64,000 nt of DNA from Thiobacillus sp. 63-78 (lineage in GTDB: Bacteria; Pseudomonadota; Gammaproteobacteria; Burkholderiales; Thiobacillaceae), in assembly GCA_001899765.1 (NCBI GenBank), contig MKWM01000019.1, positions 138,538 through 202,537 of the forward strand, written 5' to 3'. A program made the position numbers and the translations under genes. A model generated the notes under the pieces. That model did not search any database and was not told where the DNA came from. It saw only the letters and a list, made by a program, of their open reading frames with translations. Below are positions 1-64,000 of the stretch, piece by piece. Numbering within the stretch: the stretch's first letter is position 1; every line of letters begins with the position of its first letter.

Positions 1-709
1 GGAAGAACACGGTGCGCAAGCCGTCTCCGCTCACCGCCATATGGACGCCGGCCGCCGCGCTGTCGACCAGCACCCTGACGCCGGCCGTCTCGAACTGCGC
101 GCGCGAAATGTCGTTCCAGCGCGAATGCGGCACGTCGAAACGGGTATTCACATCGGCCACCAGCGGATGGCGGCCGTCGGTCACGCGGTGCTCGAACACG
201 CCCCAGATCTTGCGCGGCTGCATGATGCGCGTCTGGCCATGGCGGAACTGCATCACCGCGTGGGTGGCGAGACAGGAACACAGTGTCGAGGTGACATGGT
301 CCCAGGCCCAGTCGATCACCTCGATCAAGGGCTGCCAGAACGGTTCGTCGGCAAGGTTGGAGTGGGTGACGTTGGCGCCGGTGATGATGAGTGCGTCCAG
401 CCCTTTCTCGCGAATCGCGTCGAAGCTTTCGTAAAACTGCGTGATGTGCGCCTGCGCCGCCGCGCCGCGCGGCAGCGTCGGCAGGGTGAAGGGATGCATG
501 TAGAACTGTGCGATCGGGTTCGATTCGCCGACCAGCCGGTAGAACTGCCGCTCGGTCGCTTCCAGCGCCGCGTCCGGCATCATGTTCAGCAGGCCGACAT
601 GCAGCTCGCGGATTTCCTGATTCGCCGCGCGCTCGGTCGACAGTACCGTGATGCCGTCGCGGCGCAGGCGCGCGAAAGTGGGCAGGGCGTTATGCGCGAC
701 CAGCGGCAT
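1..709 (-). CDS. metA: homoserine O-acyltransferase, MetA family (3' end cut by window edge)
   Basis: Reading the minus strand from the ATG at 709 gives about 236 residues of a MetA/HTS-type acyltransferase with no stop before the edge. This cytoplasmic family acylates the hydroxyl of L-homoserine in methionine synthesis. Visible marks are the ITGANV segment and the CLATHA segment that carries the family's nucleophilic cysteine. Whether the acyl donor is succinyl-CoA or acetyl-CoA cannot be read from sequence alone. The start overlaps the last 20 bases of the upstream P-loop ATPase gene, so the two are probably co-translated. The family call is firm; the C-terminus is missing. Confidence 0.85.
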   Translation of the reverse strand, partial: MPLVAHNALPTFARLRRDGITVLSTERAANQEIRELHVGLLNMMPDAALEATERQFYRLVGESNPIAQFYMHPFTLPTLPRGAAAQAHITQFYESFDAIREKGLDALIITGANVTHSNLADEPFWQPLIEVIDWAWDHVTSTLCSCLATHAVMQFRHGQTRIMQPRKIWGVFEHRVTDGRHPLVADVNTRFDVPHSRWNDISRAQFETAGVRVLVDSAAAGVHMAVSGDGLRTVFF

Positions 710-1589
710 TCGTTCCCCCTGAATCCTGATCCCTGACCCCCGACCCCTTTCTTGCGACCGCGCTTTCGACCAGCGCGAGGAAATCGCGCTCGTCGCGTAC
801 CTGCGCCACTTCCTGCGAGGTCACGGTATAGCCGTGCGGTCTGGCGATCGCTTCGTAGCGCGGAATACGGGAATGGAACAGGCGCGGAAACACCCAGCGG
901 GCAAAATCGTCGGGTTCGATCTGCGCCACGAATTCGATGCCCTTTTCCTTCAGATAGACCGGCAGCGCTTCGGCAAGAAAGGGCGGGCGGAAATACAGCG
1001 GTTTGGGATTGGACTGCGCGCGCTGGATCAACGTCTCCTCCTCTTCACGGGTCGTGGTCTGGATATAAAGGATCAGCGTGTGTTCGGCAAGCAGTTCGAC
1101 CACGCCGGGTTCGTCCAGCTCGCACAGGCTGCCGCCGACGTCGTTGACGAAGTGGTGGTAGCCGTAGATTTCCTGGCCTTTGCGGATGAAGCTGGGCACA
1201 TCGCGCATGGCGGCGATTTCGCCGTCGCGATAGGCGGCCTGACGACGCGAAAACTCGTCGAGCGGAAGCCCGTCCCATTCCGGTCCGCCGAGCTTGCCGA
1301 TGAAGGTAAGCACCGGCCCGAGGTCGTGAATCTTGATGTTGTTCTTGATGTCGATCCAGTCGTTGTGCAGCAGGTCGCGCAGGAAAGGCACGCTCATCGC
1401 CTGCTGCTTGATCAGGTCGAGGATGGGTTCATCGAGGTAGCGCGTGCCGATGCGGTAGTCGCCGGAAAAATGGAACCAGCCGTGGCCGCGCAGCATGCTC
1501 GAGATATGCGTCTTGCCGACCCCGGACATGCCGAGCAGGGTGATGCGCTTGGTCGGCCAGGCACGGAAGGAAGCGGGAGTGAAATGCAT
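690..1589 (-). CDS. P-loop ATPase next to metA
   Basis: A 299-residue soluble protein with a Walker A motif near the N-terminus (GMSGVGKTH, about residues 20-28). No transmembrane segment is seen. The middle is rich in charged residues and contains a DxGG segment that may belong to the nucleotide site. The fold suggests a shikimate-kinase or adenylate-kinase-like NTPase, but no specific substrate can be assigned. It overlaps metA by 20 bases, so the ATPase may act on or regulate the same pathway; that is inference from context only. The start ATG at 1589 is the only good candidate before the Walker motif. Confidence 0.65.
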   Translation of the reverse strand: MHFTPASFRAWPTKRITLLGMSGVGKTHISSMLRGHGWFHFSGDYRIGTRYLDEPILDLIKQQAMSVPFLRDLLHNDWIDIKNNIKIHDLGPVLTFIGKLGGPEWDGLPLDEFSRRQAAYRDGEIAAMRDVPSFIRKGQEIYGYHHFVNDVGGSLCELDEPGVVELLAEHTLILYIQTTTREEEETLIQRAQSNPKPLYFRPPFLAEALPVYLKEKGIEFVAQIEPDDFARWVFPRLFHSRIPRYEAIARPHGYTVTSQEVAQVRDERDFLALVESAVARKGSGVRDQDSGGTNAAGRA

Positions 1590-1737
1590 GGGTCGGTTTT
1601 CCTGGGAGTAGCGCGAAGCCTACCGAAAACCCACTCAATAAAAAAGGCTCATCGAACGCCATGTTGCATCCCGCACGCTTATCGTGGCCGCAAAGCACCA
1701 TTCCGGCCACTTGTCCGGGTAGCGGCCCGGCGCACGA

Positions 1738-2496
1738 TCAGGCGCCCGTCAGCTGTCGATAGGCGGCGTCAGCCAGTTTCTCCATGTCCGGATGCGCGAT
1801 CTGTCCGGCCAGCGCATAACCAAAATCACGATCGATCCAGTAGAACACTTCGATGCCATGCTCGGTGACATGGCGGAAAGCCGTCTCGCGGTTCGCCACG
1901 ACGGCGCGCCGAACGTAGAGCGTGACGCGCTGCCCGCCTGCATTCTGGTACATGAATTGCGCCACCGCGCCGGTATCGCCCGCAAGCAGCCGGCCGCCCA
2001 GCAGATGGAAGCCGAGCGCACCAAAATCCGGTGCCTTGAGCGGCGTGCCGACACGTTTGGACAGCCAGCTCACCAGATGCGCGGCATGGGCCGCATCGAC
2101 CTCGACCGGGTGCCGCGCCTCCGGGCTGAATACCGCGTGGGCGATGGCCGCATCGCGGGCAAGATACCGCGGCGCCGGGATGGACTGATCCGTTTTGAGT
2201 CCGATGCCGTAGCCGGTCAGACCGCTGGCCGCCAAGGCCAGGATTGCCGCGATCGCCCGCCACGGCGCACGAAACAGCCGACGGCGTGCCGCGCGGATCA
2301 GATCGATGGGCAGCGGCTCGTTGAGTACGCCGTCGAACGCGGCGTGCAGTGCCTGGTTCTGCATGACCCACGCCCGGACCCGCGCGGCATCCTCCGGATG
2401 CGCGGCCAGCCAGGCCTCGACCTCGATGCGTCGCGCATCGGACAGCGCGCCATCCACATAGGCGTGCAAATCATCCTCTCGCACGGGGTGCGTCAT
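1738..2496 (-). CDS. anti-sigma factor, single-pass membrane protein
   Basis: 252 residues: a cytoplasmic N-terminal domain of about 85 residues, typical of ECF anti-sigma factors (the EDDLHAYVDGALSD type of start), one transmembrane helix at roughly residues 80-100 and a periplasmic C-terminal domain. The family binds and holds its cognate sigma factor at the membrane until a signal releases it. Its start overlaps the stop of the upstream sigma gene by four bases, the usual translational coupling of such pairs. No HxxxCxxC zinc motif is visible, so release by thiol oxidation is unlikely. The signal is unknown. Confidence 0.8.
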   Translation of the reverse strand: MTHPVREDDLHAYVDGALSDARRIEVEAWLAAHPEDAARVRAWVMQNQALHAAFDGVLNEPLPIDLIRAARRRLFRAPWRAIAAILALAASGLTGYGIGLKTDQSIPAPRYLARDAAIAHAVFSPEARHPVEVDAAHAAHLVSWLSKRVGTPLKAPDFGALGFHLLGGRLLAGDTGAVAQFMYQNAGGQRVTLYVRRAVVANRETAFRHVTEHGIEVFYWIDRDFGYALAGQIAHPDMEKLADAAYRQLTGA

Positions 2497-2996
2497 TTCA
2501 CCACCTTCAACTGTACGGCGGGTTCGTCCGCCAGAATCTGTCGCATCCGCTCGCGCGCACGCGCAAGACGCGACATGATCGTGCCGGGCGGCACGCCCAG
2601 CACCTGGGCCGCCTCGGCATAGGAAAACTGTTCCAGTCCCACCAGCAGGATCACTTCCCGCTGACCGTCGGGCAATCGCGCCAGCGCCGCCTGCAGGTCA
2701 CGCGTCGCCAGCGCTTCCAGCTGCCCGCCGCTCACCGGGATGTCCAGCGCCTCGTCGAGCGCGGTGTCCTGCGGGCGGCGGGTTCGCACCTGATTCGCGA
2801 ACAGGTTGTGCATCAGGGTGAACAGCCAGGCGCGCAGGTCGCTGCCGGGCGTCCACAGGTCAAGTTTGACCAGCGCGCGTTCGAGCGTGTCCTGCACCAG
2901 ATCGTCGGCGCGCGTGGCATCGCCCGTCAATGCCCGGGCGTAGCGGCGCAAGCGGGGCAGATGCTCGATCAGATCCGGCTTAGGGTTTAGCCGCAT
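2493..2996 (-). CDS. ECF-family RNA polymerase sigma factor
   Basis: 167 residues with sigma region 2 (DDLVQDTLERAL..., about residues 30-70, followed by WLFTLMHNLF) and region 4 (LARLPDGQREVILL... YAEAAQVLGVPPGTIMSRLARAR, about residues 105-160). Regions 1 and 3 are absent, as in ECF sigmas. It directs polymerase to a small stress or signal regulon. The gene is sandwiched between a secreted COG4315-type protein, whose stop lies 17 bases inside its start, and its anti-sigma factor, so all three are probably one transcript. The regulon target is not visible. Confidence 0.9.
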   Translation of the reverse strand: MRLNPKPDLIEHLPRLRRYARALTGDATRADDLVQDTLERALVKLDLWTPGSDLRAWLFTLMHNLFANQVRTRRPQDTALDEALDIPVSGGQLEALATRDLQAALARLPDGQREVILLVGLEQFSYAEAAQVLGVPPGTIMSRLARARERMRQILADEPAVQLKVVK

Positions 2997-3354
2997 GCCA
3001 GACGTTCTTCATGCCGTCTCCCGTGGCATCGCCCGGCTTCTGGTCCCTGGCCCAGCGATACAACGGCTTGCCCTTGTAGGCCCATTGCCGGCTGCCGTCG
3101 TCGCGGACGACGATACTGTAGTCGCCGTCCGCCTTGTCGCCGGCCATGACCATCAGCGGCGGCCAGTTCGACGCGCACTCGCCGTTGCATGCGCTCTTGC
3201 CGGAGCCGGCGGCATCCTTGTCGAACACATACAGCGTCATGCCTTCGGCGTTGGTCAATACGCCCGATTGAATGGAGACCGGCGCGGCGTTCAGCGTCGT
3301 CCAGGCGACGAGCAGGGCCAGGCCAGCCAGGGAGGGAGTCAATGCAGTGTTCAT
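2980..3354 (-). CDS. secreted COG4315-type repeat protein
   Basis: 124 residues with a Sec signal peptide (about residues 1-23, ending near LNAAP) and two copies of the repeat typical of the COG4315 'secreted repeat' family: a GMTLYVFDKD... CNGECASNWPPL segment and a second SRQWAYKGKPLYRWARDQKPGD segment. Function in the family is not established. The ATG at 3354 has an AAGGA ribosome-binding site eight bases upstream and places the signal peptide correctly; longer upstream reading frame is ignored. It is the first gene of a probable three-gene unit with the ECF sigma and anti-sigma genes. Confidence 0.8.
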   Translation of the reverse strand: MNTALTPSLAGLALLVAWTTLNAAPVSIQSGVLTNAEGMTLYVFDKDAAGSGKSACNGECASNWPPLMVMAGDKADGDYSIVVRDDGSRQWAYKGKPLYRWARDQKPGDATGDGMKNVWHAAKP

Positions 3355-3550
3355 GGGGAAATCCTTTTCTCGAAATGGAGGGATGCAGTCAGCCTGCATG
3401 AACGCAAACACCCGGGGCACCCGATTTATTCCATTGCCGTCAATATTGATCCGGCCCGAGCGGCGTCCGTCTGCTGCCGCCTTGCGACAGAATGCGTCAC
3501 CCCCCGGATTCTCGGCTATACCCAATGGGCATCCCCCGAAAGGAGACCCC

Positions 3551-4117
3551 ATGCTGGACACCCTCAAGCCCGCGGTGATCGCCGCCCTGGCAGATCCGGA
3601 CGTCCGTCGCGCCCTGACGGCAAACCTGCAACAGGCGCTTCGGGAGACGCTCCCGGCCGCCTTGCCCGACGTGGTGAAAGCCGCCGTCCTCGGCACACAA
3701 CAGGCCGCCGACCAGAAACGACATGATCCCTACCGCACCACGATCCATTTTCTGGCCGGCCTCATCGCCTTCTGCCTGGCCGTCATCGCCGGAATTTTCA
3801 ATGCCTTTCCCGATCCGCCGGCCGATACCGGCGACGTCGTCTACCGCATGCTGGGCGGCGTGCTCGCCTGGATCTCGATCGCGGCGCTGGCCGCCACCGT
3901 GTGCATGGCCGTCACCCAGATCCTCAAATACATGCACCGCAAGAATGCCGGCGCACAGGATCCGAACCCGGCCACGCTGGTGCTGCTCATGGGCATTCCG
4001 ACATGTTTCGGCGTCGTGGCTGTCGCCTATTGCGTCCGTGGCGGCATGGCCGTCCTGCACGGCTGGACGGAACTGCCCGGGCTGCTGGATGCGCTCTGCA
4101 CACTGCTTCCTTTCTGA
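3551..4117 (+). CDS. small membrane protein of unknown function
   Basis: 188 residues. The first 60 are soluble and helical, followed by three or four hydrophobic stretches (about residues 63-85, 98-118, 137-160). I do not recognise the family. The start ATG has AGGAG directly upstream with five to six bases spacing. It is transcribed away from the COG4315/sigma unit and converges with the minus-strand membrane coiled-coil gene after a 16-base gap. Confidence 0.6.
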   Translation: MLDTLKPAVIAALADPDVRRALTANLQQALRETLPAALPDVVKAAVLGTQQAADQKRHDPYRTTIHFLAGLIAFCLAVIAGIFNAFPDPPADTGDVVYRMLGGVLAWISIAALAATVCMAVTQILKYMHRKNAGAQDPNPATLVLLMGIPTCFGVVAVAYCVRGGMAVLHGWTELPGLLDALCTLLPF

Positions 4118-4133
4118 GGCACCGGGGTCCGGA

Positions 4134-4625
4134 TCAGACGCTTTTCGTTTCGCCTGCATGGCGTGCCAGCGCGCGGTCGATCTTGTCGTCCATCTCGCCG
4201 ACCAGTGCGGCGAGGCCATTGGCGGCTTCGTTCGTGGATTGCCGCATGGACTGCTCCACCCTGTCCAGGTGAGTGTCGGCCTGTCCGATCGCATCGTGCA
4301 GTCGGGCGAACTCATGCGCGACCTCACTGCGCAACTCGCTCAGGCGCGACGCCTCGGCGCTTTCCGCAAGCTTGCGCTGCGCCTGCAATTCCTGATGATG
4401 CCGGCGCGAATCCATCAGCATGTTCGTGCGCAACGCCAGGGCATAGAGGGCAAACAGCGCCACCAGCGCCAGCGTCACGCCGAGCAGGATCACCCCGAGC
4501 GGTCCCTCGACATGAAAGGCCACGAAGGACAACGGGGTGGGCGCCGCGAGGACCGACCAGTTGGCCAGCGTGAAAACCGCCAGTAGAAACAGCGCCACCA
4601 GGATGACTGCGCCGAGAACATTCAT
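4134..4625 (-). CDS. LapA-like membrane protein with coiled-coil tail
   Basis: 163 residues: two transmembrane helices near the N-terminus (about residues 5-27 and 43-65) followed by a long charged helical tail with heptad-like spacing. The arrangement resembles LapA/DUF1049 lipopolysaccharide-assembly proteins, but the tail is longer. There are two in-frame ATGs, at 4631 and 4625. The GGAGGA ribosome-binding site abuts the first and lies seven bases from the second, so 4625 is chosen. Function is not known; a role in envelope organisation is a guess. Confidence 0.6.
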   Translation of the reverse strand: MNVLGAVILVALFLLAVFTLANWSVLAAPTPLSFVAFHVEGPLGVILLGVTLALVALFALYALALRTNMLMDSRRHHQELQAQRKLAESAEASRLSELRSEVAHEFARLHDAIGQADTHLDRVEQSMRQSTNEAANGLAALVGEMDDKIDRALARHAGETKSV

Positions 4626-4773
4626 TGCCATTCCTCCCATTGTTTGCACGATATGCATCGCCCAGTATAGACACGCGGCCAAGCGGGCTGCCGCGTGGGT
4701 CTTGATCGACCCTGGCGGACCCATCCGCCACTTCTCCGGGGCATAATGGCCCCCCCGACCCCCGCACCCTGTC

Positions 4774-5442
4774 ATGACCGTTTCCCGCCTGCCCGTACTG
4801 TCCCTGCTTGAAACCCGCGTCCTCGGTGTGCTCTGTGAAAAGCAGCACACCGTCCCCGATACGTATCCGCTGTCGCTCAATGCCCTGGTCGCGGGCTGCA
4901 ATCAGAAGACCAGCCGCCACCCCCTCATCGAGACCGGCGAAGCCGAGGTGCAGGCCGCCCTCGACGCGCTCAAGGGTCCTGCCCTGGTCATCGAATCCAG
5001 CGGCGGCCGCGTGACGCGCTACGCCCACAACATGGGCAAGGCCCTGCGCCTGCCCACCCAGTCCATCGCCCTGCTCGCCGTGCTGATGCTGCGTGGCCCG
5101 CAGACCCCGGGCGAGCTGCGTATTCACAGCGAACGCCTGCATCGCTTTGCCGACCTCTCGGCGGTGGAGGCCTTCCTGCAGGAACTGGCCGAACGACCCG
5201 AGGGTCCGCTGGTGGCCGAACTGCCACGCCAGCCCGGCGCGCGCGAAAACCGCTGGGCGCACCTGTTGAGCGGCACCCCGGATATCGAAGCGGCGCCTGC
5301 TCCTGCCGCCGGGCCCGGCGACCCTCCGGGCATGAGTGAAATCGCCGCCATCCAGGCCAACGTGGCGCGACTGGAAGCCGAGATCGACACCTTGAAGGAA
5401 TTGGTGGGTATACTATACGAGGAACTCGGCGTACAGCACTGA
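4774..5442 (+). CDS. YceH family protein (DUF480, UPF0502)
   Basis: 222 residues that match the YceH family along the whole length. The N-terminal half starts with LSLLETRVLGVLCEKQHTVPDTYPLSLNALVAGCNQKTSR, which is highly characteristic, and carries tandem winged-helix domains. The last 35 residues form a short coiled coil (VARLEAEIDTLKELV). The family is widely conserved in Proteobacteria without a settled function; the winged helices suggest DNA binding or a structural role. Confidence 0.9.
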   Translation: MTVSRLPVLSLLETRVLGVLCEKQHTVPDTYPLSLNALVAGCNQKTSRHPLIETGEAEVQAALDALKGPALVIESSGGRVTRYAHNMGKALRLPTQSIALLAVLMLRGPQTPGELRIHSERLHRFADLSAVEAFLQELAERPEGPLVAELPRQPGARENRWAHLLSGTPDIEAAPAPAAGPGDPPGMSEIAAIQANVARLEAEIDTLKELVGILYEELGVQH

Positions 5443-5553
5443 ACACAGCGGCATATCCCCGACTTGGCTCAAGCCGGGTTCGATTCATCGATCGATGAAC
5501 CTCGCTCCCGCCATGGCAGGCGGAAGGCATATCCCATGGAAAGGCACACGACT

Positions 5554-6033
5554 ATGGAACTGACTTCCAGCGCATTCGCCCCGAACACCGACATTCCCAC
5601 CCTGTATACCTGCGAGGGCAGCGATCTGTCGCCTCCGCTGGCGTGGACCGGCGTACCGCCCGGAACCCGCAGCCTGGCACTGATCGTCGACGACCCCGAC
5701 GCGCCCGACCCGGCTGCGCCGAAAATGACCTGGGTACACTGGGTGCTCTACAACCTCCCGCCAGACACTCCCGGACTCACCGCCGACATGGTCACGGAGA
5801 GGCTGCCGGCCGGTACGCGCGAAGGCCTCAACGACTGGCAGCGCACCGGCTACGGCGGCCCCTGCCCCCCCATCGGCCGCCATCGCTACATCCACAAACT
5901 GTATGCCCTCGATGTCCGGTTGCCGGTTCTCTGGACGGCGACCAAGGCCACGCTGGAAGAAGCGATGCAAGGCCATATCCTGGCGCAGTGCGAATTGGTG
6001 GGGTATTACAGAAAGGCCGTCGGGAGTCCGTAG
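5554..6033 (+). CDS. YbhB/YbcL-type phosphatidylethanolamine-binding protein
   Basis: 159 residues of the PEBP/Raf-kinase-inhibitor-like fold. Marks are the YTCEGSDLSPPLAW start, the LALIVDDPDAPD segment and the GPCPPIGRHRYIHKLYALD segment, which together form the anion-binding pocket. Bacterial members bind small anionic or lipid ligands; their role is not settled. Starts at 5536 and 5554 are both possible; 5554 fits the family's MELTS start and has an AAGG eight bases upstream. No signal peptide, so probably cytoplasmic. Confidence 0.85.
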   Translation: MELTSSAFAPNTDIPTLYTCEGSDLSPPLAWTGVPPGTRSLALIVDDPDAPDPAAPKMTWVHWVLYNLPPDTPGLTADMVTERLPAGTREGLNDWQRTGYGGPCPPIGRHRYIHKLYALDVRLPVLWTATKATLEEAMQGHILAQCELVGYYRKAVGSP

Positions 6034-6093
6034 ACCGGCGGCGGGCGGGTGCGGTCGCTGAGCCCGCTGGCAGGATGCCAGGCATGCCGCACA

Positions 6094-6128
6094 CGGACCA
6101 TCCGGCATGAAACAGGCCGGATGGTCCG
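6094..6128. terminator. long perfect hairpin between convergent genes
   Basis: Arms at 6094-6106 and 6116-6128 are perfect 13-base complements around a 9-base loop. It sits between the PEBP gene (ends 6033) and the OmpA-like gene (ends 6141, opposite strand), where a shared terminator is expected. There is no T-run on either side, so intrinsic termination is not proven. Confidence 0.45.
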
Positions 6129-6140
6129 GACAGGTCTTGA

Positions 6141-6806
6141 TCAGCGTGCGGCTTCCGCCACGAAAATCTCGACGCGGCGGTTCTTCGCCCGGCCTTGCGC
6201 CGTGCCGTTGTCGGCGATCGGTTCCTGCGAACCGCGGCCATTGATGATGATACGGTTGGACGCCACCCCGTGGGCCACCAGGTAATCACGCGTCGAAGCG
6301 GCGCGATTGACCGAAAGTGGATTATTGATCGCATCCGTTCCGGTGTTGTCCGTGTGGCCGATGATGGTGACCGTCGTCACCGGATTCTGATTCAGGGTGG
6401 TCGCGAAGCGATCGAGGATCGGGCGCAGATTCGGTTTGATGTCATAGCGACCCGTATCAAAGGAAACGTCGCTCGGAATGTCCAGTTTGAGCCGGTTATC
6501 GTCGGTCTGGCTGACGCTCACACCGGTTCCCTGGGTGGCTTGCTCCATCGCCGCCTTCTGCTCCTCCATGTGCTTCGACCACAGATAGCCGCCCCCCGCC
6601 CCCACCGCCGCGCCGATCGCTGCGCCGGTCGCAGCGCTTCTGCCCTTGTGGCCACCGGCCGTCGCGGCGCCAATGACGGCCCCGGCCACGGCGCCAATGC
6701 CTGCGCCTGTGCCAGTGGTTTTCTGGGTTTCACTCATGTTGGCGCAGCCGGACAGACCACTCAGACCCAACGCGATGGCACCAAGCGTGGCAATGACTTT
6801 TTTCAT
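6141..6806 (-). CDS. OmpA-family lipoprotein with glycine zipper
   Basis: 221 residues. A lipoprotein signal peptide ends at a lipobox (LSGLSGCAN, Cys21), followed by a glycine-zipper segment (about residues 33-75) and a C-terminal OmpA domain (about 105-220) with the peptidoglycan-binding TIIGHTDNTG... NRAASTRDYL pattern. It should anchor the outer membrane to peptidoglycan, like YiaD. The gene stands alone on the minus strand. No unusual feature. Confidence 0.9.
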   Translation of the reverse strand: MKKVIATLGAIALGLSGLSGCANMSETQKTTGTGAGIGAVAGAVIGAATAGGHKGRSAATGAAIGAAVGAGGGYLWSKHMEEQKAAMEQATQGTGVSVSQTDDNRLKLDIPSDVSFDTGRYDIKPNLRPILDRFATTLNQNPVTTVTIIGHTDNTGTDAINNPLSVNRAASTRDYLVAHGVASNRIIINGRGSQEPIADNGTAQGRAKNRRVEIFVAEAAR

Positions 6807-6880
6807 GGGGGGACTCCATTACGATGATCGATCCTCGCATTATATGCAAATGCGCGGCCTGGCTTGCCTCTTTTTGGAAG

Positions 6881-6981
6881 CCCTGAACAAGTTGATCCCG
6901 CTCATGGTTCGACAAGCTCACCACGAACGGAATCAACAACTTGCCGTTCGTCCTGAGCTTGTCGAAGGACTTGTTCAGGGG
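6881..6981. repeat. REP-like inverted repeat element
   Basis: A roughly 100-base element whose two ends are imperfect inverted copies: CCCTGAACAAG... TTCGACAAGCTCA..ACGAACGG on the left, and its complement CCGTTCGT..TGAGCTTGTCGAA... CTTGTTCAGGG on the right. Read in frame, the right arm gives the FVLSLSKD-type string often seen in spurious proteobacterial ORFs, which marks a dispersed intergenic repeat. Only one copy is in the window. Confidence 0.7.
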
Positions 6982-7079
6982 CTCTTTTTCGCCCTCCCGC
7001 GCGCTGCCTGCGATGCCCTGCAAACGGATGGCTGTGGCCGCCAGAACGCTCATTTTGTGTCCGCGTGGCGGTGCGAAAG

Positions 7080-7101
7080 CGCTGGCTTGCGCAAGCCAGC
7101 G
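7080..7101. repeat. 22-base perfect palindrome upstream of patatin gene
   Basis: The half-site CGCTGGCTTGC at 7080-7090 is followed directly by its exact reverse complement. It lies 62 bases before the patatin start. It could be part of a dispersed repeat family or a regulatory site; no T-run makes a terminator less likely. Confidence 0.5.
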
Positions 7102-7163
7102 GCCTCTACCCGGTTCGGCCGCCATCCCCCATAATCCGGCATCCTGAAAGCCTGGTTCCAGCC

Positions 7164-8036
7164 ATGCGCCGTCTCGTCCCGTTGTTGTTCGCCGCTCTGT
7201 TGAGCGCCTGCGCCACGCCGCCCCCGGCGCCGCTCCCACCCGTCGCGATGCCGAAGCCACCGCTCAGGATCGCGCTGGTTCTGGGCGGCGGCGCGGCGCG
7301 CGGCTTTGCCCACATCGGCGTGATCAAGGCGCTGGAAGCCCAGGGCATCGTACCCGGCATGGTGGTGGGCACCAGCGCGGGAGCGGTGGTGGGTGCACTC
7401 TATGCCTCGGGCATGAGTGGATTCGATTTGCAGAAACAGGCCCTGGACATCCAGGAGAACATGGTGACGGACTGGGCGCTGCCCAACCGGGGCGTGTTGA
7501 AGGGCGGCGCACTGCAGGACTTCATCAACCAGCGGGTCGGGAACCTGCCCATCCAGAAGCTGCCGAAACCCCTGGGCGTGGTGGCGACCGACCTGCAAAG
7601 CGGCGAAATGGTGCTCTTCCGCCAGGGGAACACGGGCATGGCGGTCCGTGCATCCAGTGCCGTGCCGGGGGTGTTCCAGCCGGTCGCGATCAACGGCCGG
7701 GATTACATCGACGGCGGCCTCACCTCGCCGGTGCCGGCCCAGGCCGCGCGCGCGATGGGGGCGGATTTCGTCATCGCCGTGGACATCTCCAACGCCAGCC
7801 GTCGCGACAAGCTCACCGGCACGCTGGATGTGCTGCTGCAGACCTTCGCCATCATGGGGCATGCGATCAGCCGCCACGAACTGGCGGATGCGGACATCGT
7901 CATCCGGCCGCAGACGGCGACGGTGAGCAGCACCGATTTCGCGGATCGCAACCTCGCCATCCTGGAGGGCGAGAAGGCCGCCGCCGCCGTCATGGCCGAA
8001 CTCAAGGCCCGGCTCGCCCGGGCCCAGCAGCGCTGA
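7164..8036 (+). CDS. patatin-like phospholipase, RssA type, lipoprotein
   Basis: 290 residues. A lipoprotein signal peptide (LLSACA, Cys15) is followed by a patatin domain with all catalytic marks: the oxyanion loop LGGGAARGFAH (about residues 37-47), the serine elbow GTSAG (about 69-73) and the catalytic aspartate in YIDGGL (about 181-186). The Ser-Asp dyad is complete, so it should be an active lipid acyl hydrolase at the envelope. The ATG at 7164 is chosen because it begins the signal peptide. Its short N-terminal linker is proline-rich. Confidence 0.88.
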   Translation: MRRLVPLLFAALLSACATPPPAPLPPVAMPKPPLRIALVLGGGAARGFAHIGVIKALEAQGIVPGMVVGTSAGAVVGALYASGMSGFDLQKQALDIQENMVTDWALPNRGVLKGGALQDFINQRVGNLPIQKLPKPLGVVATDLQSGEMVLFRQGNTGMAVRASSAVPGVFQPVAINGRDYIDGGLTSPVPAQAARAMGADFVIAVDISNASRRDKLTGTLDVLLQTFAIMGHAISRHELADADIVIRPQTATVSSTDFADRNLAILEGEKAAAAVMAELKARLARAQQR

Positions 8037-8082
8037 AGACGGGCTCCCGCGCGGGCGAGATCCAGTTGCTCAATCATTGAAC

Positions 8083-9876
8083 ATGGCTCAGGCGCCTTCC
8101 CACCCTGCGGCAAGCCGCCCCCTGTCGGCATTGAAGGGCCTGTGGCCTTTCCTGCGGCCTTATCGGGGGCGGCTTGCGCTGGCTTTCGTATTGCTCTGCC
8201 TCGGGTCGGGCACCCTCCTGCTGGTGCCGCTGGCGTTTCGCGATCTCATCGATTTCGGCTTCGGCCAACCGGCGCAACCGAGCGACGGCCTGCTCGGCGC
8301 CTTGAGCCTGAACGGGCATTTCATCGCCCTGTTCGGCCTGGCGTGTATCTGGGCGATCGCCGTGGCGGCGCGCTACTACACCGTGTCGTGGATCGGCGAA
8401 CGCACGACGGCGGATCTGCGCAGCGCCGTCTATGCGCGCATGCTGGCGCAATCGCCGCAATTCTTTGAAACCCTGCAGACCGGTGAAGTATTGTCGCGAC
8501 TGACCGGCGACACGACGCTGGTGCAGACCGTGGTCGGCAGTTCGATTTCGATGGGCCTGCGCAGCCTGTTCCAGTTCATCGGCGGCATGATCATGCTGGC
8601 CGTCACCAGCTTCTATCTGTTTTCCATCAACCTTGGTCTGATGGCCCTGCTGACGCTGCCCATTCTCGTGATCGGCCGCACGGTCAGGAAGCTCTCACGG
8701 GAATCGCAGGACAGAATCGCCGACGCCTCGGCGCTGGCGGGCGAAATTCTCAACGCCATGCCGACGGTACAGGCCTGCACCCAGGAACAGCAGGAAGTCC
8801 GGCGTTTCACCGCACGCACCGAAGCCGGCTTCGTCACCGCGATCCGGCGCACGCGCGTGCGGGCCGCGCTCACCGCCCTCATCATCACCGCCGTGATGGG
8901 GACGATCATTTTCGTGCTGTGGCTCGGCGCCCGCCAGGTGCACGACGGTTTCATGAGCGGCGGCCAGCTGGCCTCCTTCGTTCTCTATGCGGCCCTGGTG
9001 GCCGGCGGCGTCGGCACCCTGTCGGAAGTATGGGGCGACGTGATGCGCGCCGCCGGCGCAACGGAACGGCTGCTCGATCTGCTGCACGCCGAACCGGCCA
9101 TCCGCGAGGTATCCAGCCCGCAAGCGCCCGCGCAGCCGGCGCGGGCGGCGATCCGCTTCGACCGCGTCACGTTCCGCTATCCCGCCCGCCCCGACACCGC
9201 CGCGCTCGACGACATCAGCCTGGATATCCTGCCGGGCGAAAGCATCGCGCTGGTCGGCCCGTCCGGTGCCGGCAAGACCACGCTGTTCCAGCTTCTGCTG
9301 CGCTACTACGACGTGTCCGAAGGGGCGATCCGGCTCAACGGGCAGGACATCCGCCTATTGAGCCTGCACGACCTGCGCCAGGGCATCGCCATCGTGCCGC
9401 AGGATCCGGTGATCTTCTCGGCCAACGCGCTGGAGAACATCCGCTACGGCCGCGCCACGGCCAGCGACGAGGAGGTGTTCCAGGCGGCGCGCGGGGCTCT
9501 GGTGGACGAGTTCGTCGAGCGTCTGCCCGAGGGGTACCAGACCTTTCTCGGCGAGCGCGGCACCCGCTTGTCCGGCGGCCAGCGTCAGCGCATCGCCATC
9601 GCCCGCGCCATTCTGAAGGGCGCCCCCTTGTTGCTGCTCGACGAAGCCACCAGCGCCCTCGACGCGGAATCGGAAGCGCTCGTGCAGCAAGGCCTCGGCG
9701 CCGCCATGCAGGGACGCACGACGCTGGTCATCGCGCACCGGCTGGCGACCGTGCGGAAAGTCGACCGTATCGTGGTGATGGACGGCGGCCGCATCGTGGA
9801 AACCGGCACGCCGGAAGATCTGCGCAAGCAGGGCGGGCTCTACGGGCGGCTGGCCGCGCTTCAACTCAATCCGTGA
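8083..9876 (+). CDS. ABC exporter, fused membrane and ATPase domains (MsbA/LipA type)
   Basis: 597 residues: six transmembrane helices over about residues 25-320 and an ATPase domain from about 345, with Walker A (GPSGAGKTT), signature (LSGGQRQR), Walker B (LLLLDEATSALD) and the switch histidine (IAHRLATV). It forms a homodimeric exporter of hydrophobic substrates; lipid or drug export is possible and the substrate cannot be told. The ATG at 8083 is chosen over the TTG two codons earlier. It follows the patatin gene after 46 bases and may be co-transcribed. Confidence 0.88.
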   Translation: MAQAPSHPAASRPLSALKGLWPFLRPYRGRLALAFVLLCLGSGTLLLVPLAFRDLIDFGFGQPAQPSDGLLGALSLNGHFIALFGLACIWAIAVAARYYTVSWIGERTTADLRSAVYARMLAQSPQFFETLQTGEVLSRLTGDTTLVQTVVGSSISMGLRSLFQFIGGMIMLAVTSFYLFSINLGLMALLTLPILVIGRTVRKLSRESQDRIADASALAGEILNAMPTVQACTQEQQEVRRFTARTEAGFVTAIRRTRVRAALTALIITAVMGTIIFVLWLGARQVHDGFMSGGQLASFVLYAALVAGGVGTLSEVWGDVMRAAGATERLLDLLHAEPAIREVSSPQAPAQPARAAIRFDRVTFRYPARPDTAALDDISLDILPGESIALVGPSGAGKTTLFQLLLRYYDVSEGAIRLNGQDIRLLSLHDLRQGIAIVPQDPVIFSANALENIRYGRATASDEEVFQAARGALVDEFVERLPEGYQTFLGERGTRLSGGQRQRIAIARAILKGAPLLLLDEATSALDAESEALVQQGLGAAMQGRTTLVIAHRLATVRKVDRIVVMDGGRIVETGTPEDLRKQGGLYGRLAALQLNP

Positions 9877-9959
9877 CCGGCCGCGTCCCGCCCGGCACAT
9901 TCAGTTATTCCCGCACGGGCCGATACCCTTATTATCCATGACGCCGCTGCGAGCCCCGC

Positions 9960-10904
9960 TTGAACGCTTCTCCCCCTCCTGCCGCGAGCCCACGCGACCG
10001 CGCACCGGTTGACCCGCCGGTTGCGGAGGAAACCGTGTCCGCGCACGCCAGACGTGTACTGCGCACCCGGCTGCGCACCCGGATCGCGGCCACGCTCGAT
10101 ACCGGCATCGCCGTGCTGCAACGCCTGCGCGCGAAAACCGGCGGTGCGCCGGAGCCGGCCGAAGACCCCGATGACCGTCGTGGTTCCCGGCCGGACCGGC
10201 TGCAGACGCGGCCCGGCGCATCGGCCGCGCCGGCTGCGACGCCCGCCGAAGCCCCCAAACCGAAACGCCGTCTGCGCGCACTGCTGATCCAGTCCGGTGT
10301 GCTGCTGGTCGGCGGCATCGGCGGCAGCGCCCTTGCCTATACCCTGTTCCAGCAGCAACTCGACCGGGTGCTCAACGACAGCCTGCGCCAGGAAGCGGCA
10401 CACGCGAAAAAAAACCGGCCCAGTGCAGAAATCCAGCAGGCGTTTGATGACGAGCAGGCGCGGCGGGCCGACGCGGAGAAGAAACTAGCGGCTTCCCTCG
10501 CCGTCTACTCGGCCGCCTCATCCGAGGCCCAGCGCCAGCTCGAAAGCCTGCTCGCCGAGCAGCTCATGGCCAACCGGCATCTTCAGGCAAGCCTGGCCGA
10601 CGCGGCCCGATCGAACACGGAAGCGCGCAACATGCTGGCCGCGGAACAGGCGAAACGTACCGGGGCAGAGGCGAAACTCGCCGGATCCACCCAGGCCCTG
10701 TCCGAGAAGCAGAGGCAGCTCGACCGGGCTGAAAAACAGCTGACCGTGTTACAGGTCGGCACGTCGACCGGCATCCAGCGGGAAACGCTGGCCAGCCGTA
10801 CCAGCAGCCGCGAGACAAGCCGCGCCTCCAGAACGGGGGATTGCACGCTCAATACAAGGAATGTGGAAGGCCTGAAAGGCTGTATTGCAGACTTCAACCG
10901 ATAA
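9960..10904 (+). CDS. membrane-anchored coiled-coil protein, unknown
   Basis: 314 residues. The first 100 residues are proline, arginine and alanine rich and cytoplasmic. One transmembrane helix lies at about residues 108-130 (LLIQSGVLLVGGIGGSALAYTLF). A long alanine/glutamine-rich coiled coil follows (about 135-260), then a short tail with two cysteines. The first in-frame start is a TTG, so the exact start is uncertain. I do not recognise the family. The layout suggests an envelope scaffold. Confidence 0.6.
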   Translation: MNASPPPAASPRDRAPVDPPVAEETVSAHARRVLRTRLRTRIAATLDTGIAVLQRLRAKTGGAPEPAEDPDDRRGSRPDRLQTRPGASAAPAATPAEAPKPKRRLRALLIQSGVLLVGGIGGSALAYTLFQQQLDRVLNDSLRQEAAHAKKNRPSAEIQQAFDDEQARRADAEKKLAASLAVYSAASSEAQRQLESLLAEQLMANRHLQASLADAARSNTEARNMLAAEQAKRTGAEAKLAGSTQALSEKQRQLDRAEKQLTVLQVGTSTGIQRETLASRTSSRETSRASRTGDCTLNTRNVEGLKGCIADFNR

Positions 10905-11024
10905 TCCCGGGAACCACGGTTAACCGCTCGGTCCGCCCCGGTCGGATCCGGCCCAGGGAACGGGGGCCTCCGCTGCCCCCATTCGGGCCTTGCGCCCGAA
11001 ATGCCCTGGACGCGCGTCCGTCCT

Positions 11025-11447
11025 CTAGCCGTTGTTCCGGTGCTGCTCGCGCATGCTGTTGCTCAGGTGTTTGCCGAATACGGACAGCAGACGCAAGCCT
11101 TCCTGCGTGCCCGGGTCGCGAGCGACCCGCATCATGCAGCCCAGGCCGCCCGTTGCCGGGGCATTCGCCGGAATTTCCTGACTCGCCGCATGAATCGCAT
11201 CGGATACCGCAACCAGCAGGTATTGCGTATCCTGGCGATCAAGAACCTTGAGCAGATGCATCAGGCCCTCGTTGCGCGTCACACGATCGAGCAGGGTCAG
11301 GCCCTCGCTCACCGCCCATGACAGCCGCGTGACGATCTCGTCCGACATGGCGTCTCTGGCGGCGGTGATGAGCTGCGCGACTTCGACGAGCCGCTGCAGA
11401 TCATCGGTATCCAGGGCGGGGATGGACGTTTCAGTTTGTGTCGTCAT
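11025..11447 (-). CDS. DUF1641 protein, partner of SQR-like enzyme
   Basis: 140 residues, soluble and helical, with the DUF1641 features (LLDRVTRNEGLMHLLKVL followed by a central block and GLRLLSVFGKHL). Such proteins commonly sit beside or are fused to SQR-like or formate-dehydrogenase-associated flavoproteins, but their function is unknown. It is the last gene of the long scn operon, 12 bases after the SQR-like gene. Confidence 0.75.
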   Translation of the reverse strand: MTTQTETSIPALDTDDLQRLVEVAQLITAARDAMSDEIVTRLSWAVSEGLTLLDRVTRNEGLMHLLKVLDRQDTQYLLVAVSDAIHAASQEIPANAPATGGLGCMMRVARDPGTQEGLRLLSVFGKHLSNSMREQHRNNG

Positions 11448-11459
11448 GGTTTGGCTTTC

Positions 11460-12593
11460 TCAAAGCAGTCCGCGTACGCTTGTCCAGTACAGCTGGTTGT
11501 AGGACATCTTGAACCAGTGCATGGGCTTCGAAGGCGGCTTCAGATCGGGAGGGTTCTGATAGTTGAACATCGCGTAGGTCGCACTGTCGTGGCCGGTTTC
11601 AATGAAACAGTAGACCTTGCCGTCATAGTCACGCACCGGCGCGCCGATCTTGATCATCGAGGCGATGTTCTCTGCGACCACTTCTGCCTGGAAATGCGCC
11701 GCCGATGCCGTCTTGCTGACCGGCAGATTGCTCGTGTCGCCCAGCACATAGACGTTGTCGTGGCCGTTCATGGTCAACTTGAAGCGGTCGGTCGGAACCC
11801 AGCCCCCATCACCCATATTGCTCTTCTCGATCACTTCCATGCCACGATGCGGCGGAATGGCGATGAGCATGTCATACTGGGTTTCGGTCCCTTCTTCGCT
11901 GCGCACCACCTTGTTTTCCACGTCCACTTCGCTGACGTTGAACAGCGTCTCGTACTCGACGCCCATGCGGTCGAATTCGGGTTTGGCCCAGATGGCGACT
12001 TCCTTGATGGTGTGAATGCGGCCGATCGGATAGTGGTATTTGATCTTGATCTTGTCGCGGATGCCGCGCGCCTTGAAATAATCGTGCAGGCCGAAGATGA
12101 GCTCGACCGGCGCGATCGGGCATTTATGCGGCACGCCAACGACCACGGCAACCGTACCTTCCTGGATCTCGCGCAGGCGTTTGAACATCTTGACCGCGGT
12201 GGCCTCGGTGTAGAACGTCTCGCCACCTTCCACCAGTCCGGGAATCTGTTCGGGGACGATACGCGAGCCGGTCGCCATGACGAGGATATCGTACTCGTGG
12301 ACCTTGCCGCTTTTGGTCACGACCCGGTTCTGGTCGGGCTGAAACTGTTCGACGGGGTCCACGTGAAAAGCGATGGTTTCCTCGAGCAGGCCCGCCTGGT
12401 CGCGATAAAGCTGGTCCGGCGACATCTGTCCAAATGCGACATACAGCAATCCGGGCTGGTACATGTGCTTGTCGGAGGCCGACAGCATGGTGATCCGGAC
12501 CTTGCGGGCGCGAATCTCGGCAGACAGCCGCCGTGCCAGGTTGTTGGCTACGATGGTGCCGCCCGTGCCGCCACCGACGACTAGGATTCTCAT
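11460..12593 (-). CDS. sulfide:quinone oxidoreductase-like flavoprotein
   Basis: 377 residues with an N-terminal FAD-binding motif (ILVVGGGTGG), a second one (DILVMATGSRIVP) and the flavin-contacting VYVLGDTSN near residue 285. Cysteines at about 158 (VPHKCPIAP) and 329 (KVYCFIETG) match places where SQR family members carry redox cysteines. The expected role is oxidation of sulfide to sulfane sulfur with transfer of electrons to quinone at the membrane face. The ATG at 12593 has AGGAG seven bases upstream; the TTG at 12611 is rejected. In this operon it would deal with sulfide released from thiocyanate through carbonyl sulfide. Confidence 0.8.
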   Translation of the reverse strand: MRILVVGGGTGGTIVANNLARRLSAEIRARKVRITMLSASDKHMYQPGLLYVAFGQMSPDQLYRDQAGLLEETIAFHVDPVEQFQPDQNRVVTKSGKVHEYDILVMATGSRIVPEQIPGLVEGGETFYTEATAVKMFKRLREIQEGTVAVVVGVPHKCPIAPVELIFGLHDYFKARGIRDKIKIKYHYPIGRIHTIKEVAIWAKPEFDRMGVEYETLFNVSEVDVENKVVRSEEGTETQYDMLIAIPPHRGMEVIEKSNMGDGGWVPTDRFKLTMNGHDNVYVLGDTSNLPVSKTASAAHFQAEVVAENIASMIKIGAPVRDYDGKVYCFIETGHDSATYAMFNYQNPPDLKPPSKPMHWFKMSYNQLYWTSVRGLL

Positions 12594-12669
12594 TTCATTA
12601 CTCCTATCCAATATTTATGGCCGGTGCGCGCCGGCATGCGGACCGCCGCAGCGATCCAGGGCTGCCGCA

Positions 12670-12900
12670 TCACTTGGCCTTGCGGATCTTGATGTGCCAG
12701 ACCCCATCGATCTTTTCGTTGCTGAGGATCTCGTGGCCCACCTTGTTGACCCATTCCGGCACATCGGCGCCGGAGCCTTCGTCTGTCGACAACAGTTCGA
12801 GCGTATCGCCCACACTGCTCTGTTTCATGTGGGTGATGAGCTCCATCAGCGGACCGGGGCAGAACGTATCGCGTGCGTCGACAATTTTGGTATCACTCAT
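12670..12900 (-). CDS. TusA-family sulfur carrier
   Basis: 76 residues with the TusA signature: the sulfur-carrying cysteine in a CPxP motif (FCPGPLMEL, Cys14) and the compact alpha/beta fold length of the family. TusA proteins accept sulfane sulfur as a persulfide and pass it on, in sulfur oxidisers to DsrE-type proteins and DsrC. It lies between DsrE-like and SQR-like genes, which supports a relay from sulfide oxidation to the dsr pathway. Confidence 0.85.
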   Translation of the reverse strand: MSDTKIVDARDTFCPGPLMELITHMKQSSVGDTLELLSTDEGSGADVPEWVNKVGHEILSNEKIDGVWHIKIRKAK

Positions 12901-12941
12901 TGCAGTTCTCCTGAAAACATTGGTTCAATTTCACAGCCCAC

Positions 12942-13331
12942 TCAGAACGTCAGCATCTGCCCGCCCTCGGCATCGCTCAAAAAACGCGTCAGCCCGGTCG
13001 GGGGGCCGAGTTCGGGGTCGAGATCGTCATGGGTGATCTTCAGAAGGTCCATCGCCATCGAACACGGCAATATCTGCGCATCGCCCAGTTCGACCGCCTG
13101 CTGGAACAACTGCTTGAAGGGGGGGACGCCTTTCTGCGACATGAGCGCTCCCAGTTCGCCTTCGACCGGTGCGTCCCCCGCGTGCCCCTTCACGAAATAG
13201 GGCAGCGCGTTCATCGACAGGAATATCGAGACCTCATCGCCTGTCGCCGCCGCAACCGATGCGAACATCGCCGCCATCTGCAGTTTTTCGCGGCTACCGG
13301 TGACGCAGATGATATTGAGTTTTTGGGCCAT
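12942..13331 (-). CDS. DsrE/DsrF/DrsH-like sulfurtransferase
   Basis: 129 residues of the DsrE-like fold. Cys90 ([10 protein letters not shown]) lies where DsrE2-type proteins carry their sulfur-binding cysteine; another cysteine is at 9. No transmembrane segment, unlike the DsrE2 proteins with two helices. It is expected to be cytoplasmic and to exchange persulfide with the adjacent TusA-like protein. It directly follows the transporter permease genes in the scn operon. Confidence 0.8.
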
Positions 13332-13395
13332 TTCTTTCTACCTTGCTTGATGAAAATTCAGTTCTGCCCGGAATATTGGGGCGATTTATCCCGCT

Positions 13396-14241
13396 TCAAC
13401 CACGGTGCCAGCTGAAACGTTTGATCAGCATCACACAGATGCTGTCCAGCACGAAACCGACCACGCCGATCACCAGGATCAAGCCCATGAGATGCGCGTA
13501 TTCCAGACCCTCGCGTGCATCCTCGACGGCAAAGCCGAAACCGGTGGTGACCCCAAGAAATTCGGCCGGGATGATCACGATCCAGGCGACCCCGAGCGCC
13601 AGGCGAATACCGGTCAGAATATCAAACGTGATCGCCGGCATGATGATCCGCGTCACCATGTGCCAGGGTTTGGCCCCCAGGTTGCGTGCCACCTTGAACC
13701 AGGCGGGATCGACTTTGGCAAGACCGGAAGCGGTGGCAAACGCGACCGGCCAGACGGCGGCGATCGCGATCAGGAAAATAATGGCCGCATCCCATTCCGA
13801 GAACACCACCACCGCGATCGGTTCCCAGGAGAGCGGACTGATCATGCGCAGGAACTGGAATGGCACGTTGGTCAGCCGTTGAAACCAGCGGATACGCCCG
13901 ATCAGGATGCCCAGCGGGATACCGATGATGATCGCCAGGGCCAGCCCCGTACCCAGCCGGTAGCTGCTACTCTTCAACGCCCCGGGAATCGCTCCGAATT
14001 GCCACAGTTCCGGCAGGACCTTGAGGGCCGAGATGGGTCCAAAGTCGCTGAACATTCCCATACTGGGGTTCAGCGTGACGATGTAGATCCCAACGCCCCA
14101 GAGGATGAAGAGCGCACCCAGGCCGATGAAAAAATGCAGCGACTTGTCGGCCGAGTTCTTGAGTGCCCGTGACAGACAGTTTCCACTCAGGCCGGCAGTG
14201 ACGACTGTGCTGTGTGCTGTGCTGGTTTGACCGTTGCTCAT
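13396..14241 (-). CDS. ABC transporter permease, SsuC/NrtB type (second of two)
   Basis: 281 residues with about six transmembrane helices and the binding-protein-dependent permease loop (AWIVIIPAEFLGVTTGFGFAVEDAREGL). It belongs to the nitrate/sulfonate/taurine/cyanate permease group. A very similar permease is encoded just upstream, so the channel is probably a heterodimer. ATG 14241 has a GGGG-type ribosome-binding site; the ATG at 14262 has none. The preceding gap of about 200 bases is the largest in the operon. The substrate is inferred to be thiocyanate from context. Confidence 0.8.
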   Translation of the reverse strand: MSNGQTSTAHSTVVTAGLSGNCLSRALKNSADKSLHFFIGLGALFILWGVGIYIVTLNPSMGMFSDFGPISALKVLPELWQFGAIPGALKSSSYRLGTGLALAIIIGIPLGILIGRIRWFQRLTNVPFQFLRMISPLSWEPIAVVVFSEWDAAIIFLIAIAAVWPVAFATASGLAKVDPAWFKVARNLGAKPWHMVTRIIMPAITFDILTGIRLALGVAWIVIIPAEFLGVTTGFGFAVEDAREGLEYAHLMGLILVIGVVGFVLDSICVMLIKRFSWHRG

Positions 14242-14442
14242 TGCGCACCCCGCACTGTCCATGCAACAAAGTTGAAAAACGTCTGGCCGCGAGGCGCCCA
14301 GTCGATCAAATACGTGTCGTTCATAGCGTATAACTTCTTGTCAACGTTCATGTGTATGTCCAGACGAGGCATGTGGTCATCGACCGGCAGCCCCGCGTTT
14401 CCAGAAGGCGACCCCTGCCGGTGCGAGAACGTCCCCGGCCCA

Positions 14443-15261
14443 TCACCCTCGATGCCAGCTGCTGCGATTGATGATCACAACCAGAATGCTGTCGAGGAAA
14501 TAGCCGACAATACCGATCGTGACCACCATGGCGGTCAGGTGGTCGTACGAAAGCGTCTCGCGTGCATCCTTGATGGAATAACCCAGGCCAGACGTCACGC
14601 CGAGATACTCGGCGGGGACGATCACGATCCAGGCCACCCCCAAGGCAAGACGCATGCCGGAGAATACGTCGAACGAGATCGCCGGCATGATGACCTTGGT
14701 CAGAATGTGCCAGGGCCGGGCACCCAGGTTGCGCGCCACCTTGAACCAGTTCGGATCCACCTTGGCCAGGCCCGCCGCGGTGGCGAACATGATCGGCCAG
14801 ACTGCCGCGATCGCAATCAGGAAAATGATTGAACCGTTCCACGTGGCGAACACCAGTACCGCAATCGGCATCCATGAAAGCGGACTGATCATTCGCACGA
14901 ACTGGAATGGCGAGTTGGTGTAATCGCGGAACCACTTGACGCGCCCCATCAAGATCCCGATCGGCACGCCAATGACGATGGCGATCAACAGGCCCATCCC
15001 CAGGCGATAGCCGCTGGCGGCCAGCGCGTTCTGGATTTTGCCCATCTCCCACAACTCGGGAAACGCCTTCAGCGTGGGAACCAGTCCGAACTTGGCGAAG
15101 TTTTTCGTCGACGGGTCGTTGACAAGAAGGTAGCCCGCAATCGACCAGAGGATGGCCAGGATCGCGATACCCCCCGCGGCCCAGCCAATATTCTGTACGA
15201 CCGGGTGCTTCATCAGGCGGCAAATGCCGCCCTCCTGGGCGGTGGTCACTGCAACACTCAT
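14443..15261 (-). CDS. ABC transporter permease, SsuC/NrtB type (first of two)
   Basis: 272 residues, six predicted helices, same loop motif (AWIVIVPAEYLGVTSGLGYS) as the second permease, with which it shares long blocks, pointing to tandem duplication. The start overlaps the stop of the binding-protein gene by four bases (ATGA), a strong sign of coupled translation. Expected to be in the inner membrane, importing a small anion. Thiocyanate is the best candidate. Confidence 0.8.
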   Translation of the reverse strand: MSVAVTTAQEGGICRLMKHPVVQNIGWAAGGIAILAILWSIAGYLLVNDPSTKNFAKFGLVPTLKAFPELWEMGKIQNALAASGYRLGMGLLIAIVIGVPIGILMGRVKWFRDYTNSPFQFVRMISPLSWMPIAVLVFATWNGSIIFLIAIAAVWPIMFATAAGLAKVDPNWFKVARNLGARPWHILTKVIMPAISFDVFSGMRLALGVAWIVIVPAEYLGVTSGLGYSIKDARETLSYDHLTAMVVTIGIVGYFLDSILVVIINRSSWHRG

Positions 15262-16688
15262 ATCACAATCACCTCTTTGCGCTCGAACGGATCGCCTTTT
15301 TGCGGCACGCTCAGATCCTTTCTCCATGCCGGGTTGGCTTCAAGCGCTTTTTTGATGTAGGTGTAGTTGACCAGATCCTTGGCCACGTGATCGGCGGTCA
15401 GGTTCTTCAGGAAATCCAGGTCGCCGCCCACCACGGTTTCCCTCATGTCCTCGACCACATCCTTGGTGGCACTCGGGAACGGCCAGCCCTGGAAGTTGAT
15501 GCGGCTCTGCTCCCATTCCGGATGCTTGATGGCGGGTGGCTTCGAGTAATCGGCCGGGTTGTAGAACAGGATCGCGCGTTCGATCACATCGGCCGGGAAC
15601 GGCATGTAGCGTTTGCCATCCTTGGACATCATCTGCGCCACCGCCTTCTTGTTATTGGTGATATAGAGCTGCGCCTCGACGATGGCGTTATGGACGTGCT
15701 GCGCCCACTCGGCGCGGGCAGGGTCCATGACATCGTCCTCGTGCATGATGACCACGCAGCAGGGGTGTCCCTTCCAGATGTCGCCGGTGAAGCGCAGCAT
15801 CACGCCGCCCGCCTTGAGTTCGCCGAGCGCATTGAACGGTTCGGCGACGCAATAGCCGTCGATCTGCCCCGCCGCAAGCGCGGGCGGCATGTCGGGCGGA
15901 GTCAGCACAATGAGGTTGCACTCGTTGGGGGCGAGCTTCGCATTCTGGGGCCGGGCCACCGGCGTAATGCCGGCTGCACGCATGACTTTCTGCGAGATGA
16001 TATTGTGGATCGAATACCAGTACGGGACGGCAAACTGCTTGCCGCCCAGTTGCTCGGCCGACATGATGCCGCTCTTCTTGCTGACGATGATGCCGGAGCC
16101 GTTGGTGTGGTTCCAGGCCGTGATCTTCACCGGGAACTTGTTGTTGTACCGCATGTAGATCGGTACCGGAATCAGCATGTGCGTGAGGTTGAAACGCTGG
16201 GACGAGAAGGCCTCGACCAGGGGCGACCAGCCGCGAATCAGCGTCGGCGGCTCCGATTTGAGCCCTTCTTTCTTGAAAAAGCCCATTTCATGCGCGACCA
16301 GCAGCGTCGTCGCATCGGTAATCGGGAGATATCCGATCTTGACCACCGGATCGAAGGGTTTGGAGAACTTCTTTTTTTCTGCCGCGAAGGCGGACGATGA
16401 CATCATCCCGCCCAGGCCGCCAAAGCCCCCCATGGCGGCGATTCCCGCCATCTTGAGCATGTCGCGCCGGCTGACACCCGTACCGAGAGCTGAACTGAAG
16501 AGCGGGTCGTAATCGATCGCCAGGCTGGGATCTTCCATGCCATCGGCGATATCCGGATTGCCGGGCATCATGGCCTGCATGCGCGGGTCAACAATCGGAC
16601 GGGCCTTGCCGCACGTACCGCATGAACATCCATCGACATGCACCAACGGACGCGGCTGGCCATGCTCTTCGTATAGATACTTTTTCAT
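15258..16688 (-). CDS. Tat-exported substrate-binding protein (NrtA/SsuA-like)
   Basis: 476 residues. The mature part (from about residue 105) is a CmpA/NrtA/SsuA-like binding protein. Export is by a twin-arginine signal (SRRDMLKMAG near residues 73-82, hydrophobic stretch to AFA near 102). Unusually, about 70 residues precede the twin-arginine motif, including a cysteine cluster (DGCSCGTCGKARP near residues 20-32). The protein should capture the imported anion in the periplasm. Thiocyanate is inferred from its place between scn genes; cyanate, nitrate and sulfonate are alternatives for the family. Confidence 0.8.
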   Translation of the reverse strand: MKKYLYEEHGQPRPLVHVDGCSCGTCGKARPIVDPRMQAMMPGNPDIADGMEDPSLAIDYDPLFSSALGTGVSRRDMLKMAGIAAMGGFGGLGGMMSSSAFAAEKKKFSKPFDPVVKIGYLPITDATTLLVAHEMGFFKKEGLKSEPPTLIRGWSPLVEAFSSQRFNLTHMLIPVPIYMRYNNKFPVKITAWNHTNGSGIIVSKKSGIMSAEQLGGKQFAVPYWYSIHNIISQKVMRAAGITPVARPQNAKLAPNECNLIVLTPPDMPPALAAGQIDGYCVAEPFNALGELKAGGVMLRFTGDIWKGHPCCVVIMHEDDVMDPARAEWAQHVHNAIVEAQLYITNNKKAVAQMMSKDGKRYMPFPADVIERAILFYNPADYSKPPAIKHPEWEQSRINFQGWPFPSATKDVVEDMRETVVGGDLDFLKNLTADHVAKDLVNYTYIKKALEANPAWRKDLSVPQKGDPFERKEVIVI

Positions 16689-16788
16689 TCTCGGTCTCCT
16701 AATTATGTGAAGGCCGGCGGGTCCGGCCGTTATGTGCCCATTCCATCCGGAAGGGTTCGAGCAATCTCAATCCATCAGGACCATCCAA

Positions 16789-17580
16789 TCAGGCAGCCAG
16801 CGTGGCGGACTGCGGTTTGGTGTAGTTGGCGGCTTCCTGGAACGTCGCCATCAGACGCGTACGCAAGGCCTGGACCGCATCATCGTGACGATCGCGCGGG
16901 TCGGGCAGGTCGATATCCAGTTCGTGAACGATATTTCCCGGCGAGCCCGCCATGATCACGGCGCGATCGCCCATGATCACAGCCTCGTCGATGTCGTGCG
17001 TCACGAAGACGATGTTGAAGCCCTTGCGCTTGGCGATGCTGCGCACGTCTTTCTGGAGGGAAGCACGCGTGAAGGCGTCGAGCGCCGAGAACGGCTCATC
17101 CAGCAGCAGGAGTTCCGGTTCCATCACCAGCGAACGCGCAAGCGCCACGCGCTGCTGTTGCCCCCCCGAGAGATCCTGTACGTTGGCCGTCGCGAACTCC
17201 TGGAGTTCGACCAGCTTGATCGCCTCCGTCACGCGTTCTGCGATTTCCTGTTTGGACCAGCGTCCAAAGCTCAGGCCGACGCCGACATTCTGGGTCACCG
17301 TCATCCAGGGAAACAGATGCGGCGCCTGGAACATCATGACCCAGCGGGGCGAAGGGGCGGTAATTTCCGTACCGTTGAGCAGAACCTTGCCCTCGGTCGG
17401 CTTCAGGACGCCTGCCAGAATATGAAGAAGTGTCGACTTGCCGCAGCCGGAACGACCGATGATCGCCAGCGCCTCACCGGGCGGCGACACCAGATCAACA
17501 CGATTGAACGTCACGCCGCTGCGCGAACCGTAGCGGTGGGTCAGGCCCTGGATCTTGATTTCTGTTCCGCGTATTGCCAT
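16789..17580 (-). CDS. ABC transporter ATPase, SsuB/NrtD type
   Basis: 263 residues with Walker A (GRSGCGKST), Q-loop (MMFQAPHLFPW), signature (LSGGQQQR), Walker B (LLLLDEPFSALD) and H-loop (VTHDIDEA). All residues for ATP hydrolysis are present. It powers the importer formed with the two permeases and the binding protein downstream. It lies 88 bases after the hydrolase activator gene. No cyanate- or nitrate-specific regulatory domain is attached. Confidence 0.87.
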   Translation of the reverse strand: MAIRGTEIKIQGLTHRYGSRSGVTFNRVDLVSPPGEALAIIGRSGCGKSTLLHILAGVLKPTEGKVLLNGTEITAPSPRWVMMFQAPHLFPWMTVTQNVGVGLSFGRWSKQEIAERVTEAIKLVELQEFATANVQDLSGGQQQRVALARSLVMEPELLLLDEPFSALDAFTRASLQKDVRSIAKRKGFNIVFVTHDIDEAVIMGDRAVIMAGSPGNIVHELDIDLPDPRDRHDDAVQALRTRLMATFQEAANYTKPQSATLAA

Positions 17581-17668
17581 CTGCCTATCCTCTGTTGTCT
17601 ATTTTTACCGCCGGCGCCGCATCGGCTCCGGCGGGATTGCGGGAACCGACGCTACTTATCCGGCCCCA

Positions 17669-18094
17669 TCAAACGCTTTTGAGACGCTTCCCGACTTCCT
17701 CCAGACGGCTGGCCAGTTCCGCTTCGTCAATCAAGCCCCGCTTGATCAGCGAATGCGCCAGCGCCAGAAGCTGCCGCTCGGGAAAAGGCACGTCTTCATA
17801 AAGCGTTTCAGACAACTCATCCTCTTCAGCCCGGCGCTCGAGCGAAGGCAGCGCGCAAGAGCCCGCCTCGACCTGATCGTATGGCTTGACGCACGAGTCG
17901 CCGGCGAGCATGTCGCACGTCGCCTCCAGGTCGATTTTCCAGGGCGGATCGGGATTCGTGACGCCATATTGCGCCGCCAGATCCTCCCAAACCCGTCCAT
18001 GACTGCGAACGCTCTCAAGCACCTCGATCTCGGTCAGGTCGATGCCGGTCCAGCGTCTTGCCGAGCCGGCAGCCCCTTCTTCAACTATGGCCAT
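17669..18094 (-). CDS. thiocyanate hydrolase activator, P15K type
   Basis: 141 residues related to nitrile-hydratase activators and to the P15K protein of T. thioparus. Such proteins are needed to load cobalt and mature the hydrolase. The N-terminal third resembles the activator domain (FEDLAAQYG type, here VWEDLAAQYGV) and the C-terminal half is a helical segment (ELASRLEEVGKRL). Cysteines at about 60 and 67 (TCDMLAGDSC) could take part in metal transfer. Its position directly after scnC supports the call. Known from the family: co-expression is required for activity. Confidence 0.8.
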   Translation of the reverse strand: MAIVEEGAAGSARRWTGIDLTEIEVLESVRSHGRVWEDLAAQYGVTNPDPPWKIDLEATCDMLAGDSCVKPYDQVEAGSCALPSLERRAEEDELSETLYEDVPFPERQLLALAHSLIKRGLIDEAELASRLEEVGKRLKSV

Positions 18095-18126
18095 GATTGA
18101 CTCCTTAGGCTAATCTGCGTCAGTAC

Positions 18127-18873
18127 TCAGTGGTCGTGATGAACCGGACGAATCGCCTTGATTTTCGGACGCTTGGTGTTCGAGGTAATGCCGGGTTTCG
18201 GCACCGCGACGCCAATCAGGCAATCCCGCGTCACGATCTCGGCCAGTTGATCCTCGGTCCAGCCCTCCGTGCCCTCGGGACGGGTCGGCATGACGATGTA
18301 GCGGGTCTTCTGGTTGGAATCCGCCACACGGACCTGAACTTCCGCCGGCAGTTGCAGGCCGAACTCGGCGAGCACCTGACGCGGCCAGCGCACCAGGCGA
18401 CGCCGGTAATTGGGCGTGCGATACCACTCGGGCGACTGCCCCAGAATCGGGCGGGGATAGCACGAGCACAGGGTGCACACCACGACATGCTTCAACGTGG
18501 GCGTATCCGCCAGAACGCGCAGGTTGCAGTAATCGCTGGGGGTGCCGAACTGGGTGGGCGGGCTGGTGACCCAGTTGACGCCCACTGCCTTGCTGGCCTC
18601 GACGCCATCTTCAATACAAAGCTTCTTGTACTCGGGATCCAGCCAGGCCTTGGCAACCAGGCGCGCCGCGGGCAGCGGGCCAAGGGTATGCACGTATTCC
18701 TTCCAGACGCGGTGGTCTTCAGCGGAAAAAAGTCCCTTTTCGATGGCCAGTTCGCGCACCGCCATCTCGAGAATTTCAAAATCACTGACTTCATCAACCA
18801 TCGGAGCCGGCTTGTGGCCGTGGCCGTGGTCATGGTCGTGGTCATGGTCGTGGTCATGGTCGTGATCAGACAT
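18127..18873 (-). CDS. scnC: thiocyanate hydrolase gamma (catalytic) subunit
   Basis: 248 residues, homologous to nitrile-hydratase alpha. The metal-binding claw is CTLCSC at residues 133-138, with threonine in second place, the form found in cobalt enzymes rather than the serine form of iron enzymes. In the T. thioparus enzyme the corresponding cysteines are oxidised to sulfinate and sulfenate and hold a non-corrin Co(III). The reaction is thiocyanate plus water to carbonyl sulfide and ammonia in the cytoplasm. The first 20 residues are a His-Asp repeat. It is third in the operon after scnB and scnA. Confidence 0.95.
   Translation of the reverse strand: MSDHDHDHDHDHDHDHGHGHKPAPMVDEVSDFEILEMAVRELAIEKGLFSAEDHRVWKEYVHTLGPLPAARLVAKAWLDPEYKKLCIEDGVEASKAVGVNWVTSPPTQFGTPSDYCNLRVLADTPTLKHVVVCTLCSCYPRPILGQSPEWYRTPNYRRRLVRWPRQVLAEFGLQLPAEVQVRVADSNQKTRYIVMPTRPEGTEGWTEDQLAEIVTRDCLIGVAVPKPGITSNTKRPKIKAIRPVHHDH
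18813..18867. repeat. 12-base tandem repeat coding the His-Asp tract of ScnC
   Basis: Near-perfect copies of a 12-base unit (GACCATGACCAC on the coding strand) encode alternating His and Asp at ScnC residues 3-20. Such repeats change length by slippage, so strains should differ here. Alternating His/Asp suits metal-ion binding. Confidence 0.85.
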
Positions 18874-18911
18874 GTGTATTTCCTCTAGTCAATAAATGTC
18901 CGCGAGCCGAT

Positions 18912-19283
18912 TCAAGCCGACTCAAGATAGCGTTCCGGAACCTCGGTCTCCAGCGTGTCGTTGCTGAAGGTATCGCTGTACTCGGGCCAAAGTTCCTTCT
19001 GCGCAAACACGATGCTGTAGAACCACTCCGGATGGTCCACGTTGCCAAAGGCCTCGTCTTCGGCCGCGGGGCTCTCATACACCAGCTTGACGACAGTGCC
19101 CGTCGCGCCTCGCGTATAGGTCATGGTGCGGGTGTAAAACAGATCGGGCAGATCCTTGATGCGCACGCGATCGCCTTCCTTGAACTTGGCCGGACCGGCC
19201 TTGCCGCTGAAGCACTGGGGGTCGCCAATGCCCGTGGCCATCTTGGCATGATGGGTTCTGTCGTAAACAGGTTTGGTACTCAT
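18912..19283 (-). CDS. scnA: thiocyanate hydrolase alpha subunit
   Basis: 123 residues, close to the 126 of the T. thioparus subunit and homologous to the C-terminal SH3-like half of nitrile-hydratase beta (FKEGDRVRIKDLPDLFY... YTRGATGTVVKLVYESPAAEDEAFG). It holds no metal itself but completes the active-site pocket. The ATG at 19283 has a GAGGTG ribosome-binding site. It is 22 bases after scnB and 38 bases before scnC. Confidence 0.93.
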   Translation of the reverse strand: MSTKPVYDRTHHAKMATGIGDPQCFSGKAGPAKFKEGDRVRIKDLPDLFYTRTMTYTRGATGTVVKLVYESPAAEDEAFGNVDHPEWFYSIVFAQKELWPEYSDTFSNDTLETEVPERYLESA

Positions 19284-19305
19284 ATCATCTTCACCTCTGG
19301 AAAAT

Positions 19306-19779
19306 TTACTTGGCCTGGGGCGTGACGTATTCACCCAGTTTGTGTTCGGCCTTGGCACGTTTTTTCAGCTCGTCGATCTTGTTGACGAGTTCCGTGAGCG
19401 TGACGTACTGCTTGTCAACCAGGATGCGGGCCGCGGTCAGCAACCACCGGCCGTAATAGGGCAGCCCCAGATACTGCGTCTGGCCGACATCCACGTTCTG
19501 CTTGCGGCGGCGCTCCTCGGCAGTCCATACCCCGCGCCAGGCGAGGCACTCGCAGGTCGCGAAGGTATTCAATTCCCAGATTTCCTCTTCCTTCTCGGCC
19601 CACACGATCGGAACATCCGCCTCGCCGCCGACGTCGTGCGACGCGCGGGTATACGCGCGATACAGCGTATGATCGATCAGGTCGGGCGAAGGCGCATGTG
19701 TCTGCTTGTGCAGCGCTGGCTGCATGTAGCCGACCGTCTCGAGATGCCGGTGTACCTCATTTCTGGTAGACGATGACAT
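19306..19779 (-). CDS. scnB: thiocyanate hydrolase beta subunit
   Basis: 157 residues, the same length as the T. thioparus subunit. It corresponds to the N-terminal half of nitrile-hydratase beta and carries HDVGGEADVPIVWAEKEEEIWEL and TCECLAWRGVWTAEERRRKQN. The ATG at 19779 is preceded by an AAAGGAG ribosome-binding site. It is the first gene of the long operon ending at the DUF1641 gene. A LysR-type operator (19971-20018) lies 191 bases upstream, so the whole operon is probably induced through it. Confidence 0.93.
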   Translation of the reverse strand: MSSSTRNEVHRHLETVGYMQPALHKQTHAPSPDLIDHTLYRAYTRASHDVGGEADVPIVWAEKEEEIWELNTFATCECLAWRGVWTAEERRRKQNVDVGQTQYLGLPYYGRWLLTAARILVDKQYVTLTELVNKIDELKKRAKAEHKLGEYVTPQAK

Positions 19780-20378
19780 TGTGTTGACTCCTTTGTGGAT
19801 TACGAACAAGTCGGCCGTCACGCGGGATACGATTGCCTGACTTCCGTGCCAGCCCGACTTCTGCAAATTACCCGTTCAAGAAACCGGCCCTTTCCGGTGA
19901 CACCATCGCTTCACGTCGTGGTGAATCCCAGTACCGATCTCTGATGCTGCATCATGCGTCATCCGCGTAATTGCTTCCAAGTCTTAATTCCGATGGCTCC
20001 CATAGGGTTTTGCTATGGGGCTGAAACACGCTTGCAGGCTGGCTTTGCGGCGTGTGACAAGGGGGAGATCACATGACGGCCAAGATTCAAGGCCGCGCGT
20101 TTCGAGCATTCCAGGGTGTGCGACGGATCCACCGCTCCAAACCCTTCAGCGTACGGGCCGGATCGTCACGAGCGCTGCGGCTCTATGGACACCCTGCGTG
20201 GATTTCGTTTGTCGCGTGAATCGGATGCGGGCCATGCGCCTTCCGGTCTCTGAAGGAAGGGTTACGCGTGGCGAGAAGACCGTTCATTCGACGCGCGCGT
20301 CATCCCGGCCTGCCGCGCGTGCCCGCCCGGCAATCCCATGCGGAGAACGTGCCGGGTCGATCCGCCGGATGGCGCTGG
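19780..20378. other. scn promoter region and downstream region of the TPP gene
   Basis: 599 bases without a convincing gene. It holds the 48-base LysR-type operator at 19971-20018, a 13-base palindrome (TGATGC-T-GCATCA) at 19942-19954 and the leader of scnB. The part from 20020 to 20378 lies behind the TPP-enzyme gene; reading frames here lack a good ribosome-binding site and family resemblance. No clear terminator for the TPP gene was seen. Confidence 0.6.
19971..20018 (-). promoter_or_regulatory. LysR-type operator, site 1 (scn operon)
   Basis: In the direction of transcription it begins with a dyad CCATAG-N7-CTATGG and ends with the shared core ATCGGAATTAAGAC. It aligns without gaps with three other sites in the window (40 of 48 bases identical to site 2). 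It faces scnB, 191 bases from its ATG. The dyad-plus-second-box layout is typical for LysR activators. Confidence 0.8.
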
Positions 20379-22154
20379 CTAACGATCGGTTTTTCTGTCG
20401 AATGAAGCGGGAGGCGTGCCCGCGCGGCTCCCTTGCCCCGCCATGACCGCCACGGGCGCCACCGCGGCCTGATCGATCACGACATCGATCACGGCCGGCC
20501 GGTTCGCATCGATCGCTTCCCTGATCGCCTTGCCGATATCGCGCGGATCCGTCACACGAACGCCCCAGGCGCCCATCTCGCGGGCCATGGCGGCGAAATT
20601 CGTGTCTCCGAACTCCGACAGCTTGTCCAGATTGGGGGAGCCCGGCCAGACGCTCCGCAGCAGATGGGTCTGAAAAGCCATGGCCTGATTGTTCAAGACC
20701 ACCGTGATCAGATTGATCTCGTTGCGCACCGCCGTCTCGATCTCGGCCAGATGGTAGAAAAACCCGCCGTCGCCCGTAAACGCCACCACGGTCCGTTCGG
20801 GCGCCGCCGCCTTGGCGCCCATGGCCGCCGGAAACGCCCAGCCGAGGCTCCCTTCGCAGTGCAGAAAATTCCTGCCCGCGGGAAGATCCATGAAAACCCC
20901 CGCCCAGGTGCCGACATACCCGGTGTCCGCGACGAACAGCGTATTCCGCGGACAGGCGTTCACCAGTTCGTCCGCCAGTTGTTCCGGCCGGATCGGGATC
21001 CTGTTTCCGTGCATGTGCGCATGTTCGCCCGCACGCCACGCCTGCAGATCCTGTTGCGCCTGCCGCACCCACTCGCCTGGCCCACTTCGCTTCGTCACGC
21101 CTGCCGCGTCCAGCAACTGCCGCAAGACGGTGCGCGCATCGCCGATCAGCGGCAGGACGTTCGGATAGTTCGCGCCGGGCTGCGCCGGATTGATGTCGAT
21201 GTGGATCACGCGAACGCCCGGCTTCGGCAGCCGCCTCATATTCGTCGTGGCGCCGCCCTGGTGCCCTCCCACGTAGAGCACCAGATCCGCTTCGGCGATC
21301 ACCGCGTCGGTGGGGGGGCGCCGGTAGGTGCCGGTGACGCCGAGCGCCAGCGGATGGCGTTCATCGATACTACCCTTGCCGTTCAAGGTGGTGGTGACCG
21401 GCAATCCCAGTTGCTCGGCCAGCGCCGTCACTTCCTCCCAGGCGCCGGACACGACCGTGCCGCGGCCGCAGACCATGACCGGGCGCGCCGCGCGCCGGAT
21501 CTCCAGCAGGGCCTGCCCGACCAGTTCGTCGTCCGCTCGCGGACGGAATGCCGGATAGGAAAAATAACGCGGGTCGAGATAGCGGAAATCAAACTCCGCC
21601 TCCGCATCCTCCAGCGCGCCATCCAGGTACAGATGGACCGGCCGCGGCGCCCCGGTCGTCATTTCCCGGTAGGCCTTGCCGAAAAACTCCGCCATCCGGT
21701 CGATCGATCTCACTTCCGCGTCGTATTTGGTCACCGGGCGGAAATCCACATAGGCTTCCTGATACGAATTGCCCTGGTAGCGCGAACCCGGCAGCACGGG
21801 CGTCACCGCGAGCAGCGGGGTATGGCTCTGCCAGGCATCCGCGAGGCCGGCATACAGATTGGTGGCGCCGGGCCCGCCTTGCACGATCACCATCGTTGGC
21901 CTGCCCGAAGCCTGGGCATAGCCGTCGGCCATGTAAGCCGCGGCCTTTTCCGAGTGGCACAACACGCGCTTGACCGGATCCTTCGCCAGCTCGACGAGCG
22001 TGGGGTACAGGAAGGTCGGAACGAAAAACACCGCCTTGACTCCCGAGCGCCGCACCAGCTCCGCCAGGAACTGCTGGCCCTTCATTCTCTGCGGGCACTC
22101 AGCCACCGCTTCGTCCACGGAAGACTCATGCTGATCCATTGCTGCAAGGTTCAT
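20379..22154 (-). CDS. thiamine-diphosphate-dependent enzyme, acetolactate-synthase family
   Basis: 591 residues with three domains: the N-terminal Pyr domain with the catalytic glutamate (CHSEKAAAYMADGYA, about residue 68), a central domain, and the C-terminal PP domain with the TPP/Mg motif (GDGGFFYHLAEIE... LNN, about 470-500). The family includes acetolactate synthase, glyoxylate carboligase, benzoylformate decarboxylase and oxalyl-CoA decarboxylase; I cannot place the substrate. It is the last gene of a cluster with a DGC protein and thiocyanate-hydrolase-like ScnA/ScnB, which is unexpected for this family. Confidence 0.8.
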   Translation of the reverse strand: MNLAAMDQHESSVDEAVAECPQRMKGQQFLAELVRRSGVKAVFFVPTFLYPTLVELAKDPVKRVLCHSEKAAAYMADGYAQASGRPTMVIVQGGPGATNLYAGLADAWQSHTPLLAVTPVLPGSRYQGNSYQEAYVDFRPVTKYDAEVRSIDRMAEFFGKAYREMTTGAPRPVHLYLDGALEDAEAEFDFRYLDPRYFSYPAFRPRADDELVGQALLEIRRAARPVMVCGRGTVVSGAWEEVTALAEQLGLPVTTTLNGKGSIDERHPLALGVTGTYRRPPTDAVIAEADLVLYVGGHQGGATTNMRRLPKPGVRVIHIDINPAQPGANYPNVLPLIGDARTVLRQLLDAAGVTKRSGPGEWVRQAQQDLQAWRAGEHAHMHGNRIPIRPEQLADELVNACPRNTLFVADTGYVGTWAGVFMDLPAGRNFLHCEGSLGWAFPAAMGAKAAAPERTVVAFTGDGGFFYHLAEIETAVRNEINLITVVLNNQAMAFQTHLLRSVWPGSPNLDKLSEFGDTNFAAMAREMGAWGVRVTDPRDIGKAIREAIDANRPAVIDVVIDQAAVAPVAVMAGQGSRAGTPPASFDRKTDR

Positions 22155-22218
22155 CGGTTTCTCCTTGATCGTCTCGTCGTCCCGGTCCGGATGCCCGCCT
22201 CGGGCATGGCCGCCCGCG

Positions 22219-22656
22219 TCAATCGCGATGGCCGCAGGTCACTTCGCCGCCGTCCGCCGCCGCCGTCGGCGGGCTGTCGCCATCCGGGCGAATCTCGCGC
22301 GCCAGCGCGACGACCTGCGGATAGAGGCGCTCCATATCGACATCCGCGGGATCCTGGCCGTAACGCTTTTTCACCCCCTGCTCGTGCAGTTGCAGGTAGC
22401 GGGCGGGCGCCACGCCGTGGCGTTTCAGACTCTCCCTGACGCAGCCCAGCGGACAGCCGTCGAGTGCGAGGATCGGCCGGCCGGACGTGGCCTGACGGAC
22501 GAAGCGCGGGATGTCGGCCCCGACACCGGCGATGCAGGACATCTGCGCCTCGCCGTCATGATCGAGACACAGGGCCAGCCTGTTGGCGGTTTGAGCCGCG
22601 CTGGAGCAGCCCGAGCAGCTGTACACCAGCGGAAGATGGTTGCTTGGTCGAGCCAT
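22219..22656 (-). CDS. DGC-type cysteine-rich (putative zinc-binding) protein
   Basis: 145 residues. Cysteine motifs are VYSCSGCSSAAQ near residue 15, MSCIAGVGAD near 40 and LDGCPLGCVRESL near 70, the last containing the Asp-Gly-Cys triplet that names the family. Such proteins are thought to bind zinc or another metal; function is unknown. The ATG at 22656 has AGGAGG four bases upstream. It lies between the ScnA-like gene and the TPP-enzyme gene and may supply metal or sulfur. Confidence 0.7.
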   Translation of the reverse strand: MARPSNHLPLVYSCSGCSSAAQTANRLALCLDHDGEAQMSCIAGVGADIPRFVRQATSGRPILALDGCPLGCVRESLKRHGVAPARYLQLHEQGVKKRYGQDPADVDMERLYPQVVALAREIRPDGDSPPTAAADGGEVTCGHRD

Positions 22657-22725
22657 GACCCCTCCTGGAACACACACCGGTCAGTTGTCAGCGGGCGTGG
22701 ATCGCGTTCGCGTCGCCACGCCGAC

Positions 22726-23166
22726 CTATGCCGGCTCCAGCCAGCGTTCGGGCATCTCAGCCTGTACCGTGTCTTCGGGATGGGTATCCGGGTCATCGGC
22801 CCCCCATAGATCCACATGCCGGAAACTCACCAGATAAAACCATTCCGCCTGATCGATACGGCCCCAGGCCTCGTCTTCCGGGGTGGGACTTTCGTACACG
22901 ACGGAGACGACCGTCCCCGCTACCCCGCGGGTATAGCCCGGGGTCTGGTTATAAAAAACATCCGGCAGATCCTTGACCCGCAGCTGATCGCCTGCCTTGA
23001 ACCTGGGTGGGCCACCTGCCTTTCCCTTGTAACACTGCGGATCGCCCACACCTTCGGCGATTTCAGCGATCCGCAGACGATCGTACAGGGGCGAGTCGGT
23101 CGCTTTGCCCTGGCACTCATGGGCGCCTGACCCCATGGCCAATCCGGCATCGTCATTTCTGTTCAT
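22726..23166 (-). CDS. paralogue of thiocyanate hydrolase alpha subunit (ScnA-like)
   Basis: 146 residues, longer than ScnA by about 20 at the N-terminus. The shared core is unmistakable: GDPQCYKGKAG, FKAGDQLRVKDLPDVFY, YTRGVAGTVVSVVYESPTPEDEAWG and the MPERWLEPA end. It is divergent enough from ScnA not to be a recent duplicate. It overlaps the ScnB-like gene by 14 bases. No ScnC-like gene is in this cluster, so it must pair with the ScnC from 18127-18873, with an unlinked one, or act without it. Confidence 0.85.
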   Translation of the reverse strand: MNRNDDAGLAMGSGAHECQGKATDSPLYDRLRIAEIAEGVGDPQCYKGKAGGPPRFKAGDQLRVKDLPDVFYNQTPGYTRGVAGTVVSVVYESPTPEDEAWGRIDQAEWFYLVSFRHVDLWGADDPDTHPEDTVQAEMPERWLEPA

Positions 23167-23578
23167 AGCGTTTTTTCACCTCATCAATCTTGTTGGTCAG
23201 TTCCGCCAGCGAGACGAGCCGCTTGTCGACCATGGCCCGCGTGGCGGAAAGCAGGAATCTCCCGGCGTAGGGCAGGGCAAAGTATTGCTTGTCGCCCAGG
23301 TCGACGACCCGGCGAAGCTTTTCCGTATGGTTCCAGATGCCGCGCCATGCCAGACATTCGCAGGTCACCATGGTGTCCTTCTCCCAGGCCATCGGCTCTC
23401 TTTCCTGCAACTGGATCGGGCCGCCTTCTTCGCCGCCGAGGTCATGGGCCGTTCGCATGAACTCCTTGAACGTGCCGCCGAATAATTCCGGATTGGGGAA
23501 TTCCCTGTCGTCGATATGTTCTGAAGCGGTCGAATTCGTGGCAGCCCCCGGCTGCCGGAAGGGCTTATGCGTGGTCAT
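23153..23578 (-). CDS. paralogue of thiocyanate hydrolase beta subunit (ScnB-like)
   Basis: 141 residues. Segments shared with ScnB are AHDLGGEEGGPIQLQERE, TCECLAWRGIW, YAGRFLLSATRAMVDKRLVSLAELTNKIDEVKKR. The N-terminus and the charge pattern after the TCECLAWRG box (NHTEKLRRVV instead of TAEERRRKQN) differ. ATG 23578 has GGAGGG seven bases upstream, and the start lies inside a short upstream reading frame. It opens the scnAB-like/DGC/TPP cluster, headed by LysR-type operator site 2. Confidence 0.85.
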   Translation of the reverse strand: MTTHKPFRQPGAATNSTASEHIDDREFPNPELFGGTFKEFMRTAHDLGGEEGGPIQLQEREPMAWEKDTMVTCECLAWRGIWNHTEKLRRVVDLGDKQYFALPYAGRFLLSATRAMVDKRLVSLAELTNKIDEVKKRYEQK

Positions 23579-23732
23579 GAGCGCGCCCTCCCTGCCGGAT
23601 GGATTTCAGCCGGAACCCCTGAATACACGCTGCGTGCCCGCGCCTGGATACCGTTTCCGGCATGAGAACAGGCGTCGCGTCGCCCGCCCGGTCACCGTTT
23701 TCAGCATTTTCCTGTCTGCTCAATGCAATCAT
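23565..23732 (-). CDS. possible 55-residue leader or small protein
   Basis: A short reading frame (MIALSRQENAENGD start) with a strong AAGGAG ribosome-binding site six bases before its ATG at 23732, ending 14 bases inside the ScnB-like gene. That arrangement is typical for translational coupling. The sequence is not recognised and has a single cysteine. It could be a real small protein, a coupling leader or chance. Confidence 0.35.
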   Translation of the reverse strand: MIALSRQENAENGDRAGDATPVLMPETVSRRGHAACIQGFRLKSIRQGGRAHDHA

Positions 23733-24173
23733 TCCGCTCTCCTTGTTCCACGCCATCAACGATCGTGACGAACCTGACGGATCGTCCTGCTGCCGGAGGC
23801 CTGACGTTCAAGGCCATCCGGACCCCACGCTCCACCGGGCGGCCTTCCGTCCGCTATCCACCTCTGTATTTCGAGGGCCCGACATTGCCCGCCCCTCGAT
23901 CATCGTCACCGGCACACAGCCCTCGACATACAATTTATTAACATCTTCATATCCTTTTTAAGACGCAACCCCGCGCGCACGCCGCATCTCGCCATGGGTC
24001 ACCAACAAGTCGGTTTGACCATTGAGCCGGCCACGCCGATGCCATTTGACTATGCACCCGCGCAATCATTGTTTCAAAGTCTTAATTCCGATGATCCCCA
24101 TCGGATTTTGCTATAGCGCCCCACTTCTTCCGAATGATCCCTGCATCTCCCGCCGGTCGATGATACGAACGGA
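23733..24173. other. long leader of the scnAB-like cluster
   Basis: 441 bases that hold LysR-type operator site 2 (24069-24116) and about 335 bases between it and the first possible start codon, much longer than the 191-195 bases at the other three sites. A local AT-rich patch lies near 23930-23965, with an AAAAAGGAT and a 13-codon frame on the minus strand. No clear structured RNA was recognised. Confidence 0.5.
24069..24116 (-). promoter_or_regulatory. LysR-type operator, site 2 (scnAB-like cluster)
   Basis: Aligns over 48 bases with site 1 and has the core ATCGGAATTAAGAC unchanged. It also contains a perfect dyad TCCGAT-N7-ATCGGA. It faces the ScnB-like gene. Confidence 0.78.
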
Positions 24174-24995
24174 TCAGAGGCGACGCGCCATATACGTGTA
24201 GTAATTGCACGCGGCGAAGAAGGTTCCGTTCTCCATCGCCCGACGCTGCGCGTCGTGCCAGGCTTCCAGCGCGTCCCCGGGCACCAGCCCCGCCTTCCTG
24301 ACATAGGGCACATAGGTTTCCGCAAACGATTTGAAATAGCTGGCGTGCCCGATTTCAATCACCGCATCGCCCCACGCGTCGGCCAGCTTCAGACCCAATT
24401 CGGGCAGAATCCGCGGCAGATCGCGCATGATCCGCGGATTGTTGAAGGTGACGTTCGTCAGCGCTTCGTCGACGCGGCGGCCGAGGTCATGGTCGGGATA
24501 GGCATAGGTCAGGGAAGCGTAGTCCCCATCAAAAACGACCACCGTCCCGCCTGGACGGACAAGCCGCGCCATCTCGCCCAGCACGGCGAGCGGCGCGGTG
24601 ACATGGCTGATCAGCGTATGGGCGATCACGACATCGAAGCTTGCGGCGGGAAGATCGACGCCATGCGCATCGCCGACCCGGAAAGCAATCCGGCTGTCGA
24701 CACGTTCATCCCGGGCGAACCCGTTTGCGGCATCGATGAAAGAACCGCATTGGTCCACGCCCAACGCCTGACCGGTGAAATCGTCCCGCCGCGCGAGCGT
24801 CCGCAGTACGACGCCCGTGCCGCAGCCCACCTCCAGGACCCGGGCCAGCGGAGGCAAGGCCAGCCGTGCCACATATTTGTCGAGCAAGCGCGTAAAGACG
24901 TCGTCGCGCGCGCGGCTTTCGAGCCGTGCGGCAAGGCGCTCACGCGCAGGCTCATCGAGTTCGTTGACAAAACGGTGGGGATCACGCGCAACCAT
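24174..24995 (-). CDS. class I SAM-dependent methyltransferase
   Basis: 273 residues with the SAM-binding motif I (VLEVGCGTGVVL, about residues 53-64), motif II acidic residue (ALGVDQC) and motif IV (FDVVIAHTLIS). It is a UbiE/COQ5-like small-molecule methyltransferase by overall layout; the acceptor is unknown. It is transcribed in the same direction as cynS but is separated from it by a good terminator, so it is probably its own unit. A sulfur-compound acceptor would fit the neighbourhood but nothing shows it. Confidence 0.75.
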   Translation of the reverse strand: MVARDPHRFVNELDEPARERLAARLESRARDDVFTRLLDKYVARLALPPLARVLEVGCGTGVVLRTLARRDDFTGQALGVDQCGSFIDAANGFARDERVDSRIAFRVGDAHGVDLPAASFDVVIAHTLISHVTAPLAVLGEMARLVRPGGTVVVFDGDYASLTYAYPDHDLGRRVDEALTNVTFNNPRIMRDLPRILPELGLKLADAWGDAVIEIGHASYFKSFAETYVPYVRKAGLVPGDALEAWHDAQRRAMENGTFFAACNYYTYMARRL

Positions 24996-25073
24996 GCATC
25001 ACCTCATTTCCAGACCCGAGCCGATCGTGCAGCGATCCGCGTCCGCCATGAAATGGCTACGCGGCTCGCCCGG

Positions 25074-25102
25074 AAAAAAAAGCCGCCTCGCGAAGAGGCG
25101 GC
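25074..25102 (-). terminator. intrinsic terminator downstream of cynS
   Basis: Perfect 8-base stem (25082-25089 with 25095-25102), loop GCGAA, followed on the minus strand by eight Us. Lies 136 bases after the cynS stop codon. Confidence 0.9.
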
Positions 25103-25237
25103 AACCCTAGGACATCCGGCACAGGAGGAGTAGATACCGGATTGAGGAGCCCTAACACTTGTGTTCAATAAATCGCCGATTCCGCGATCATTCCAGCCCC
25201 GCAACACTCGCTTGCCCCGAGCATCGTCACGGGTGCC

Positions 25238-25678
25238 TCACCATGATTTATAAGGCAGGAACTTGCCGCTGATGGTGACCAGCACGCGGTCGCCTTTCGG
25301 ATCTTCCTGCCGGTCGATGTTCATGGTGAAGTCGATGGCGCTCATGATGCCGTCACCGAATTTTTCGTTGATCATCTCCTTGATCGTTTCGCCATACACG
25401 TTAAGCATTTCATACCAGCGATAAATCAATGGGTCCGTCGGAATGGGGCGGTCCCAGGTCTTGGTCGGGAAACATTGCAGCGCAGTCGAGACCGCGTCAT
25501 CGAGACCGAGCGCCTTGGCCACCGCATCGGCCTGGGGCTTCTCCAGGTGGTTCATGCCCAGGCAGGCCGAGCAGACAAATTCGTCGGACATGCCCGCAGC
25601 CCTGGCAATATCGGCCCACTTCAGGTTGTTCTTGAATTTGGCCTGAAGAATGGCCTCTTTCATTTCAGCTTTATTCAT
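25238..25678 (-). CDS. cynS: cyanase (cyanate hydratase)
   Basis: 146 residues matching cyanase from end to end. The N-terminal helix-turn-helix-like domain is followed by the catalytic domain with Arg87, Glu90 (YRWYEMLNVYG) and Ser113 (MSAIDFTM), equal to Arg96, Glu99 and Ser122 in E. coli. The decameric enzyme turns cyanate and bicarbonate into ammonia and carbon dioxide. ATG 25678 is chosen over an upstream start because it gives the family length. It follows the cobalt-permease gene after 102 bases and is probably co-transcribed with it under operator site 3. Confidence 0.95.
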   Translation of the reverse strand: MNKAEMKEAILQAKFKNNLKWADIARAAGMSDEFVCSACLGMNHLEKPQADAVAKALGLDDAVSTALQCFPTKTWDRPIPTDPLIYRWYEMLNVYGETIKEMINEKFGDGIMSAIDFTMNIDRQEDPKGDRVLVTISGKFLPYKSW

Positions 25679-25780
25679 TCCGTACCTGCTCCTTGCAAGC
25701 CAGCCGGGCGGGCGGGCCGCCCGGCAAGCGTTGTCATTCATTCATCGAGCGCCACGCCACCGCTCTGATGCTCGCCGGGA

Positions 25781-26473
25781 TCAGCGCCCCATGTGGGCGG
25801 CTACCCGATAAAAACGCTGCTGGAACACCGTGCTGTCCCGAAGCTGGTGCAGATGCTTCACGGCGGCAAGAATGGCCAGGTCCAGCAAGGGCTCGACGAG
25901 GATCACCGACATGTAGGCCACACCGAACGTCCCGATCTGCGCCAGATTCGCGGCCCCCACGCCCTGGCCATAGATCGCCCAGAAAGCCACCCAGGCCACC
26001 ACGCCGCCCTGGAAGGCGGTCGACAGCGCCAGGCACTGGCTGTATTTCACGTCTTTGTAAGCCGTTTTTGCCGGAATGTAGCGATGCGCAATGGCGCTGA
26101 GCGCAAACAGGGGCACCAGCAGCGTCGTCACGTTCATGCCGTATTGCGGCAGATCCCACGGGGCGAAGAAGAGTCCCTGGACCAGCAGTCCCAGCGCCAG
26201 GCCAATGGCCGCCGGTGCCGCGCCAAACATGAGGAAGAGCGTGGAGCCCAGGATCAGGTGCACCTCGGACACGCCGATCGGATAATGGGGCAGCACCTCG
26301 AAGAAGCTGAATACGAGCAGCGCGGCGATCAGGCTGCGAATCCCCAGGCGGGCGATCCCGTCCTGCCGGATTGCGTTCAATGCCTGTTTCGCCGTATAGC
26401 CAAACACCCCGACCGCCGTCGCGTAGCTCAGTGTCAGTTTGGCGCCTTCGACAATACCTGGTTCAATATGCAT
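25781..26473 (-). CDS. CbiM-type cobalt permease (energy-coupling S component)
   Basis: 230 residues with about six to seven transmembrane helices. It begins Met-His-Ile, the N-terminal metal-binding hook of CbiM/NikM proteins, and contains the second conserved histidine in SEVHLILG (about residue 71). That fixes ATG 26473 (AAGGAG upstream) as the start. It should take up Co2+ or Ni2+; no CbiN, CbiQ or CbiO gene is in the window. Cobalt fits because the nearby thiocyanate hydrolase needs non-corrin cobalt. Confidence 0.82.
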   Translation of the reverse strand: MHIEPGIVEGAKLTLSYATAVGVFGYTAKQALNAIRQDGIARLGIRSLIAALLVFSFFEVLPHYPIGVSEVHLILGSTLFLMFGAAPAAIGLALGLLVQGLFFAPWDLPQYGMNVTTLLVPLFALSAIAHRYIPAKTAYKDVKYSQCLALSTAFQGGVVAWVAFWAIYGQGVGAANLAQIGTFGVAYMSVILVEPLLDLAILAAVKHLHQLRDSTVFQQRFYRVAAHMGR

Positions 26474-26619
26474 GGTGTTTTCTCCTTTGTGCAAACGCTC
26501 TAATAACCCCGTTACCCGGTTCCGGCCGGTTCAAGACCCCGTCCGAATGACCCGGTGCCCCTCATGAACACGCACCACATGAAGCCGTATCGCACTTTCC
26601 GTCATACGCGGATCCGCCG

Positions 26620-26639
26620 CATGTGATACAAATCACATG
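26620..26639. promoter_or_regulatory. CRP-like palindrome upstream of the cobalt permease gene
   Basis: The 20-base perfect palindrome CATGTGATACAAATCACATG contains the CRP consensus TGTGA-N6-TCACA exactly. It lies between operator site 3 and the permease start. A TATGAC lies about 27 bases from its centre toward the permease gene, a plausible -10 for a class II promoter. Confidence 0.6.
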
Positions 26640-26665
26640 TTCACAACAATGGATCAACTGGCTAT

Positions 26666-26713
26666 AGTTTTCCATGTCTTAATTTCGATTGGTGCTATAA
26701 GCTTTGACTATGC
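26666..26713 (-). promoter_or_regulatory. LysR-type operator, site 3 (cobalt permease/cyanase; overlaps regulator start)
   Basis: Gapless 48-base match to sites 1, 2 and 4, with core ATCGAAATTAAGAC (one change). It faces the permease gene, 192 bases from its ATG. Its other end covers the ATG of the divergent LysR gene at 26710, so binding could also repress that gene. Confidence 0.75.
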
Positions 26714-27696
26714 AACGCAATCTCGTCTTCCCGCGCTCCATTCGCTACCTGATCGCGGTCGCGGATATGCAAAGCTTCACGCGAGCTGCGGAATTCCTGT
26801 GCGTGTCGCAGCCCACGTTATCGCAGCAGATCAAGAATCTGGAAGACCTTCTTGACGTGCAACTGCTGGACCGGTCCGGACGATCGATCCAGTTGACCGC
26901 TGCGGGAGAGGTCTATCTGCACTATGCCCGTCGCGCCCTGCGGGAACTGGACGAAGGGAAGCGCGCCATTCATGAACTGCAGGACCTGAGCCGCGGCTCG
27001 CTCCGTCTGGGGATGACGCCGATTACCGACCATCTGGTCAGCCCCTTGCTCGAATCCTTCAACACCCGCTATCCCGATATCACCGTCAGCACACGGGAAC
27101 TGCCGCAGGATGCCGTCGAGACCGAAGTGGCGGAAGGCAACCTCGATATCGGCATCGCCTTTACCAATGTGCTCTCGACCATCGCCCGCTCGAACGAGAT
27201 CGACACGCATGTCCTGTTCGATGAAACGCTGGATCTTGCCGTGGGTAAATCCCACCCCCGCGCCGGACAGACCGGGGCATTGACTCCCCAGATGCTGGAG
27301 AACGAGTCGCTGGTCCTGCTCAACACCGATTTTGCCCTGCGGCGTCACGTCGACCAGTACTGTCACGAGCAGGGCATCACGCCGCGTATCGCGATGGAAA
27401 CCAATTCGCTCAGCGTCATTGTCGAAGTTGCCCGCCTGGGCCGGCTGGCCACCATCCTGCCCCACAGCATCATCTGCTCGCATCAAGGCCTCTATCCGTT
27501 GCCGCTGCAACCCGACATGCCTCATCACACGATCACCCTGATCTGTCGTAAATCAGGGTATAAAAGCCCCGCCTGCACGGCGTTCGGCGTACTGGCAACC
27601 CTCTGGAGCCCGCATCGGCCAGGCCAGAAACCATTGGAGGCCCATACCGACTCCGGCCTCGAATCGAAATCGGGATCCGTCACTTCCGTGCAGTGA
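26710..27696 (+). CDS. LysR-family regulator, CynR-like
   Basis: 328 residues: winged helix-turn-helix at about residues 8-65 (FTRAAEFLCVSQPTLSQQIKNLED) and a periplasmic-binding-protein-like effector domain (about 90-300). The domain order and the SRGSLRLGMTPITDHL start of the effector domain resemble CynR, the cyanate-responsive activator. It is divergent from the permease-cynS unit, the usual place for a LysR activator. It is the best candidate to bind the four operators found here. The effector could be cyanate or thiocyanate. ATG 26710 is preferred over TTG 26704. Confidence 0.85.
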   Translation: MQRNLVFPRSIRYLIAVADMQSFTRAAEFLCVSQPTLSQQIKNLEDLLDVQLLDRSGRSIQLTAAGEVYLHYARRALRELDEGKRAIHELQDLSRGSLRLGMTPITDHLVSPLLESFNTRYPDITVSTRELPQDAVETEVAEGNLDIGIAFTNVLSTIARSNEIDTHVLFDETLDLAVGKSHPRAGQTGALTPQMLENESLVLLNTDFALRRHVDQYCHEQGITPRIAMETNSLSVIVEVARLGRLATILPHSIICSHQGLYPLPLQPDMPHHTITLICRKSGYKSPACTAFGVLATLWSPHRPGQKPLEAHTDSGLESKSGSVTSVQ

Positions 27697-28008
27697 CGCC
27701 TGTTGCCGATTGGCCCGGGATCACGCAGACACGCCGGAAACCTTGTGATGGCCCATGCCGGGAATCCATAGCCCATTTCTATTGGTGCAATCGGAATAAG
27801 GTCTTGGACAAGGATTTCCGGCTCGCCCATAGTCCCTTCCAGGACGGGCCATGAATGAAATGGCCGCCGCACGCGCCCTGTTGCGGCGGGATGTGCGCGG
27901 TACGGACCACGCGCGAACGATATGTCCAGTCAATCCGCGCATCCGGACTGCAAGATCGCACTTCGGGCGGATGAACGAGCATCAGGTGTTTCGACACGGA
28001 GGAGCGGA
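27697..28008. other. leader of the GlcF-like gene with operator site 4
   Basis: 312 bases with site 4 at 27766-27813 and the leader to the start codon at 28009. Some short frames run through it but none has a good ribosome-binding site or recognisable product. No terminator for the LysR gene was seen. Confidence 0.55.
27766..27813 (+). promoter_or_regulatory. LysR-type operator, site 4 (GlcF-like gene)
   Basis: Same 48-base layout on the opposite strand from the other sites, beginning CCATAG-N7-CTATTG, with a more diverged core (ATCGGAATAAGGTC). It faces the GlcF-like gene, 195 bases from its ATG, matching the spacing at sites 1 and 3. Confidence 0.65.
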
Positions 28009-29361
28009 ATGAAAATCAAACTGGGCGAAACCTATCGCGATACCGACCTGGGACGCGAGGCGGAAGCGCTTCTGCTCCCTTGCGTGCAATGCGGTCAATG
28101 CACCTTCACCTGCCCCACCTTCCGTCTGCTCGACGACGAATGGGATGGACCGCGCGGCCGCATCTACCTGATCAAGCAAATGCTGGAAGAACAGCCGCCC
28201 AGCGCAGCCGATCTGCTCCCCGCCTATTCCCTGGCCACACTTGAAGGCAGGACACCGGGCGCGAACGTGCAATGGCATCTCGATCGCTGCCTCGGCTGCC
28301 GCTCCTGCGAAACCAGTTGTCCGCAGGGCGTTCATTATGGCCGCCTGCTCGACATCGGACGGGAACTGGCGGAACAGGAAGCCCCCCGCCCGCTGAAGGA
28401 GAAACTGGCGCGGCGGGCGCTGCGTGCCGTGGTTCCGCACCGCTACCGCTTCACCGCGTTGCTGCGCACGGGCCAGGCGCTACGGCAATTCCTGCCGCAG
28501 GATCTTCGCGCGCGGATTCCCCGGCGCCGCCGGGCAGGGCCCTGGCCCGACCGCTCTCATGGCCGCACCATGCTGATCTGGCAGGGCTGCGTGCAGCCCG
28601 GCCTGGCGCCGGACATCAATGCCGCGGCCGCCCGCGTGCTGGATCGCTTCGGCATCCGGCTGATTCCCGCAAGCGACGGCTGCTGCGGCGCCCTGAGCCA
28701 TCACATGTCCGAGACCGGCGAGGCGCGCGCGTACATGCGCAGGAACATCGATGCCCTGTGGCCGCACGTCGAAGCCGGCATCGAAGCCATCGTGCTCACC
28801 GCCAGCGGATGCGGCATGCACTTTCGCGAATACGGCCAGTTGTTGCATGACGATCCCCGCTACCGCGACAAGGCGGCACGCATCTCGGCGCTGACCCGGG
28901 ACATCGCGGAAATCGTCGCCGCGGAATGGCAGGATGACCCGCTTCATGCCCTGCCCGCGTCCCGGCCGCCGCGGCGCATCACCTTCCAGTCGTCCTGCAG
29001 CCTGCAGCATGGCGAAAAACTCAATGGCGTGGTTGAAAAACTGATGAAGCGCGCCGGCTTCAAACTGCTCCCCGTCGCCTACCCCTTCATGTGCTGTGGC
29101 GCCGCGGGCTCCTATTCCCTTCTGCAACCGACGCTCTCGGCATCGCTGCGCACGCGCAAGCTGGAAACCTTGCTGGCCAGCCGTCCGGAAGCCATTGCAA
29201 CCGCCAACATCGGCTGCCTGACGCATCTGGCCCTGGCGTCGCCGGTACCGGTCAGCCACTGGATCGAACTGCTGGACGAAACATTCCGCGCGGCAGACTC
29301 CCGGCCGCACGGCCAACCGGAATCATCCATGAACCCGGCGTCCGTCAACGCCCCTTCCTGA
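28009..29361 (+). CDS. GlcF-like iron-sulfur oxidoreductase subunit
   Basis: 450 residues. Two ferredoxin-type [4Fe-4S] motifs (CVQCGQCTFTCP near residue 25 and CLGCRSCETSCP near 93) are followed by two cysteine-rich CCG domains (SDGCCGALSHH and FMCCGAAGSY). This is the layout of the glycolate oxidase iron-sulfur subunit and of HdrD-type proteins. No glcD or glcE flavin subunit is adjacent, so its electron partner is unknown. ATG 28009 has GGAGGAG upstream. LysR-type operator site 4 precedes it, linking it to thiocyanate/cyanate metabolism. Confidence 0.8.
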   Translation: MKIKLGETYRDTDLGREAEALLLPCVQCGQCTFTCPTFRLLDDEWDGPRGRIYLIKQMLEEQPPSAADLLPAYSLATLEGRTPGANVQWHLDRCLGCRSCETSCPQGVHYGRLLDIGRELAEQEAPRPLKEKLARRALRAVVPHRYRFTALLRTGQALRQFLPQDLRARIPRRRRAGPWPDRSHGRTMLIWQGCVQPGLAPDINAAAARVLDRFGIRLIPASDGCCGALSHHMSETGEARAYMRRNIDALWPHVEAGIEAIVLTASGCGMHFREYGQLLHDDPRYRDKAARISALTRDIAEIVAAEWQDDPLHALPASRPPRRITFQSSCSLQHGEKLNGVVEKLMKRAGFKLLPVAYPFMCCGAAGSYSLLQPTLSASLRTRKLETLLASRPEAIATANIGCLTHLALASPVPVSHWIELLDETFRAADSRPHGQPESSMNPASVNAPS

Positions 29362-29456
29362 CCTGGAAGCGCACGACCGGCCGCCCTGTCACACGAACGG
29401 GGCCGGCCGTGACCATCCGATAAAATAAAAACGGGTTCAGTGGCACACACCAGGGA

Positions 29457-30230
29457 ATGAAAACCAGCACAAGAATCGTGAGCCACGTCATGCTGCTCGC
29501 CTCCAGCCAATGGCCTGCGGCAGCGCTGGGAGCCCACCCCCTGCTCACGGAGGACACCGGCACCCAGGGCGCCGGCCATGTTCAACTGGAATTGACGCAC
29601 GATCTCAGCCGCACGAAGGACACGTCCACCTACACGCGCGATCAGCACATCAATGCCGTGCTATCCATCGGCCTCACGGATACCCTCGACGCGATCGTCG
29701 CCCTGCCGCATGAGCGCCAGACCGACCGGCTGGCCGCCACGGACGCCACCCTGCGGGGATTTTCCGACATGGAACTCGCCGCCAAATGGCGTTTCTACGA
29801 TGAAGGCGCGCTGAGTTTCGCCCTGCGCCCCGGGCTGGGAGTGCCGACCGGAGACGACGACAAGGGGTTGGGCGCGGGGCACGCCACGCCCAGCCTGTTC
29901 GCCGTGATGACGTATGCGGGCGAGCCCTGGACCTTTCATGTGCATCTCGGCTACACACGCAATATTCACGACGGAGCGGACGAACGGAACCACATTTACC
30001 ACGCCTCGCTCGCAGCGGAATACGCGTTGGGCGAATCGCTGCGCCTGGTCGGCGACGCCAGCATGGAGAGCAGCGCCGGACGTTCGGATCATCCCAACAC
30101 GGGCTCCATGGTGCTGGGGCTGGTCTATTCCGTCACGCCGAGCCTGGATATCGACTTCGGATACCGCAAAGGGCTGACCAATCCCGCCGCGGATTCCGCC
30201 TGGCTGACCGGCCTCGCCATACGTTTCTAG
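29457..30230 (+). CDS. outer-membrane beta-barrel protein, phenol-degradation MetA-like family
   Basis: 257 residues with a signal peptide ending near residue 25 (AALGAHP) and alternating beta-strands, ending in the aromatic LAIRF typical of outer-membrane barrels. It resembles the 'MetA pathway of phenol degradation' / transporter family of putative outer-membrane channels. Substrate unknown. It follows the GlcF-like gene after 95 bases and could be co-expressed with it. Confidence 0.7.
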   Translation: MKTSTRIVSHVMLLASSQWPAAALGAHPLLTEDTGTQGAGHVQLELTHDLSRTKDTSTYTRDQHINAVLSIGLTDTLDAIVALPHERQTDRLAATDATLRGFSDMELAAKWRFYDEGALSFALRPGLGVPTGDDDKGLGAGHATPSLFAVMTYAGEPWTFHVHLGYTRNIHDGADERNHIYHASLAAEYALGESLRLVGDASMESSAGRSDHPNTGSMVLGLVYSVTPSLDIDFGYRKGLTNPAADSAWLTGLAIRF

Positions 30231-30294
30231 GCGCGCGCCGCACGCGGGAAAAGCTTTTATACTGTCCGGTTGATGGTTGCCGGGCAGCACGGCC

Positions 30295-31179
30295 ATGACA
30301 TACCCTTTCCACCTCGTCGACGTCTTTGCGGAACGGCCCTACGCCGGGAATCAACTGGCGGTGGTCACCCACGCCGACGACCTCTCCGACGAAACGATGC
30401 AGCAGATCGCCGCCGAGATGAATTTCTCGGAAACGACTTTCGTCTACAGCGCCCGGCAGGACGATGGCGGCCACCGGGTCAGGATCTTCACGCCGGCACG
30501 GGAGATCGCCTTTGCCGGGCATCCGATCCTGGGGACGGCCTGGGTCATCCAGCGACATCTCGCGCCCGATGCGTCCGCTCCCCTGCAACTGAATCTCGCG
30601 GTCGGCCCGATTCCCGTCACGTTCGAACTTGCCGCCGGAGAAGACGAAACCGTCTGGTTTCAGGCGCCCCGGGCAACCCCGGGCGCGACATGCGCGCGCG
30701 AACCTGTCGCGGCCGCACTGGGCATCTCGCCGGAAGATATCGACAGCGGAAGCCCGATCCGGCAAATGACCGCTGGCATCTCGGCCTTGATCGTTCCGCT
30801 GCGCAGTCTCGATGCCCTGCGCCGCTGCAAGCTGGATCTCGCTGCATTCGCGCCGCTGGCGGCGCAAGGCTTTTCGCCTCTCGTTTATCTCTTTTGCCCG
30901 CAGACGCGCCAGACTCAGAACGATCTGAGCGCCCGTTTTTTTTTCGAGGCGAACGGGGTACGCGAGGATCCGGCGACGGGTAATGGCGCGGCGTTCCTCG
31001 GCGCCTACCTCCTGGAACACCGCGTCCTCGCCCAGTCGAAACTGTTTCTGCGGATCGAGCAGGGGCATGAAGTGAACCGCCCTTCGCAGGTGCTGCTGCA
31101 CGCCGAAACGCTGGCCGGAAATCACGTTGTGAGCGTGGGCGGGCGCGTGATTCCCGTCATCAGGGGAACGCTGCTTTGA
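30295..31179 (+). CDS. PhzF-family isomerase/epimerase
   Basis: 294 residues with the PhzF start (YPFHLVDVFAERPYAGNQLAVV), the catalytic glutamate in MNFSETTFVY (about residue 45), the AFAGHPILGTA motif and the C-terminal EDPATGNGAAFLGAYL motif. It belongs to the diaminopimelate-epimerase fold. Most members outside phenazine operons have unknown substrates, and no phenazine genes are near. ATG 30295 is chosen because the family start follows it. Confidence 0.85.
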   Translation: MTYPFHLVDVFAERPYAGNQLAVVTHADDLSDETMQQIAAEMNFSETTFVYSARQDDGGHRVRIFTPAREIAFAGHPILGTAWVIQRHLAPDASAPLQLNLAVGPIPVTFELAAGEDETVWFQAPRATPGATCAREPVAAALGISPEDIDSGSPIRQMTAGISALIVPLRSLDALRRCKLDLAAFAPLAAQGFSPLVYLFCPQTRQTQNDLSARFFFEANGVREDPATGNGAAFLGAYLLEHRVLAQSKLFLRIEQGHEVNRPSQVLLHAETLAGNHVVSVGGRVIPVIRGTLL

Positions 31180-31375
31180 ACCAGCCGGCCGGATTTCCCC
31201 GCCAGCCTGCCGGGGCAGGCACCGCGGCCCTGCACGGCACGCCGGGCGGCGCGACCCCGGCCGTGACAGGATCCGCGGATTCAATCCGCGCCGAACCGGT
31301 CAAATGGTGTAGCCAGCCGGTCCGGGATCATGCGCAAATCGGATATGCTGGAACACCACGCCTTGTGATCGCCCC

Positions 31376-32596
31376 ATGAAAGACAATATCCACCCCCTGA
31401 TCCGGCACATGCCCCCCGATTCCGGGAATGTCAGCATCCCGGCATTGCGCGTGCTGTCGGAAATCACCACCAGCCTGTCTTCGGACTCCAACGTCGAACA
31501 GTTGCTGGGGCGTTTTCTGGCGACCATGATCCGGCTGGCGGGCGCTCAGGCAGGCGCGGTGCGCATCATCACCGACGACCGCACGCACCTGCGGCTGATC
31601 GGCTCGGTCGGGCTGCCGCCCGAACTGGTCGAACACGAAAGCATCGTCAGCGTCGATTGCGGCGTCTGCGGCAAGGCCGCGCGCGAGGTCACGGTAAGCA
31701 GCTGGAACAATGTCGCTTTCTGCGAGCGGCAGGCCAACGATGCCTTTTTCAGTGACACCTGCAAGACCGTGGTGGCTGTCCCGTTGATGCACAAGAATCA
31801 GGTGATGGGGGTCTACAACCTGTTTCTGGAAGAAGGCCATAACGTCCCCGAGGACGTGCAGCTGCTGTTCCGTTCGATCAGCGAGCATCTCGGCATCGCG
31901 CTGGAAAATGCCCGTCTGACACGCGAGAACATGCGCATCTCGCTGATGAACGAACGCCAGATGCTGGCCAACCAGATTCACGATTCGCTGGCGCAGACCC
32001 TGGCGTATGCCAAGATGCGGCTGACCGTGCTGTCGGACGCCATGCACCATGAGGACTACCCCAAAGCCAATCGCTATCTGGGCGACGTCGAAGAAGCGGT
32101 CGATCTCGCCTACGCCGATCTGCGCGACCTCATCACCCAGTATCGCGACCGCATCAATCCGCGCGGACTGGTGCCGGCCATCCAGGAAATGGCCCGGAGC
32201 TTCCGCAAGAAGGCCAGTGCCGACGTTGATTTTCTCAACCTGGTGCAGGACGTCTCGCTGTCGCCCGACGAGGAAATCCAGGTCTTCCACATCATCCAGG
32301 AATCGCTCTACAACATCGCCAAGCACGCCCGGGCACGCCACGTCGTCATCACCCTGGACCTGGAAGACGGCCAGTACATCGTCAACGTTGCCGACGACGG
32401 GGTCGGCGTACAGAAAAAGAACGACGAGTCGTCCAGCCTGGGCAAGAGCTTCGGCCTGACCATCATGCGCGAGCGGGCCGCCCGGCTCAACGGCAATCTC
32501 AAAGTGGAGTCCCGCCCTGCCGGCGGAACCGTCATCCGGCTGGTCTTCCCGCAACGCGCCGCGCCCCATCCACACAGCGAGCATCCTGCAGCATGA
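31376..32596 (+). CDS. GAF-domain sensor histidine kinase, NarX/NreB type, cytosolic
   Basis: 406 residues with no transmembrane segment. A GAF domain (about residues 38-180) holds four cysteines at 95, 98, 116 and 129 (VDCGVCGK... AFCERQ... DTCK). The HisKA_3 dimerisation helix carries the phospho-accepting His202 (IHDSLAQTLAYAKMRL), and the ATPase domain (about 285-390) has the N box (NIAKHARA) and G box (ADDGVGV). The four cysteines may bind an iron-sulfur cluster or act as a thiol switch, so redox or oxygen sensing is a fair inference. It overlaps the response regulator gene by four bases. Confidence 0.85.
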   Translation: MKDNIHPLIRHMPPDSGNVSIPALRVLSEITTSLSSDSNVEQLLGRFLATMIRLAGAQAGAVRIITDDRTHLRLIGSVGLPPELVEHESIVSVDCGVCGKAAREVTVSSWNNVAFCERQANDAFFSDTCKTVVAVPLMHKNQVMGVYNLFLEEGHNVPEDVQLLFRSISEHLGIALENARLTRENMRISLMNERQMLANQIHDSLAQTLAYAKMRLTVLSDAMHHEDYPKANRYLGDVEEAVDLAYADLRDLITQYRDRINPRGLVPAIQEMARSFRKKASADVDFLNLVQDVSLSPDEEIQVFHIIQESLYNIAKHARARHVVITLDLEDGQYIVNVADDGVGVQKKNDESSSLGKSFGLTIMRERAARLNGNLKVESRPAGGTVIRLVFPQRAAPHPHSEHPAA

Positions 32597-33258
32597 GCCT
32601 CACCCGCATCGTCCTCGTCGATGACCACACCTTGTTCCGCAAAGGTCTGGCCGAACTCCTCGAACAGAGTGGGAGCATCGAAGTCACGGCCTTCACCGGC
32701 AACCCGGACGACGTCTCCCAGCTCCTGCAAGCGCATCGTCCGGACGTTCTCATTCTCGATCTCAACATGCCGGGAACGGACGGCATCACCCTGATGCAGC
32801 AGCTCCGAACGGAAGATTTCGATCTGCCCATTCTGATCCTGACCCTGTCGGAAGCCGAGGATGACCTGGCGCGAGCGCTCCGGGCCGGCGCCAACGGTTA
32901 TCTGCTCAAAAGCATGGAGCCCGATGAAGTGGTCGACGCCATCCTGCGTGCCCGGCGCGGCGAGACCGTCGTCGCCCCGGCCATGACCGCCAAGCTGGTC
33001 AAGCTGTACGACCAGAAGGGGCAGGATGCGGGGTCCCTGCTCGATGCCCTGACCCCGCGCGAACGCGAGATTCTCACCCACCTGTCGCGCGGTGAAAGCA
33101 ACAAGGCCATCGCGCGCACCCTTGACATCAGCCACGACACCGTCAAACTGCACGTCCGCCATATTCTTGCCAAACTGAATCTGTCTTCGCGGGTGGAAGC
33201 GGCGGTGTTTGCCGTGGAGCACCGGGTCGCGCCCACCGGAAAAAACGAAGGACGCTGA
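32593..33258 (+). CDS. NarL/FixJ-family response regulator
   Basis: 221 residues: receiver domain (about 1-120) with acidic pocket Asp10-Asp11, phosphorylation site Asp56 (LILDLNMPG) and Lys near 106, and a LuxR/NarL helix-turn-helix at about 150-210 (LTPREREILTHLSRGESNKAIARTLDISHDTVKLHVRHIL). It is the partner of the overlapping GAF kinase. Candidate NarL-like target boxes sit in the dsr promoter region (59961-60006); this is a guess. Confidence 0.92.
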   Translation: MSLTRIVLVDDHTLFRKGLAELLEQSGSIEVTAFTGNPDDVSQLLQAHRPDVLILDLNMPGTDGITLMQQLRTEDFDLPILILTLSEAEDDLARALRAGANGYLLKSMEPDEVVDAILRARRGETVVAPAMTAKLVKLYDQKGQDAGSLLDALTPREREILTHLSRGESNKAIARTLDISHDTVKLHVRHILAKLNLSSRVEAAVFAVEHRVAPTGKNEGR

Positions 33259-33324
33259 AACACGGCCGTAAACGGAATACTTGCCCGCTCTGGATTCCGT
33301 TCAAGAACAATCGTATTCATCGTC

Positions 33325-34380
33325 ATGCTCCGCTCGTGCCTCAACCACCGCATCCTGCGCCTCTGGCTGGTGTTTGCCGCCCTGCAGGGGCTGTCACATT
33401 CCGCCCTGGCCGTGGAGACGCTGCGCATTCTTGCGTGGCCCGGCTACGCCGACGCGGATCTGGTCAAGGCATTCGAACAGCGTCACGGGGTGCGTGTGGA
33501 AGTCACCCTGGTCGGCAATGACGACATTCTGCGGGAGAAGATGGCGGCCGGAAGCGGTGCCCACTTCGATGTCATCGCCGCCAACACGGCCGAGATGGTG
33601 CATTACATCGACAGCGGTCTGATCCAGCCGATCGAGACAGGCAACATTCCCAATCTGCGCCGGCAACTGCCCCGCTTCAGGCCCTTGAGCGCCATCCCCG
33701 GTATTACCCGGGCCGGCAGCGTGTACGCCATTCCTTATACCTATTCCGAAATGGGCCTGATCTACGATCGCCGACGCTTCAAGACCGCCCCGGCTTCGTA
33801 CGCCGACTTGTGGAATCCCCGCTACGCCGGGCAGATACTGCTGTTCGATGGCGGCACGCATAATTTCTCGCTGGCGGCCATGGCGCTCGGACTCGATCCG
33901 TTCCGCATTCCGTCCGCAGAATTCCCGCGCGCACTGAAGAAGCTGCTGGCTTTGCGCCGTAATGCACTGGTGTTCTACAGCCTGCCCGAAGAAGCGGCCC
34001 GGTTGTTTCGCGAACAGTCCGCTGCCCTGCTGTTTGCCAACTACGGCAGCCAGCAGGTCAAGTTGCTGCGCGACGCCGGGGTCGACATCGGCTATGCCGT
34101 CCCGCGCACCGGCGCACTGGCCTGGCTCGATTGCTGGGCCGTCAGCCGCGGAGCGCGTAACAAGGCACTGGCGGAAGCATGGATCAATTACACGCTGGAG
34201 CCCGGCGTCAGCCACGCCTTGAGTGTGCGCCAGGGACTGGCCAACACCCTGGAAACCTCCGCCGCCTCGCGCCCCGGCGATCCCCTCATCTGGCTCGAAC
34301 CGGTAGAAGACGGCGCCCGGCGTACCCGGTTATGGCAGCGCATCCTGTCCGGCGAGCGCGAAGCCCTCCTGCTGCAATGA
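33325..34380 (+). CDS. PotD-like periplasmic substrate-binding protein
   Basis: 351 residues with a Sec signal peptide (to about residue 29, ALAVE) and a spermidine/putrescine-type binding fold (LRILAWPGYADADLVKAFEQRHGVRVEV start). No ABC permease or ATPase follows. Its last codon overlaps the start of a Cache-GGDEF protein (ATGA), so it probably acts as a periplasmic ligand receptor for that cyclase rather than as part of a transporter. Polyamine is a possible ligand. Confidence 0.8.
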   Translation: MLRSCLNHRILRLWLVFAALQGLSHSALAVETLRILAWPGYADADLVKAFEQRHGVRVEVTLVGNDDILREKMAAGSGAHFDVIAANTAEMVHYIDSGLIQPIETGNIPNLRRQLPRFRPLSAIPGITRAGSVYAIPYTYSEMGLIYDRRRFKTAPASYADLWNPRYAGQILLFDGGTHNFSLAAMALGLDPFRIPSAEFPRALKKLLALRRNALVFYSLPEEAARLFREQSAALLFANYGSQQVKLLRDAGVDIGYAVPRTGALAWLDCWAVSRGARNKALAEAWINYTLEPGVSHALSVRQGLANTLETSAASRPGDPLIWLEPVEDGARRTRLWQRILSGEREALLLQ

Positions 34381-36119
34381 AACTCGGCATTCGCACCCGC
34401 ATTACGCTGCTCACGGCCGCGCTGGGCATGCTTGCGTCGGGTCTGACCGGCTATTACGCCTACCGGGCAAGCCAGGGCCTGCTGGCCGAGGCGGCAGAGC
34501 GCGAAATGCTGACTTCGGCGCGTGTACTCGGGCGCCACCTCACCCTGAACATCCGTGAAGCCGCCAGGGATGCCACCTTGCTGTCGGGCCTTCCGGCTAC
34601 CCTGGCCGTGGCCGACTTGCGCGAGCCGTCCACGCACGCCACGGTCGCTTACAACAACCTGGCGAGAATCTTCGAATCGATGCTGGCCATCCAGCCCCAG
34701 TACTTCCAGATACGCCTGATCCGCGCCGACCGCCACGGACTGGAGGTCGTACGGGTCGATCGCGACGGCACGGATCTGACCCGGGTCGACGGTGCCATGC
34801 TGCAGGAAAAGGGACACTATCCCTACGTGTTCCAAACCCTGAGGCTCAAGCCCGGGGATACCTATCTTTCACCGATCCGCATCAACCAGGAACAGGGCAC
34901 GCATACCGGACACGGCCAGCCGACGCTGCAGGTCGCGCGCCAGGTGTTTGCGTCGGACGGGCGGCTGTATGGCCTGATCATCATCAATATCGATCTCAAT
35001 GGCCTCTTCGGCCTCCTGAAAGCCGATCTGCCGGCCACTCAGGGACTGTATCTCACCAATGCCCAGGGCGATTTCCTGATTCATCCCGATCCGGAACAGA
35101 CCTTCGGCTTCCAGCGCGGTCACCGCATCCTGGCGCAGGACGTGTTTCCATCCGTAGCCGACATCATCAATGAGAAAGCCGATTACCGGCTCATCTCGTT
35201 AAACAGTCCGCCCGTTCTGCGCGGCCACCCTGCTTTACCTGCCACAGCGGTTTTTCTGCGCCAGCCGCTGGGAAACTATGTGTCGGACGACTCCTTTGTG
35301 CTCATCGGGCTGTCGATGCCGCAACGGGAAATCACGCGTCACACCCATACGCTGGCCATCGCCTCCCTCAATATCGTGCTCGTCTTCAGTGCCGTCGCCT
35401 TCGTTCTGGCGCTCTGGATGTCACGCGCACTGACCTCTCCGCTGCAACGCATCCTGCAGGCGGTCGGGCGCGTCTCGGCCGGAGGCGATCCGGGCGAACT
35501 CCCCCTCAACCGCAAGGACGAACTCGGCGATCTGGCGCGCGGCGTGGCCCACATGCATACACAGATTCGCGACCAGATGGCGGCGCTCGACGAACGCCGG
35601 CGCACGGTCGATCATCTGTCGCGGCACGACACGCTCACCGGCCTGCCCAACCGGCGAATGTTCTTCGACGTGCTCAAACACGCCGTGACGCAGGCCGAAC
35701 GGACCGGTGCGCAGCTTGCCGTGATGTTCATCGACCTCGACCACTTCAAGGCCGTGAATGACACGCATGGCCATGCGACAGGCGATCGCGTCCTGCAAAT
35801 CGTCGCGGCCCGCCTGCAGCACTGCGTCCGCTCAGGGGATACGCTGGCCCGCCTGGGCGGCGACGAATTCATCATACTCATCGAGTCGCTGAGCACACGG
35901 GAGCCGGTCACCGCGATTGCGCAAAAGCTGATTGCCCAGTTCGAAACCCCCTTCTCCGTCGGCCCGCATGAGGCCCGGCTCGGCCTCAGTATCGGCATCA
36001 GCGTCCTGCCGGAAGACGGCGTCGAGGCGGAAACCCTGGTTGCGCGCGCCGACGAAGCCATGTATGCCGCCAAACTGGCCGGACGCAATGGCTATCGCTT
36101 CTTCACCGACCCCTCCTGA
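34377..36119 (+). CDS. membrane diguanylate cyclase (Cache-HAMP-GGDEF)
   Basis: 580 residues: transmembrane helix at about 8-30, a periplasmic dCache-like sensor domain to about 315, second helix (about 320-345), HAMP linker and a GGDEF domain (about 420-578) with an intact GGDEF signature (RLGGDEFIIL). It should make cyclic-di-GMP in response to a periplasmic signal. The start overlaps the binding-protein stop, which suggests the bound protein is its input. No EAL domain, so synthesis only. Confidence 0.88.
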   Translation: MKLGIRTRITLLTAALGMLASGLTGYYAYRASQGLLAEAAEREMLTSARVLGRHLTLNIREAARDATLLSGLPATLAVADLREPSTHATVAYNNLARIFESMLAIQPQYFQIRLIRADRHGLEVVRVDRDGTDLTRVDGAMLQEKGHYPYVFQTLRLKPGDTYLSPIRINQEQGTHTGHGQPTLQVARQVFASDGRLYGLIIINIDLNGLFGLLKADLPATQGLYLTNAQGDFLIHPDPEQTFGFQRGHRILAQDVFPSVADIINEKADYRLISLNSPPVLRGHPALPATAVFLRQPLGNYVSDDSFVLIGLSMPQREITRHTHTLAIASLNIVLVFSAVAFVLALWMSRALTSPLQRILQAVGRVSAGGDPGELPLNRKDELGDLARGVAHMHTQIRDQMAALDERRRTVDHLSRHDTLTGLPNRRMFFDVLKHAVTQAERTGAQLAVMFIDLDHFKAVNDTHGHATGDRVLQIVAARLQHCVRSGDTLARLGGDEFIILIESLSTREPVTAIAQKLIAQFETPFSVGPHEARLGLSIGISVLPEDGVEAETLVARADEAMYAAKLAGRNGYRFFTDPS

Positions 36120-36345
36120 CCCGGATATTTCAGCGGCCCGCCATTTGAGCGATATCCGCAGCCCGGCAGATTGTCATGGCCTTCCCAGAAGACCCTGCAA
36201 AACATAACATCGGACATGACGGGGCAAGCGGTTGGCGTTGGACGGTTTGGCGACTGCCAATCCAGCAACCACCCCCTCGTCAACCCATGCGTCTCCAGGA
36301 TTCCGCGATGAATCTATATTTGGCGAATACCCCGACTACAGCGGC

Positions 36346-36981
36346 ATGTTGAAATCATTCACGAACCTGGTTGTCTGCGAGCACTGCGACGCCACCTACA
36401 CGCGCGTGGCTCTGGCACCCGGAGAGGTGGCGCGTTGCGGGCAATGCGATGCGGTGCTGTATCGTGCCAGTCTGCTCGACGTCGACCGCTGGCTGGCACT
36501 GACCGTTGCCGCGGCGGTCGCCTTCGTGATCGCCAACGTCAGCCCGGTGGTGAAAATCAGCCTGCAGGGACTGCACAGCCAGGCGACCTTGTGGCAGTCG
36601 GCCGCGGCACTCGCGCACGGCCCAGCCGCCCCGATCGCCGTCCCCACCGCCCTCGCCATCATCGTGGTTCCCTTCATGCAGGTCAGCCTCTTGCTGTGGG
36701 TGCTGGGCCATGCGCGCCGCGGCGGCCGGCGCGCGCCAGGCTTTCGCCTGGCCATGCGCATGCTCGCGGGACTGCGCCCCTGGAGCATGGTGGAAGTGGC
36801 TCTGCTGGGCATTCTGGTCTCCGTCATCAAGCTGTCGAGCATGGTGGAGGTCGCGCCCGGCGCGGGCATCTGGGCGACGGCGGCATTGATGATCCTGATC
36901 ACCATCGTGGCCAGCCGCGACATCCACTGGCTCTGGGAATTCACCGACCGCGGCAGGCCCCGTGGAGAGGGGAGGTCATGA
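36346..36981 (+). CDS. pqiA: paraquat-inducible protein A, first copy
   Basis: 211 residues with two CxxC pairs at the N-terminus (CEHCDATY... CGQCDAVL), a rubredoxin-like zinc site, then four transmembrane helices. Equals one half of the two-domain PqiA of enteric bacteria. The start at 36346 is set by the conserved domain; upstream starts add nothing recognisable. It overlaps the second pqiA by four bases. Confidence 0.82.
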   Translation: MLKSFTNLVVCEHCDATYTRVALAPGEVARCGQCDAVLYRASLLDVDRWLALTVAAAVAFVIANVSPVVKISLQGLHSQATLWQSAAALAHGPAAPIAVPTALAIIVVPFMQVSLLLWVLGHARRGGRRAPGFRLAMRMLAGLRPWSMVEVALLGILVSVIKLSSMVEVAPGAGIWATAALMILITIVASRDIHWLWEFTDRGRPRGEGRS

Positions 36982-37664
36982 GCCGCCCGGCCGCGCCGGA
37001 CGCTCATGGCAGCGTGGCGCATCAGCGCGAAGAGGCCCCCATGTCCAGGCCTGCGCGCGCCCTGGACCTGGGGCTGGTGTCCTGCCATGCATGCGGGCTG
37101 GTCTGCGAGGATGTGCTGGAGCGGCAAGGCCGCGTGCCCTGCCCCCGATGCGGCGCGGCGCTGCACCGGCGCAAGCCCGACAGCCTGGCGCGCACCTGGG
37201 CGTTGCTGATCGCGGCCCTCATCCTCTACATCCCCGCGAATGTGCTGCCCGTCATGTACACCAGCCTGCTCGGCAGCGGTAGCGACAGCACCATCCTGAG
37301 CGGCGTCGTGGCGTTCTGGAGCACGGGCTCCTATGGCATCGCACTGGTGATTTTTATTGCCAGCGTGGCGGTTCCTTGCGGCAAATTCCTCTCCCTCGGC
37401 CTGCTTCTCGCGAGCACGCGCCGTGGCAGTTCCTGGGCCAGGCGTGAACGCAGCAAGCTCTACCGCATGGTGGAAGTGGTCGGCTACTGGTCGATGCTCG
37501 ATGTGCTCGTCGTCGCCGTGGTCGCGGCCCTCATCAGGTTCCACGGCCTGGCCGATATCGAGCCGCGCGTCGGCATCCTCTACTTTGGCGTGGTGGTGAT
37601 TCTCACCATGCTCTCGGCCATGAGTTTTGATCCCCGTTTGATTTGGGACGGAAAAGATGAATGA
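36978..37664 (+). CDS. pqiA: paraquat-inducible protein A, second copy
   Basis: 228 residues, corresponding to the other half of PqiA: cysteine pairs (CHACGLVC... CPRCGAAL) and four transmembrane helices. The GGGGAGG ribosome-binding site precedes ATG 36978. The split of PqiA into two genes is seen in several proteobacteria. PqiABC moves lipids between membranes. It overlaps pqiB by eight bases. Confidence 0.85.
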   Translation: MSRPAAPDAHGSVAHQREEAPMSRPARALDLGLVSCHACGLVCEDVLERQGRVPCPRCGAALHRRKPDSLARTWALLIAALILYIPANVLPVMYTSLLGSGSDSTILSGVVAFWSTGSYGIALVIFIASVAVPCGKFLSLGLLLASTRRGSSWARRERSKLYRMVEVVGYWSMLDVLVVAVVAALIRFHGLADIEPRVGILYFGVVVILTMLSAMSFDPRLIWDGKDE

Positions 37665-39339
37665 TCCCCACGGCGCAGCGTCGCCCCCCGCCCCGCCCAT
37701 CATTCAACGGCGCCGCATGCGGCCATCGCTGGTCTGGCTGGTGCCGGCGATTGCGGCCCTGATCGGCGTGTCGATGCTGGTGCATGCCTGGATGTCCGCG
37801 GGGCCAGAAATCACCATCACATTCAGGACCGCCACGGGATTGGAGGCAGGCAAGACGCCCGTGAAGTACAAGGACGTCACCGTGGGCGTCGTGACGGCCA
37901 TCAGTCTGAGCGACGACGCCACCCATGTGATCGCGCAGGTCGCGCTGGACAAGAGCGCCGCGCGTCTGACGCGCCAGGGCACGCGTTATTGGGTCGTGCG
38001 GCCACGCATTGGCGTTGGCGGCATTTCGGGCATCGACACGCTGCTCTCCGGCGCCTACCTCTCGGCGGACGCGGGTAGCGGGCAAGCGTCCGCCACGGCC
38101 TTTACCGGCCTGGAGACTCCCCCCACCATCGTGGGCGGCGCGGCCGGCAAATCCTTCATCCTGCTGGCCGACGACCTGGGCTCCCTGGATGTCGGTTCGC
38201 TCATCTACTACCGGCGCATTGCGGTCGGCCGTGTCGCGTCGTATCAGTTGGACGCGGCGGGCAGGCAAGTCAGGCTGCAGGTCTTTATCGATGCGCCTTA
38301 TGACGCGTTCGTCACCACCGACACGCGCTTCTGGAATGCCAGTGGCGTCGATTTGTCGGTCGGCGCCGATGGCCTGAAGCTCAAAACCCAATCCGTGGCC
38401 ACCATCGTTGCCGGCGGCCTGGCATTTGCCACGCCCGCGTACCGCCAGGCGCCAGCGGCTGGCGAGAACACGGAATTTGTCATCTCCCGGGACCAGGCCG
38501 AAGCCATGGCGCCCCCGGATGGACCGGCTCGGTTCCTTCAGTTGCGTTTCCGGCAGCCGTTGCGCGGCCTGTCCACCGGCGCTCCCGTGCAATTCGCCGG
38601 CGTGGATTTTGGCAGGGTGGTGTCGATAAGCGTGGACTACGACAGCGCGACGCGCCGCTTTCCCACCGTCGTCGGGGTGCTCATCTATCCTCAGCGGCTG
38701 GGACGGGTGTTGGAGAAGCTCCCGAGACACCCGACGGATTCTCCCGACGAGGTGACAGCGCGGCTCCTGCAGGGCCTGGTGGAGCACGGCCTGCGCGCCC
38801 AGGCGCGCTCGGGCAATCTGCTCACGGGTCAGCTCTACATCGCGCTGGATTTCGTGCCCAACGCTCCCAAGGTGGCATTTGACGTCGCCGCACGACCGAT
38901 CTCCGTGCCCACGGTCGACGGCAGCTTCGACAAGATGCAGGAGCAATTGGCCAACATCGTCACCAAGATCGAGAAAATGCCGCTCGACTCGATCGGCCGC
39001 AATCTCGACGCCTCATTGTCGCAGCTCAACCAGACACTGGCGCGGGTCAACACCCAGGTGCTGCCCGAGACCACGCGCACGCTGCAGCAACTCCAGCAAA
39101 CCGCCCATGAGTTCCAGCAGACCGCTCAATCAGCACAAGGCCTGACCGCCGCAGACGGCCCCCTGCAGCAGAATCTGGAACAAACGCTGCAGGAAACCCA
39201 ACGCGCGGCCAGGTCGTTGCGCACCCTGACCGATCTGCTGGGGCGCCACCCCGAGTCGCTGCTGCGTGGCCGCCCCAACGACCCAAGACCGGCCCCGGAC
39301 ACTTCACCACCCTCCGACCCTCTGGACTCACCGCAATGA
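37657..39339 (+). CDS. pqiB: PqiB, MlaD-domain intermembrane transport protein
   Basis: 560 residues: one N-terminal transmembrane helix (about 22-44), three MlaD/MCE domains (starts near 50, 165 and 290; e.g. TFRTATGLEAGKTPVKYKDVTVG) and a long C-terminal helical tail (about 420-540) with regular QLNQTL repeats. In the family, hexamers of the MCE domains stack into a tube that bridges the periplasm. Overlaps both neighbours. Confidence 0.9.
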   Translation: MNDPHGAASPPAPPIIQRRRMRPSLVWLVPAIAALIGVSMLVHAWMSAGPEITITFRTATGLEAGKTPVKYKDVTVGVVTAISLSDDATHVIAQVALDKSAARLTRQGTRYWVVRPRIGVGGISGIDTLLSGAYLSADAGSGQASATAFTGLETPPTIVGGAAGKSFILLADDLGSLDVGSLIYYRRIAVGRVASYQLDAAGRQVRLQVFIDAPYDAFVTTDTRFWNASGVDLSVGADGLKLKTQSVATIVAGGLAFATPAYRQAPAAGENTEFVISRDQAEAMAPPDGPARFLQLRFRQPLRGLSTGAPVQFAGVDFGRVVSISVDYDSATRRFPTVVGVLIYPQRLGRVLEKLPRHPTDSPDEVTARLLQGLVEHGLRAQARSGNLLTGQLYIALDFVPNAPKVAFDVAARPISVPTVDGSFDKMQEQLANIVTKIEKMPLDSIGRNLDASLSQLNQTLARVNTQVLPETTRTLQQLQQTAHEFQQTAQSAQGLTAADGPLQQNLEQTLQETQRAARSLRTLTDLLGRHPESLLRGRPNDPRPAPDTSPPSDPLDSPQ

Positions 39340-39980
39340 GACGCTTCTTCGGTATTGGCATGCTCGCGCTTGCCGGCGGCCTGCTGGGCTGCCAGGCCGC
39401 GGCTCCCGTGCGCTTTCACACACTGGCGTCGCCCATGGCCGCTCCAGCCAGCCCCGCCACATCGGCCGCCTTCCTCATCGATGTACTGCCCGTGGGCATC
39501 CCGGCGCAGTTGGACACCGCCCAACTGCTGGTGCGCCAGGGCGACAGCAGCGTCGTCGCCCTGGATGGCGAGCGCTGGATCGGCCCGTTCGCCGACGAGG
39601 CACGCGGCGCACTGTCGGCACAGTTGACGCAACGCCTTGCCACGACGGATGTTGCGGGGCTGGCGCCGCCCGAGGGCAAGCCAGTCCTGCGCATCAAGGT
39701 GCAGATCCGCCGCTTCGACGCCTGGCCCGGCCAGCAGGTGCGACTGGATGCGGACTGGAGTCTGGGTTTCGCGCACGATCCGAATGGCGCGCGCCTGGTG
39801 TGCAGCACGCGACACGCAGTGCCCGCCGGCCCCGACTACCCCCAGGTGGTGCAGGCGCAGCGACACGCGCTGGCCGATCTCGCCGCACAGATTGCGGACA
39901 GTGCCAGACAGTGGGAAATCTCACGCGCCGCACCCTGTGCGCGCCCGGGGCCGGGGCCGGGGCCGCAGCAGCCGTCATAG
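39336..39980 (+). CDS. pqiC: PqiC lipoprotein
   Basis: 214 residues with a lipoprotein signal peptide (GGLLGCQAA, Cys19) and an ABC-type transport auxiliary (DUF330/PqiC) domain (LIDVLPVGIPAQLDTAQLLVR). It is expected to be an outer-membrane lipoprotein that receives the PqiB tube. Overlaps pqiB by four bases. Its 3' end is a short GGGGCC-type repeat (about 39945-39968). Confidence 0.82.
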   Translation: MRRFFGIGMLALAGGLLGCQAAAPVRFHTLASPMAAPASPATSAAFLIDVLPVGIPAQLDTAQLLVRQGDSSVVALDGERWIGPFADEARGALSAQLTQRLATTDVAGLAPPEGKPVLRIKVQIRRFDAWPGQQVRLDADWSLGFAHDPNGARLVCSTRHAVPAGPDYPQVVQAQRHALADLAAQIADSARQWEISRAAPCARPGPGPGPQQPS

Positions 39981-40102
39981 TGAATCTTGGACGGTCTTCG
40001 ATCCGGTCTGCGCGCGTAGAGAGATACAGATCGGTGGCTCGCGAATAAAGTATGGACTAGAGTGAATATGTCTGAAGCATGTCACCCAAGAAAGGATTTT
40101 GT

Positions 40103-40687
40103 ATGCACACAGTTTCCATACGTTCTGCCGTGATCGCCGCTGCCGTCGTCGTGGGCAGCATTTCCACGGTCGCCTGCACCACGACCAAACCCGAGACGAG
40201 TTCGGCGCAGCGATCCGATAGCACCACGCTGCACACCCGCGTGAATACAACGCTGCAGCGCCTGTACGAGACCGCCCCGGGCTCTCGGGAAATGGTGCAG
40301 CGTGCCAGGGGTGTGCTGGTGTTTCCCACGGTCATCGGCGGCAGCTTTGTGGTCGGTGTAGAACATGGCCGCGGCGAATTGCTTATCGGTAGCCATGTGC
40401 GTGGCGAATACACGACCACTGCGGCCTCCATCGGTTGGCAGGCCGGGGGGCAGTCCAAGGCGGTGATCTACGTCTTCAACACGCAGGAGGCGCTGGACAA
40501 GTTTCTCAAGAGCGATGGTTGGGCCGTCGGGGCCGATGCCACCGTGGCTGCCGGCAGGATCGGCGCCAATGGCAGCGTCGATTCGACGTCCTACGATGCC
40601 CCGGTCTCCAGCTACGTGTTGACCAATGCGGGTCTCGAAGCCGGGGTGGCGCTGGGTGGCTCCAAGATCACGCGCGTGACGAAGTAA
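40103..40687 (+). CDS. YSC84/SYLF-domain lipoprotein
   Basis: 194 residues. The signal peptide ends at a lipoprotein-like TVACTT near residue 25, and the SYLF/Ysc84 domain follows (ARGVLVFPTVIGGSFVVGVEHGRGELLI, SKAVIYVFNTQEALDKFL). SYLF domains bind lipid. ATG 40103 has AAAGGA upstream. Single gene followed by a terminator. Confidence 0.82.
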   Translation: MHTVSIRSAVIAAAVVVGSISTVACTTTKPETSSAQRSDSTTLHTRVNTTLQRLYETAPGSREMVQRARGVLVFPTVIGGSFVVGVEHGRGELLIGSHVRGEYTTTAASIGWQAGGQSKAVIYVFNTQEALDKFLKSDGWAVGADATVAAGRIGANGSVDSTSYDAPVSSYVLTNAGLEAGVALGGSKITRVTK

Positions 40688-40707
40688 GTCCGGGGAGAAC
40701 CTCGGAC

Positions 40708-40740
40708 AGCGCCTGGGCAATCACCCAGGCGCTTTGTTTC
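40708..40740 (+). terminator. intrinsic terminator of the SYLF gene
   Basis: 10-base perfect stem (40708-40717 with 40724-40733), 6-base loop, followed by TTGTTTC. Located 21 bases after the stop codon. T-run is short. Confidence 0.7.
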
Positions 40741-40881
40741 TTCACCGGCTCATCCGGATAACCGGCCAGGGCAGCGAAGCACGCGTGTCTCGCGGACAGG
40801 AGGCTATTCACGATTTTTTCCGTGTTTCGTCGTGGCGGCTTGCGGTTCCGGCAATCCTCGCGACATGGCAAGGGCACCCGC

Positions 40882-41898
40882 TCACGACCAGACGCCCGGC
40901 CGCGTGGTAAAACTGTCCAGCACGCGCAGATAACTCGCACGCGCGACCAGCGAGGGATCGGGCAGATTCTTCTGGCTCATGCTGCCTTTCATCTGGCTGA
41001 CCGAGACATATTCCCTTTCCTCCATCCAGTGCTGCATGGCCGCAAGCATTTCGGTCAGCCTGTCAGGGCCGTGCCGCAACAGGCAGGAGGCCATATGCAC
41101 GACATCGGCCCCGGCCAGAAGAAGCTTCAGCGCTTCGCGCTCGCTGTGGGCGCCGCCCGTTGCCGCCAGGGTCAGGCGTATCCGGCCATGCAGGATGGCG
41201 ATCCAGCGGATGCGCAGCAAGGCCTCTTCGGGCGTGGACAGATGCAATTGATCGGTCATGCACATCTGGTCGAGATCGATATCGGGCTGGTAGAAGCGAT
41301 TGAACAGGGCGACGCCATTCGCACCGGCCGCTTCAAGCTGTCGCACGAAATGCGGCAGCGACGAAAAGAACGGCGAGAGTTTCATGACGATGGGTAGATT
41401 CACCACGCGGCGCAGTTCGGTCAGCAACTCGATGTAACGCGCCTCGACCGCCTCGCCGGCGGCCTGCATGTCGGCGGCGACATGGTAGACGTTCAGTTCG
41501 AGCGCATCGGCGCCCGCCTGTTCCAGTGCGCATCCAAGCTCCACCCAGCCGGAAGGCGACACGCCATTGAGGCTGGCCACCACGGGAATCTCCAGGCGCT
41601 GCTTGAGTTGGCACAGATGCGACAGATAACGTTCGAGACCGCTCTGGAGTTCGCCAAGGTCGGGCAAAAAGCCGTCCTCCGCTTCGCTGCACCCAAGACC
41701 GGTGTGCAGCAGAAAGCGGTCCGTCATCGCGTCCTCCGCCCGCAGTTCTTCCTCGAACAGCGAATACATCACCAGTGCGGCGGCACCGGCATCCTCCAGT
41801 CGCAGCGCGGTGTCGACATTGCGCGACAGCGGCGAGGCCGAGGGAACCAGCGGATTCTTGAGCTTGAGGCCGAGATAGTCGGTGGAAAGATCGATCAT
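40882..41898 (-). CDS. dihydroorotate-dehydrogenase-like flavoprotein
   Basis: 338 residues of the DHODH-like barrel (GLKLKNPLVPSASPLSRNVDTALRLEDAGAAALVMYSLFEEEL start; PIVMKLSPFFSS; ATGGAHSEREALKLLLAGADVVHMAS phosphate/FMN site). The gene starts one base after the nifJ stop, in the position often seen in nifJ operons, where such proteins may help electron transfer. Lacks the typical pyrD active-site neighbourhood, so pyrimidine synthesis is not assumed. Confidence 0.8.
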   Translation of the reverse strand: MIDLSTDYLGLKLKNPLVPSASPLSRNVDTALRLEDAGAAALVMYSLFEEELRAEDAMTDRFLLHTGLGCSEAEDGFLPDLGELQSGLERYLSHLCQLKQRLEIPVVASLNGVSPSGWVELGCALEQAGADALELNVYHVAADMQAAGEAVEARYIELLTELRRVVNLPIVMKLSPFFSSLPHFVRQLEAAGANGVALFNRFYQPDIDLDQMCMTDQLHLSTPEEALLRIRWIAILHGRIRLTLAATGGAHSEREALKLLLAGADVVHMASCLLRHGPDRLTEMLAAMQHWMEEREYVSVSQMKGSMSQKNLPDPSLVARASYLRVLDSFTTRPGVWS

Positions 41899-41899
41899 G

Positions 41900-45496
<3,597 letters not shown>

Positions 45497-45619
45497 GGGC
45501 GCATCTTTCAGACAACTTGATCTTCAATTCTAAACCGTAATGGCGCATGAGCCGTTCCCGCGCGTGCTGTTTTTATCCGGCGGGCGCCCGCATCCGGCGG
45601 CGGGCGGCATCCAGAGCGG

Positions 45620-47059
45620 TCAGCGCAGGTGATCGACGGTCTCGAGCGGCGTACGGTAAGCCTGTTCGCTGTGCAACTCGGGTTGATACCAGCCGAGTTT
45701 TTCGCGCAGCTTGACCACGTTGCCGACAATGATGAGCGTCGGCGCCTTGAGGCCGGCCTGCTCGGCCAGCGCGGGCAGCGTGGAGAGGTCGCCGGTGATG
45801 ACGCGTTGCGTCGGCAGGGTGCCATGCTGGATGATGGCGGCCGGCGTGTCCGCGGTCAGACCGTGCTTGATCAACGCCTCGCACAGCAGCGGCAGGCCTT
45901 TCAGCCCCATGTAGATGACGATGGTCTGATCGCGGCGCGCGATGCCTTCCCAGTTCAGGTTGAAGGTGTTGTCCCGCAGATGGCCGGTGACGAAGGCGAC
46001 CGAATGCGCATAGTCGCGGTGGGTCAGCGGAATCCCCGCGTACGACGCCACGCCGGCGGCGGCGGTGATGCCCGGCACCACCTGGAACGACACGCCGTGT
46101 TCGACCAGGGTTTCGATTTCCTCGCCGCCGCGGCCGAAGATAAAGGGATCGCCGCCCTTGAGCCGCAGCGTGCGCTTGCCTTCCTTGGCCAGCCGCACCA
46201 GCATCAGATTGATCTCCTCCTGCGGGACGGCGTGGTCGTCGCGTTCCTTGCCGACATAGACACGTTCGGCATCGCGGCGGCACATATCGAGAATGGGTGG
46301 CGAGACGAGGCGGTCGTAGACGATCACGTCGGCCTGTTGCATCAGACGCAGCGCGCGGAAAGTCAGCAGATCGGGGTTGCCCGGGCCGGCGCCGACCAGA
46401 TAGACCTCGCCGCGGCTGATGTCGTGGGTGGCGGAGTCCGCGATCATGGCGTCGAGTTGCGCCTCGGCTTCGACATCGCGCCCGGAAAACACCATTTCGG
46501 CAATCGGTGAAAGAAATACCTTTTCCCAGAAGGCACGCCGCTGTGCCGGCTTGATCGCGTCGCGCACGCGGTCCTTGTAGCGCCCGGCCAGTGCGGAAAG
46601 ACGGCCATAGGCGGCGGGAACCAGCGTTTCCAGCCGCGCACGCAGCATGCGCGCGAGTACCGGCGATTCGCCGCCGCTCGATACCGCCACCACGATGGGC
46701 GAGCGATCGATGATCGACGGCAGGATGAAGCTGCACAGCGCGGGCTTGTCGGCCACATTGACGGGGATATGACGCGCACGCGCCGCGTCGGCGACGAGTT
46801 TGGCCGCCACGGCATCCTCTTCCACCACGATCACCGCATCCTTGCCATCGAGCAGGCTGGCGGTGAAGACGTCCGCCACCCGCTTGACATGTTCGGCATG
46901 CGGCAGTCGCGCGAACCCTTCATGCAGGGAGGGCGCCACGACATCGACCCGCGCGCCGGCCTGCAGCAACAGTTCGGTCTTGCGGGCGGCGGTTTCGGAC
47001 CCTCCCACTACCAGGCAGTGACGGCCGCGCAGATCGAGGAAAATCGGCAGGTAGTTCAT
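45620..47059 (-). CDS. cysG: siroheme synthase CysG (three activities)
   Basis: 479 residues: N-terminal NAD-dependent precorrin-2 dehydrogenase and ferrochelatase domain (VVGGSETAARKTELLLQAGARV, about 1-200) and C-terminal uroporphyrinogen-III methyltransferase (VYLVGAGPGNPDLLTFRALR, PRRGGEEIETLVEHGVSFQVVPG types, about 215-460). It makes siroheme, the prosthetic group of DsrAB. It starts three bases after dsrR, so it belongs to the dsr unit. Confidence 0.95.
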   Translation of the reverse strand: MNYLPIFLDLRGRHCLVVGGSETAARKTELLLQAGARVDVVAPSLHEGFARLPHAEHVKRVADVFTASLLDGKDAVIVVEEDAVAAKLVADAARARHIPVNVADKPALCSFILPSIIDRSPIVVAVSSGGESPVLARMLRARLETLVPAAYGRLSALAGRYKDRVRDAIKPAQRRAFWEKVFLSPIAEMVFSGRDVEAEAQLDAMIADSATHDISRGEVYLVGAGPGNPDLLTFRALRLMQQADVIVYDRLVSPPILDMCRRDAERVYVGKERDDHAVPQEEINLMLVRLAKEGKRTLRLKGGDPFIFGRGGEEIETLVEHGVSFQVVPGITAAAGVASYAGIPLTHRDYAHSVAFVTGHLRDNTFNLNWEGIARRDQTIVIYMGLKGLPLLCEALIKHGLTADTPAAIIQHGTLPTQRVITGDLSTLPALAEQAGLKAPTLIIVGNVVKLREKLGWYQPELHSEQAYRTPLETVDHLR

Positions 47060-47062
47060 GGT

Positions 47063-47410
47063 TTACTCGGTGGGCGAGGGGTCTGCGCCGGGCGCCGCGC
47101 CGGATTCGCCGGACTCGTCTTCCGCCGAATAAGGCGGGATGAAAATGAAGCGCATGTCGCCCGGGTTCAGTTCGACAAAATCGAGCGTCACGCCCTGCAG
47201 ATAAGGTGTGCTGGACGCGGCGATCAGAATGGCGATGCCATTGACGATAAGATGTTCATCGGCCTCGCGCTCCTGATCGAAGCCCATGCCGAAGTTTACG
47301 TCGCCATTGTCTTCCTGGTAGGCCGCAACGCGCAGGATCATATCGAACACGTCGGGGTTGTTGTTGGCGACGCGAATCTGCGCGGCGGCGGCGTCGGTGA
47401 TCTTGATCAT
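47063..47410 (-). CDS. dsrR: DsrR, IscA-like regulator without cysteines
   Basis: 115 residues of the A-type (IscA-like) fold (KITDAAAAQIRVANNN, GMGFDQEREADEH). It lacks all three cysteines of iron-sulfur scaffold IscA, as in DsrR of Allochromatium vinosum, where DsrR affects dsr expression post-transcriptionally. The acidic tail (about 95-115) is distinctive. Overlaps no gene; 18 bases after dsrN. Confidence 0.85.
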   Translation of the reverse strand: MIKITDAAAAQIRVANNNPDVFDMILRVAAYQEDNGDVNFGMGFDQEREADEHLIVNGIAILIAASSTPYLQGVTLDFVELNPGDMRFIFIPPYSAEDESGESGAAPGADPSPTE

Positions 47411-47428
47411 GGGTGGATTCCTCGGTAG

Positions 47429-48847
47429 TTAAGCTGCTGTGCGGGCCTTGTATGCGCGCACCTGGTTCAGAAATGGCGCAATCCAGCCCTGTTTCCCGCT
47501 GCCACGGCGATGCGAATAGCTGGCCAGCAGATTGTGCCGTTGGTAGCCATCGTGTTGCCCGTCGATGCCATGGCCGCGTTTCACCTGGTATGCATAGATA
47601 GAGCCGGCGGGCAGATTTTCCAGGCTGGAATAGTGGAATTCGTGCGCGGGAATGGAGGCGGACTCCTGCCAGCGATCATCGCCGGTGGGCTGCAAACTTG
47701 CGTATCCCCGTCCAACCGGACGCTCATGCATCACGGTATCGCCCGGTACCACACCGACCATTTCGCAGGTGCGTCCCTGCCAGCTGAGACGCCTCGACAG
47801 GTACATCAAACCGCCGCACTCGGCATAGGTTGGCAGCCCGGCTTCGATGGCGCTGCGAATTTGAGTACGCAGCGCGGTATTGGCCTCGAGTTCCGCCATG
47901 AATACTTCGGGGAAGCCGCCGCCGATAATGAGCCCATCCACCCTGGGCAGCGAACGCGCATGCAGCGTATCCAGTTCGACCAGTTCGACGTTGGAGGCAC
48001 GCAGACTGTCGAGATCCTCGCTGTAATAAAAGCCGAATGCGGGATCGTGCGCGACGGCCAGCCTCACCCGCTCGCCCTGGATCGACGCCGCAGTCTCCGC
48101 AGGCAGTTCACGCGCGGGCGCCCCGTCGGCAATGGCCAGCAGGCGATCCAGATCGACCTGCGCCGCAATCCGCTCACCCACGTGCCGGACGCGTGCCGCG
48201 GCAGCCTGCTGTTCATTGGCGGGAATCAGCCCCAGATGACGTTCCACAATCTGCAGGCCGGCATCGTGCTGGACTGCCCCGATCACCTCGACATCCGTGT
48301 AATGCTCGATCACTGCGCGCAGTTTGGATTCGTGGCGGCTCCCGCCAAGATTGTTGAGAATGACGCCGACAATGCGTATGGCCGGGTCGAAGCCCTGATA
48401 GCCAAGAATCAATGGCGCCACGCCGCGCGTCATGCCGCGTGCATCGATCACCAGCACGACCGGCACGTCCAGCTGTTTGGCGAGCGCGGCATTGCTGTTG
48501 CTGCCGTCGAGGTCGAGGCCATCGTACAGCCCCTTGTTCCCTTCGATCAGGCTGATGCGCGCGCCGGCCGAAGCACGTGCGAACAGCCGTTCGATTTCTT
48601 CCCGCTGCATCATGTGGAAATCGAGGTTGTAACAGGGGCGTTGCGCCGCCATGCTCAACCACAACGGATCGATATAGTCCGGCCCTTTCTTGAATGGCTG
48701 GACCACATGGCCGCGAGCGTGCAGCGCTGCGCACAGGCCAAGCGCAAGCGTGGTCTTGCCGGATGATTTGTGCGCGGCCGAAATGAAGACGCGGGGCCTG
48801 TGAGCCCCGCGCTTCGCAGTGTCGTTCAGGATGGCTGGCTGGTTCAT
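47429..48847 (-). CDS. dsrN: DsrN, siroheme amidase (CobB/CbiA type)
   Basis: 472 residues: N-terminal P-loop amidotransferase domain (FISAAHKSSGKTTLALGLCAAL) and C-terminal glutamine amidotransferase domain (PTYAECGGLMYLS with the nucleophile cysteine). Homologous to cobyrinic acid a,c-diamide synthase. In sulfur oxidisers it turns siroheme into siroamide, the DsrAB cofactor. Lies between dsrP and dsrR. Confidence 0.9.
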   Translation of the reverse strand: MNQPAILNDTAKRGAHRPRVFISAAHKSSGKTTLALGLCAALHARGHVVQPFKKGPDYIDPLWLSMAAQRPCYNLDFHMMQREEIERLFARASAGARISLIEGNKGLYDGLDLDGSNSNAALAKQLDVPVVLVIDARGMTRGVAPLILGYQGFDPAIRIVGVILNNLGGSRHESKLRAVIEHYTDVEVIGAVQHDAGLQIVERHLGLIPANEQQAAAARVRHVGERIAAQVDLDRLLAIADGAPARELPAETAASIQGERVRLAVAHDPAFGFYYSEDLDSLRASNVELVELDTLHARSLPRVDGLIIGGGFPEVFMAELEANTALRTQIRSAIEAGLPTYAECGGLMYLSRRLSWQGRTCEMVGVVPGDTVMHERPVGRGYASLQPTGDDRWQESASIPAHEFHYSSLENLPAGSIYAYQVKRGHGIDGQHDGYQRHNLLASYSHRRGSGKQGWIAPFLNQVRAYKARTAA

Positions 48848-48892
48848 GACGGACGATTCCCCGCCAGTCCGTAGCCTGGCGGGTTCAGTAAA

Positions 48893-50095
48893 TCAATGTT
48901 CCAGCTTGGCGATGGTGGCGTCGTCCAGATTGACCGGGAGCAAACGCAGCACCTTGACCCCGAAAATGGTCGCCAGCAACGCGATCGCCACGCCACCCAG
49001 TCCCAGGAAGAATTCCGCCATGGTGGGTGAATATTCGTGGATCACGCCGTCATAAAAGCTGCTCTTCACCGTCATCCCCGGAAACAGGTCCAGCGGGTAA
49101 GCCTGGGCACCGATGATGGTGACATACATCTGGGCAATGCCGCCCAGAATGACCAGCGCACTGGCAATCATGATCCAGCTGCGCTGCCTGCCCAGGCCAG
49201 TCAGCAGAATCACCAGCGGAATCACGCAACCGATCGCGATCTGCGCCACCCAGAACAGCGTGGTCAGGATGCCGCCATCGCGCAGGATGAAAGTTTCGGC
49301 GCTGCCCATCTTGGCGAAATACAGGTTGGTCAGGTGATACACCACCACAAAATAGAGGACTGCGGCGACGAACACCGCCAGCAGGGTCTTCAGGCGCATC
49401 ATGACGGCATCGCCAAGCGGCCGTCCGGTCCAGGCGTAGGCGGCAACCAGTACCATCAGGTAGATCGCCAGGCCATAGGCAAACGACATGATGATGAACA
49501 TGGGTGCCAGCATGGCGGTGCCATACAACTGGCGCGCAATGAGGAAACCGAACAGCGAACCGGTACCGGTCGTCAGGGTCAGTCGCCAGATGAAGGCCGC
49601 TGTGCCCGCAGCCTTGGAATACGCCTTGACGTTGCGGTCGAGCATGGTCCACAGGTAGATGCCCACCAGCACGAAGAAGCCGGTATAGAGGAACACGTTC
49701 CAGGTAAACATCGACATGAAGTTGAAGTGCGTCATCGCCACGATCAAGCGATCGGAACGCCCCAGGTCGAGCACGAGCACCAACAGTCCGCCGAGCAGCA
49801 GCGCCAGCGCCAGAATCGCCGACAAGGGCGCCAACGGCTTGTACATCGGCTTATTGAACACCGAGGCGATGGACGCGACGTTCAGGGCGCCCGAAGCGGC
49901 CACGATCAGGAACACCGCGAATACGTGCGGAAGGCCCCAGACGATCTGGTTGTCCATGCCCGTCACGACGTGGCCGTGGTGGTGCATGTACAGATAGGAC
50001 AGAAAACCGAACAGCACAAAGAGGCCGGTCCCCCCGAACAGCATCCAGTATTTCAGGCTGCTGCCTTCTACTTCGCGGAAAGTCATGCTTGCCAT
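48893..50095 (-). CDS. dsrP: DsrP, NrfD-type membrane quinone-interacting subunit
   Basis: 400 residues with about ten transmembrane helices and the NrfD/PsrC fold. It couples DsrO/DsrJ to the quinone pool in the inner membrane. The start at 50095 is seven bases after the dsrO stop. Confidence 0.92.
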   Translation of the reverse strand: MASMTFREVEGSSLKYWMLFGGTGLFVLFGFLSYLYMHHHGHVVTGMDNQIVWGLPHVFAVFLIVAASGALNVASIASVFNKPMYKPLAPLSAILALALLLGGLLVLVLDLGRSDRLIVAMTHFNFMSMFTWNVFLYTGFFVLVGIYLWTMLDRNVKAYSKAAGTAAFIWRLTLTTGTGSLFGFLIARQLYGTAMLAPMFIIMSFAYGLAIYLMVLVAAYAWTGRPLGDAVMMRLKTLLAVFVAAVLYFVVVYHLTNLYFAKMGSAETFILRDGGILTTLFWVAQIAIGCVIPLVILLTGLGRQRSWIMIASALVILGGIAQMYVTIIGAQAYPLDLFPGMTVKSSFYDGVIHEYSPTMAEFFLGLGGVAIALLATIFGVKVLRLLPVNLDDATIAKLEH

Positions 50096-50101
50096 GTTGA
50101 G

Positions 50102-50878
50102 TTAGATTCCGTGATAGCGAACACTGAGGTCCAGGTTGAGGTCAGCACGCACCTCCTTGGTCGGCAGTTCGCGCAGACGCTTGGCGATCGCACTGTCCGG
50201 ATCGTTCATGTCGCCGAAGAGGATGGCGTCGTTGCCTGCGGCGGTGCAGGCTTCGGCGCAGGCGGTCGTGCCATCGCCACGGTCGAGTTTCTGTACGCAG
50301 AAGGTGCATGCCTCGACACAGCCCACGCCGCGCGGGACATCCGGTTTCTGGGTGTCGTTCAGCGGCTCATGCACCAATGAACGCGCCTTGTAGGGACAGG
50401 CCATCATGCAGTAGCGGCAGCCGATGCAGGTATGACGGTTGACCAGCACGATGCCGTCGGCGCGTCTGAACGAGGCGCCGGTCGGGCACACATCGATACA
50501 GGGGGCATCGCCGCAATGCTGACACAGCATCGGCAGGTTGGTTTCCTTCTGCGTCAGCGGGTCCTGCAGTTCGAGCTTGCGAATCCACTGCGGCGCCTGC
50601 CTCGGATGCTGACTTTCGGCGACCGGCGTCCAGCCGTTTTCAGTACTGCATGCGGACACGCAGTCATCGCAGCCGGTCGCACACCGGGTCGCATCGATCA
50701 GCATGCCCCAACGGACCGCGCTGCTGACCGCCTGGTCTTCCGGTCGGCCATGCGCCACTTCGAACAGCATCACCCCGGGAATCAGGGCCACGCCGGCCGC
50801 AGCGGTCGCGGTACCGATGAAGCGGCGCCGCTCGGGAGAATTCAGCGTATTGTCGGGCATTGATTTCATATCGTTCAT
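50102..50878 (-). CDS. dsrO: DsrO, periplasmic iron-sulfur subunit
   Basis: 258 residues with a twin-arginine signal (ERRRFIGTATAAAG near residue 15) and four ferredoxin-type clusters (CATGCDDCVSAC, CQHCGDAPCIDVCP, CIGCRYCMMACPYK, CVEACTFCVQK). It carries electrons in the DsrMKJOP transmembrane complex. Start overlaps the dsrJ stop by four bases (ATGA). Confidence 0.92.
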   Translation of the reverse strand: MNDMKSMPDNTLNSPERRRFIGTATAAAGVALIPGVMLFEVAHGRPEDQAVSSAVRWGMLIDATRCATGCDDCVSACSTENGWTPVAESQHPRQAPQWIRKLELQDPLTQKETNLPMLCQHCGDAPCIDVCPTGASFRRADGIVLVNRHTCIGCRYCMMACPYKARSLVHEPLNDTQKPDVPRGVGCVEACTFCVQKLDRGDGTTACAEACTAAGNDAILFGDMNDPDSAIAKRLRELPTKEVRADLNLDLSVRYHGI

Positions 50879-51360
50879 TGAGCAATCCCGGCCATCTCTT
50901 CCGCGCTGACCTTGCTGTGGGCCTGCGCGGCCAGCTTGTGCGCATAATGCGCCGTTTCGGCATTCAGCGGATGCATGGCCATCGAGCCTTGCGGCTTGGT
51001 GGAGTGGCAGTCGAAACAATCGATTTTCACTGACGCATAGCTGTGGCAACTCACGCAGAAGTCGTCCTTGGAAGCGGCAACGCTGCCTGTTTTTTCACTG
51101 GCATGGCAGTTGATGCATTCCTTGAGGCTGTATTTCTTGGTGCGGATACCATCAAGCACGGTTTCATCGCGCTGATGCAGCAACACTTTCATGTGGTTGC
51201 GGCGCATGAAGTCATTCGGCTCGACACAGTGCTCGCCCTTGATGGCCTTGGTGATCACCGGTTTTGGCACGCCGCTGGTCTTGGCCGGGTCATCCGACCC
51301 GGCCCACGCCAGGGCGGCAGCCGTCAATATGGCCGCGCCCAGAGCCAGGAGGCGTTTCAT
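50875..51360 (-). CDS. dsrJ: DsrJ, periplasmic triheme cytochrome c
   Basis: 161 residues with a signal peptide and exactly three CxxCH haem sites (CINCHASEKTG, CVSCHSYASVK, CFDCHSTKPQG). It is the periplasmic electron-transfer subunit of DsrMKJOP. Start ATG 51360 chosen over the GTG at 51375. The spacing between the haem sites is short. Confidence 0.9.
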   Translation of the reverse strand: MKRLLALGAAILTAAALAWAGSDDPAKTSGVPKPVITKAIKGEHCVEPNDFMRRNHMKVLLHQRDETVLDGIRTKKYSLKECINCHASEKTGSVAASKDDFCVSCHSYASVKIDCFDCHSTKPQGSMAMHPLNAETAHYAHKLAAQAHSKVSAEEMAGIAQ

Positions 51361-51377
51361 CTTGCCTGTCGCCACGC

Positions 51378-53336
51378 TCAGTCACCCATCCCCATGATGA
51401 TGTAGCCGGTCGGGCAGACGTCCGCGCAGATATGGCAACCGATGCATTTGGTGTAGTCGGTGTCCACGTAGCGGCCCATGGTGGGAGTGTCCTTCTTCTT
51501 GACCTTGAACACAGCGGTCTGCGGGCAGTAGACGACGCAGTTGTCGCATTCGAAACACAGGCCGCAGGACATGCAGCGCTTGGCTTCGGCCTTTACGGTC
51601 GTTTCGCTGAGCGCATGCAGGCGCTCCTCGAAGTTGCCCAGGGCGCCTTCCTTGTCAAGCATGGTCACGTCACGGATATTCCGCGATACGCTCTGGAAGT
51701 GTCCCAGGAACAAATCATCGTACGGGATGATATGACGCGACGAACGGTCTTCGAAATTGTGCAGGATATCCTTCCGGGCCGACGTGCCCCAGGCTTCGCC
51801 GTGAATATCACAATTGTATTCGTGACCCGCTTCAAGCCATTTGCGGATTTCGTCGAAGTGGTGAACGTCCACTTTCGGCCGCTTGTCGACGTCCTTGCCG
51901 GCCAGGAAGGCATCAATGCCATCCACAGCGATGGAAGCATGGCCGATCGCGGTGGTCAGCAGGTGCGGACGGATCACGTCGCCGCCGACGAAGATCTTTT
52001 CGCTGCCGGGGAAGCGATAGTTCTTGTCGGCCTTGATCAGGCCATTATTGTTGTTGAATTTTTCCAGGCCGGTGAAGTCGACGCCTTGCCCGATCGCGGA
52101 GACAATCAGGTCGGCCGGCAGATCACGTTCGGTGCCTTCGACGATCTTGGTTTCCTTGCCTTCCATCACGAAATCGGCAACCCGCAGGGCTGTTGCACGG
52201 CCTTGCGCATCCACCACCACGGCAACTGGCGTCACGCCACCGAGGATTTCGATCCCTTCCTGTTGGGCATGCTCGATTTCGTGCTTGTTGGCGGCCATTT
52301 TGTCGATGCTGGCGCGCGAGACCAGGACCACCTCGGCGCCTTCCCGCGCGGAGATTTCAGCCACGTCCTGCCCCATGTAGCCGGCGATCACCGCCTCGGG
52401 GCGATCCTGCGTGCCCGATTTGGTCACCTTGCCGAGACGGCGGGCAACGGTCACGACGTCGATCGAGGTGTCGCCGCCGCCGATGACGACCACGCGGTTG
52501 CCGACGTGCTGCAGGCGGCCTTCGTTGAAGGCACGCAGGAACGCGACGGCCGTCACGCAGTTGGGCGCTTCGGCACCGGGAACGGGCAGCGGCCGGCCGG
52601 CCTGGGCGCCCATGGCCATGAAGATGGCATCGTAATCCTTTTCAAGCTGTTCAAAGCTGACATCGGAACCGATGCGGGTCTTGAGTCGAGTTTCCACGCC
52701 CAGCGCGATGATGCGGTTGATCTCGGCATCCAGCATTTCGCGAGGCGTACGGAAGCCCGGAATGCCGTAGCGCATCATGCCGCCGAGTTCTTCGTGCTCG
52801 TCGAAGATGGTCACGCCATGGCCGCGCAGGCGCAGCTGATAGGCTGCGGCCAGACCGGCAGGGCCGGCGCCAATCACGGCCACCTTCTTGCCGGTTTCGG
52901 CCGCCGTGGACGTGTAGGTCATGTTGTTTTCAATCCCCCAGTCCCCGATGAAGTGCTCGACCGAGTTGATGCCGACATGATCCTCAACCATATTCCGGTT
53001 GCAGCCGGATTCGCACGGTGCGGGGCAGACTCGGCCCATCACGCCGGGGAAAGGATTGGCTTCGGTGAGGCGACGGAAGGCATATTCCTGCCAGGTCACG
53101 CCCGCTGGCGGCTTCTCGATACCGCTCGTGATGTTGAGATAGCCACGAATGTCTTCGCCGGCGGGACAGGAACCCTGGCAGGGCGGCGTGGAAAGCATGT
53201 ATTCCGGACATTTATGCGTCCAGCTCGCCTGGAAAATGATGTCCTGATTGGAGCGAATGTCGTCATGCGTCTCGCCATCCTTATAACGACGCCATTGAAC
53301 GCCTTCGGTTTTTGCTTTGTTCGTCGTGACAGCCAT
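51378..53336 (-). CDS. dsrL: DsrL, iron-sulfur flavoprotein oxidoreductase
   Basis: 652 residues with an N-terminal cysteine segment (CQGSCPAGEDIRG), FAD site (VIGAGPAGLAAAYQLRLRGHGV), NAD(P)H site (VVVIGGGDTSIDVVTVARR) and C-terminal clusters (CMSCGLCFECDNCVVYCP, CIGCHICADVCP). It is needed for sulfur oxidation and moves electrons from DsrAB to NAD+. Gene order dsrK-dsrL-dsrJ is that of sulfur oxidisers. ATG 53336 has AGGAG eight bases upstream. Confidence 0.95.
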   Translation of the reverse strand: MAVTTNKAKTEGVQWRRYKDGETHDDIRSNQDIIFQASWTHKCPEYMLSTPPCQGSCPAGEDIRGYLNITSGIEKPPAGVTWQEYAFRRLTEANPFPGVMGRVCPAPCESGCNRNMVEDHVGINSVEHFIGDWGIENNMTYTSTAAETGKKVAVIGAGPAGLAAAYQLRLRGHGVTIFDEHEELGGMMRYGIPGFRTPREMLDAEINRIIALGVETRLKTRIGSDVSFEQLEKDYDAIFMAMGAQAGRPLPVPGAEAPNCVTAVAFLRAFNEGRLQHVGNRVVVIGGGDTSIDVVTVARRLGKVTKSGTQDRPEAVIAGYMGQDVAEISAREGAEVVLVSRASIDKMAANKHEIEHAQQEGIEILGGVTPVAVVVDAQGRATALRVADFVMEGKETKIVEGTERDLPADLIVSAIGQGVDFTGLEKFNNNNGLIKADKNYRFPGSEKIFVGGDVIRPHLLTTAIGHASIAVDGIDAFLAGKDVDKRPKVDVHHFDEIRKWLEAGHEYNCDIHGEAWGTSARKDILHNFEDRSSRHIIPYDDLFLGHFQSVSRNIRDVTMLDKEGALGNFEERLHALSETTVKAEAKRCMSCGLCFECDNCVVYCPQTAVFKVKKKDTPTMGRYVDTDYTKCIGCHICADVCPTGYIIMGMGD

Positions 53337-53386
53337 GTCCGTTCTCCTAACGCCTACGAAATGAATTGATTTACCTAACCCTGCGA

Positions 53387-54910
53387 TCAGTCGAGCTTGA
53401 TCGCCTTGCTGACCAGTTGGTGTATACCGCCCACCATGCTCATGTCGAAACCGTACTTGGGTAAAACCTTGGTGAATTGCGCCTTGCAGATCGCGCAGAT
53501 CATCGCCATGAAATTGACCTGATGTTCCTTGACGACATTGTTCAAGGCCGTTGCGCGCGGCAGCGCGCCCTTGACCCGGACCTCCATCAGATCGTCGGTC
53601 AGCAGACCGCCGCCGCCGCCGCAACAGAAGGTGGCTTCGCCGATCGTGCCGTCTTCCATGTTGTGGAAATTGTTCACCACCGACTTGATCAGTTCGCGCG
53701 GGATCGTGAACTGTCCGCCCGCTTCAGTGCCCATGCGCGATCCACGCGCGACGTTGCATGAATCGTGAAAGGTCACGACCAGATCGTCATTCCTGGATGG
53801 ATCGACCTTGATCTTGCCGGACTTGATCAGGTCATTGGTCAGCTCGCAGATGTGCTGCGGCTGCGGATAAGCCGGATCGAGCTGCTTCTGCATTTCGATC
53901 GAGAACGGGTCGTTGCCGCCATAGCCGATACCCGTCAGAGTGTTCCAGAAGCTGTAGGCGACGCGCCATGCGTGGCCGCATTCGCCGACCACAATGCGTT
54001 TGACGCCAAGTTCCAGCGCGGCGTCGCGGATCCGCATGGCCGCCTTGCGCATGACGTCGTAGTTGGCGTCGAACAGGCCGAAGTTGGCGGCTTCCGATGC
54101 GTACGTGGACATGGTCCAGCTGATGCCGGCGGCGTGAAATACCTTGGCATAGCCAATCAGCGATTCCACATGCGGCTCGGAAAAGAAATCCGCCGACGGC
54201 GTGATCAGCAGTACTTCGGCACCCTTCACGTCGATCGGCATTTTTACCGCCACACCGGTGTCGGCTTCGATATCTTCTTCCAGTCCTTCCAGCGTATCTT
54301 CCAGTGCGGGGCCGGGAAGGCCCAGGTTGTTGCCGATCTTCAGGACCTTGCCGAGAATTTCGTTGGAATATTTCTGGCCCAGACCGACATGGCTGAGGAT
54401 TTCACGGCCGGCCATGGTGATTTCGGCCGTATCGATGCCGTACGGGCAATACACCGAGCAACGGCGACATTCCGAACACTGGTAATAGTAGGAATACCAG
54501 TCGTCCAGCACTTCGCGGGTCAAGTCCTTGGCGCCGACCAGCTTGGGAAACAGCTTGCCCGCGGGAGTGAAATAGCGGCGGTAAACCTGACGCATCAAAT
54601 CCTGACGCGCCACCGGCATGTTCTTCGGGTCGGACGTCCCCAGATAGTAGTGGCACTTGTCGGTACAGGCGCCGCAATGGACGCAAGCGTCGAGAAACAC
54701 CTTCAGGGAACGGTACTTGCCTAGCAGGTCGCCCATCTTGTCGATGGCGCGTTCCTTCCAGTCTTCAGTCAACTCGCCGGGATAACCCAGATTTTCCTGT
54801 ATCGGCTTCGAGGCAGGGAATGTCCTGGCATGCGCCATCACCCCTTTCCGATACTTGGGAACCTCGATATCGCTTTTTATTTCCGGAATGTCAAAATCAG
54901 CAACAGCCAC
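53387..54910 (-). CDS. dsrK: DsrK, HdrD-like cytoplasmic iron-sulfur subunit
   Basis: 507 residues with two ferredoxin motifs (CVHCGACTDKCHYYLG, CSECRRCSVYCP) and CCG domains (FHDSCNVARGSRMG, TFCCGGGGGLL). It resembles HdrD and forms the catalytic cytoplasmic part of DsrMKJOP, thought to act on DsrC persulfide/trisulfide. The start is GTG at 54910, with a GAGG upstream. Confidence 0.93.
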   Translation of the reverse strand: MAVADFDIPEIKSDIEVPKYRKGVMAHARTFPASKPIQENLGYPGELTEDWKERAIDKMGDLLGKYRSLKVFLDACVHCGACTDKCHYYLGTSDPKNMPVARQDLMRQVYRRYFTPAGKLFPKLVGAKDLTREVLDDWYSYYYQCSECRRCSVYCPYGIDTAEITMAGREILSHVGLGQKYSNEILGKVLKIGNNLGLPGPALEDTLEGLEEDIEADTGVAVKMPIDVKGAEVLLITPSADFFSEPHVESLIGYAKVFHAAGISWTMSTYASEAANFGLFDANYDVMRKAAMRIRDAALELGVKRIVVGECGHAWRVAYSFWNTLTGIGYGGNDPFSIEMQKQLDPAYPQPQHICELTNDLIKSGKIKVDPSRNDDLVVTFHDSCNVARGSRMGTEAGGQFTIPRELIKSVVNNFHNMEDGTIGEATFCCGGGGGLLTDDLMEVRVKGALPRATALNNVVKEHQVNFMAMICAICKAQFTKVLPKYGFDMSMVGGIHQLVSKAIKLD

Positions 54911-54959
54911 TTGAGTGTCCTCTGTCCGTACTTAATGTTCGTTATTCAGCGTTAACGAA

Positions 54960-55694
54960 TCAGTTGTTCTGATCGAGCCGGGCTGCCCACGCCGCCACAT
55001 GGCGGTGTTCGCGCGGGTTGTCGACCTGGTTCCGGGTAGGGCTGAAGAACAGGCCCGGCGCATGCAGGAGTTTGCTGACCGGGAAGATCACCATCAGCAA
55101 CGCCACAAGAGCCAGGTGCACCATCAGGATCCCATCCTGCGGAAGCGGTTGTACATCCAGATACATCAGTCCCAGGACAAACTCTTTCAGCGCGATGATG
55201 TCGGTATGCGAAACGAAAGTCATGAGCATGCCGGATACGCCGATCGCGATCAGCAACAGCAGCATCAGATGATCGGAAGGCGTCGAAATATAGCGCACGC
55301 GATCAACCAGGAAACGACGCGCCCACAGACCCGCAAGGCCCAGCACCATGATGATGCTGGCGTACTTGCCGAAGGGCTGCACGATGTCGACCCAGAACCA
55401 GACGGGCTGGGTGAAATAGCGGAGATGGCGCGCCAGCACCAGAAGCAGGCCGAAATGGAAGAGGAAGCCGAACACCCAAATCCATTTGTTGGACTTGAAC
55501 AGGGACTCGAACACCACGACCTCTTTTGCCATCCGGTACGCCACGCCGGTTCGCGTAGTCGGAGCAGGGGTCGTCGGGATGACCAGTGGCGCCGGCGTAC
55601 GGCTGTAGTCAAAAATCTTGTAGATCAGTCCCACCGCCAGCAACAAGGTGGCGATGTAGAACATCCCGGCGTAAATCATCGTCACAGTAGACAA
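54960..55694 (-). CDS. dsrM: DsrM, membrane cytochrome b subunit
   Basis: 244 residues with five transmembrane helices and the NarI-type haem b fold (FLFHFGLLLVLARHLRYF, FVSHTDIIALKEFVLGL, MVHLALVALLMVIFPVSKLLH). It passes electrons between DsrK and quinone. The best start is a TTG at 55694 with AGGAG six bases upstream; the ATG at 55679 is the alternative. Confidence 0.88.
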   Translation of the reverse strand: MSTVTMIYAGMFYIATLLLAVGLIYKIFDYSRTPAPLVIPTTPAPTTRTGVAYRMAKEVVVFESLFKSNKWIWVFGFLFHFGLLLVLARHLRYFTQPVWFWVDIVQPFGKYASIIMVLGLAGLWARRFLVDRVRYISTPSDHLMLLLLIAIGVSGMLMTFVSHTDIIALKEFVLGLMYLDVQPLPQDGILMVHLALVALLMVIFPVSKLLHAPGLFFSPTRNQVDNPREHRHVAAWAARLDQNN

Positions 55695-55883
55695 ACTCAC
55701 TCTCCTATCGGACTCCGCCCCGCCACGCACTGAAACGCCTGACGGACCCGTATTCCCTACCAACGTTTTGTTTACAAATCAAACGCAAGCGTGAACTCAC
55801 CCGTGCCACATTTGATTAGTGAACACAACCCGGATCGAATCGCTCCGGAATTTGATCCGGCGCGATTCGAGGTATTTTTCTTT

Positions 55884-56219
55884 TTAGATGCAGCCGGTCG
55901 GCTTCGGCAGGCCCGCAATCTTACAAGCCTGCTTGGCAGGCCCGTAGGGGAACAACTCGTACAGGTACTTGTTGTTGCCTTTATCCGGACCGAGCTTCTT
56001 GCCGATCGCTTTGGTCAGAACGCGCACAGCCGGCGCAATCTGATATTCGGCGTAGTATTCACGCAGGAAATTGACGACTTCCCAGTGGCTTTCTGTCAGA
56101 TCGACCTTTTCTTCGACCGCCATGTACTTGGCGATGTCCTCGTTCCACTGAGACAGGTCGACCAGATAGCCTTCTTCGTCAACTTCGACCTCTTTACCGG
56201 CGATTTCTACCATGGGCAT
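55884..56219 (-). CDS. dsrC: DsrC, sulfur carrier protein
   Basis: 111 residues ending in LPKPTGCI, with the conserved penultimate cysteine and a second cysteine (QACKIAG) eleven residues before it. These two make the persulfide/trisulfide that is the substrate of DsrAB and DsrMK. ATG 56219 follows an AAGGAG. Compare the cysteine-free homologue at 61218-61550. Confidence 0.95.
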   Translation of the reverse strand: MPMVEIAGKEVEVDEEGYLVDLSQWNEDIAKYMAVEEKVDLTESHWEVVNFLREYYAEYQIAPAVRVLTKAIGKKLGPDKGNNKYLYELFPYGPAKQACKIAGLPKPTGCI

Positions 56220-56242
56220 AGCAATACTCCTTCTGTTAAAAG

Positions 56243-56542
56243 TTACAGCCAAGACTGACAGTTGCTGTGCTCTGCGACCAGATCCACAAAACCGCCGTAA
56301 TCCACGACATTGACTCCGTCCAGCACGCGTGCGGCCATGCCACGCGCTGCCAGATCAGGACCGAGCGCGTAAATCTTGAGGCCAGCCTTGGCTGCCTGGA
56401 TTTTCGCCGCTGCCGCGTTGCCGGTCGTCGCCGCGTATACCGCGTCTTCGATCAGCAATACAGCAGAACCTTGAGTGGCCATACGCAGGCAGCTTTCCAG
56501 CGAACCGCGGTCTGTGGCCGATTTATTTACAATATGCAGCAT
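56243..56542 (-). CDS. dsrH: DsrH, DsrEFH subunit
   Basis: 99 residues, DsrH/TusB family (MLHIVNKSATDRGSLESCLR, Cys18). Part of the hexameric DsrEFH sulfur-transfer complex, which hands sulfur from TusA to DsrC. Confidence 0.9.
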   Translation of the reverse strand: MLHIVNKSATDRGSLESCLRMATQGSAVLLIEDAVYAATTGNAAAAKIQAAKAGLKIYALGPDLAARGMAARVLDGVNVVDYGGFVDLVAEHSNCQSWL

Positions 56543-56552
56543 GTCAGGCCCC

Positions 56553-56948
56553 CTAGAAACTGATCACGACGTCTTGTTCGGCCATGAGATTCGCCATCTC
56601 ATCGACGGAAAGCACCGTCACATCGACGATCAGATCATCTTCGCTCAGACCGCGCGCATCCATCGAAACCTGGTCGACATACAGCTTCTCGATGTCGTAG
56701 CCTTCCAGGGCACGGTAGGTCTTGGAGAAGTCCTTGACCTCGATACCCTTGGTGTCGATCCCTTTTACCAACTGATAGACGCCATCATCGGTAAAAGCCA
56801 TGCTCACGTCCTGATCGAAAGCCGCGGTAATCAGCACCACTTCCAGACCTTCCAGCGCGTACACGGTACCGTGCGGCGCCTTGCGGTTCAGGAACATGAA
56901 TTTCTTGACGATGCCGGCGTCGTCATCCATATCATCCATATCGCTCAT
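56553..56948 (-). CDS. dsrF: DsrF, DsrEFH subunit
   Basis: 131 residues of the DsrF/TusC family (VKKFMFLNRKAPHGTVYALEGLE, VITAAFDQDVSMAFTDDGVYQLV). Start ATG 56948, preceded by AGGGG; the longer TTG start at 56963 is rejected. It starts 11 bases after the dsrE stop. Confidence 0.9.
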   Translation of the reverse strand: MSDMDDMDDDAGIVKKFMFLNRKAPHGTVYALEGLEVVLITAAFDQDVSMAFTDDGVYQLVKGIDTKGIEVKDFSKTYRALEGYDIEKLYVDQVSMDARGLSEDDLIVDVTVLSVDEMANLMAEQDVVISF

Positions 56949-56959
56949 CCCGTTACCCC

Positions 56960-57319
56960 TCAATCACCGAACGTCACGAGACGATCGTATTGGATTCCCA
57001 TTTCCACCAACTGGCCCAGGCCCGAGATACGGAAGTTATCTCCCAGCACGCCGTCCGTGATGCCACGACGCTGCGCAGCCGCTACGCACACGACCAGGTC
57101 AATGCCATGATCGGCCGCCAGTTTTGACCAGCGCGCACTGACGTTACGGTCATCCTGCGGCGGCGTGGCGAGACGCGAGGCGTTATACACGCCGTCATGG
57201 TAGAAAAACACACGTGGAACTTTGTAACCCTTTTCAATCGCAGAACGGGCGAACAGGTAGGCCGAATCACTGGCCTGATGGCTGTAAGGCCCTTCGTTTA
57301 CAAGAATGCCGAATTGCAT
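56960..57319 (-). CDS. dsrE: DsrE, DsrEFH subunit with active cysteine
   Basis: 119 residues of DsrE/TusD family with the sulfur-binding Cys78 (LVVCVAAAQRRG) at the expected place and HDGVYNASRL loop. It is a few residues shorter at the C-terminus than the Allochromatium protein. Third gene after dsrA and dsrB. Confidence 0.92.
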   Translation of the reverse strand: MQFGILVNEGPYSHQASDSAYLFARSAIEKGYKVPRVFFYHDGVYNASRLATPPQDDRNVSARWSKLAADHGIDLVVCVAAAQRRGITDGVLGDNFRISGLGQLVEMGIQYDRLVTFGD

Positions 57320-57407
57320 GGCTAGCTCAAACTCCGAAAAATCCAGTCATTATCGTCAAGGCTCCACCGCAGGTCACCGCGGTGAAGCCATCACTCCCTG
57401 AAACTTC

Positions 57408-58478
57408 CTAGAAGCGAATGTGCGTCGAAGCATTGAGGTTGACACGACTGCCACGCCAGTTATCAATGTGATACTTGGTGAAGGGCAGGCCGGTCTTCTC
57501 GAAGAATGCGGGCCAGCCAATGCGCTCGATCCAGTCGTTCATACGCTCCCACGGCTTGCCGTCAGCCTTGTAGGTGTAGAGGATCTTCTTGACCACTTCG
57601 GCCACCTCAGGCAAACGCGGCAGGTTGTTCGGCAGGCCACTCGCCACCAATTTGTGGAAAGTAGGCTTGGAACGGGCGTTCGAGTTTTTGCCGCCCACCC
57701 AGATCGCGAACTTGGAATGCTCGGGATCGTTGATCTGCATCGGCGGGCAGGGCGGGTAGCAAGCGCCACAGCAGATGCATTTCTTCTCGTCGACTTCCAG
57801 CGAGGGCTTGCCGTTCACCAGTGCGGGGCGGATCGCAGCCACCGGGCAGCGCGCAACGACCGAGGGGCGTTCGCACACGTTGGCGACCAGATCATGGTTG
57901 ATCTTCGGCGGCTTGGTGTGCTGCATGATGATGGCGATATCCGCCTGGCCGCCACAGTTGATCTCGCAGCAGGAGGTGGACAGCTTGACGCGGTTGGGCA
58001 TCTCGCAATTGATGAACTCGTGATGCAGCTCGTCCATGACCGCCTTGGCGGCGCCGGATGCGTCGCTGCCCGGAATGTCGCAATGGAGAAAACCCTGGGT
58101 GTGCGCAATCATCGACACCGAGTTGGCCGTTCCACCGATCGGGTAGCCCTTGTCGTTCAGCGCCTTGATCAGCGGCTCGACCTTTGATTCGTCGGTCACC
58201 ATGTACTCGATGTTGGAGCGGATGGTGAAGCGCACGAAACCGTCGGCATACTTGTCGGCAATGTCAGCCAGTTCGCGGACCGTATAGTGATCCAGCTGGC
58301 GCGCCGTGCCCGCCTTGACGGTCCAGACCTCATCACCGGATTCGGCGCGATGATAGAGAACACCCGGTTTCGGATGGCTGTGGAAAGCCCACTTGCCATA
58401 GTTCTTCACCATCACGGGATGCATGTAAGGCATCGGATCCGGTGCGCCGGATTCGATAGGAGGACGCAATTCTGCCAT
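57408..58478 (-). CDS. dsrB: reverse dissimilatory sulfite reductase beta subunit
   Basis: 356 residues with the siroheme/[4Fe-4S] cysteine region (STSCCEINCGGQADIAIIMQHTKPPKI) and a ferredoxin domain (CICCGACYPPCPPMQI). It forms the alpha2beta2 enzyme with DsrA that oxidises DsrC-bound sulfur to sulfite in the cytoplasm. Sixty-five bases after dsrA. Confidence 0.96.
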   Translation of the reverse strand: MAELRPPIESGAPDPMPYMHPVMVKNYGKWAFHSHPKPGVLYHRAESGDEVWTVKAGTARQLDHYTVRELADIADKYADGFVRFTIRSNIEYMVTDESKVEPLIKALNDKGYPIGGTANSVSMIAHTQGFLHCDIPGSDASGAAKAVMDELHHEFINCEMPNRVKLSTSCCEINCGGQADIAIIMQHTKPPKINHDLVANVCERPSVVARCPVAAIRPALVNGKPSLEVDEKKCICCGACYPPCPPMQINDPEHSKFAIWVGGKNSNARSKPTFHKLVASGLPNNLPRLPEVAEVVKKILYTYKADGKPWERMNDWIERIGWPAFFEKTGLPFTKYHIDNWRGSRVNLNASTHIRF

Positions 58479-58543
58479 GTTCTTTCTCCATCTGATTTAA
58501 TGCATGGACCCCGGCGCTCGCCAGGGCCCACGGTAAACGACAC

Positions 58544-59848
58544 TCAAGCAGCAGTCGATTGCTTGTACTCGTTCCACTTCTCGACTTGCTCGTCCCAGTC
58601 GTCGGAACGGAAGTAGGGGTTGGCGCGCGGCTCGCTGATCATGTTGGGATCGACCGGAAGATCCATGCCTTCGAGGAAGTTGGCGATCCCGATACGCTCG
58701 ATCATTTCGCCGGTACGCTCATGCTCAAGGGCATTTTCGGCGAAGAAGTCGATCGCGTTGCGTGCCAGCTCATTCAGCCTTTCAAAATCCTCGTCGGACT
58801 CGAGCTTCATGAACGGAACCACCACAGTGCCCATCGTGGCGCCAATCTTCAGCACGCTCTTGCCGCCAATCAGGATGGTGACGCCCTTATCCAGACCGGT
58901 CCGCAGACCACCGGGGATGACGTTCAGGCAGTGCATGCAGCGGACGCAATTCTTGTTGTCGATGCACAGGGTGTTGCCATCGCCCAGATTGGCAGCGGAA
59001 ACGTGCTCGCTGGCCTGGAACTTGTCGCTGGGCACCAGGGTAATGGCCTTGGTCGGGCACTTGCTGATCACGTCGTTGACCAGGTCGTTCATGCCATGCG
59101 CTTTGTAGTAGTCCCGCACCTGCTCTTCATTGACGCGGATATTGTCGCGCCAGGTGCCGATCGTCGCGAAGTCGGAACGCTGGATGGCGTTGACGCAGTC
59201 GTTCGGGCAGCCGGAAAACTTGAATTTGAACTTGTAGGGCAGCGCCGGGCGATGCATGTCGTCGATGTTATTGTTGATGACATAGCGCAATGCCTTGGCT
59301 TCGTCGAAGTTGGAATGCTCGCAACGAGCCGCGCCCACGCAGGACATCGAGGTACGCAGCGCGGGACCGGCACCGCCCAGGTCGAAGCCCATTTCATTGA
59401 ACGCATCGAACGCGCGTTGCACGTCCTCGGTCTTGCAGCCCTGCAGCATCAGATCGCCGGACTGGCCATGGAAGCCGAGCAGGCCCGATCCGCCATTGTC
59501 GACCCAGGCGTCGCAAATCTTGCGCAGCAGGTCGGAGGTGTAATGCATGCCGGCGGGCGGCTGGATACGCAGCGTATGGAACTCGGCCGCCTCGGGGAAC
59601 AGCGGCTGATGGTTTTCGTCCTTCAACTCGGTAAAACGCGGAATGATGCCGCCGCCGTAGCCGAAGACGCCGACCGTACCGCCCTTCCAGTAGCCCTTCC
59701 TGTGCTGATAGGAAGTTTCCAGCTGGCTCACAAGGTCAGCCATGTAGTCACTATCCTTGGCCAGACGCTTGAGATTGGTCACAAAGCTGGGCCACGGGCC
59801 ACTCTCAAGCTGATCAAGCAGGGGCGTATCAATCGTCTTCTTTGCCAT
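58544..59848 (-). CDS. dsrA: reverse dissimilatory sulfite reductase alpha subunit
   Basis: 434 residues with the siroheme-[4Fe-4S] motif (CVGAARCEHSNF... FSGCPNDCVNAI) and an inserted ferredoxin domain (CVRCMHCLNVIPG). It is the catalytic subunit of the oxidative-type sulfite reductase; the presence of dsrL and dsrEFH in the same unit shows the oxidative type. First gene of the operon. A 46-base inverted repeat lies 113 bases upstream. Confidence 0.96.
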   Translation of the reverse strand: MAKKTIDTPLLDQLESGPWPSFVTNLKRLAKDSDYMADLVSQLETSYQHRKGYWKGGTVGVFGYGGGIIPRFTELKDENHQPLFPEAAEFHTLRIQPPAGMHYTSDLLRKICDAWVDNGGSGLLGFHGQSGDLMLQGCKTEDVQRAFDAFNEMGFDLGGAGPALRTSMSCVGAARCEHSNFDEAKALRYVINNNIDDMHRPALPYKFKFKFSGCPNDCVNAIQRSDFATIGTWRDNIRVNEEQVRDYYKAHGMNDLVNDVISKCPTKAITLVPSDKFQASEHVSAANLGDGNTLCIDNKNCVRCMHCLNVIPGGLRTGLDKGVTILIGGKSVLKIGATMGTVVVPFMKLESDEDFERLNELARNAIDFFAENALEHERTGEMIERIGIANFLEGMDLPVDPNMISEPRANPYFRSDDWDEQVEKWNEYKQSTAA

Positions 59849-60287
59849 AGTCTTCTCTCCTAGAACATTTCGAAATGCCCGCTCAGCAGACGGCTCAACG
59901 GTATAGCAGCCATCTTATTGGCTGGGCACCCACACTGCCATCATCCTCATGGGGAAATTGACCTACTCCCTATGGGCGGGCCTATACCTACCCATAGGGA
60001 GTAGGTCGGCCCTCCCAATTCGGTAATCGATTCTTGCAACGAATCATGAGACATTTGCCGCCGTCCAAAGACCCGTCACATTGATGGGCGAGCGTTTTAT
60101 GAGTGAGCGTATTAAAATGCTGCTCGAAACGCAAGCCCATGTGTGGGTTGTGGTTGAAATACCCGGCGGCGGCCTCACCTAGCATAATGGCCGTTTCCGG
60201 TTCATTCGCCAGCCAGGCTGATTTGCATGGCTGCGGCCACGCAAGCCTGTCAATTTACCAACCCACGCCATAACGGATTGAAACTTC
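59849..60287. other. dsr promoter region between divergent units
   Basis: 439 bases between dsrA and the divergent small gene at 60288. It holds the inverted repeat at 59961-60006 and is otherwise free of convincing genes. Both promoters must lie here. Confidence 0.6.
59961..60006. promoter_or_regulatory. 16-base inverted repeat in the dsr promoter, NarL-like boxes
   Basis: Left arm ACCTACTCCCTATGGG (59961-59976) and its exact complement (59991-60006) around a 14-base spacer. Each arm contains a TACTCCC/TACCCAT type heptamer resembling NarL-family boxes (TACYYMT), and the right arm with its flank forms a 15-base dyad with TAC...GTA ends. It is 113 bases upstream of the dsrA start. Confidence 0.6.
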
Positions 60288-60509
60288 ATGCCTGAGATTA
60301 CGTTTCTAGAAAAGATGCGGCTGCCGTTCGGCGGGCAGGAAGTCGAATTTCAGCATCTTGCGCACGAAGCCGGCGGTGTGCCGTTTCTGCGCATCCGCAT
60401 CCGTGAGAACAAGCGCTTCACGATTTTCGACGTTGACCCGGTCAGCGCGCGGAAATGGGGCGACCTGATGCAGGCATGGGCCCGCGACCACGCCGGAGAC
60501 GCCCCATGA
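60288..60509 (+). CDS. small conserved protein of the dsr neighbourhood
   Basis: 73 residues (ITFLEKMRLPFGGQEVEFQHLAHEAGG and FTIFDVDPVSARKWGDLMQAW). I do not know its function. Overlaps the next gene by four bases (ATGA), so the pair is co-translated. It faces away from dsrA. Confidence 0.65.
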   Translation: MPEITFLEKMRLPFGGQEVEFQHLAHEAGGVPFLRIRIRENKRFTIFDVDPVSARKWGDLMQAWARDHAGDAP

Positions 60510-61162
60510 GCTGGGACTGGCCCGAGGTCAAGCCGGAGGAATATGTGCCCCGCATGATCGATCTGCAATTCGACCTGGTGGGCACCATCATTCCGGTCGA
60601 GCATGCGCAGTTGCTCGCGGACGGCCTGCAACGGGTACTGCCCTGGCTGGGCGAGGAAGCGGGTGCCGGCATCCAGCATATGAAAGGCGCGGAAGCCAAC
60701 AGCGGGGACGTCACGCTCTATATCAACCGGCGTACCAAGCTGTTCGTTCGCGTTCCCAAAGCGCGATTGGGCGACATGCAACGACTGACGGGGCAGACGC
60801 TCGATCTGGCGGGCCACATGCTGCAGATTGGTCGTTTCAAGCCCCGCGAATTCAGCCCGTTTTCCCACATCTACTCACACTTTGTCGATACGGGCAGCGC
60901 GGGTGAAGAGCAATTCGTGCAGGACGTGATGCGTGAACTGGACGGTCATTTCCAGTTACGATGCGGCTTCATCTGCGGCAAGGCGCAGACCCTGCAAACC
61001 GCATCCGGTCCGTTGCACGGCTTCAGCCTGATGCTGCATAACGTGCCTCCTCACAAGTCCCTGCAACTGCAGGACGAAGGACTGGGCCGCAACCATTTGC
61101 TGGGCTGCGGAATATTCATTCCGCACAAATCCATTGCGCCGGTCGCACCGGCGACTTCCTGA
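60506..61162 (+). CDS. Cas6/Cmx6-like RNA-processing protein, stand-alone
   Basis: 218 residues that resemble the Cas6 variant Cmx6 of the type I-MYXAN CRISPR group: MIDLQFDLVGTIIPVEHAQLL start, GIQHMKG segment, LYINRRTKLFVRVPKAR, LTGQTLDLAGHMLQIG and the C-terminal glycine-rich LQDEGLGRNHLLGCGIFIPHKSI loop. Cas6 proteins cleave CRISPR precursor RNA. No CRISPR array or other cas gene is in the window. The context is the dsr cluster, so it may have been adopted for another RNA. Confidence 0.7.
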   Translation: MSWDWPEVKPEEYVPRMIDLQFDLVGTIIPVEHAQLLADGLQRVLPWLGEEAGAGIQHMKGAEANSGDVTLYINRRTKLFVRVPKARLGDMQRLTGQTLDLAGHMLQIGRFKPREFSPFSHIYSHFVDTGSAGEEQFVQDVMRELDGHFQLRCGFICGKAQTLQTASGPLHGFSLMLHNVPPHKSLQLQDEGLGRNHLLGCGIFIPHKSIAPVAPATS

Positions 61163-61217
61163 ACCAGGCGCCGGTGCGACCGGCGATCCCTTAGTTACCC
61201 ACCCGAAAGGAGAAAAC

Positions 61218-61550
61218 ATGTCCTATGTTGTAAACGGCGAAGAACTCGAAACCGGCGACGAGAATTTTCTGCTGGAAGCCAACTTCAGCGATGACGTTCC
61301 CCCGGTCATCGCCGCGGCGGAAAAAATCACGTTGACCGACGATCACTGGACGGTCATCAACTACCTGCGCGACAAGTACAGGGAAGACGGCCAAACACCG
61401 AACTTCCGCAACATGGTGGCGGAAATCGAAGACCTGCACCCGGGCACCGAATGGAAGAAAAAGCTGTACGATCTGTTCCCCAACATGCCTGCGCGCCAGG
61501 GTCCGCGCGTCGCAGGCCTGCCCAAGCCTTACGGCAAGGGCGGCTACTGA
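61218..61550 (+). CDS. DsrC-like protein without cysteines
   Basis: 110 residues of the DsrC/TusE fold (DDHWTVINYLRDKYREDGQTPNFRNMVAEIEDLHPG... KKLYDLFPNMPARQGPRVAGLPKPYGKGGY). The C-terminal arm is kept (LPKPYG) but both cysteines are gone, and the protein has none at all. It cannot carry sulfur in the DsrC way; related cysteine-free homologues have been called RspA and proposed to regulate. ATG 61218 has AAGGAG upstream. Confidence 0.85.
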   Translation: MSYVVNGEELETGDENFLLEANFSDDVPPVIAAAEKITLTDDHWTVINYLRDKYREDGQTPNFRNMVAEIEDLHPGTEWKKKLYDLFPNMPARQGPRVAGLPKPYGKGGY

Positions 61551-61573
61551 CCGCTCCCGGAAGCGGCACGAAG

Positions 61574-61606
61574 GCGGGCAGCGCGAACCGCGCTGCCCGC
61601 TTTTTT
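61574..61606 (+). terminator. intrinsic terminator after the DsrC-like gene
   Basis: Perfect 12-base GC stem (61574-61585 with 61589-61600), 3-base loop and six Ts. Located 24 bases after the stop codon. Confidence 0.92.
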
Positions 61607-61632
61607 CCCGGTCCCTGCTCTCTGCACCAACC

Positions 61633-62481
61633 ATGTTTTCCAATACCCTCGTCACCACCGAAGACCTGGCTGCGCACCTGAACGACCCCCACTGGGTTGT
61701 TCTCGATTGCCGCTTCACCCTGACCGATACCGGGGCGGGGCGCCAGGCCTACGAGAAAGCGCACATCCCGGGCGCACATTATGTGCACCTGGACGATGAC
61801 CTCTCGGCCCCCGTCGGCGAAGCCACAGGACGGCACCCGCTACCCGATCCACGCCTGCTGACCGAAAAATTCTGTACATGGGGCATCGGGGTCAACAAGC
61901 AGGTTGTCGTATACGACGACAGTTATGGCTCCATGGCCTGCCGTTTATGGTGGATGCTGCGCTGGCTCGGCCATCCTGGCGTGGCCTTGCTGGATGGCGG
62001 CTATCCGAAATGGCTGCGTGAAAAACGCCCGGTCGACACCCGGGTGCCGGCGCCGCACAAGGCTGCCTGCGCATGCCTGCCCGAACCGCATCACATTGCC
62101 ACCGCGGACGAAGTGCTGCATGCGTCCCGAAGCGGCGAACAACTCATCCTCGATGCGCGCCCCGATCGACGCTTTTCCGGCGAATACGAACCGCTCGACC
62201 CGGTGGCCGGACATGTGCCGGGGGCCATCAACTACCCCTTCGACGAAAATCTCGACATGGACGGCACCTTTCTGCCTCCCGAAGCACTACGCGAGAATTA
62301 CCAGGCCCTGCTGAAGGGCAAACCCGCCTGGCAGGTCATTCACATGTGCGGTTCCGGCGTCACCGCCTGCCATAATGTACTGGCGATGGAAATCGCCGGC
62401 CTCCCTGGTTCACGCCTTTACCCCGGCTCATGGAGCGAGTGGATCACCGATCCCTCCCACCCCGTGGCCACAGGAGAATAA
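61633..62481 (+). CDS. rhodanese-type sulfurtransferase (two-domain)
   Basis: 282 residues, two rhodanese domains (about 5-130 and 155-275). The active-site loop is CGSGVTAC (Cys near residue 239), the form of 3-mercaptopyruvate sulfurtransferases/SseA. It moves sulfane sulfur, to cyanide or to carrier proteins. Two bases separate it from the next gene, so they are co-transcribed. Confidence 0.88.
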   Translation: MFSNTLVTTEDLAAHLNDPHWVVLDCRFTLTDTGAGRQAYEKAHIPGAHYVHLDDDLSAPVGEATGRHPLPDPRLLTEKFCTWGIGVNKQVVVYDDSYGSMACRLWWMLRWLGHPGVALLDGGYPKWLREKRPVDTRVPAPHKAACACLPEPHHIATADEVLHASRSGEQLILDARPDRRFSGEYEPLDPVAGHVPGAINYPFDENLDMDGTFLPPEALRENYQALLKGKPAWQVIHMCGSGVTACHNVLAMEIAGLPGSRLYPGSWSEWITDPSHPVATGE

Positions 62482-62483
62482 TC

Positions 62484-63104
62484 ATGGTCAAACCCGTGCG
62501 TGTACGAACCATCTGGTTCAAGAAAGACGACGCGCGCAGCGCCGAGGAGATCGCCACGGTGGTGGCGGCGACGATCTGGCGCGTCGCCGACAAGGCCGTG
62601 GACAACCTCGGCCGTGAAAATTACGACATCATCACCCCGGCGCGCGGCTTCAAGCTGATCGCCGAGTTCGTCGCCTTCCTTGCGCACTATTGCGACCGCA
62701 TGGCCTACGCCTCGCTCCCGGCGGAACGCCGCACCGCGGTCCTGCAGACCGTTGCCAATCGGCTCGGTGAAGTGATGGCGGAAAACATCATCAGTACCGT
62801 CGGCGCGGATTCCGGCCGTGATTTCAAGGCCGAGTTCATCGACTTCCTCAACCGCCGCTTTGCCGACTACGCGGAGTTCGAGTTTCCCGACGATGAAAAG
62901 GCCAGCTTTCCGGCGCTGCGTTTTCTCGGCCTGCAGATTCGCGACGAAATGGGCGACAACGACAAGACCTGGATCATGGACCAGATCATGGATATCGAAA
63001 TGCCCGAAATGATGGGCACGGTCAGGAAGAGTTTCAAGGGGCTTCTGTCCGACGCACCCGTCAAGCGTGGCTTCGGTTCGCCCGACATGCTGCCGCCGGA
63101 ATAA
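62484..63104 (+). CDS. conserved protein of unknown function
   Basis: 206 residues, soluble, mainly helical, with a charged C-terminal segment and a single cysteine (about residue 75, HYCDRMAYA). I do not recognise the family. Tight linkage with the rhodanese (two-base gap) and the TauD-like gene (eight-base gap) suggests a shared role. Start ATG 62484 has an AGGAGAA upstream. Confidence 0.65.
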   Translation: MVKPVRVRTIWFKKDDARSAEEIATVVAATIWRVADKAVDNLGRENYDIITPARGFKLIAEFVAFLAHYCDRMAYASLPAERRTAVLQTVANRLGEVMAENIISTVGADSGRDFKAEFIDFLNRRFADYAEFEFPDDEKASFPALRFLGLQIRDEMGDNDKTWIMDQIMDIEMPEMMGTVRKSFKGLLSDAPVKRGFGSPDMLPPE

Positions 63105-63112
63105 ACCTTGCC

Positions 63113-64000
63113 ATGGCGAATTCGCCTTTCGATCTGACCAGCGAGACCGGCTATCGCGCCTGGCGCACCGCCAAACTCGCCGCGTATCCGCGCAGCGTAG
63201 ACGAACTGATCGTGCCCCTGGCCGATCCGCGGCAGCTTTCTGCCGCCGAAACCGTGGCGATCGAATCCTGCTGCGCGCGCGCCAATATGGCGATCTATCG
63301 CTCGTCGCATCTACCCGCAGCCGACAAATCGATCCCGCGTCAGTTGTCGCTGCAACTCGGCCTTGTTCGCCTGGAAGGCAACTATCTCGCCGACGAAGAC
63401 GGGCTGTCCAGCATCACCCCCGCAAGCGACGAGCACGGCGTGCGCGGCGAGTTCATTCCCTACACGCACAAACCGATCAACTGGCACACCGACGGCTACT
63501 ACAATGCGCTCGACCGCCGCATCCTGGGCATGACGCTGCACTGTGTACAGGACGCCGAGAGCGGCGGCGAAAACGCGCTGCTCGATCACGAAATCGCCTA
63601 TCTCCAGTTACGCGACGTCAACCCCGATTATGTCGCCGCGCTGATGCAGGCGGATGCGATGACCATCCCCGCGCGCATGGACGAAGGCAACGTCGCCCGT
63701 CCCGCACAAAGCGGGCCGGTATTCGCGGTCGACCCCGTGCAGGGTTTCCTCACCATGCGCTATACCGCACGCACCCGCTCGATCGTGTGGAAAGACGACG
63801 CCATCACACAAGCCGCCGTCAGGACGCTGGCCGACATTCTCGCCAGTTCGGAATACATTCTCAACGCGCGCCTGCAACCCGGCATGGGCCTCCTCTGCAA
63901 CAACGTGCTGCACACCCGCAGCGGGTTTTCCGATTCTCCCGGCCGCCGTCGCCTGCTCTATCGCGGGCGCTATTACGATCGCCTGCGTTTTGATTTGAAC
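63113..64000 (+). CDS. TauD/TfdA-family dioxygenase (3' end cut by window edge)
   Basis: 296 residues are visible with no stop before the edge. It has the iron-binding His-x-Asp (INWHTDGYYN near residue 125), the distal histidine (NNVLHTRSG near 267) and the 2-oxoglutarate arginine (LLYRGRYY near 288), so it is an Fe(II)/2-oxoglutarate dioxygenase. Family substrates include taurine and other sulfonates; here the substrate is unknown. ATG 63113 is chosen as the first codon before the conserved region. Confidence 0.85.
   Translation, partial: MANSPFDLTSETGYRAWRTAKLAAYPRSVDELIVPLADPRQLSAAETVAIESCCARANMAIYRSSHLPAADKSIPRQLSLQLGLVRLEGNYLADEDGLSSITPASDEHGVRGEFIPYTHKPINWHTDGYYNALDRRILGMTLHCVQDAESGGENALLDHEIAYLQLRDVNPDYVAALMQADAMTIPARMDEGNVARPAQSGPVFAVDPVQGFLTMRYTARTRSIVWKDDAITQAAVRTLADILASSEYILNARLQPGMGLLCNNVLHTRSGFSDSPGRRRLLYRGRYYDRLRFDLN

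Follow-up and report, generated by a model that had tools for sequence, protein, structure and literature searches.

Thiocyanate hydrolase ScnABC (2dd4), which converts thiocyanate into COS and ammonia, the NHase beta subunit with its P14K/P15K-type activators, which carry the metal subunit and swap it, the ThDP enzymes acetolactate synthase, glyoxylate carboligase and 2-hydroxyacyl-CoA lyase, and the DGC family (PF08859) are the described systems closest to the four-gene cassette analyzed here. Two arginines of NHase hold its oxidised metal-site cysteines; according to an excerpt of PMC7587978, activity is lost on mutation of one of them, and in an excerpt of PMC7193024, Arg-Cys salt bridges are said to drive NHase subunit swapping.

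The cassette compares with these systems as follows: i) its ScnA2 and ScnB2 are paralogues of the alpha and beta subunits of ScnABC, from which it differs in having no gamma subunit, in its replaced claw arginines and in the addition of DGC and ThDP genes; ii) it shares the NHase_beta_N and NHase_beta_C domains with NHase beta and the activators, but those examined keep an Arg52-equivalent that ScnB2 does not; iii) its ThDP enzyme has the three ThDP domains and retains the cofactor-site residues (Glu69 and GDG...NN) of the superfamily enzymes, but is 25-29% identical to 20 AHAS-like rows and falls under the cut-offs of the NCBIfam families listed; iv) its DGC protein scores 105.8 bits against the PF08859 cut-off of 27 and shares the five cysteine columns of the family, but lies beside scn-type genes, whereas SCP2 is the commonest neighbor at other DGC loci (7 of 56 ORFs). 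An earlier note, made from the letters of this DNA, knew of no described system with this set; likewise, no description of an scnB-scnA-DGC-ThDP set was found in the open-licence papers searched.

The cassette and its CynR-type operators

In the window (the whole 64,000-nucleotide stretch of DNA that was analyzed), the cassette occupies 20379-23578 on the minus strand in the order ScnB2, ScnA2, DGC, ThDP, between a methyltransferase gene and scnB1 (Table 1). The earlier note had recognized clear ScnB and ScnA paralogues, a DGC protein and a TPP enzyme here, with which ORFs, Pfam and identities agree: ScnB2 is 46% identical to the window's ScnB1 and ScnA2 is 54% identical to its ScnA1, the closest solved structures being thiocyanate hydrolase beta and alpha (2dd4) respectively, and the scnB2 and scnA2 ORFs overlap by 14 nt. 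A gamma subunit with the CTLCSC claw was sought within the cassette and none was found, as the note had also observed; the single NHase-alpha/SCNase-gamma match of the whole genome is scnC in the neighboring first operon.

Table 1. Positions of the cassette, the canonical scn operon, the adjoining genes and the CynR-type sites in the window.
Feature	Position	Strand	Evidence and remarks
scnB2	23153..23578	-	NHase-beta N-domain paralogue of ScnB; NHase_beta_N 1.3e-13 (Pfam)
scnA2	22726..23166	-	NHase-beta C-domain paralogue of ScnA; NHase_beta_C 2.6e-21 (Pfam)
DGC-domain protein	22219..22656	-	Pfam DGC 1.5e-30; conserved cysteines of the family present
ThDP enzyme	20379..22154	-	Three TPP_enzyme domains (Pfam); forms its own subfamily within the acetolactate synthase / glyoxylate carboligase superfamily
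scnB1, canonical	19306..19779	-	ORF, Pfam
scnA1, canonical	18912..19283	-	ORF, Pfam
scnC	18127..18873	-	TIGR03887, 399.8 bits; claw CTLCSC
P15-type activator	17669..18094	-	Pfam; Arg52-equivalent retained
Methyltransferase	24174..24995	-	Pfam; adjoins scnB1 in cassette-free relatives
cynS (cyanase)	25238..25741	-	Pfam, NCBIfam
LysR regulator CynR	26704..27696	+	NF008416, 369.7 bits, cut-off 277
GlcF-type iron-sulfur subunit	27922..29361	+	NF008434, 543.4 bits, cut-off 333; preceded by the fourth operator
CynR-type operator before scnB1	19970..20019	-	Score 58.1; belongs to matrix training set
CynR-type operator before cassette	24068..24117	-	Matrix score 53.8
CynR-type site between cynS side and cynR	26665..26714	-	Score 44.8
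CynR-type site before GlcF-type gene	27765..27814	+	Score 35.2

A 17-base operator core recurs exactly at 19979 and 24077, and with up to three mismatches it has three matches against 0.04 expected. A matrix of 23 scnB1 sites, the window's own included, gave four sites scoring at least 8 in the 64 kb; the reversed window had none. (The operator survey used a matrix of 24 of 27 sites, leaving out one that was cut at its edge and two that had 8 and 9 mismatches; the window and G831 were scanned with a matrix from 23 of 24 sites, and its list omits three of the weakest.) By these predicted sites, scnB1 and the cassette would share an operator, as expected of one CynR regulon. The operator that the earlier note placed in front of the cluster is therefore real, but lies beyond position 23732, where that note had let the segment end. 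CynR-type operators occur in 7 of the 11 cassette genomes, directly before the cassette in five and before a co-directional upstream gene in two. None was found ahead of the cassette at loci L025 and L026, or before that of G831, whose best site (15.8) lies ~4.6 kb from the scnB2 start, beyond the cassette.

Conservation of the cassette and its company with scnC

The order scnB2-scnA2-DGC-ThDP is common to 11 genomes, the window's included: it was found at 8 of 79 ScnB loci, and furthermore in G378, G831 and the window. A full scnC is present in nine of the 11 (the window's genome, G378, six of the eight, and G831 via L048), and in the remaining two scnC ends lie at contig breaks. The arrangement that the earlier note had seen once is thus kept elsewhere, and every time with scnC or scnC ends, although in a search partly biased toward scn genomes: ScnB was the route to most of them, so the co-occurrence is partly built in. 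The scan of contigs covered the best 80 of 104 relatives; the only sample blind to scn, 369 genomes of the class, yielded two cassettes besides the window's own. Wherever copies were counted (the window's genome and G062-G067) there is one full scnC, to which G067 adds a sub-cut-off fragment. The cassette is absent from six scn islands of the same genus, and no ScnB relative was found among the viral contigs searched. A linked scnC-like gene in relatives, which the earlier note had named as evidence against a separate system, does occur in that an scnC 3' end lies at most ~200 bases before scnB2 in L025 and L026, but it is that of an ordinary ScnC (46 aa compared, with 87 and 91% identity).

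That ScnA2 and ScnB2 have no catalytic subunit of their own would suit a decaying or chance-kept scnBA duplicate beside unrelated genes. This reading is very improbable given the selection and gene-order data: the order is kept in 11 genomes, dN/dS values of 0.010-0.228 in 24 comparisons (four genes in six pairs, covering 7 of the 11 genomes) indicate purifying selection, and ScnA2 and ScnB2 each form one branch of their tree (changes = 1; SH-aLRT 97 and 100, by a quick method; one odd row, whose branch is very long, was retained in the ScnB tree).

Arginine replacements in ScnA2 and ScnB2

In alignments where identical sequences were counted once, ScnA column 74 is Q in 10/10 cassette sequences and R in 76/76 others, and ScnB column 88 is L in five and H in five of the 10 cassette sequences and R in 75/75 canonical ones (three rows, two P15-like and one odd, were dropped from the ScnB invariance count); with the later-found L217, which has Q and L at these columns, the replacement extends to 11/11 cassette pairs. 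In the window, ScnA2 has Q74 against the canonical R, and ScnB2 has K87 and L88 against R87 and R88; E85, R88 and ScnA R74 are gone in all 10 pairs. ScnB column 88 corresponds to NHase beta residue 52 by hhalign, with which equal spacing agrees, and ScnA column 74 lies opposite an Arg in NHase beta chain 3qxe_B. Judged from the aligned sequences, the predicted equivalents of betaArg52 and betaArg157 would both be absent in the 10 pairs and in L217. On the other hand, ScnA2 keeps 11 of 15 and ScnB2 19 of 26 columns that are invariant in canonical sequences, so docking on ScnC may persist. The TCECLAWRG and GDPQC-type segments, reported as kept in the earlier note, are largely retained in the cassette pairs. 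ScnB2 also retains R89, next to column 88, which could stand in for R88.

With its two claw arginines replaced, the pair is unlikely to be an ordinary second thiocyanate hydrolase that borrows ScnC, and the same replacement in all cassette pairs weakens the earlier note's option of an alternative holoenzyme sharing ScnC. A variant holoenzyme also seems unlikely; here ScnA2/ScnB2 would borrow ScnC, and the resulting cobalt enzyme, its pocket being less positive, would act on a different substrate that may be neutral (a nitrile, a cyanohydrin, HCN or COS) and whose product the ThDP enzyme would use. It would fit i) scnC or its ends in every cassette genome, with one full copy where counted; ii) the largely retained motifs; iii) the operator common to scnB1 and the cassette; and iv) the loss of E85, R88 and ScnA R74, as expected with a changed pocket charge. 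Yet NHase is stated to lose its activity on mutation of one such arginine (PMC7587978, as excerpted), and ScnC of cassette genomes (n=8) differs from that of others (n=68; four duplicate ScnC loci left out) by weak shifts at columns 87 and 200 only, neither of them clean, with the claw unaltered in 8/8. For COS in particular, matches to the carbonic-anhydrase-type family Pro_CA were present in 11 of 20 genomes and missing from 3 of 10 cassette genomes (G060, G061 and G062) versus 6 of 10 cassette-free ones, so no inverse relation to the cassette appeared in this weak test with two hits typed, and the COS-hydrolase idea was set aside. By PDB search, these two hits are a COSase (L202 of T. thioparus) and a CS2-hydrolase-like protein (L206 of the window's genome).

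It is quite improbable that the pair serves assembly, binding ScnC before oxidation of its cysteines and handing it to ScnA1B1 or parking it, although a pair without the Arg-Cys salt bridges described in the excerpt of PMC7193024 would release mature ScnC, and in L025 and L026 an scnC end lies close ahead of the cassette. An R stands in the Arg52 column of 73/73 P15 proteins, of 3/3 further short proteins with NHase_beta_N (regarded as activators; three of seven entered this comparison) and of 3/3 NHase beta, so loss of the arginine is not an activator trait; ScnB2, with L, departs from the combination of N-domain and Arg52-equivalent, a regularity seen here rather than a published definition. 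Moreover P15 is already there, most of the scn loci examined manage without a cassette, which 8 of 79 have, and the ThDP enzyme would be left unexplained. With both Cys-holding arginines lost, ScnA2B2 would thus be neither a second thiocyanate hydrolase nor like the known activators.

The ThDP enzyme, the DGC protein and a candidate role

Orthologues of the ThDP enzyme in the cassettes show 77-82% identity (one fragment 75%), its next relatives 42-43%, and the matches listed in 75 genomes of the class at most 32%, which sets it apart as a subfamily of its own. GARFDDRVTG and MVRQWQ, which we take to be the FAD-loop and acceptor-site letters of AHAS, are replaced in 10/10 of them. The window's enzyme scores below the cut-off for each of the 25 NCBIfam families listed of 62 (top 332.7 versus 673), including the AHAS model TIGR00118 (319.5 versus 538.35) and the GCL model NF008431 (248.5 versus 791); by fold it matches glyoxylate carboligase and AHAS best. 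The neighbors of three 42-43% relatives (FAA hydrolase, PF04199 cyclase or others) led to no conclusion on the substrate. In L032 the gene immediately after that of the ThDP enzyme is GlcF-type, and in L124 a GlcF-type gene lies ahead of scnB2; this link is loose, being one of regulon, outside the conserved four genes.

In the DGC protein, cysteine columns 14, 17, 41, 68 and 72 are invariant among 27 aligned proteins (wrong-frame row L132 dropped), and its confident model (pLDDT 86.6) had no PDB match at E 0.001. Around 19 other DGC loci, where 56 of 70 flanking ORFs were scanned, SCP2 (UbiT-like; 7), Peptidase_U32 (3) and MoCF_biosynth (3) occurred, and the 25 families listed of 40 included none of scn type; these neighbors hint at anaerobic metabolism.

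The cassette is probably a helper module and not a second thiocyanate degrader. Our main reading, tentative at a probability of about 0.4, is a conserved accessory module of a CynR-controlled thiocyanate/cyanate regulon, built round the ThDP enzyme: i) ScnA2 and ScnB2 would most likely still form an NHase-beta-type heterodimer, which, to judge from the operon structure, may serve the ThDP enzyme as a scaffold or partner without catalysis of its own; ii) the DGC protein may be a cysteine-rich metal or iron-sulfur partner; iii) the ThDP enzyme may join or split a small 2-oxo acid or aldehyde needed during thiocyanate growth, glyoxylate being a candidate because the GlcF-type gene is in the same regulon. 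The co-occurrence with scnC would also suit a partner of ScnC, which counts against the accessory module.

Two readings offered in the earlier note, a pocket/scaffold pair that channels a hydrolase product to the TPP enzyme and a new activity, are possible candidates; that such an activity would be carbon-sulfur or nitrile-related, as the note proposed, is speculative. A bolder proposal is doubtful, though conceivable: an NHase beta-type heterodimer might have left its metal subunit to become, with the DGC protein, a dedicated partner of the ThDP enzyme, switched together with thiocyanate hydrolase and acting on an unrecognised thiocyanate, cyanide or glyoxylate intermediate. If true, an NHase-type subunit pair would be employed outside a hydratase, with its neofunctionalisation legible from two residues, and the cassette would point to an unrecognised step of thiocyanate-driven growth, relevant to the cleanup of cyanide-bearing mine water.

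The cassette and its distribution

In the genome of Thiobacillus sp. 63-78 (3.21 Mb, 74 contigs), the four genes scnB2, scnA2, dgc and ThDP were found in the place and with the domains that an earlier note on this DNA had named. ScnB2 and ScnA2 are indeed paralogues of the canonical subunits (46% identity to ScnB1 and 54% to ScnA1), and the cassette lacks ScnC, the metal-claw subunit: the only NHase-alpha match in the genome is scnC of the first operon. Kantor et al. 2015 is cited in other papers for a conserved scn operon. Cassette-free scn loci, present in six of 35 other genomes of the genus, have the order cynS-methyltransferase-scnB-scnA-scnC-P15-transporter, with only ~300-550 bases between methyltransferase and scnB, and the cassette of the window occupies exactly this gap. 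The methyltransferase beside cynS was present in all six of these islands mapped.

Features of the window and of related loci, with coordinates
Feature	Sequence	Position	Strand or setting
Window	C19	138538-202537	
Canonical operon, scnB1-scnA1-scnC-P15-ABC transporter	window	13396-19779	-
Cassette	window	20379-23578	-
Methyltransferase	window	24174-24995	past cassette, away from canonical operon
Cyanase (cynS)	window		past cassette, away from canonical operon
CynR gene	window	from 26704	opposite to cassette
Operator before GlcF-type gene	window	27765-27814	
GlcF-type gene	window	27922-29361	
Formate/nitrite-type transporter	L027	12026-12964	near cassette
CynR-type site	L027	13487-13536	-
Second ThDP fragment	L136 (G063)	1-1208	contig end
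CS2-hydrolase-like protein	L206 (own genome)	C73:214520	

A ScnB profile searched against one genome per species (84,980 species) yielded 104 relatives, and among the 79 loci kept from the best of these, eight carry scnB2-scnA2-dgc-ThDP in order: Hydrogenophilaceae and Thiobacillus MAGs (L025 and L026), Proteobacteria MAGs (L027-L030), a Gammaproteobacteria MAG (L031) and Acidiferrobacteraceae HyVt-429 (L032). The ninth cassette, in a complete genome (G378), came from a 369-genome class sample, where the ThDP protein matched at 1e-110 in three genomes: the own genome, G378 and G177, the last matching HyVt-429 in contig and coordinates. The tenth was found via a ThDP protein search of 50 genomes from 71 cassette-free loci, which gave a 77% orthologue in one, the Rhodospirillaceae MAG G831 (L048), with cassette (L217) and scn operon on different contigs; no match at 1e-100 was present in 46 of the 50. 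Scn-blind searches were few, namely ThDP against the 369 class genomes and ScnA2 against 299 phylum genomes; the latter gave close matches in the own genome alone and 33-36% matches in four others. The gene order is conserved in 11 genomes with the window included.

dN/dS ranged from 0.010 to 0.228 across 24 gene-by-pair comparisons (window and L025-L030). In trees built by a quick method (86 rows each), the cassette rows formed one side of one branch, with SH-aLRT of 97 for ScnA and 100 for ScnB. The exact attachment of the group in the ScnB tree is unsure, because long branches adjoin it and one odd, very long row is taken in.

ScnC and the two claw arginines

One option of the earlier note was an alternative holoenzyme sharing ScnC. 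Full scnC co-occurs with the cassette in nine of the 11 genomes, the other two (G060 and G061) having only scnC ends, at contig ends. As for a linked scnC in relatives, the contigs of L025 and L026 start with 138 bases of scnC 3' end, with scnB2 within ~200 bases. The same scnC end in G060 also leads to P15 on a different contig, which suggests two scnC copies in that genome.

According to passages of PMC7587978, betaArg52 and betaArg157 of NHase bond the modified cysteines, and mutation of one is said to destroy activity; such arginine-cysteine salt bridges are said, in part of PMC7193024, to drive subunit swapping. Mapped by alignment rather than coordinates, ScnA column 74 aligns with Arg149 in 3qxe_B, an NHase beta chain; the alignment ranges for 1ire_B (49 to 132) would place it at residue 157. 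All 76 canonical ScnA have R at this column, and all ten ScnA2 have Q. ScnB column 88 corresponds to residue 52 of NHase beta, whether hhalign is run with canonical ScnB or with ScnB2. All 75 canonical ScnB have R there; the ten ScnB2 have L (five) or H (five), and all ten also replace the adjacent E85 and R87 and retain R89. L217, outside the set used to find the pattern, has Q and L at the two columns, and the Arg52 equivalent is kept in 73 of 73 P15 activators. By these alignments the cassette pair differs from every other NHase-beta-type protein in the comparison: it lacks both arginines, canonical ScnA and ScnB keep theirs, and P15 keeps the Arg52 equivalent. The pair, which may still dock on ScnC, is unlikely to form an ordinary second thiocyanate hydrolase with it.

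Operator sites and the ThDP enzyme

Scanning the window with a 50-base operator matrix, built from 23 scnB1 sites of which one is its own, gave four hits. They lie in front of scnB1, beside cynR, in front of the GlcF-type gene, and in front of the cassette, where the earlier note had put one. In controls the score stayed below 8 for the reversed window and peaked at 3.2 over five Markov windows and at 4.7 over 47 non-scn loci. Between the two promoter regions of the window, significant similarity is confined to a 47-base block that surrounds the operator and is 85% identical. From their position, the sites are presumably bound by CynR. A site also precedes the cassette in L124, L027, L028 and L031, and in L029 and L030 it precedes a co-directional multicopper-oxidase-like gene (labelled by a Pfam match from L029 only) in front of scnB2. 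None stands before the cassette in L025 and L026, where it follows the scnC end, nor by matrix scan in L217; locus L032 starts at a contig end. The additional L027 site lies ~500 bases past the 5' end of the transporter.

Full-length ThDP orthologues are 77-82% identical. The nearest others (42-43%), in three of the 50 genomes from cassette-free loci, lack ScnA2B2 and lie near an FAA hydrolase (L218) or a PF04199 cyclase (L215, L219); in 75 class genomes, no listed match exceeded 32%. The G063 fragment, 75% identical and near a CynR-like gene, may be a second copy or a strain mixture. The enzyme fell under the cut-off of each of the best 25 of 62 NCBIfam families. Compared with 20 putative AHAS rows, it retains Glu69 and the GDG...NN motif and has a shorter PGGAVLH loop; at the positions we take to be the FAD loop and acceptor site, the letters differ from these rows in all ten cassette ThDP proteins. 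Its model (pLDDT 75.0) is about equally near the glyoxylate carboligase, AHAS and 2-hydroxyacyl-CoA lyase folds.

The GlcF-type gene belongs, by its operator, to the CynR-type regulon of the window and adjoins the cassette in L032 and L124. This link makes glyoxylate a lead as substrate, not a result; GlcD model matches lie elsewhere in 18 of 18 genomes tested, none above the family cut-off. A GlcF-type iron-sulfur gene recurs in relatives' scn islands (typed in L029, L032 and L124). Around DGC genes of other Proteobacteria (L177-L194, L131; 56 ORFs) the commonest domains in neighbouring genes were SCP2 (UbiT-like; seven), U32 peptidase (three) and molybdopterin-binding (three). The own genome also encodes a beta-carbonic-anhydrase protein that resembles CS2 hydrolase (3ten, 1.9e-46) and may serve to dispose of COS.

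Among the open-licence PMC papers listed on scn operons or on the gene set, none describes the cassette; no such paper was found that treats thiocyanate hydrolase and acetolactate synthase together, and the cassette is absent from passages of PMC6934394, PMC5458468, PMC8061750 and PMC10098168; within that literature, the earlier view that no system with this set had been described holds. Besides the shared ScnC, that note had offered a scaffold pair for the TPP enzyme and a new activity. The best reading is that ScnA2B2 is a repurposed pair in a ThDP-enzyme module.
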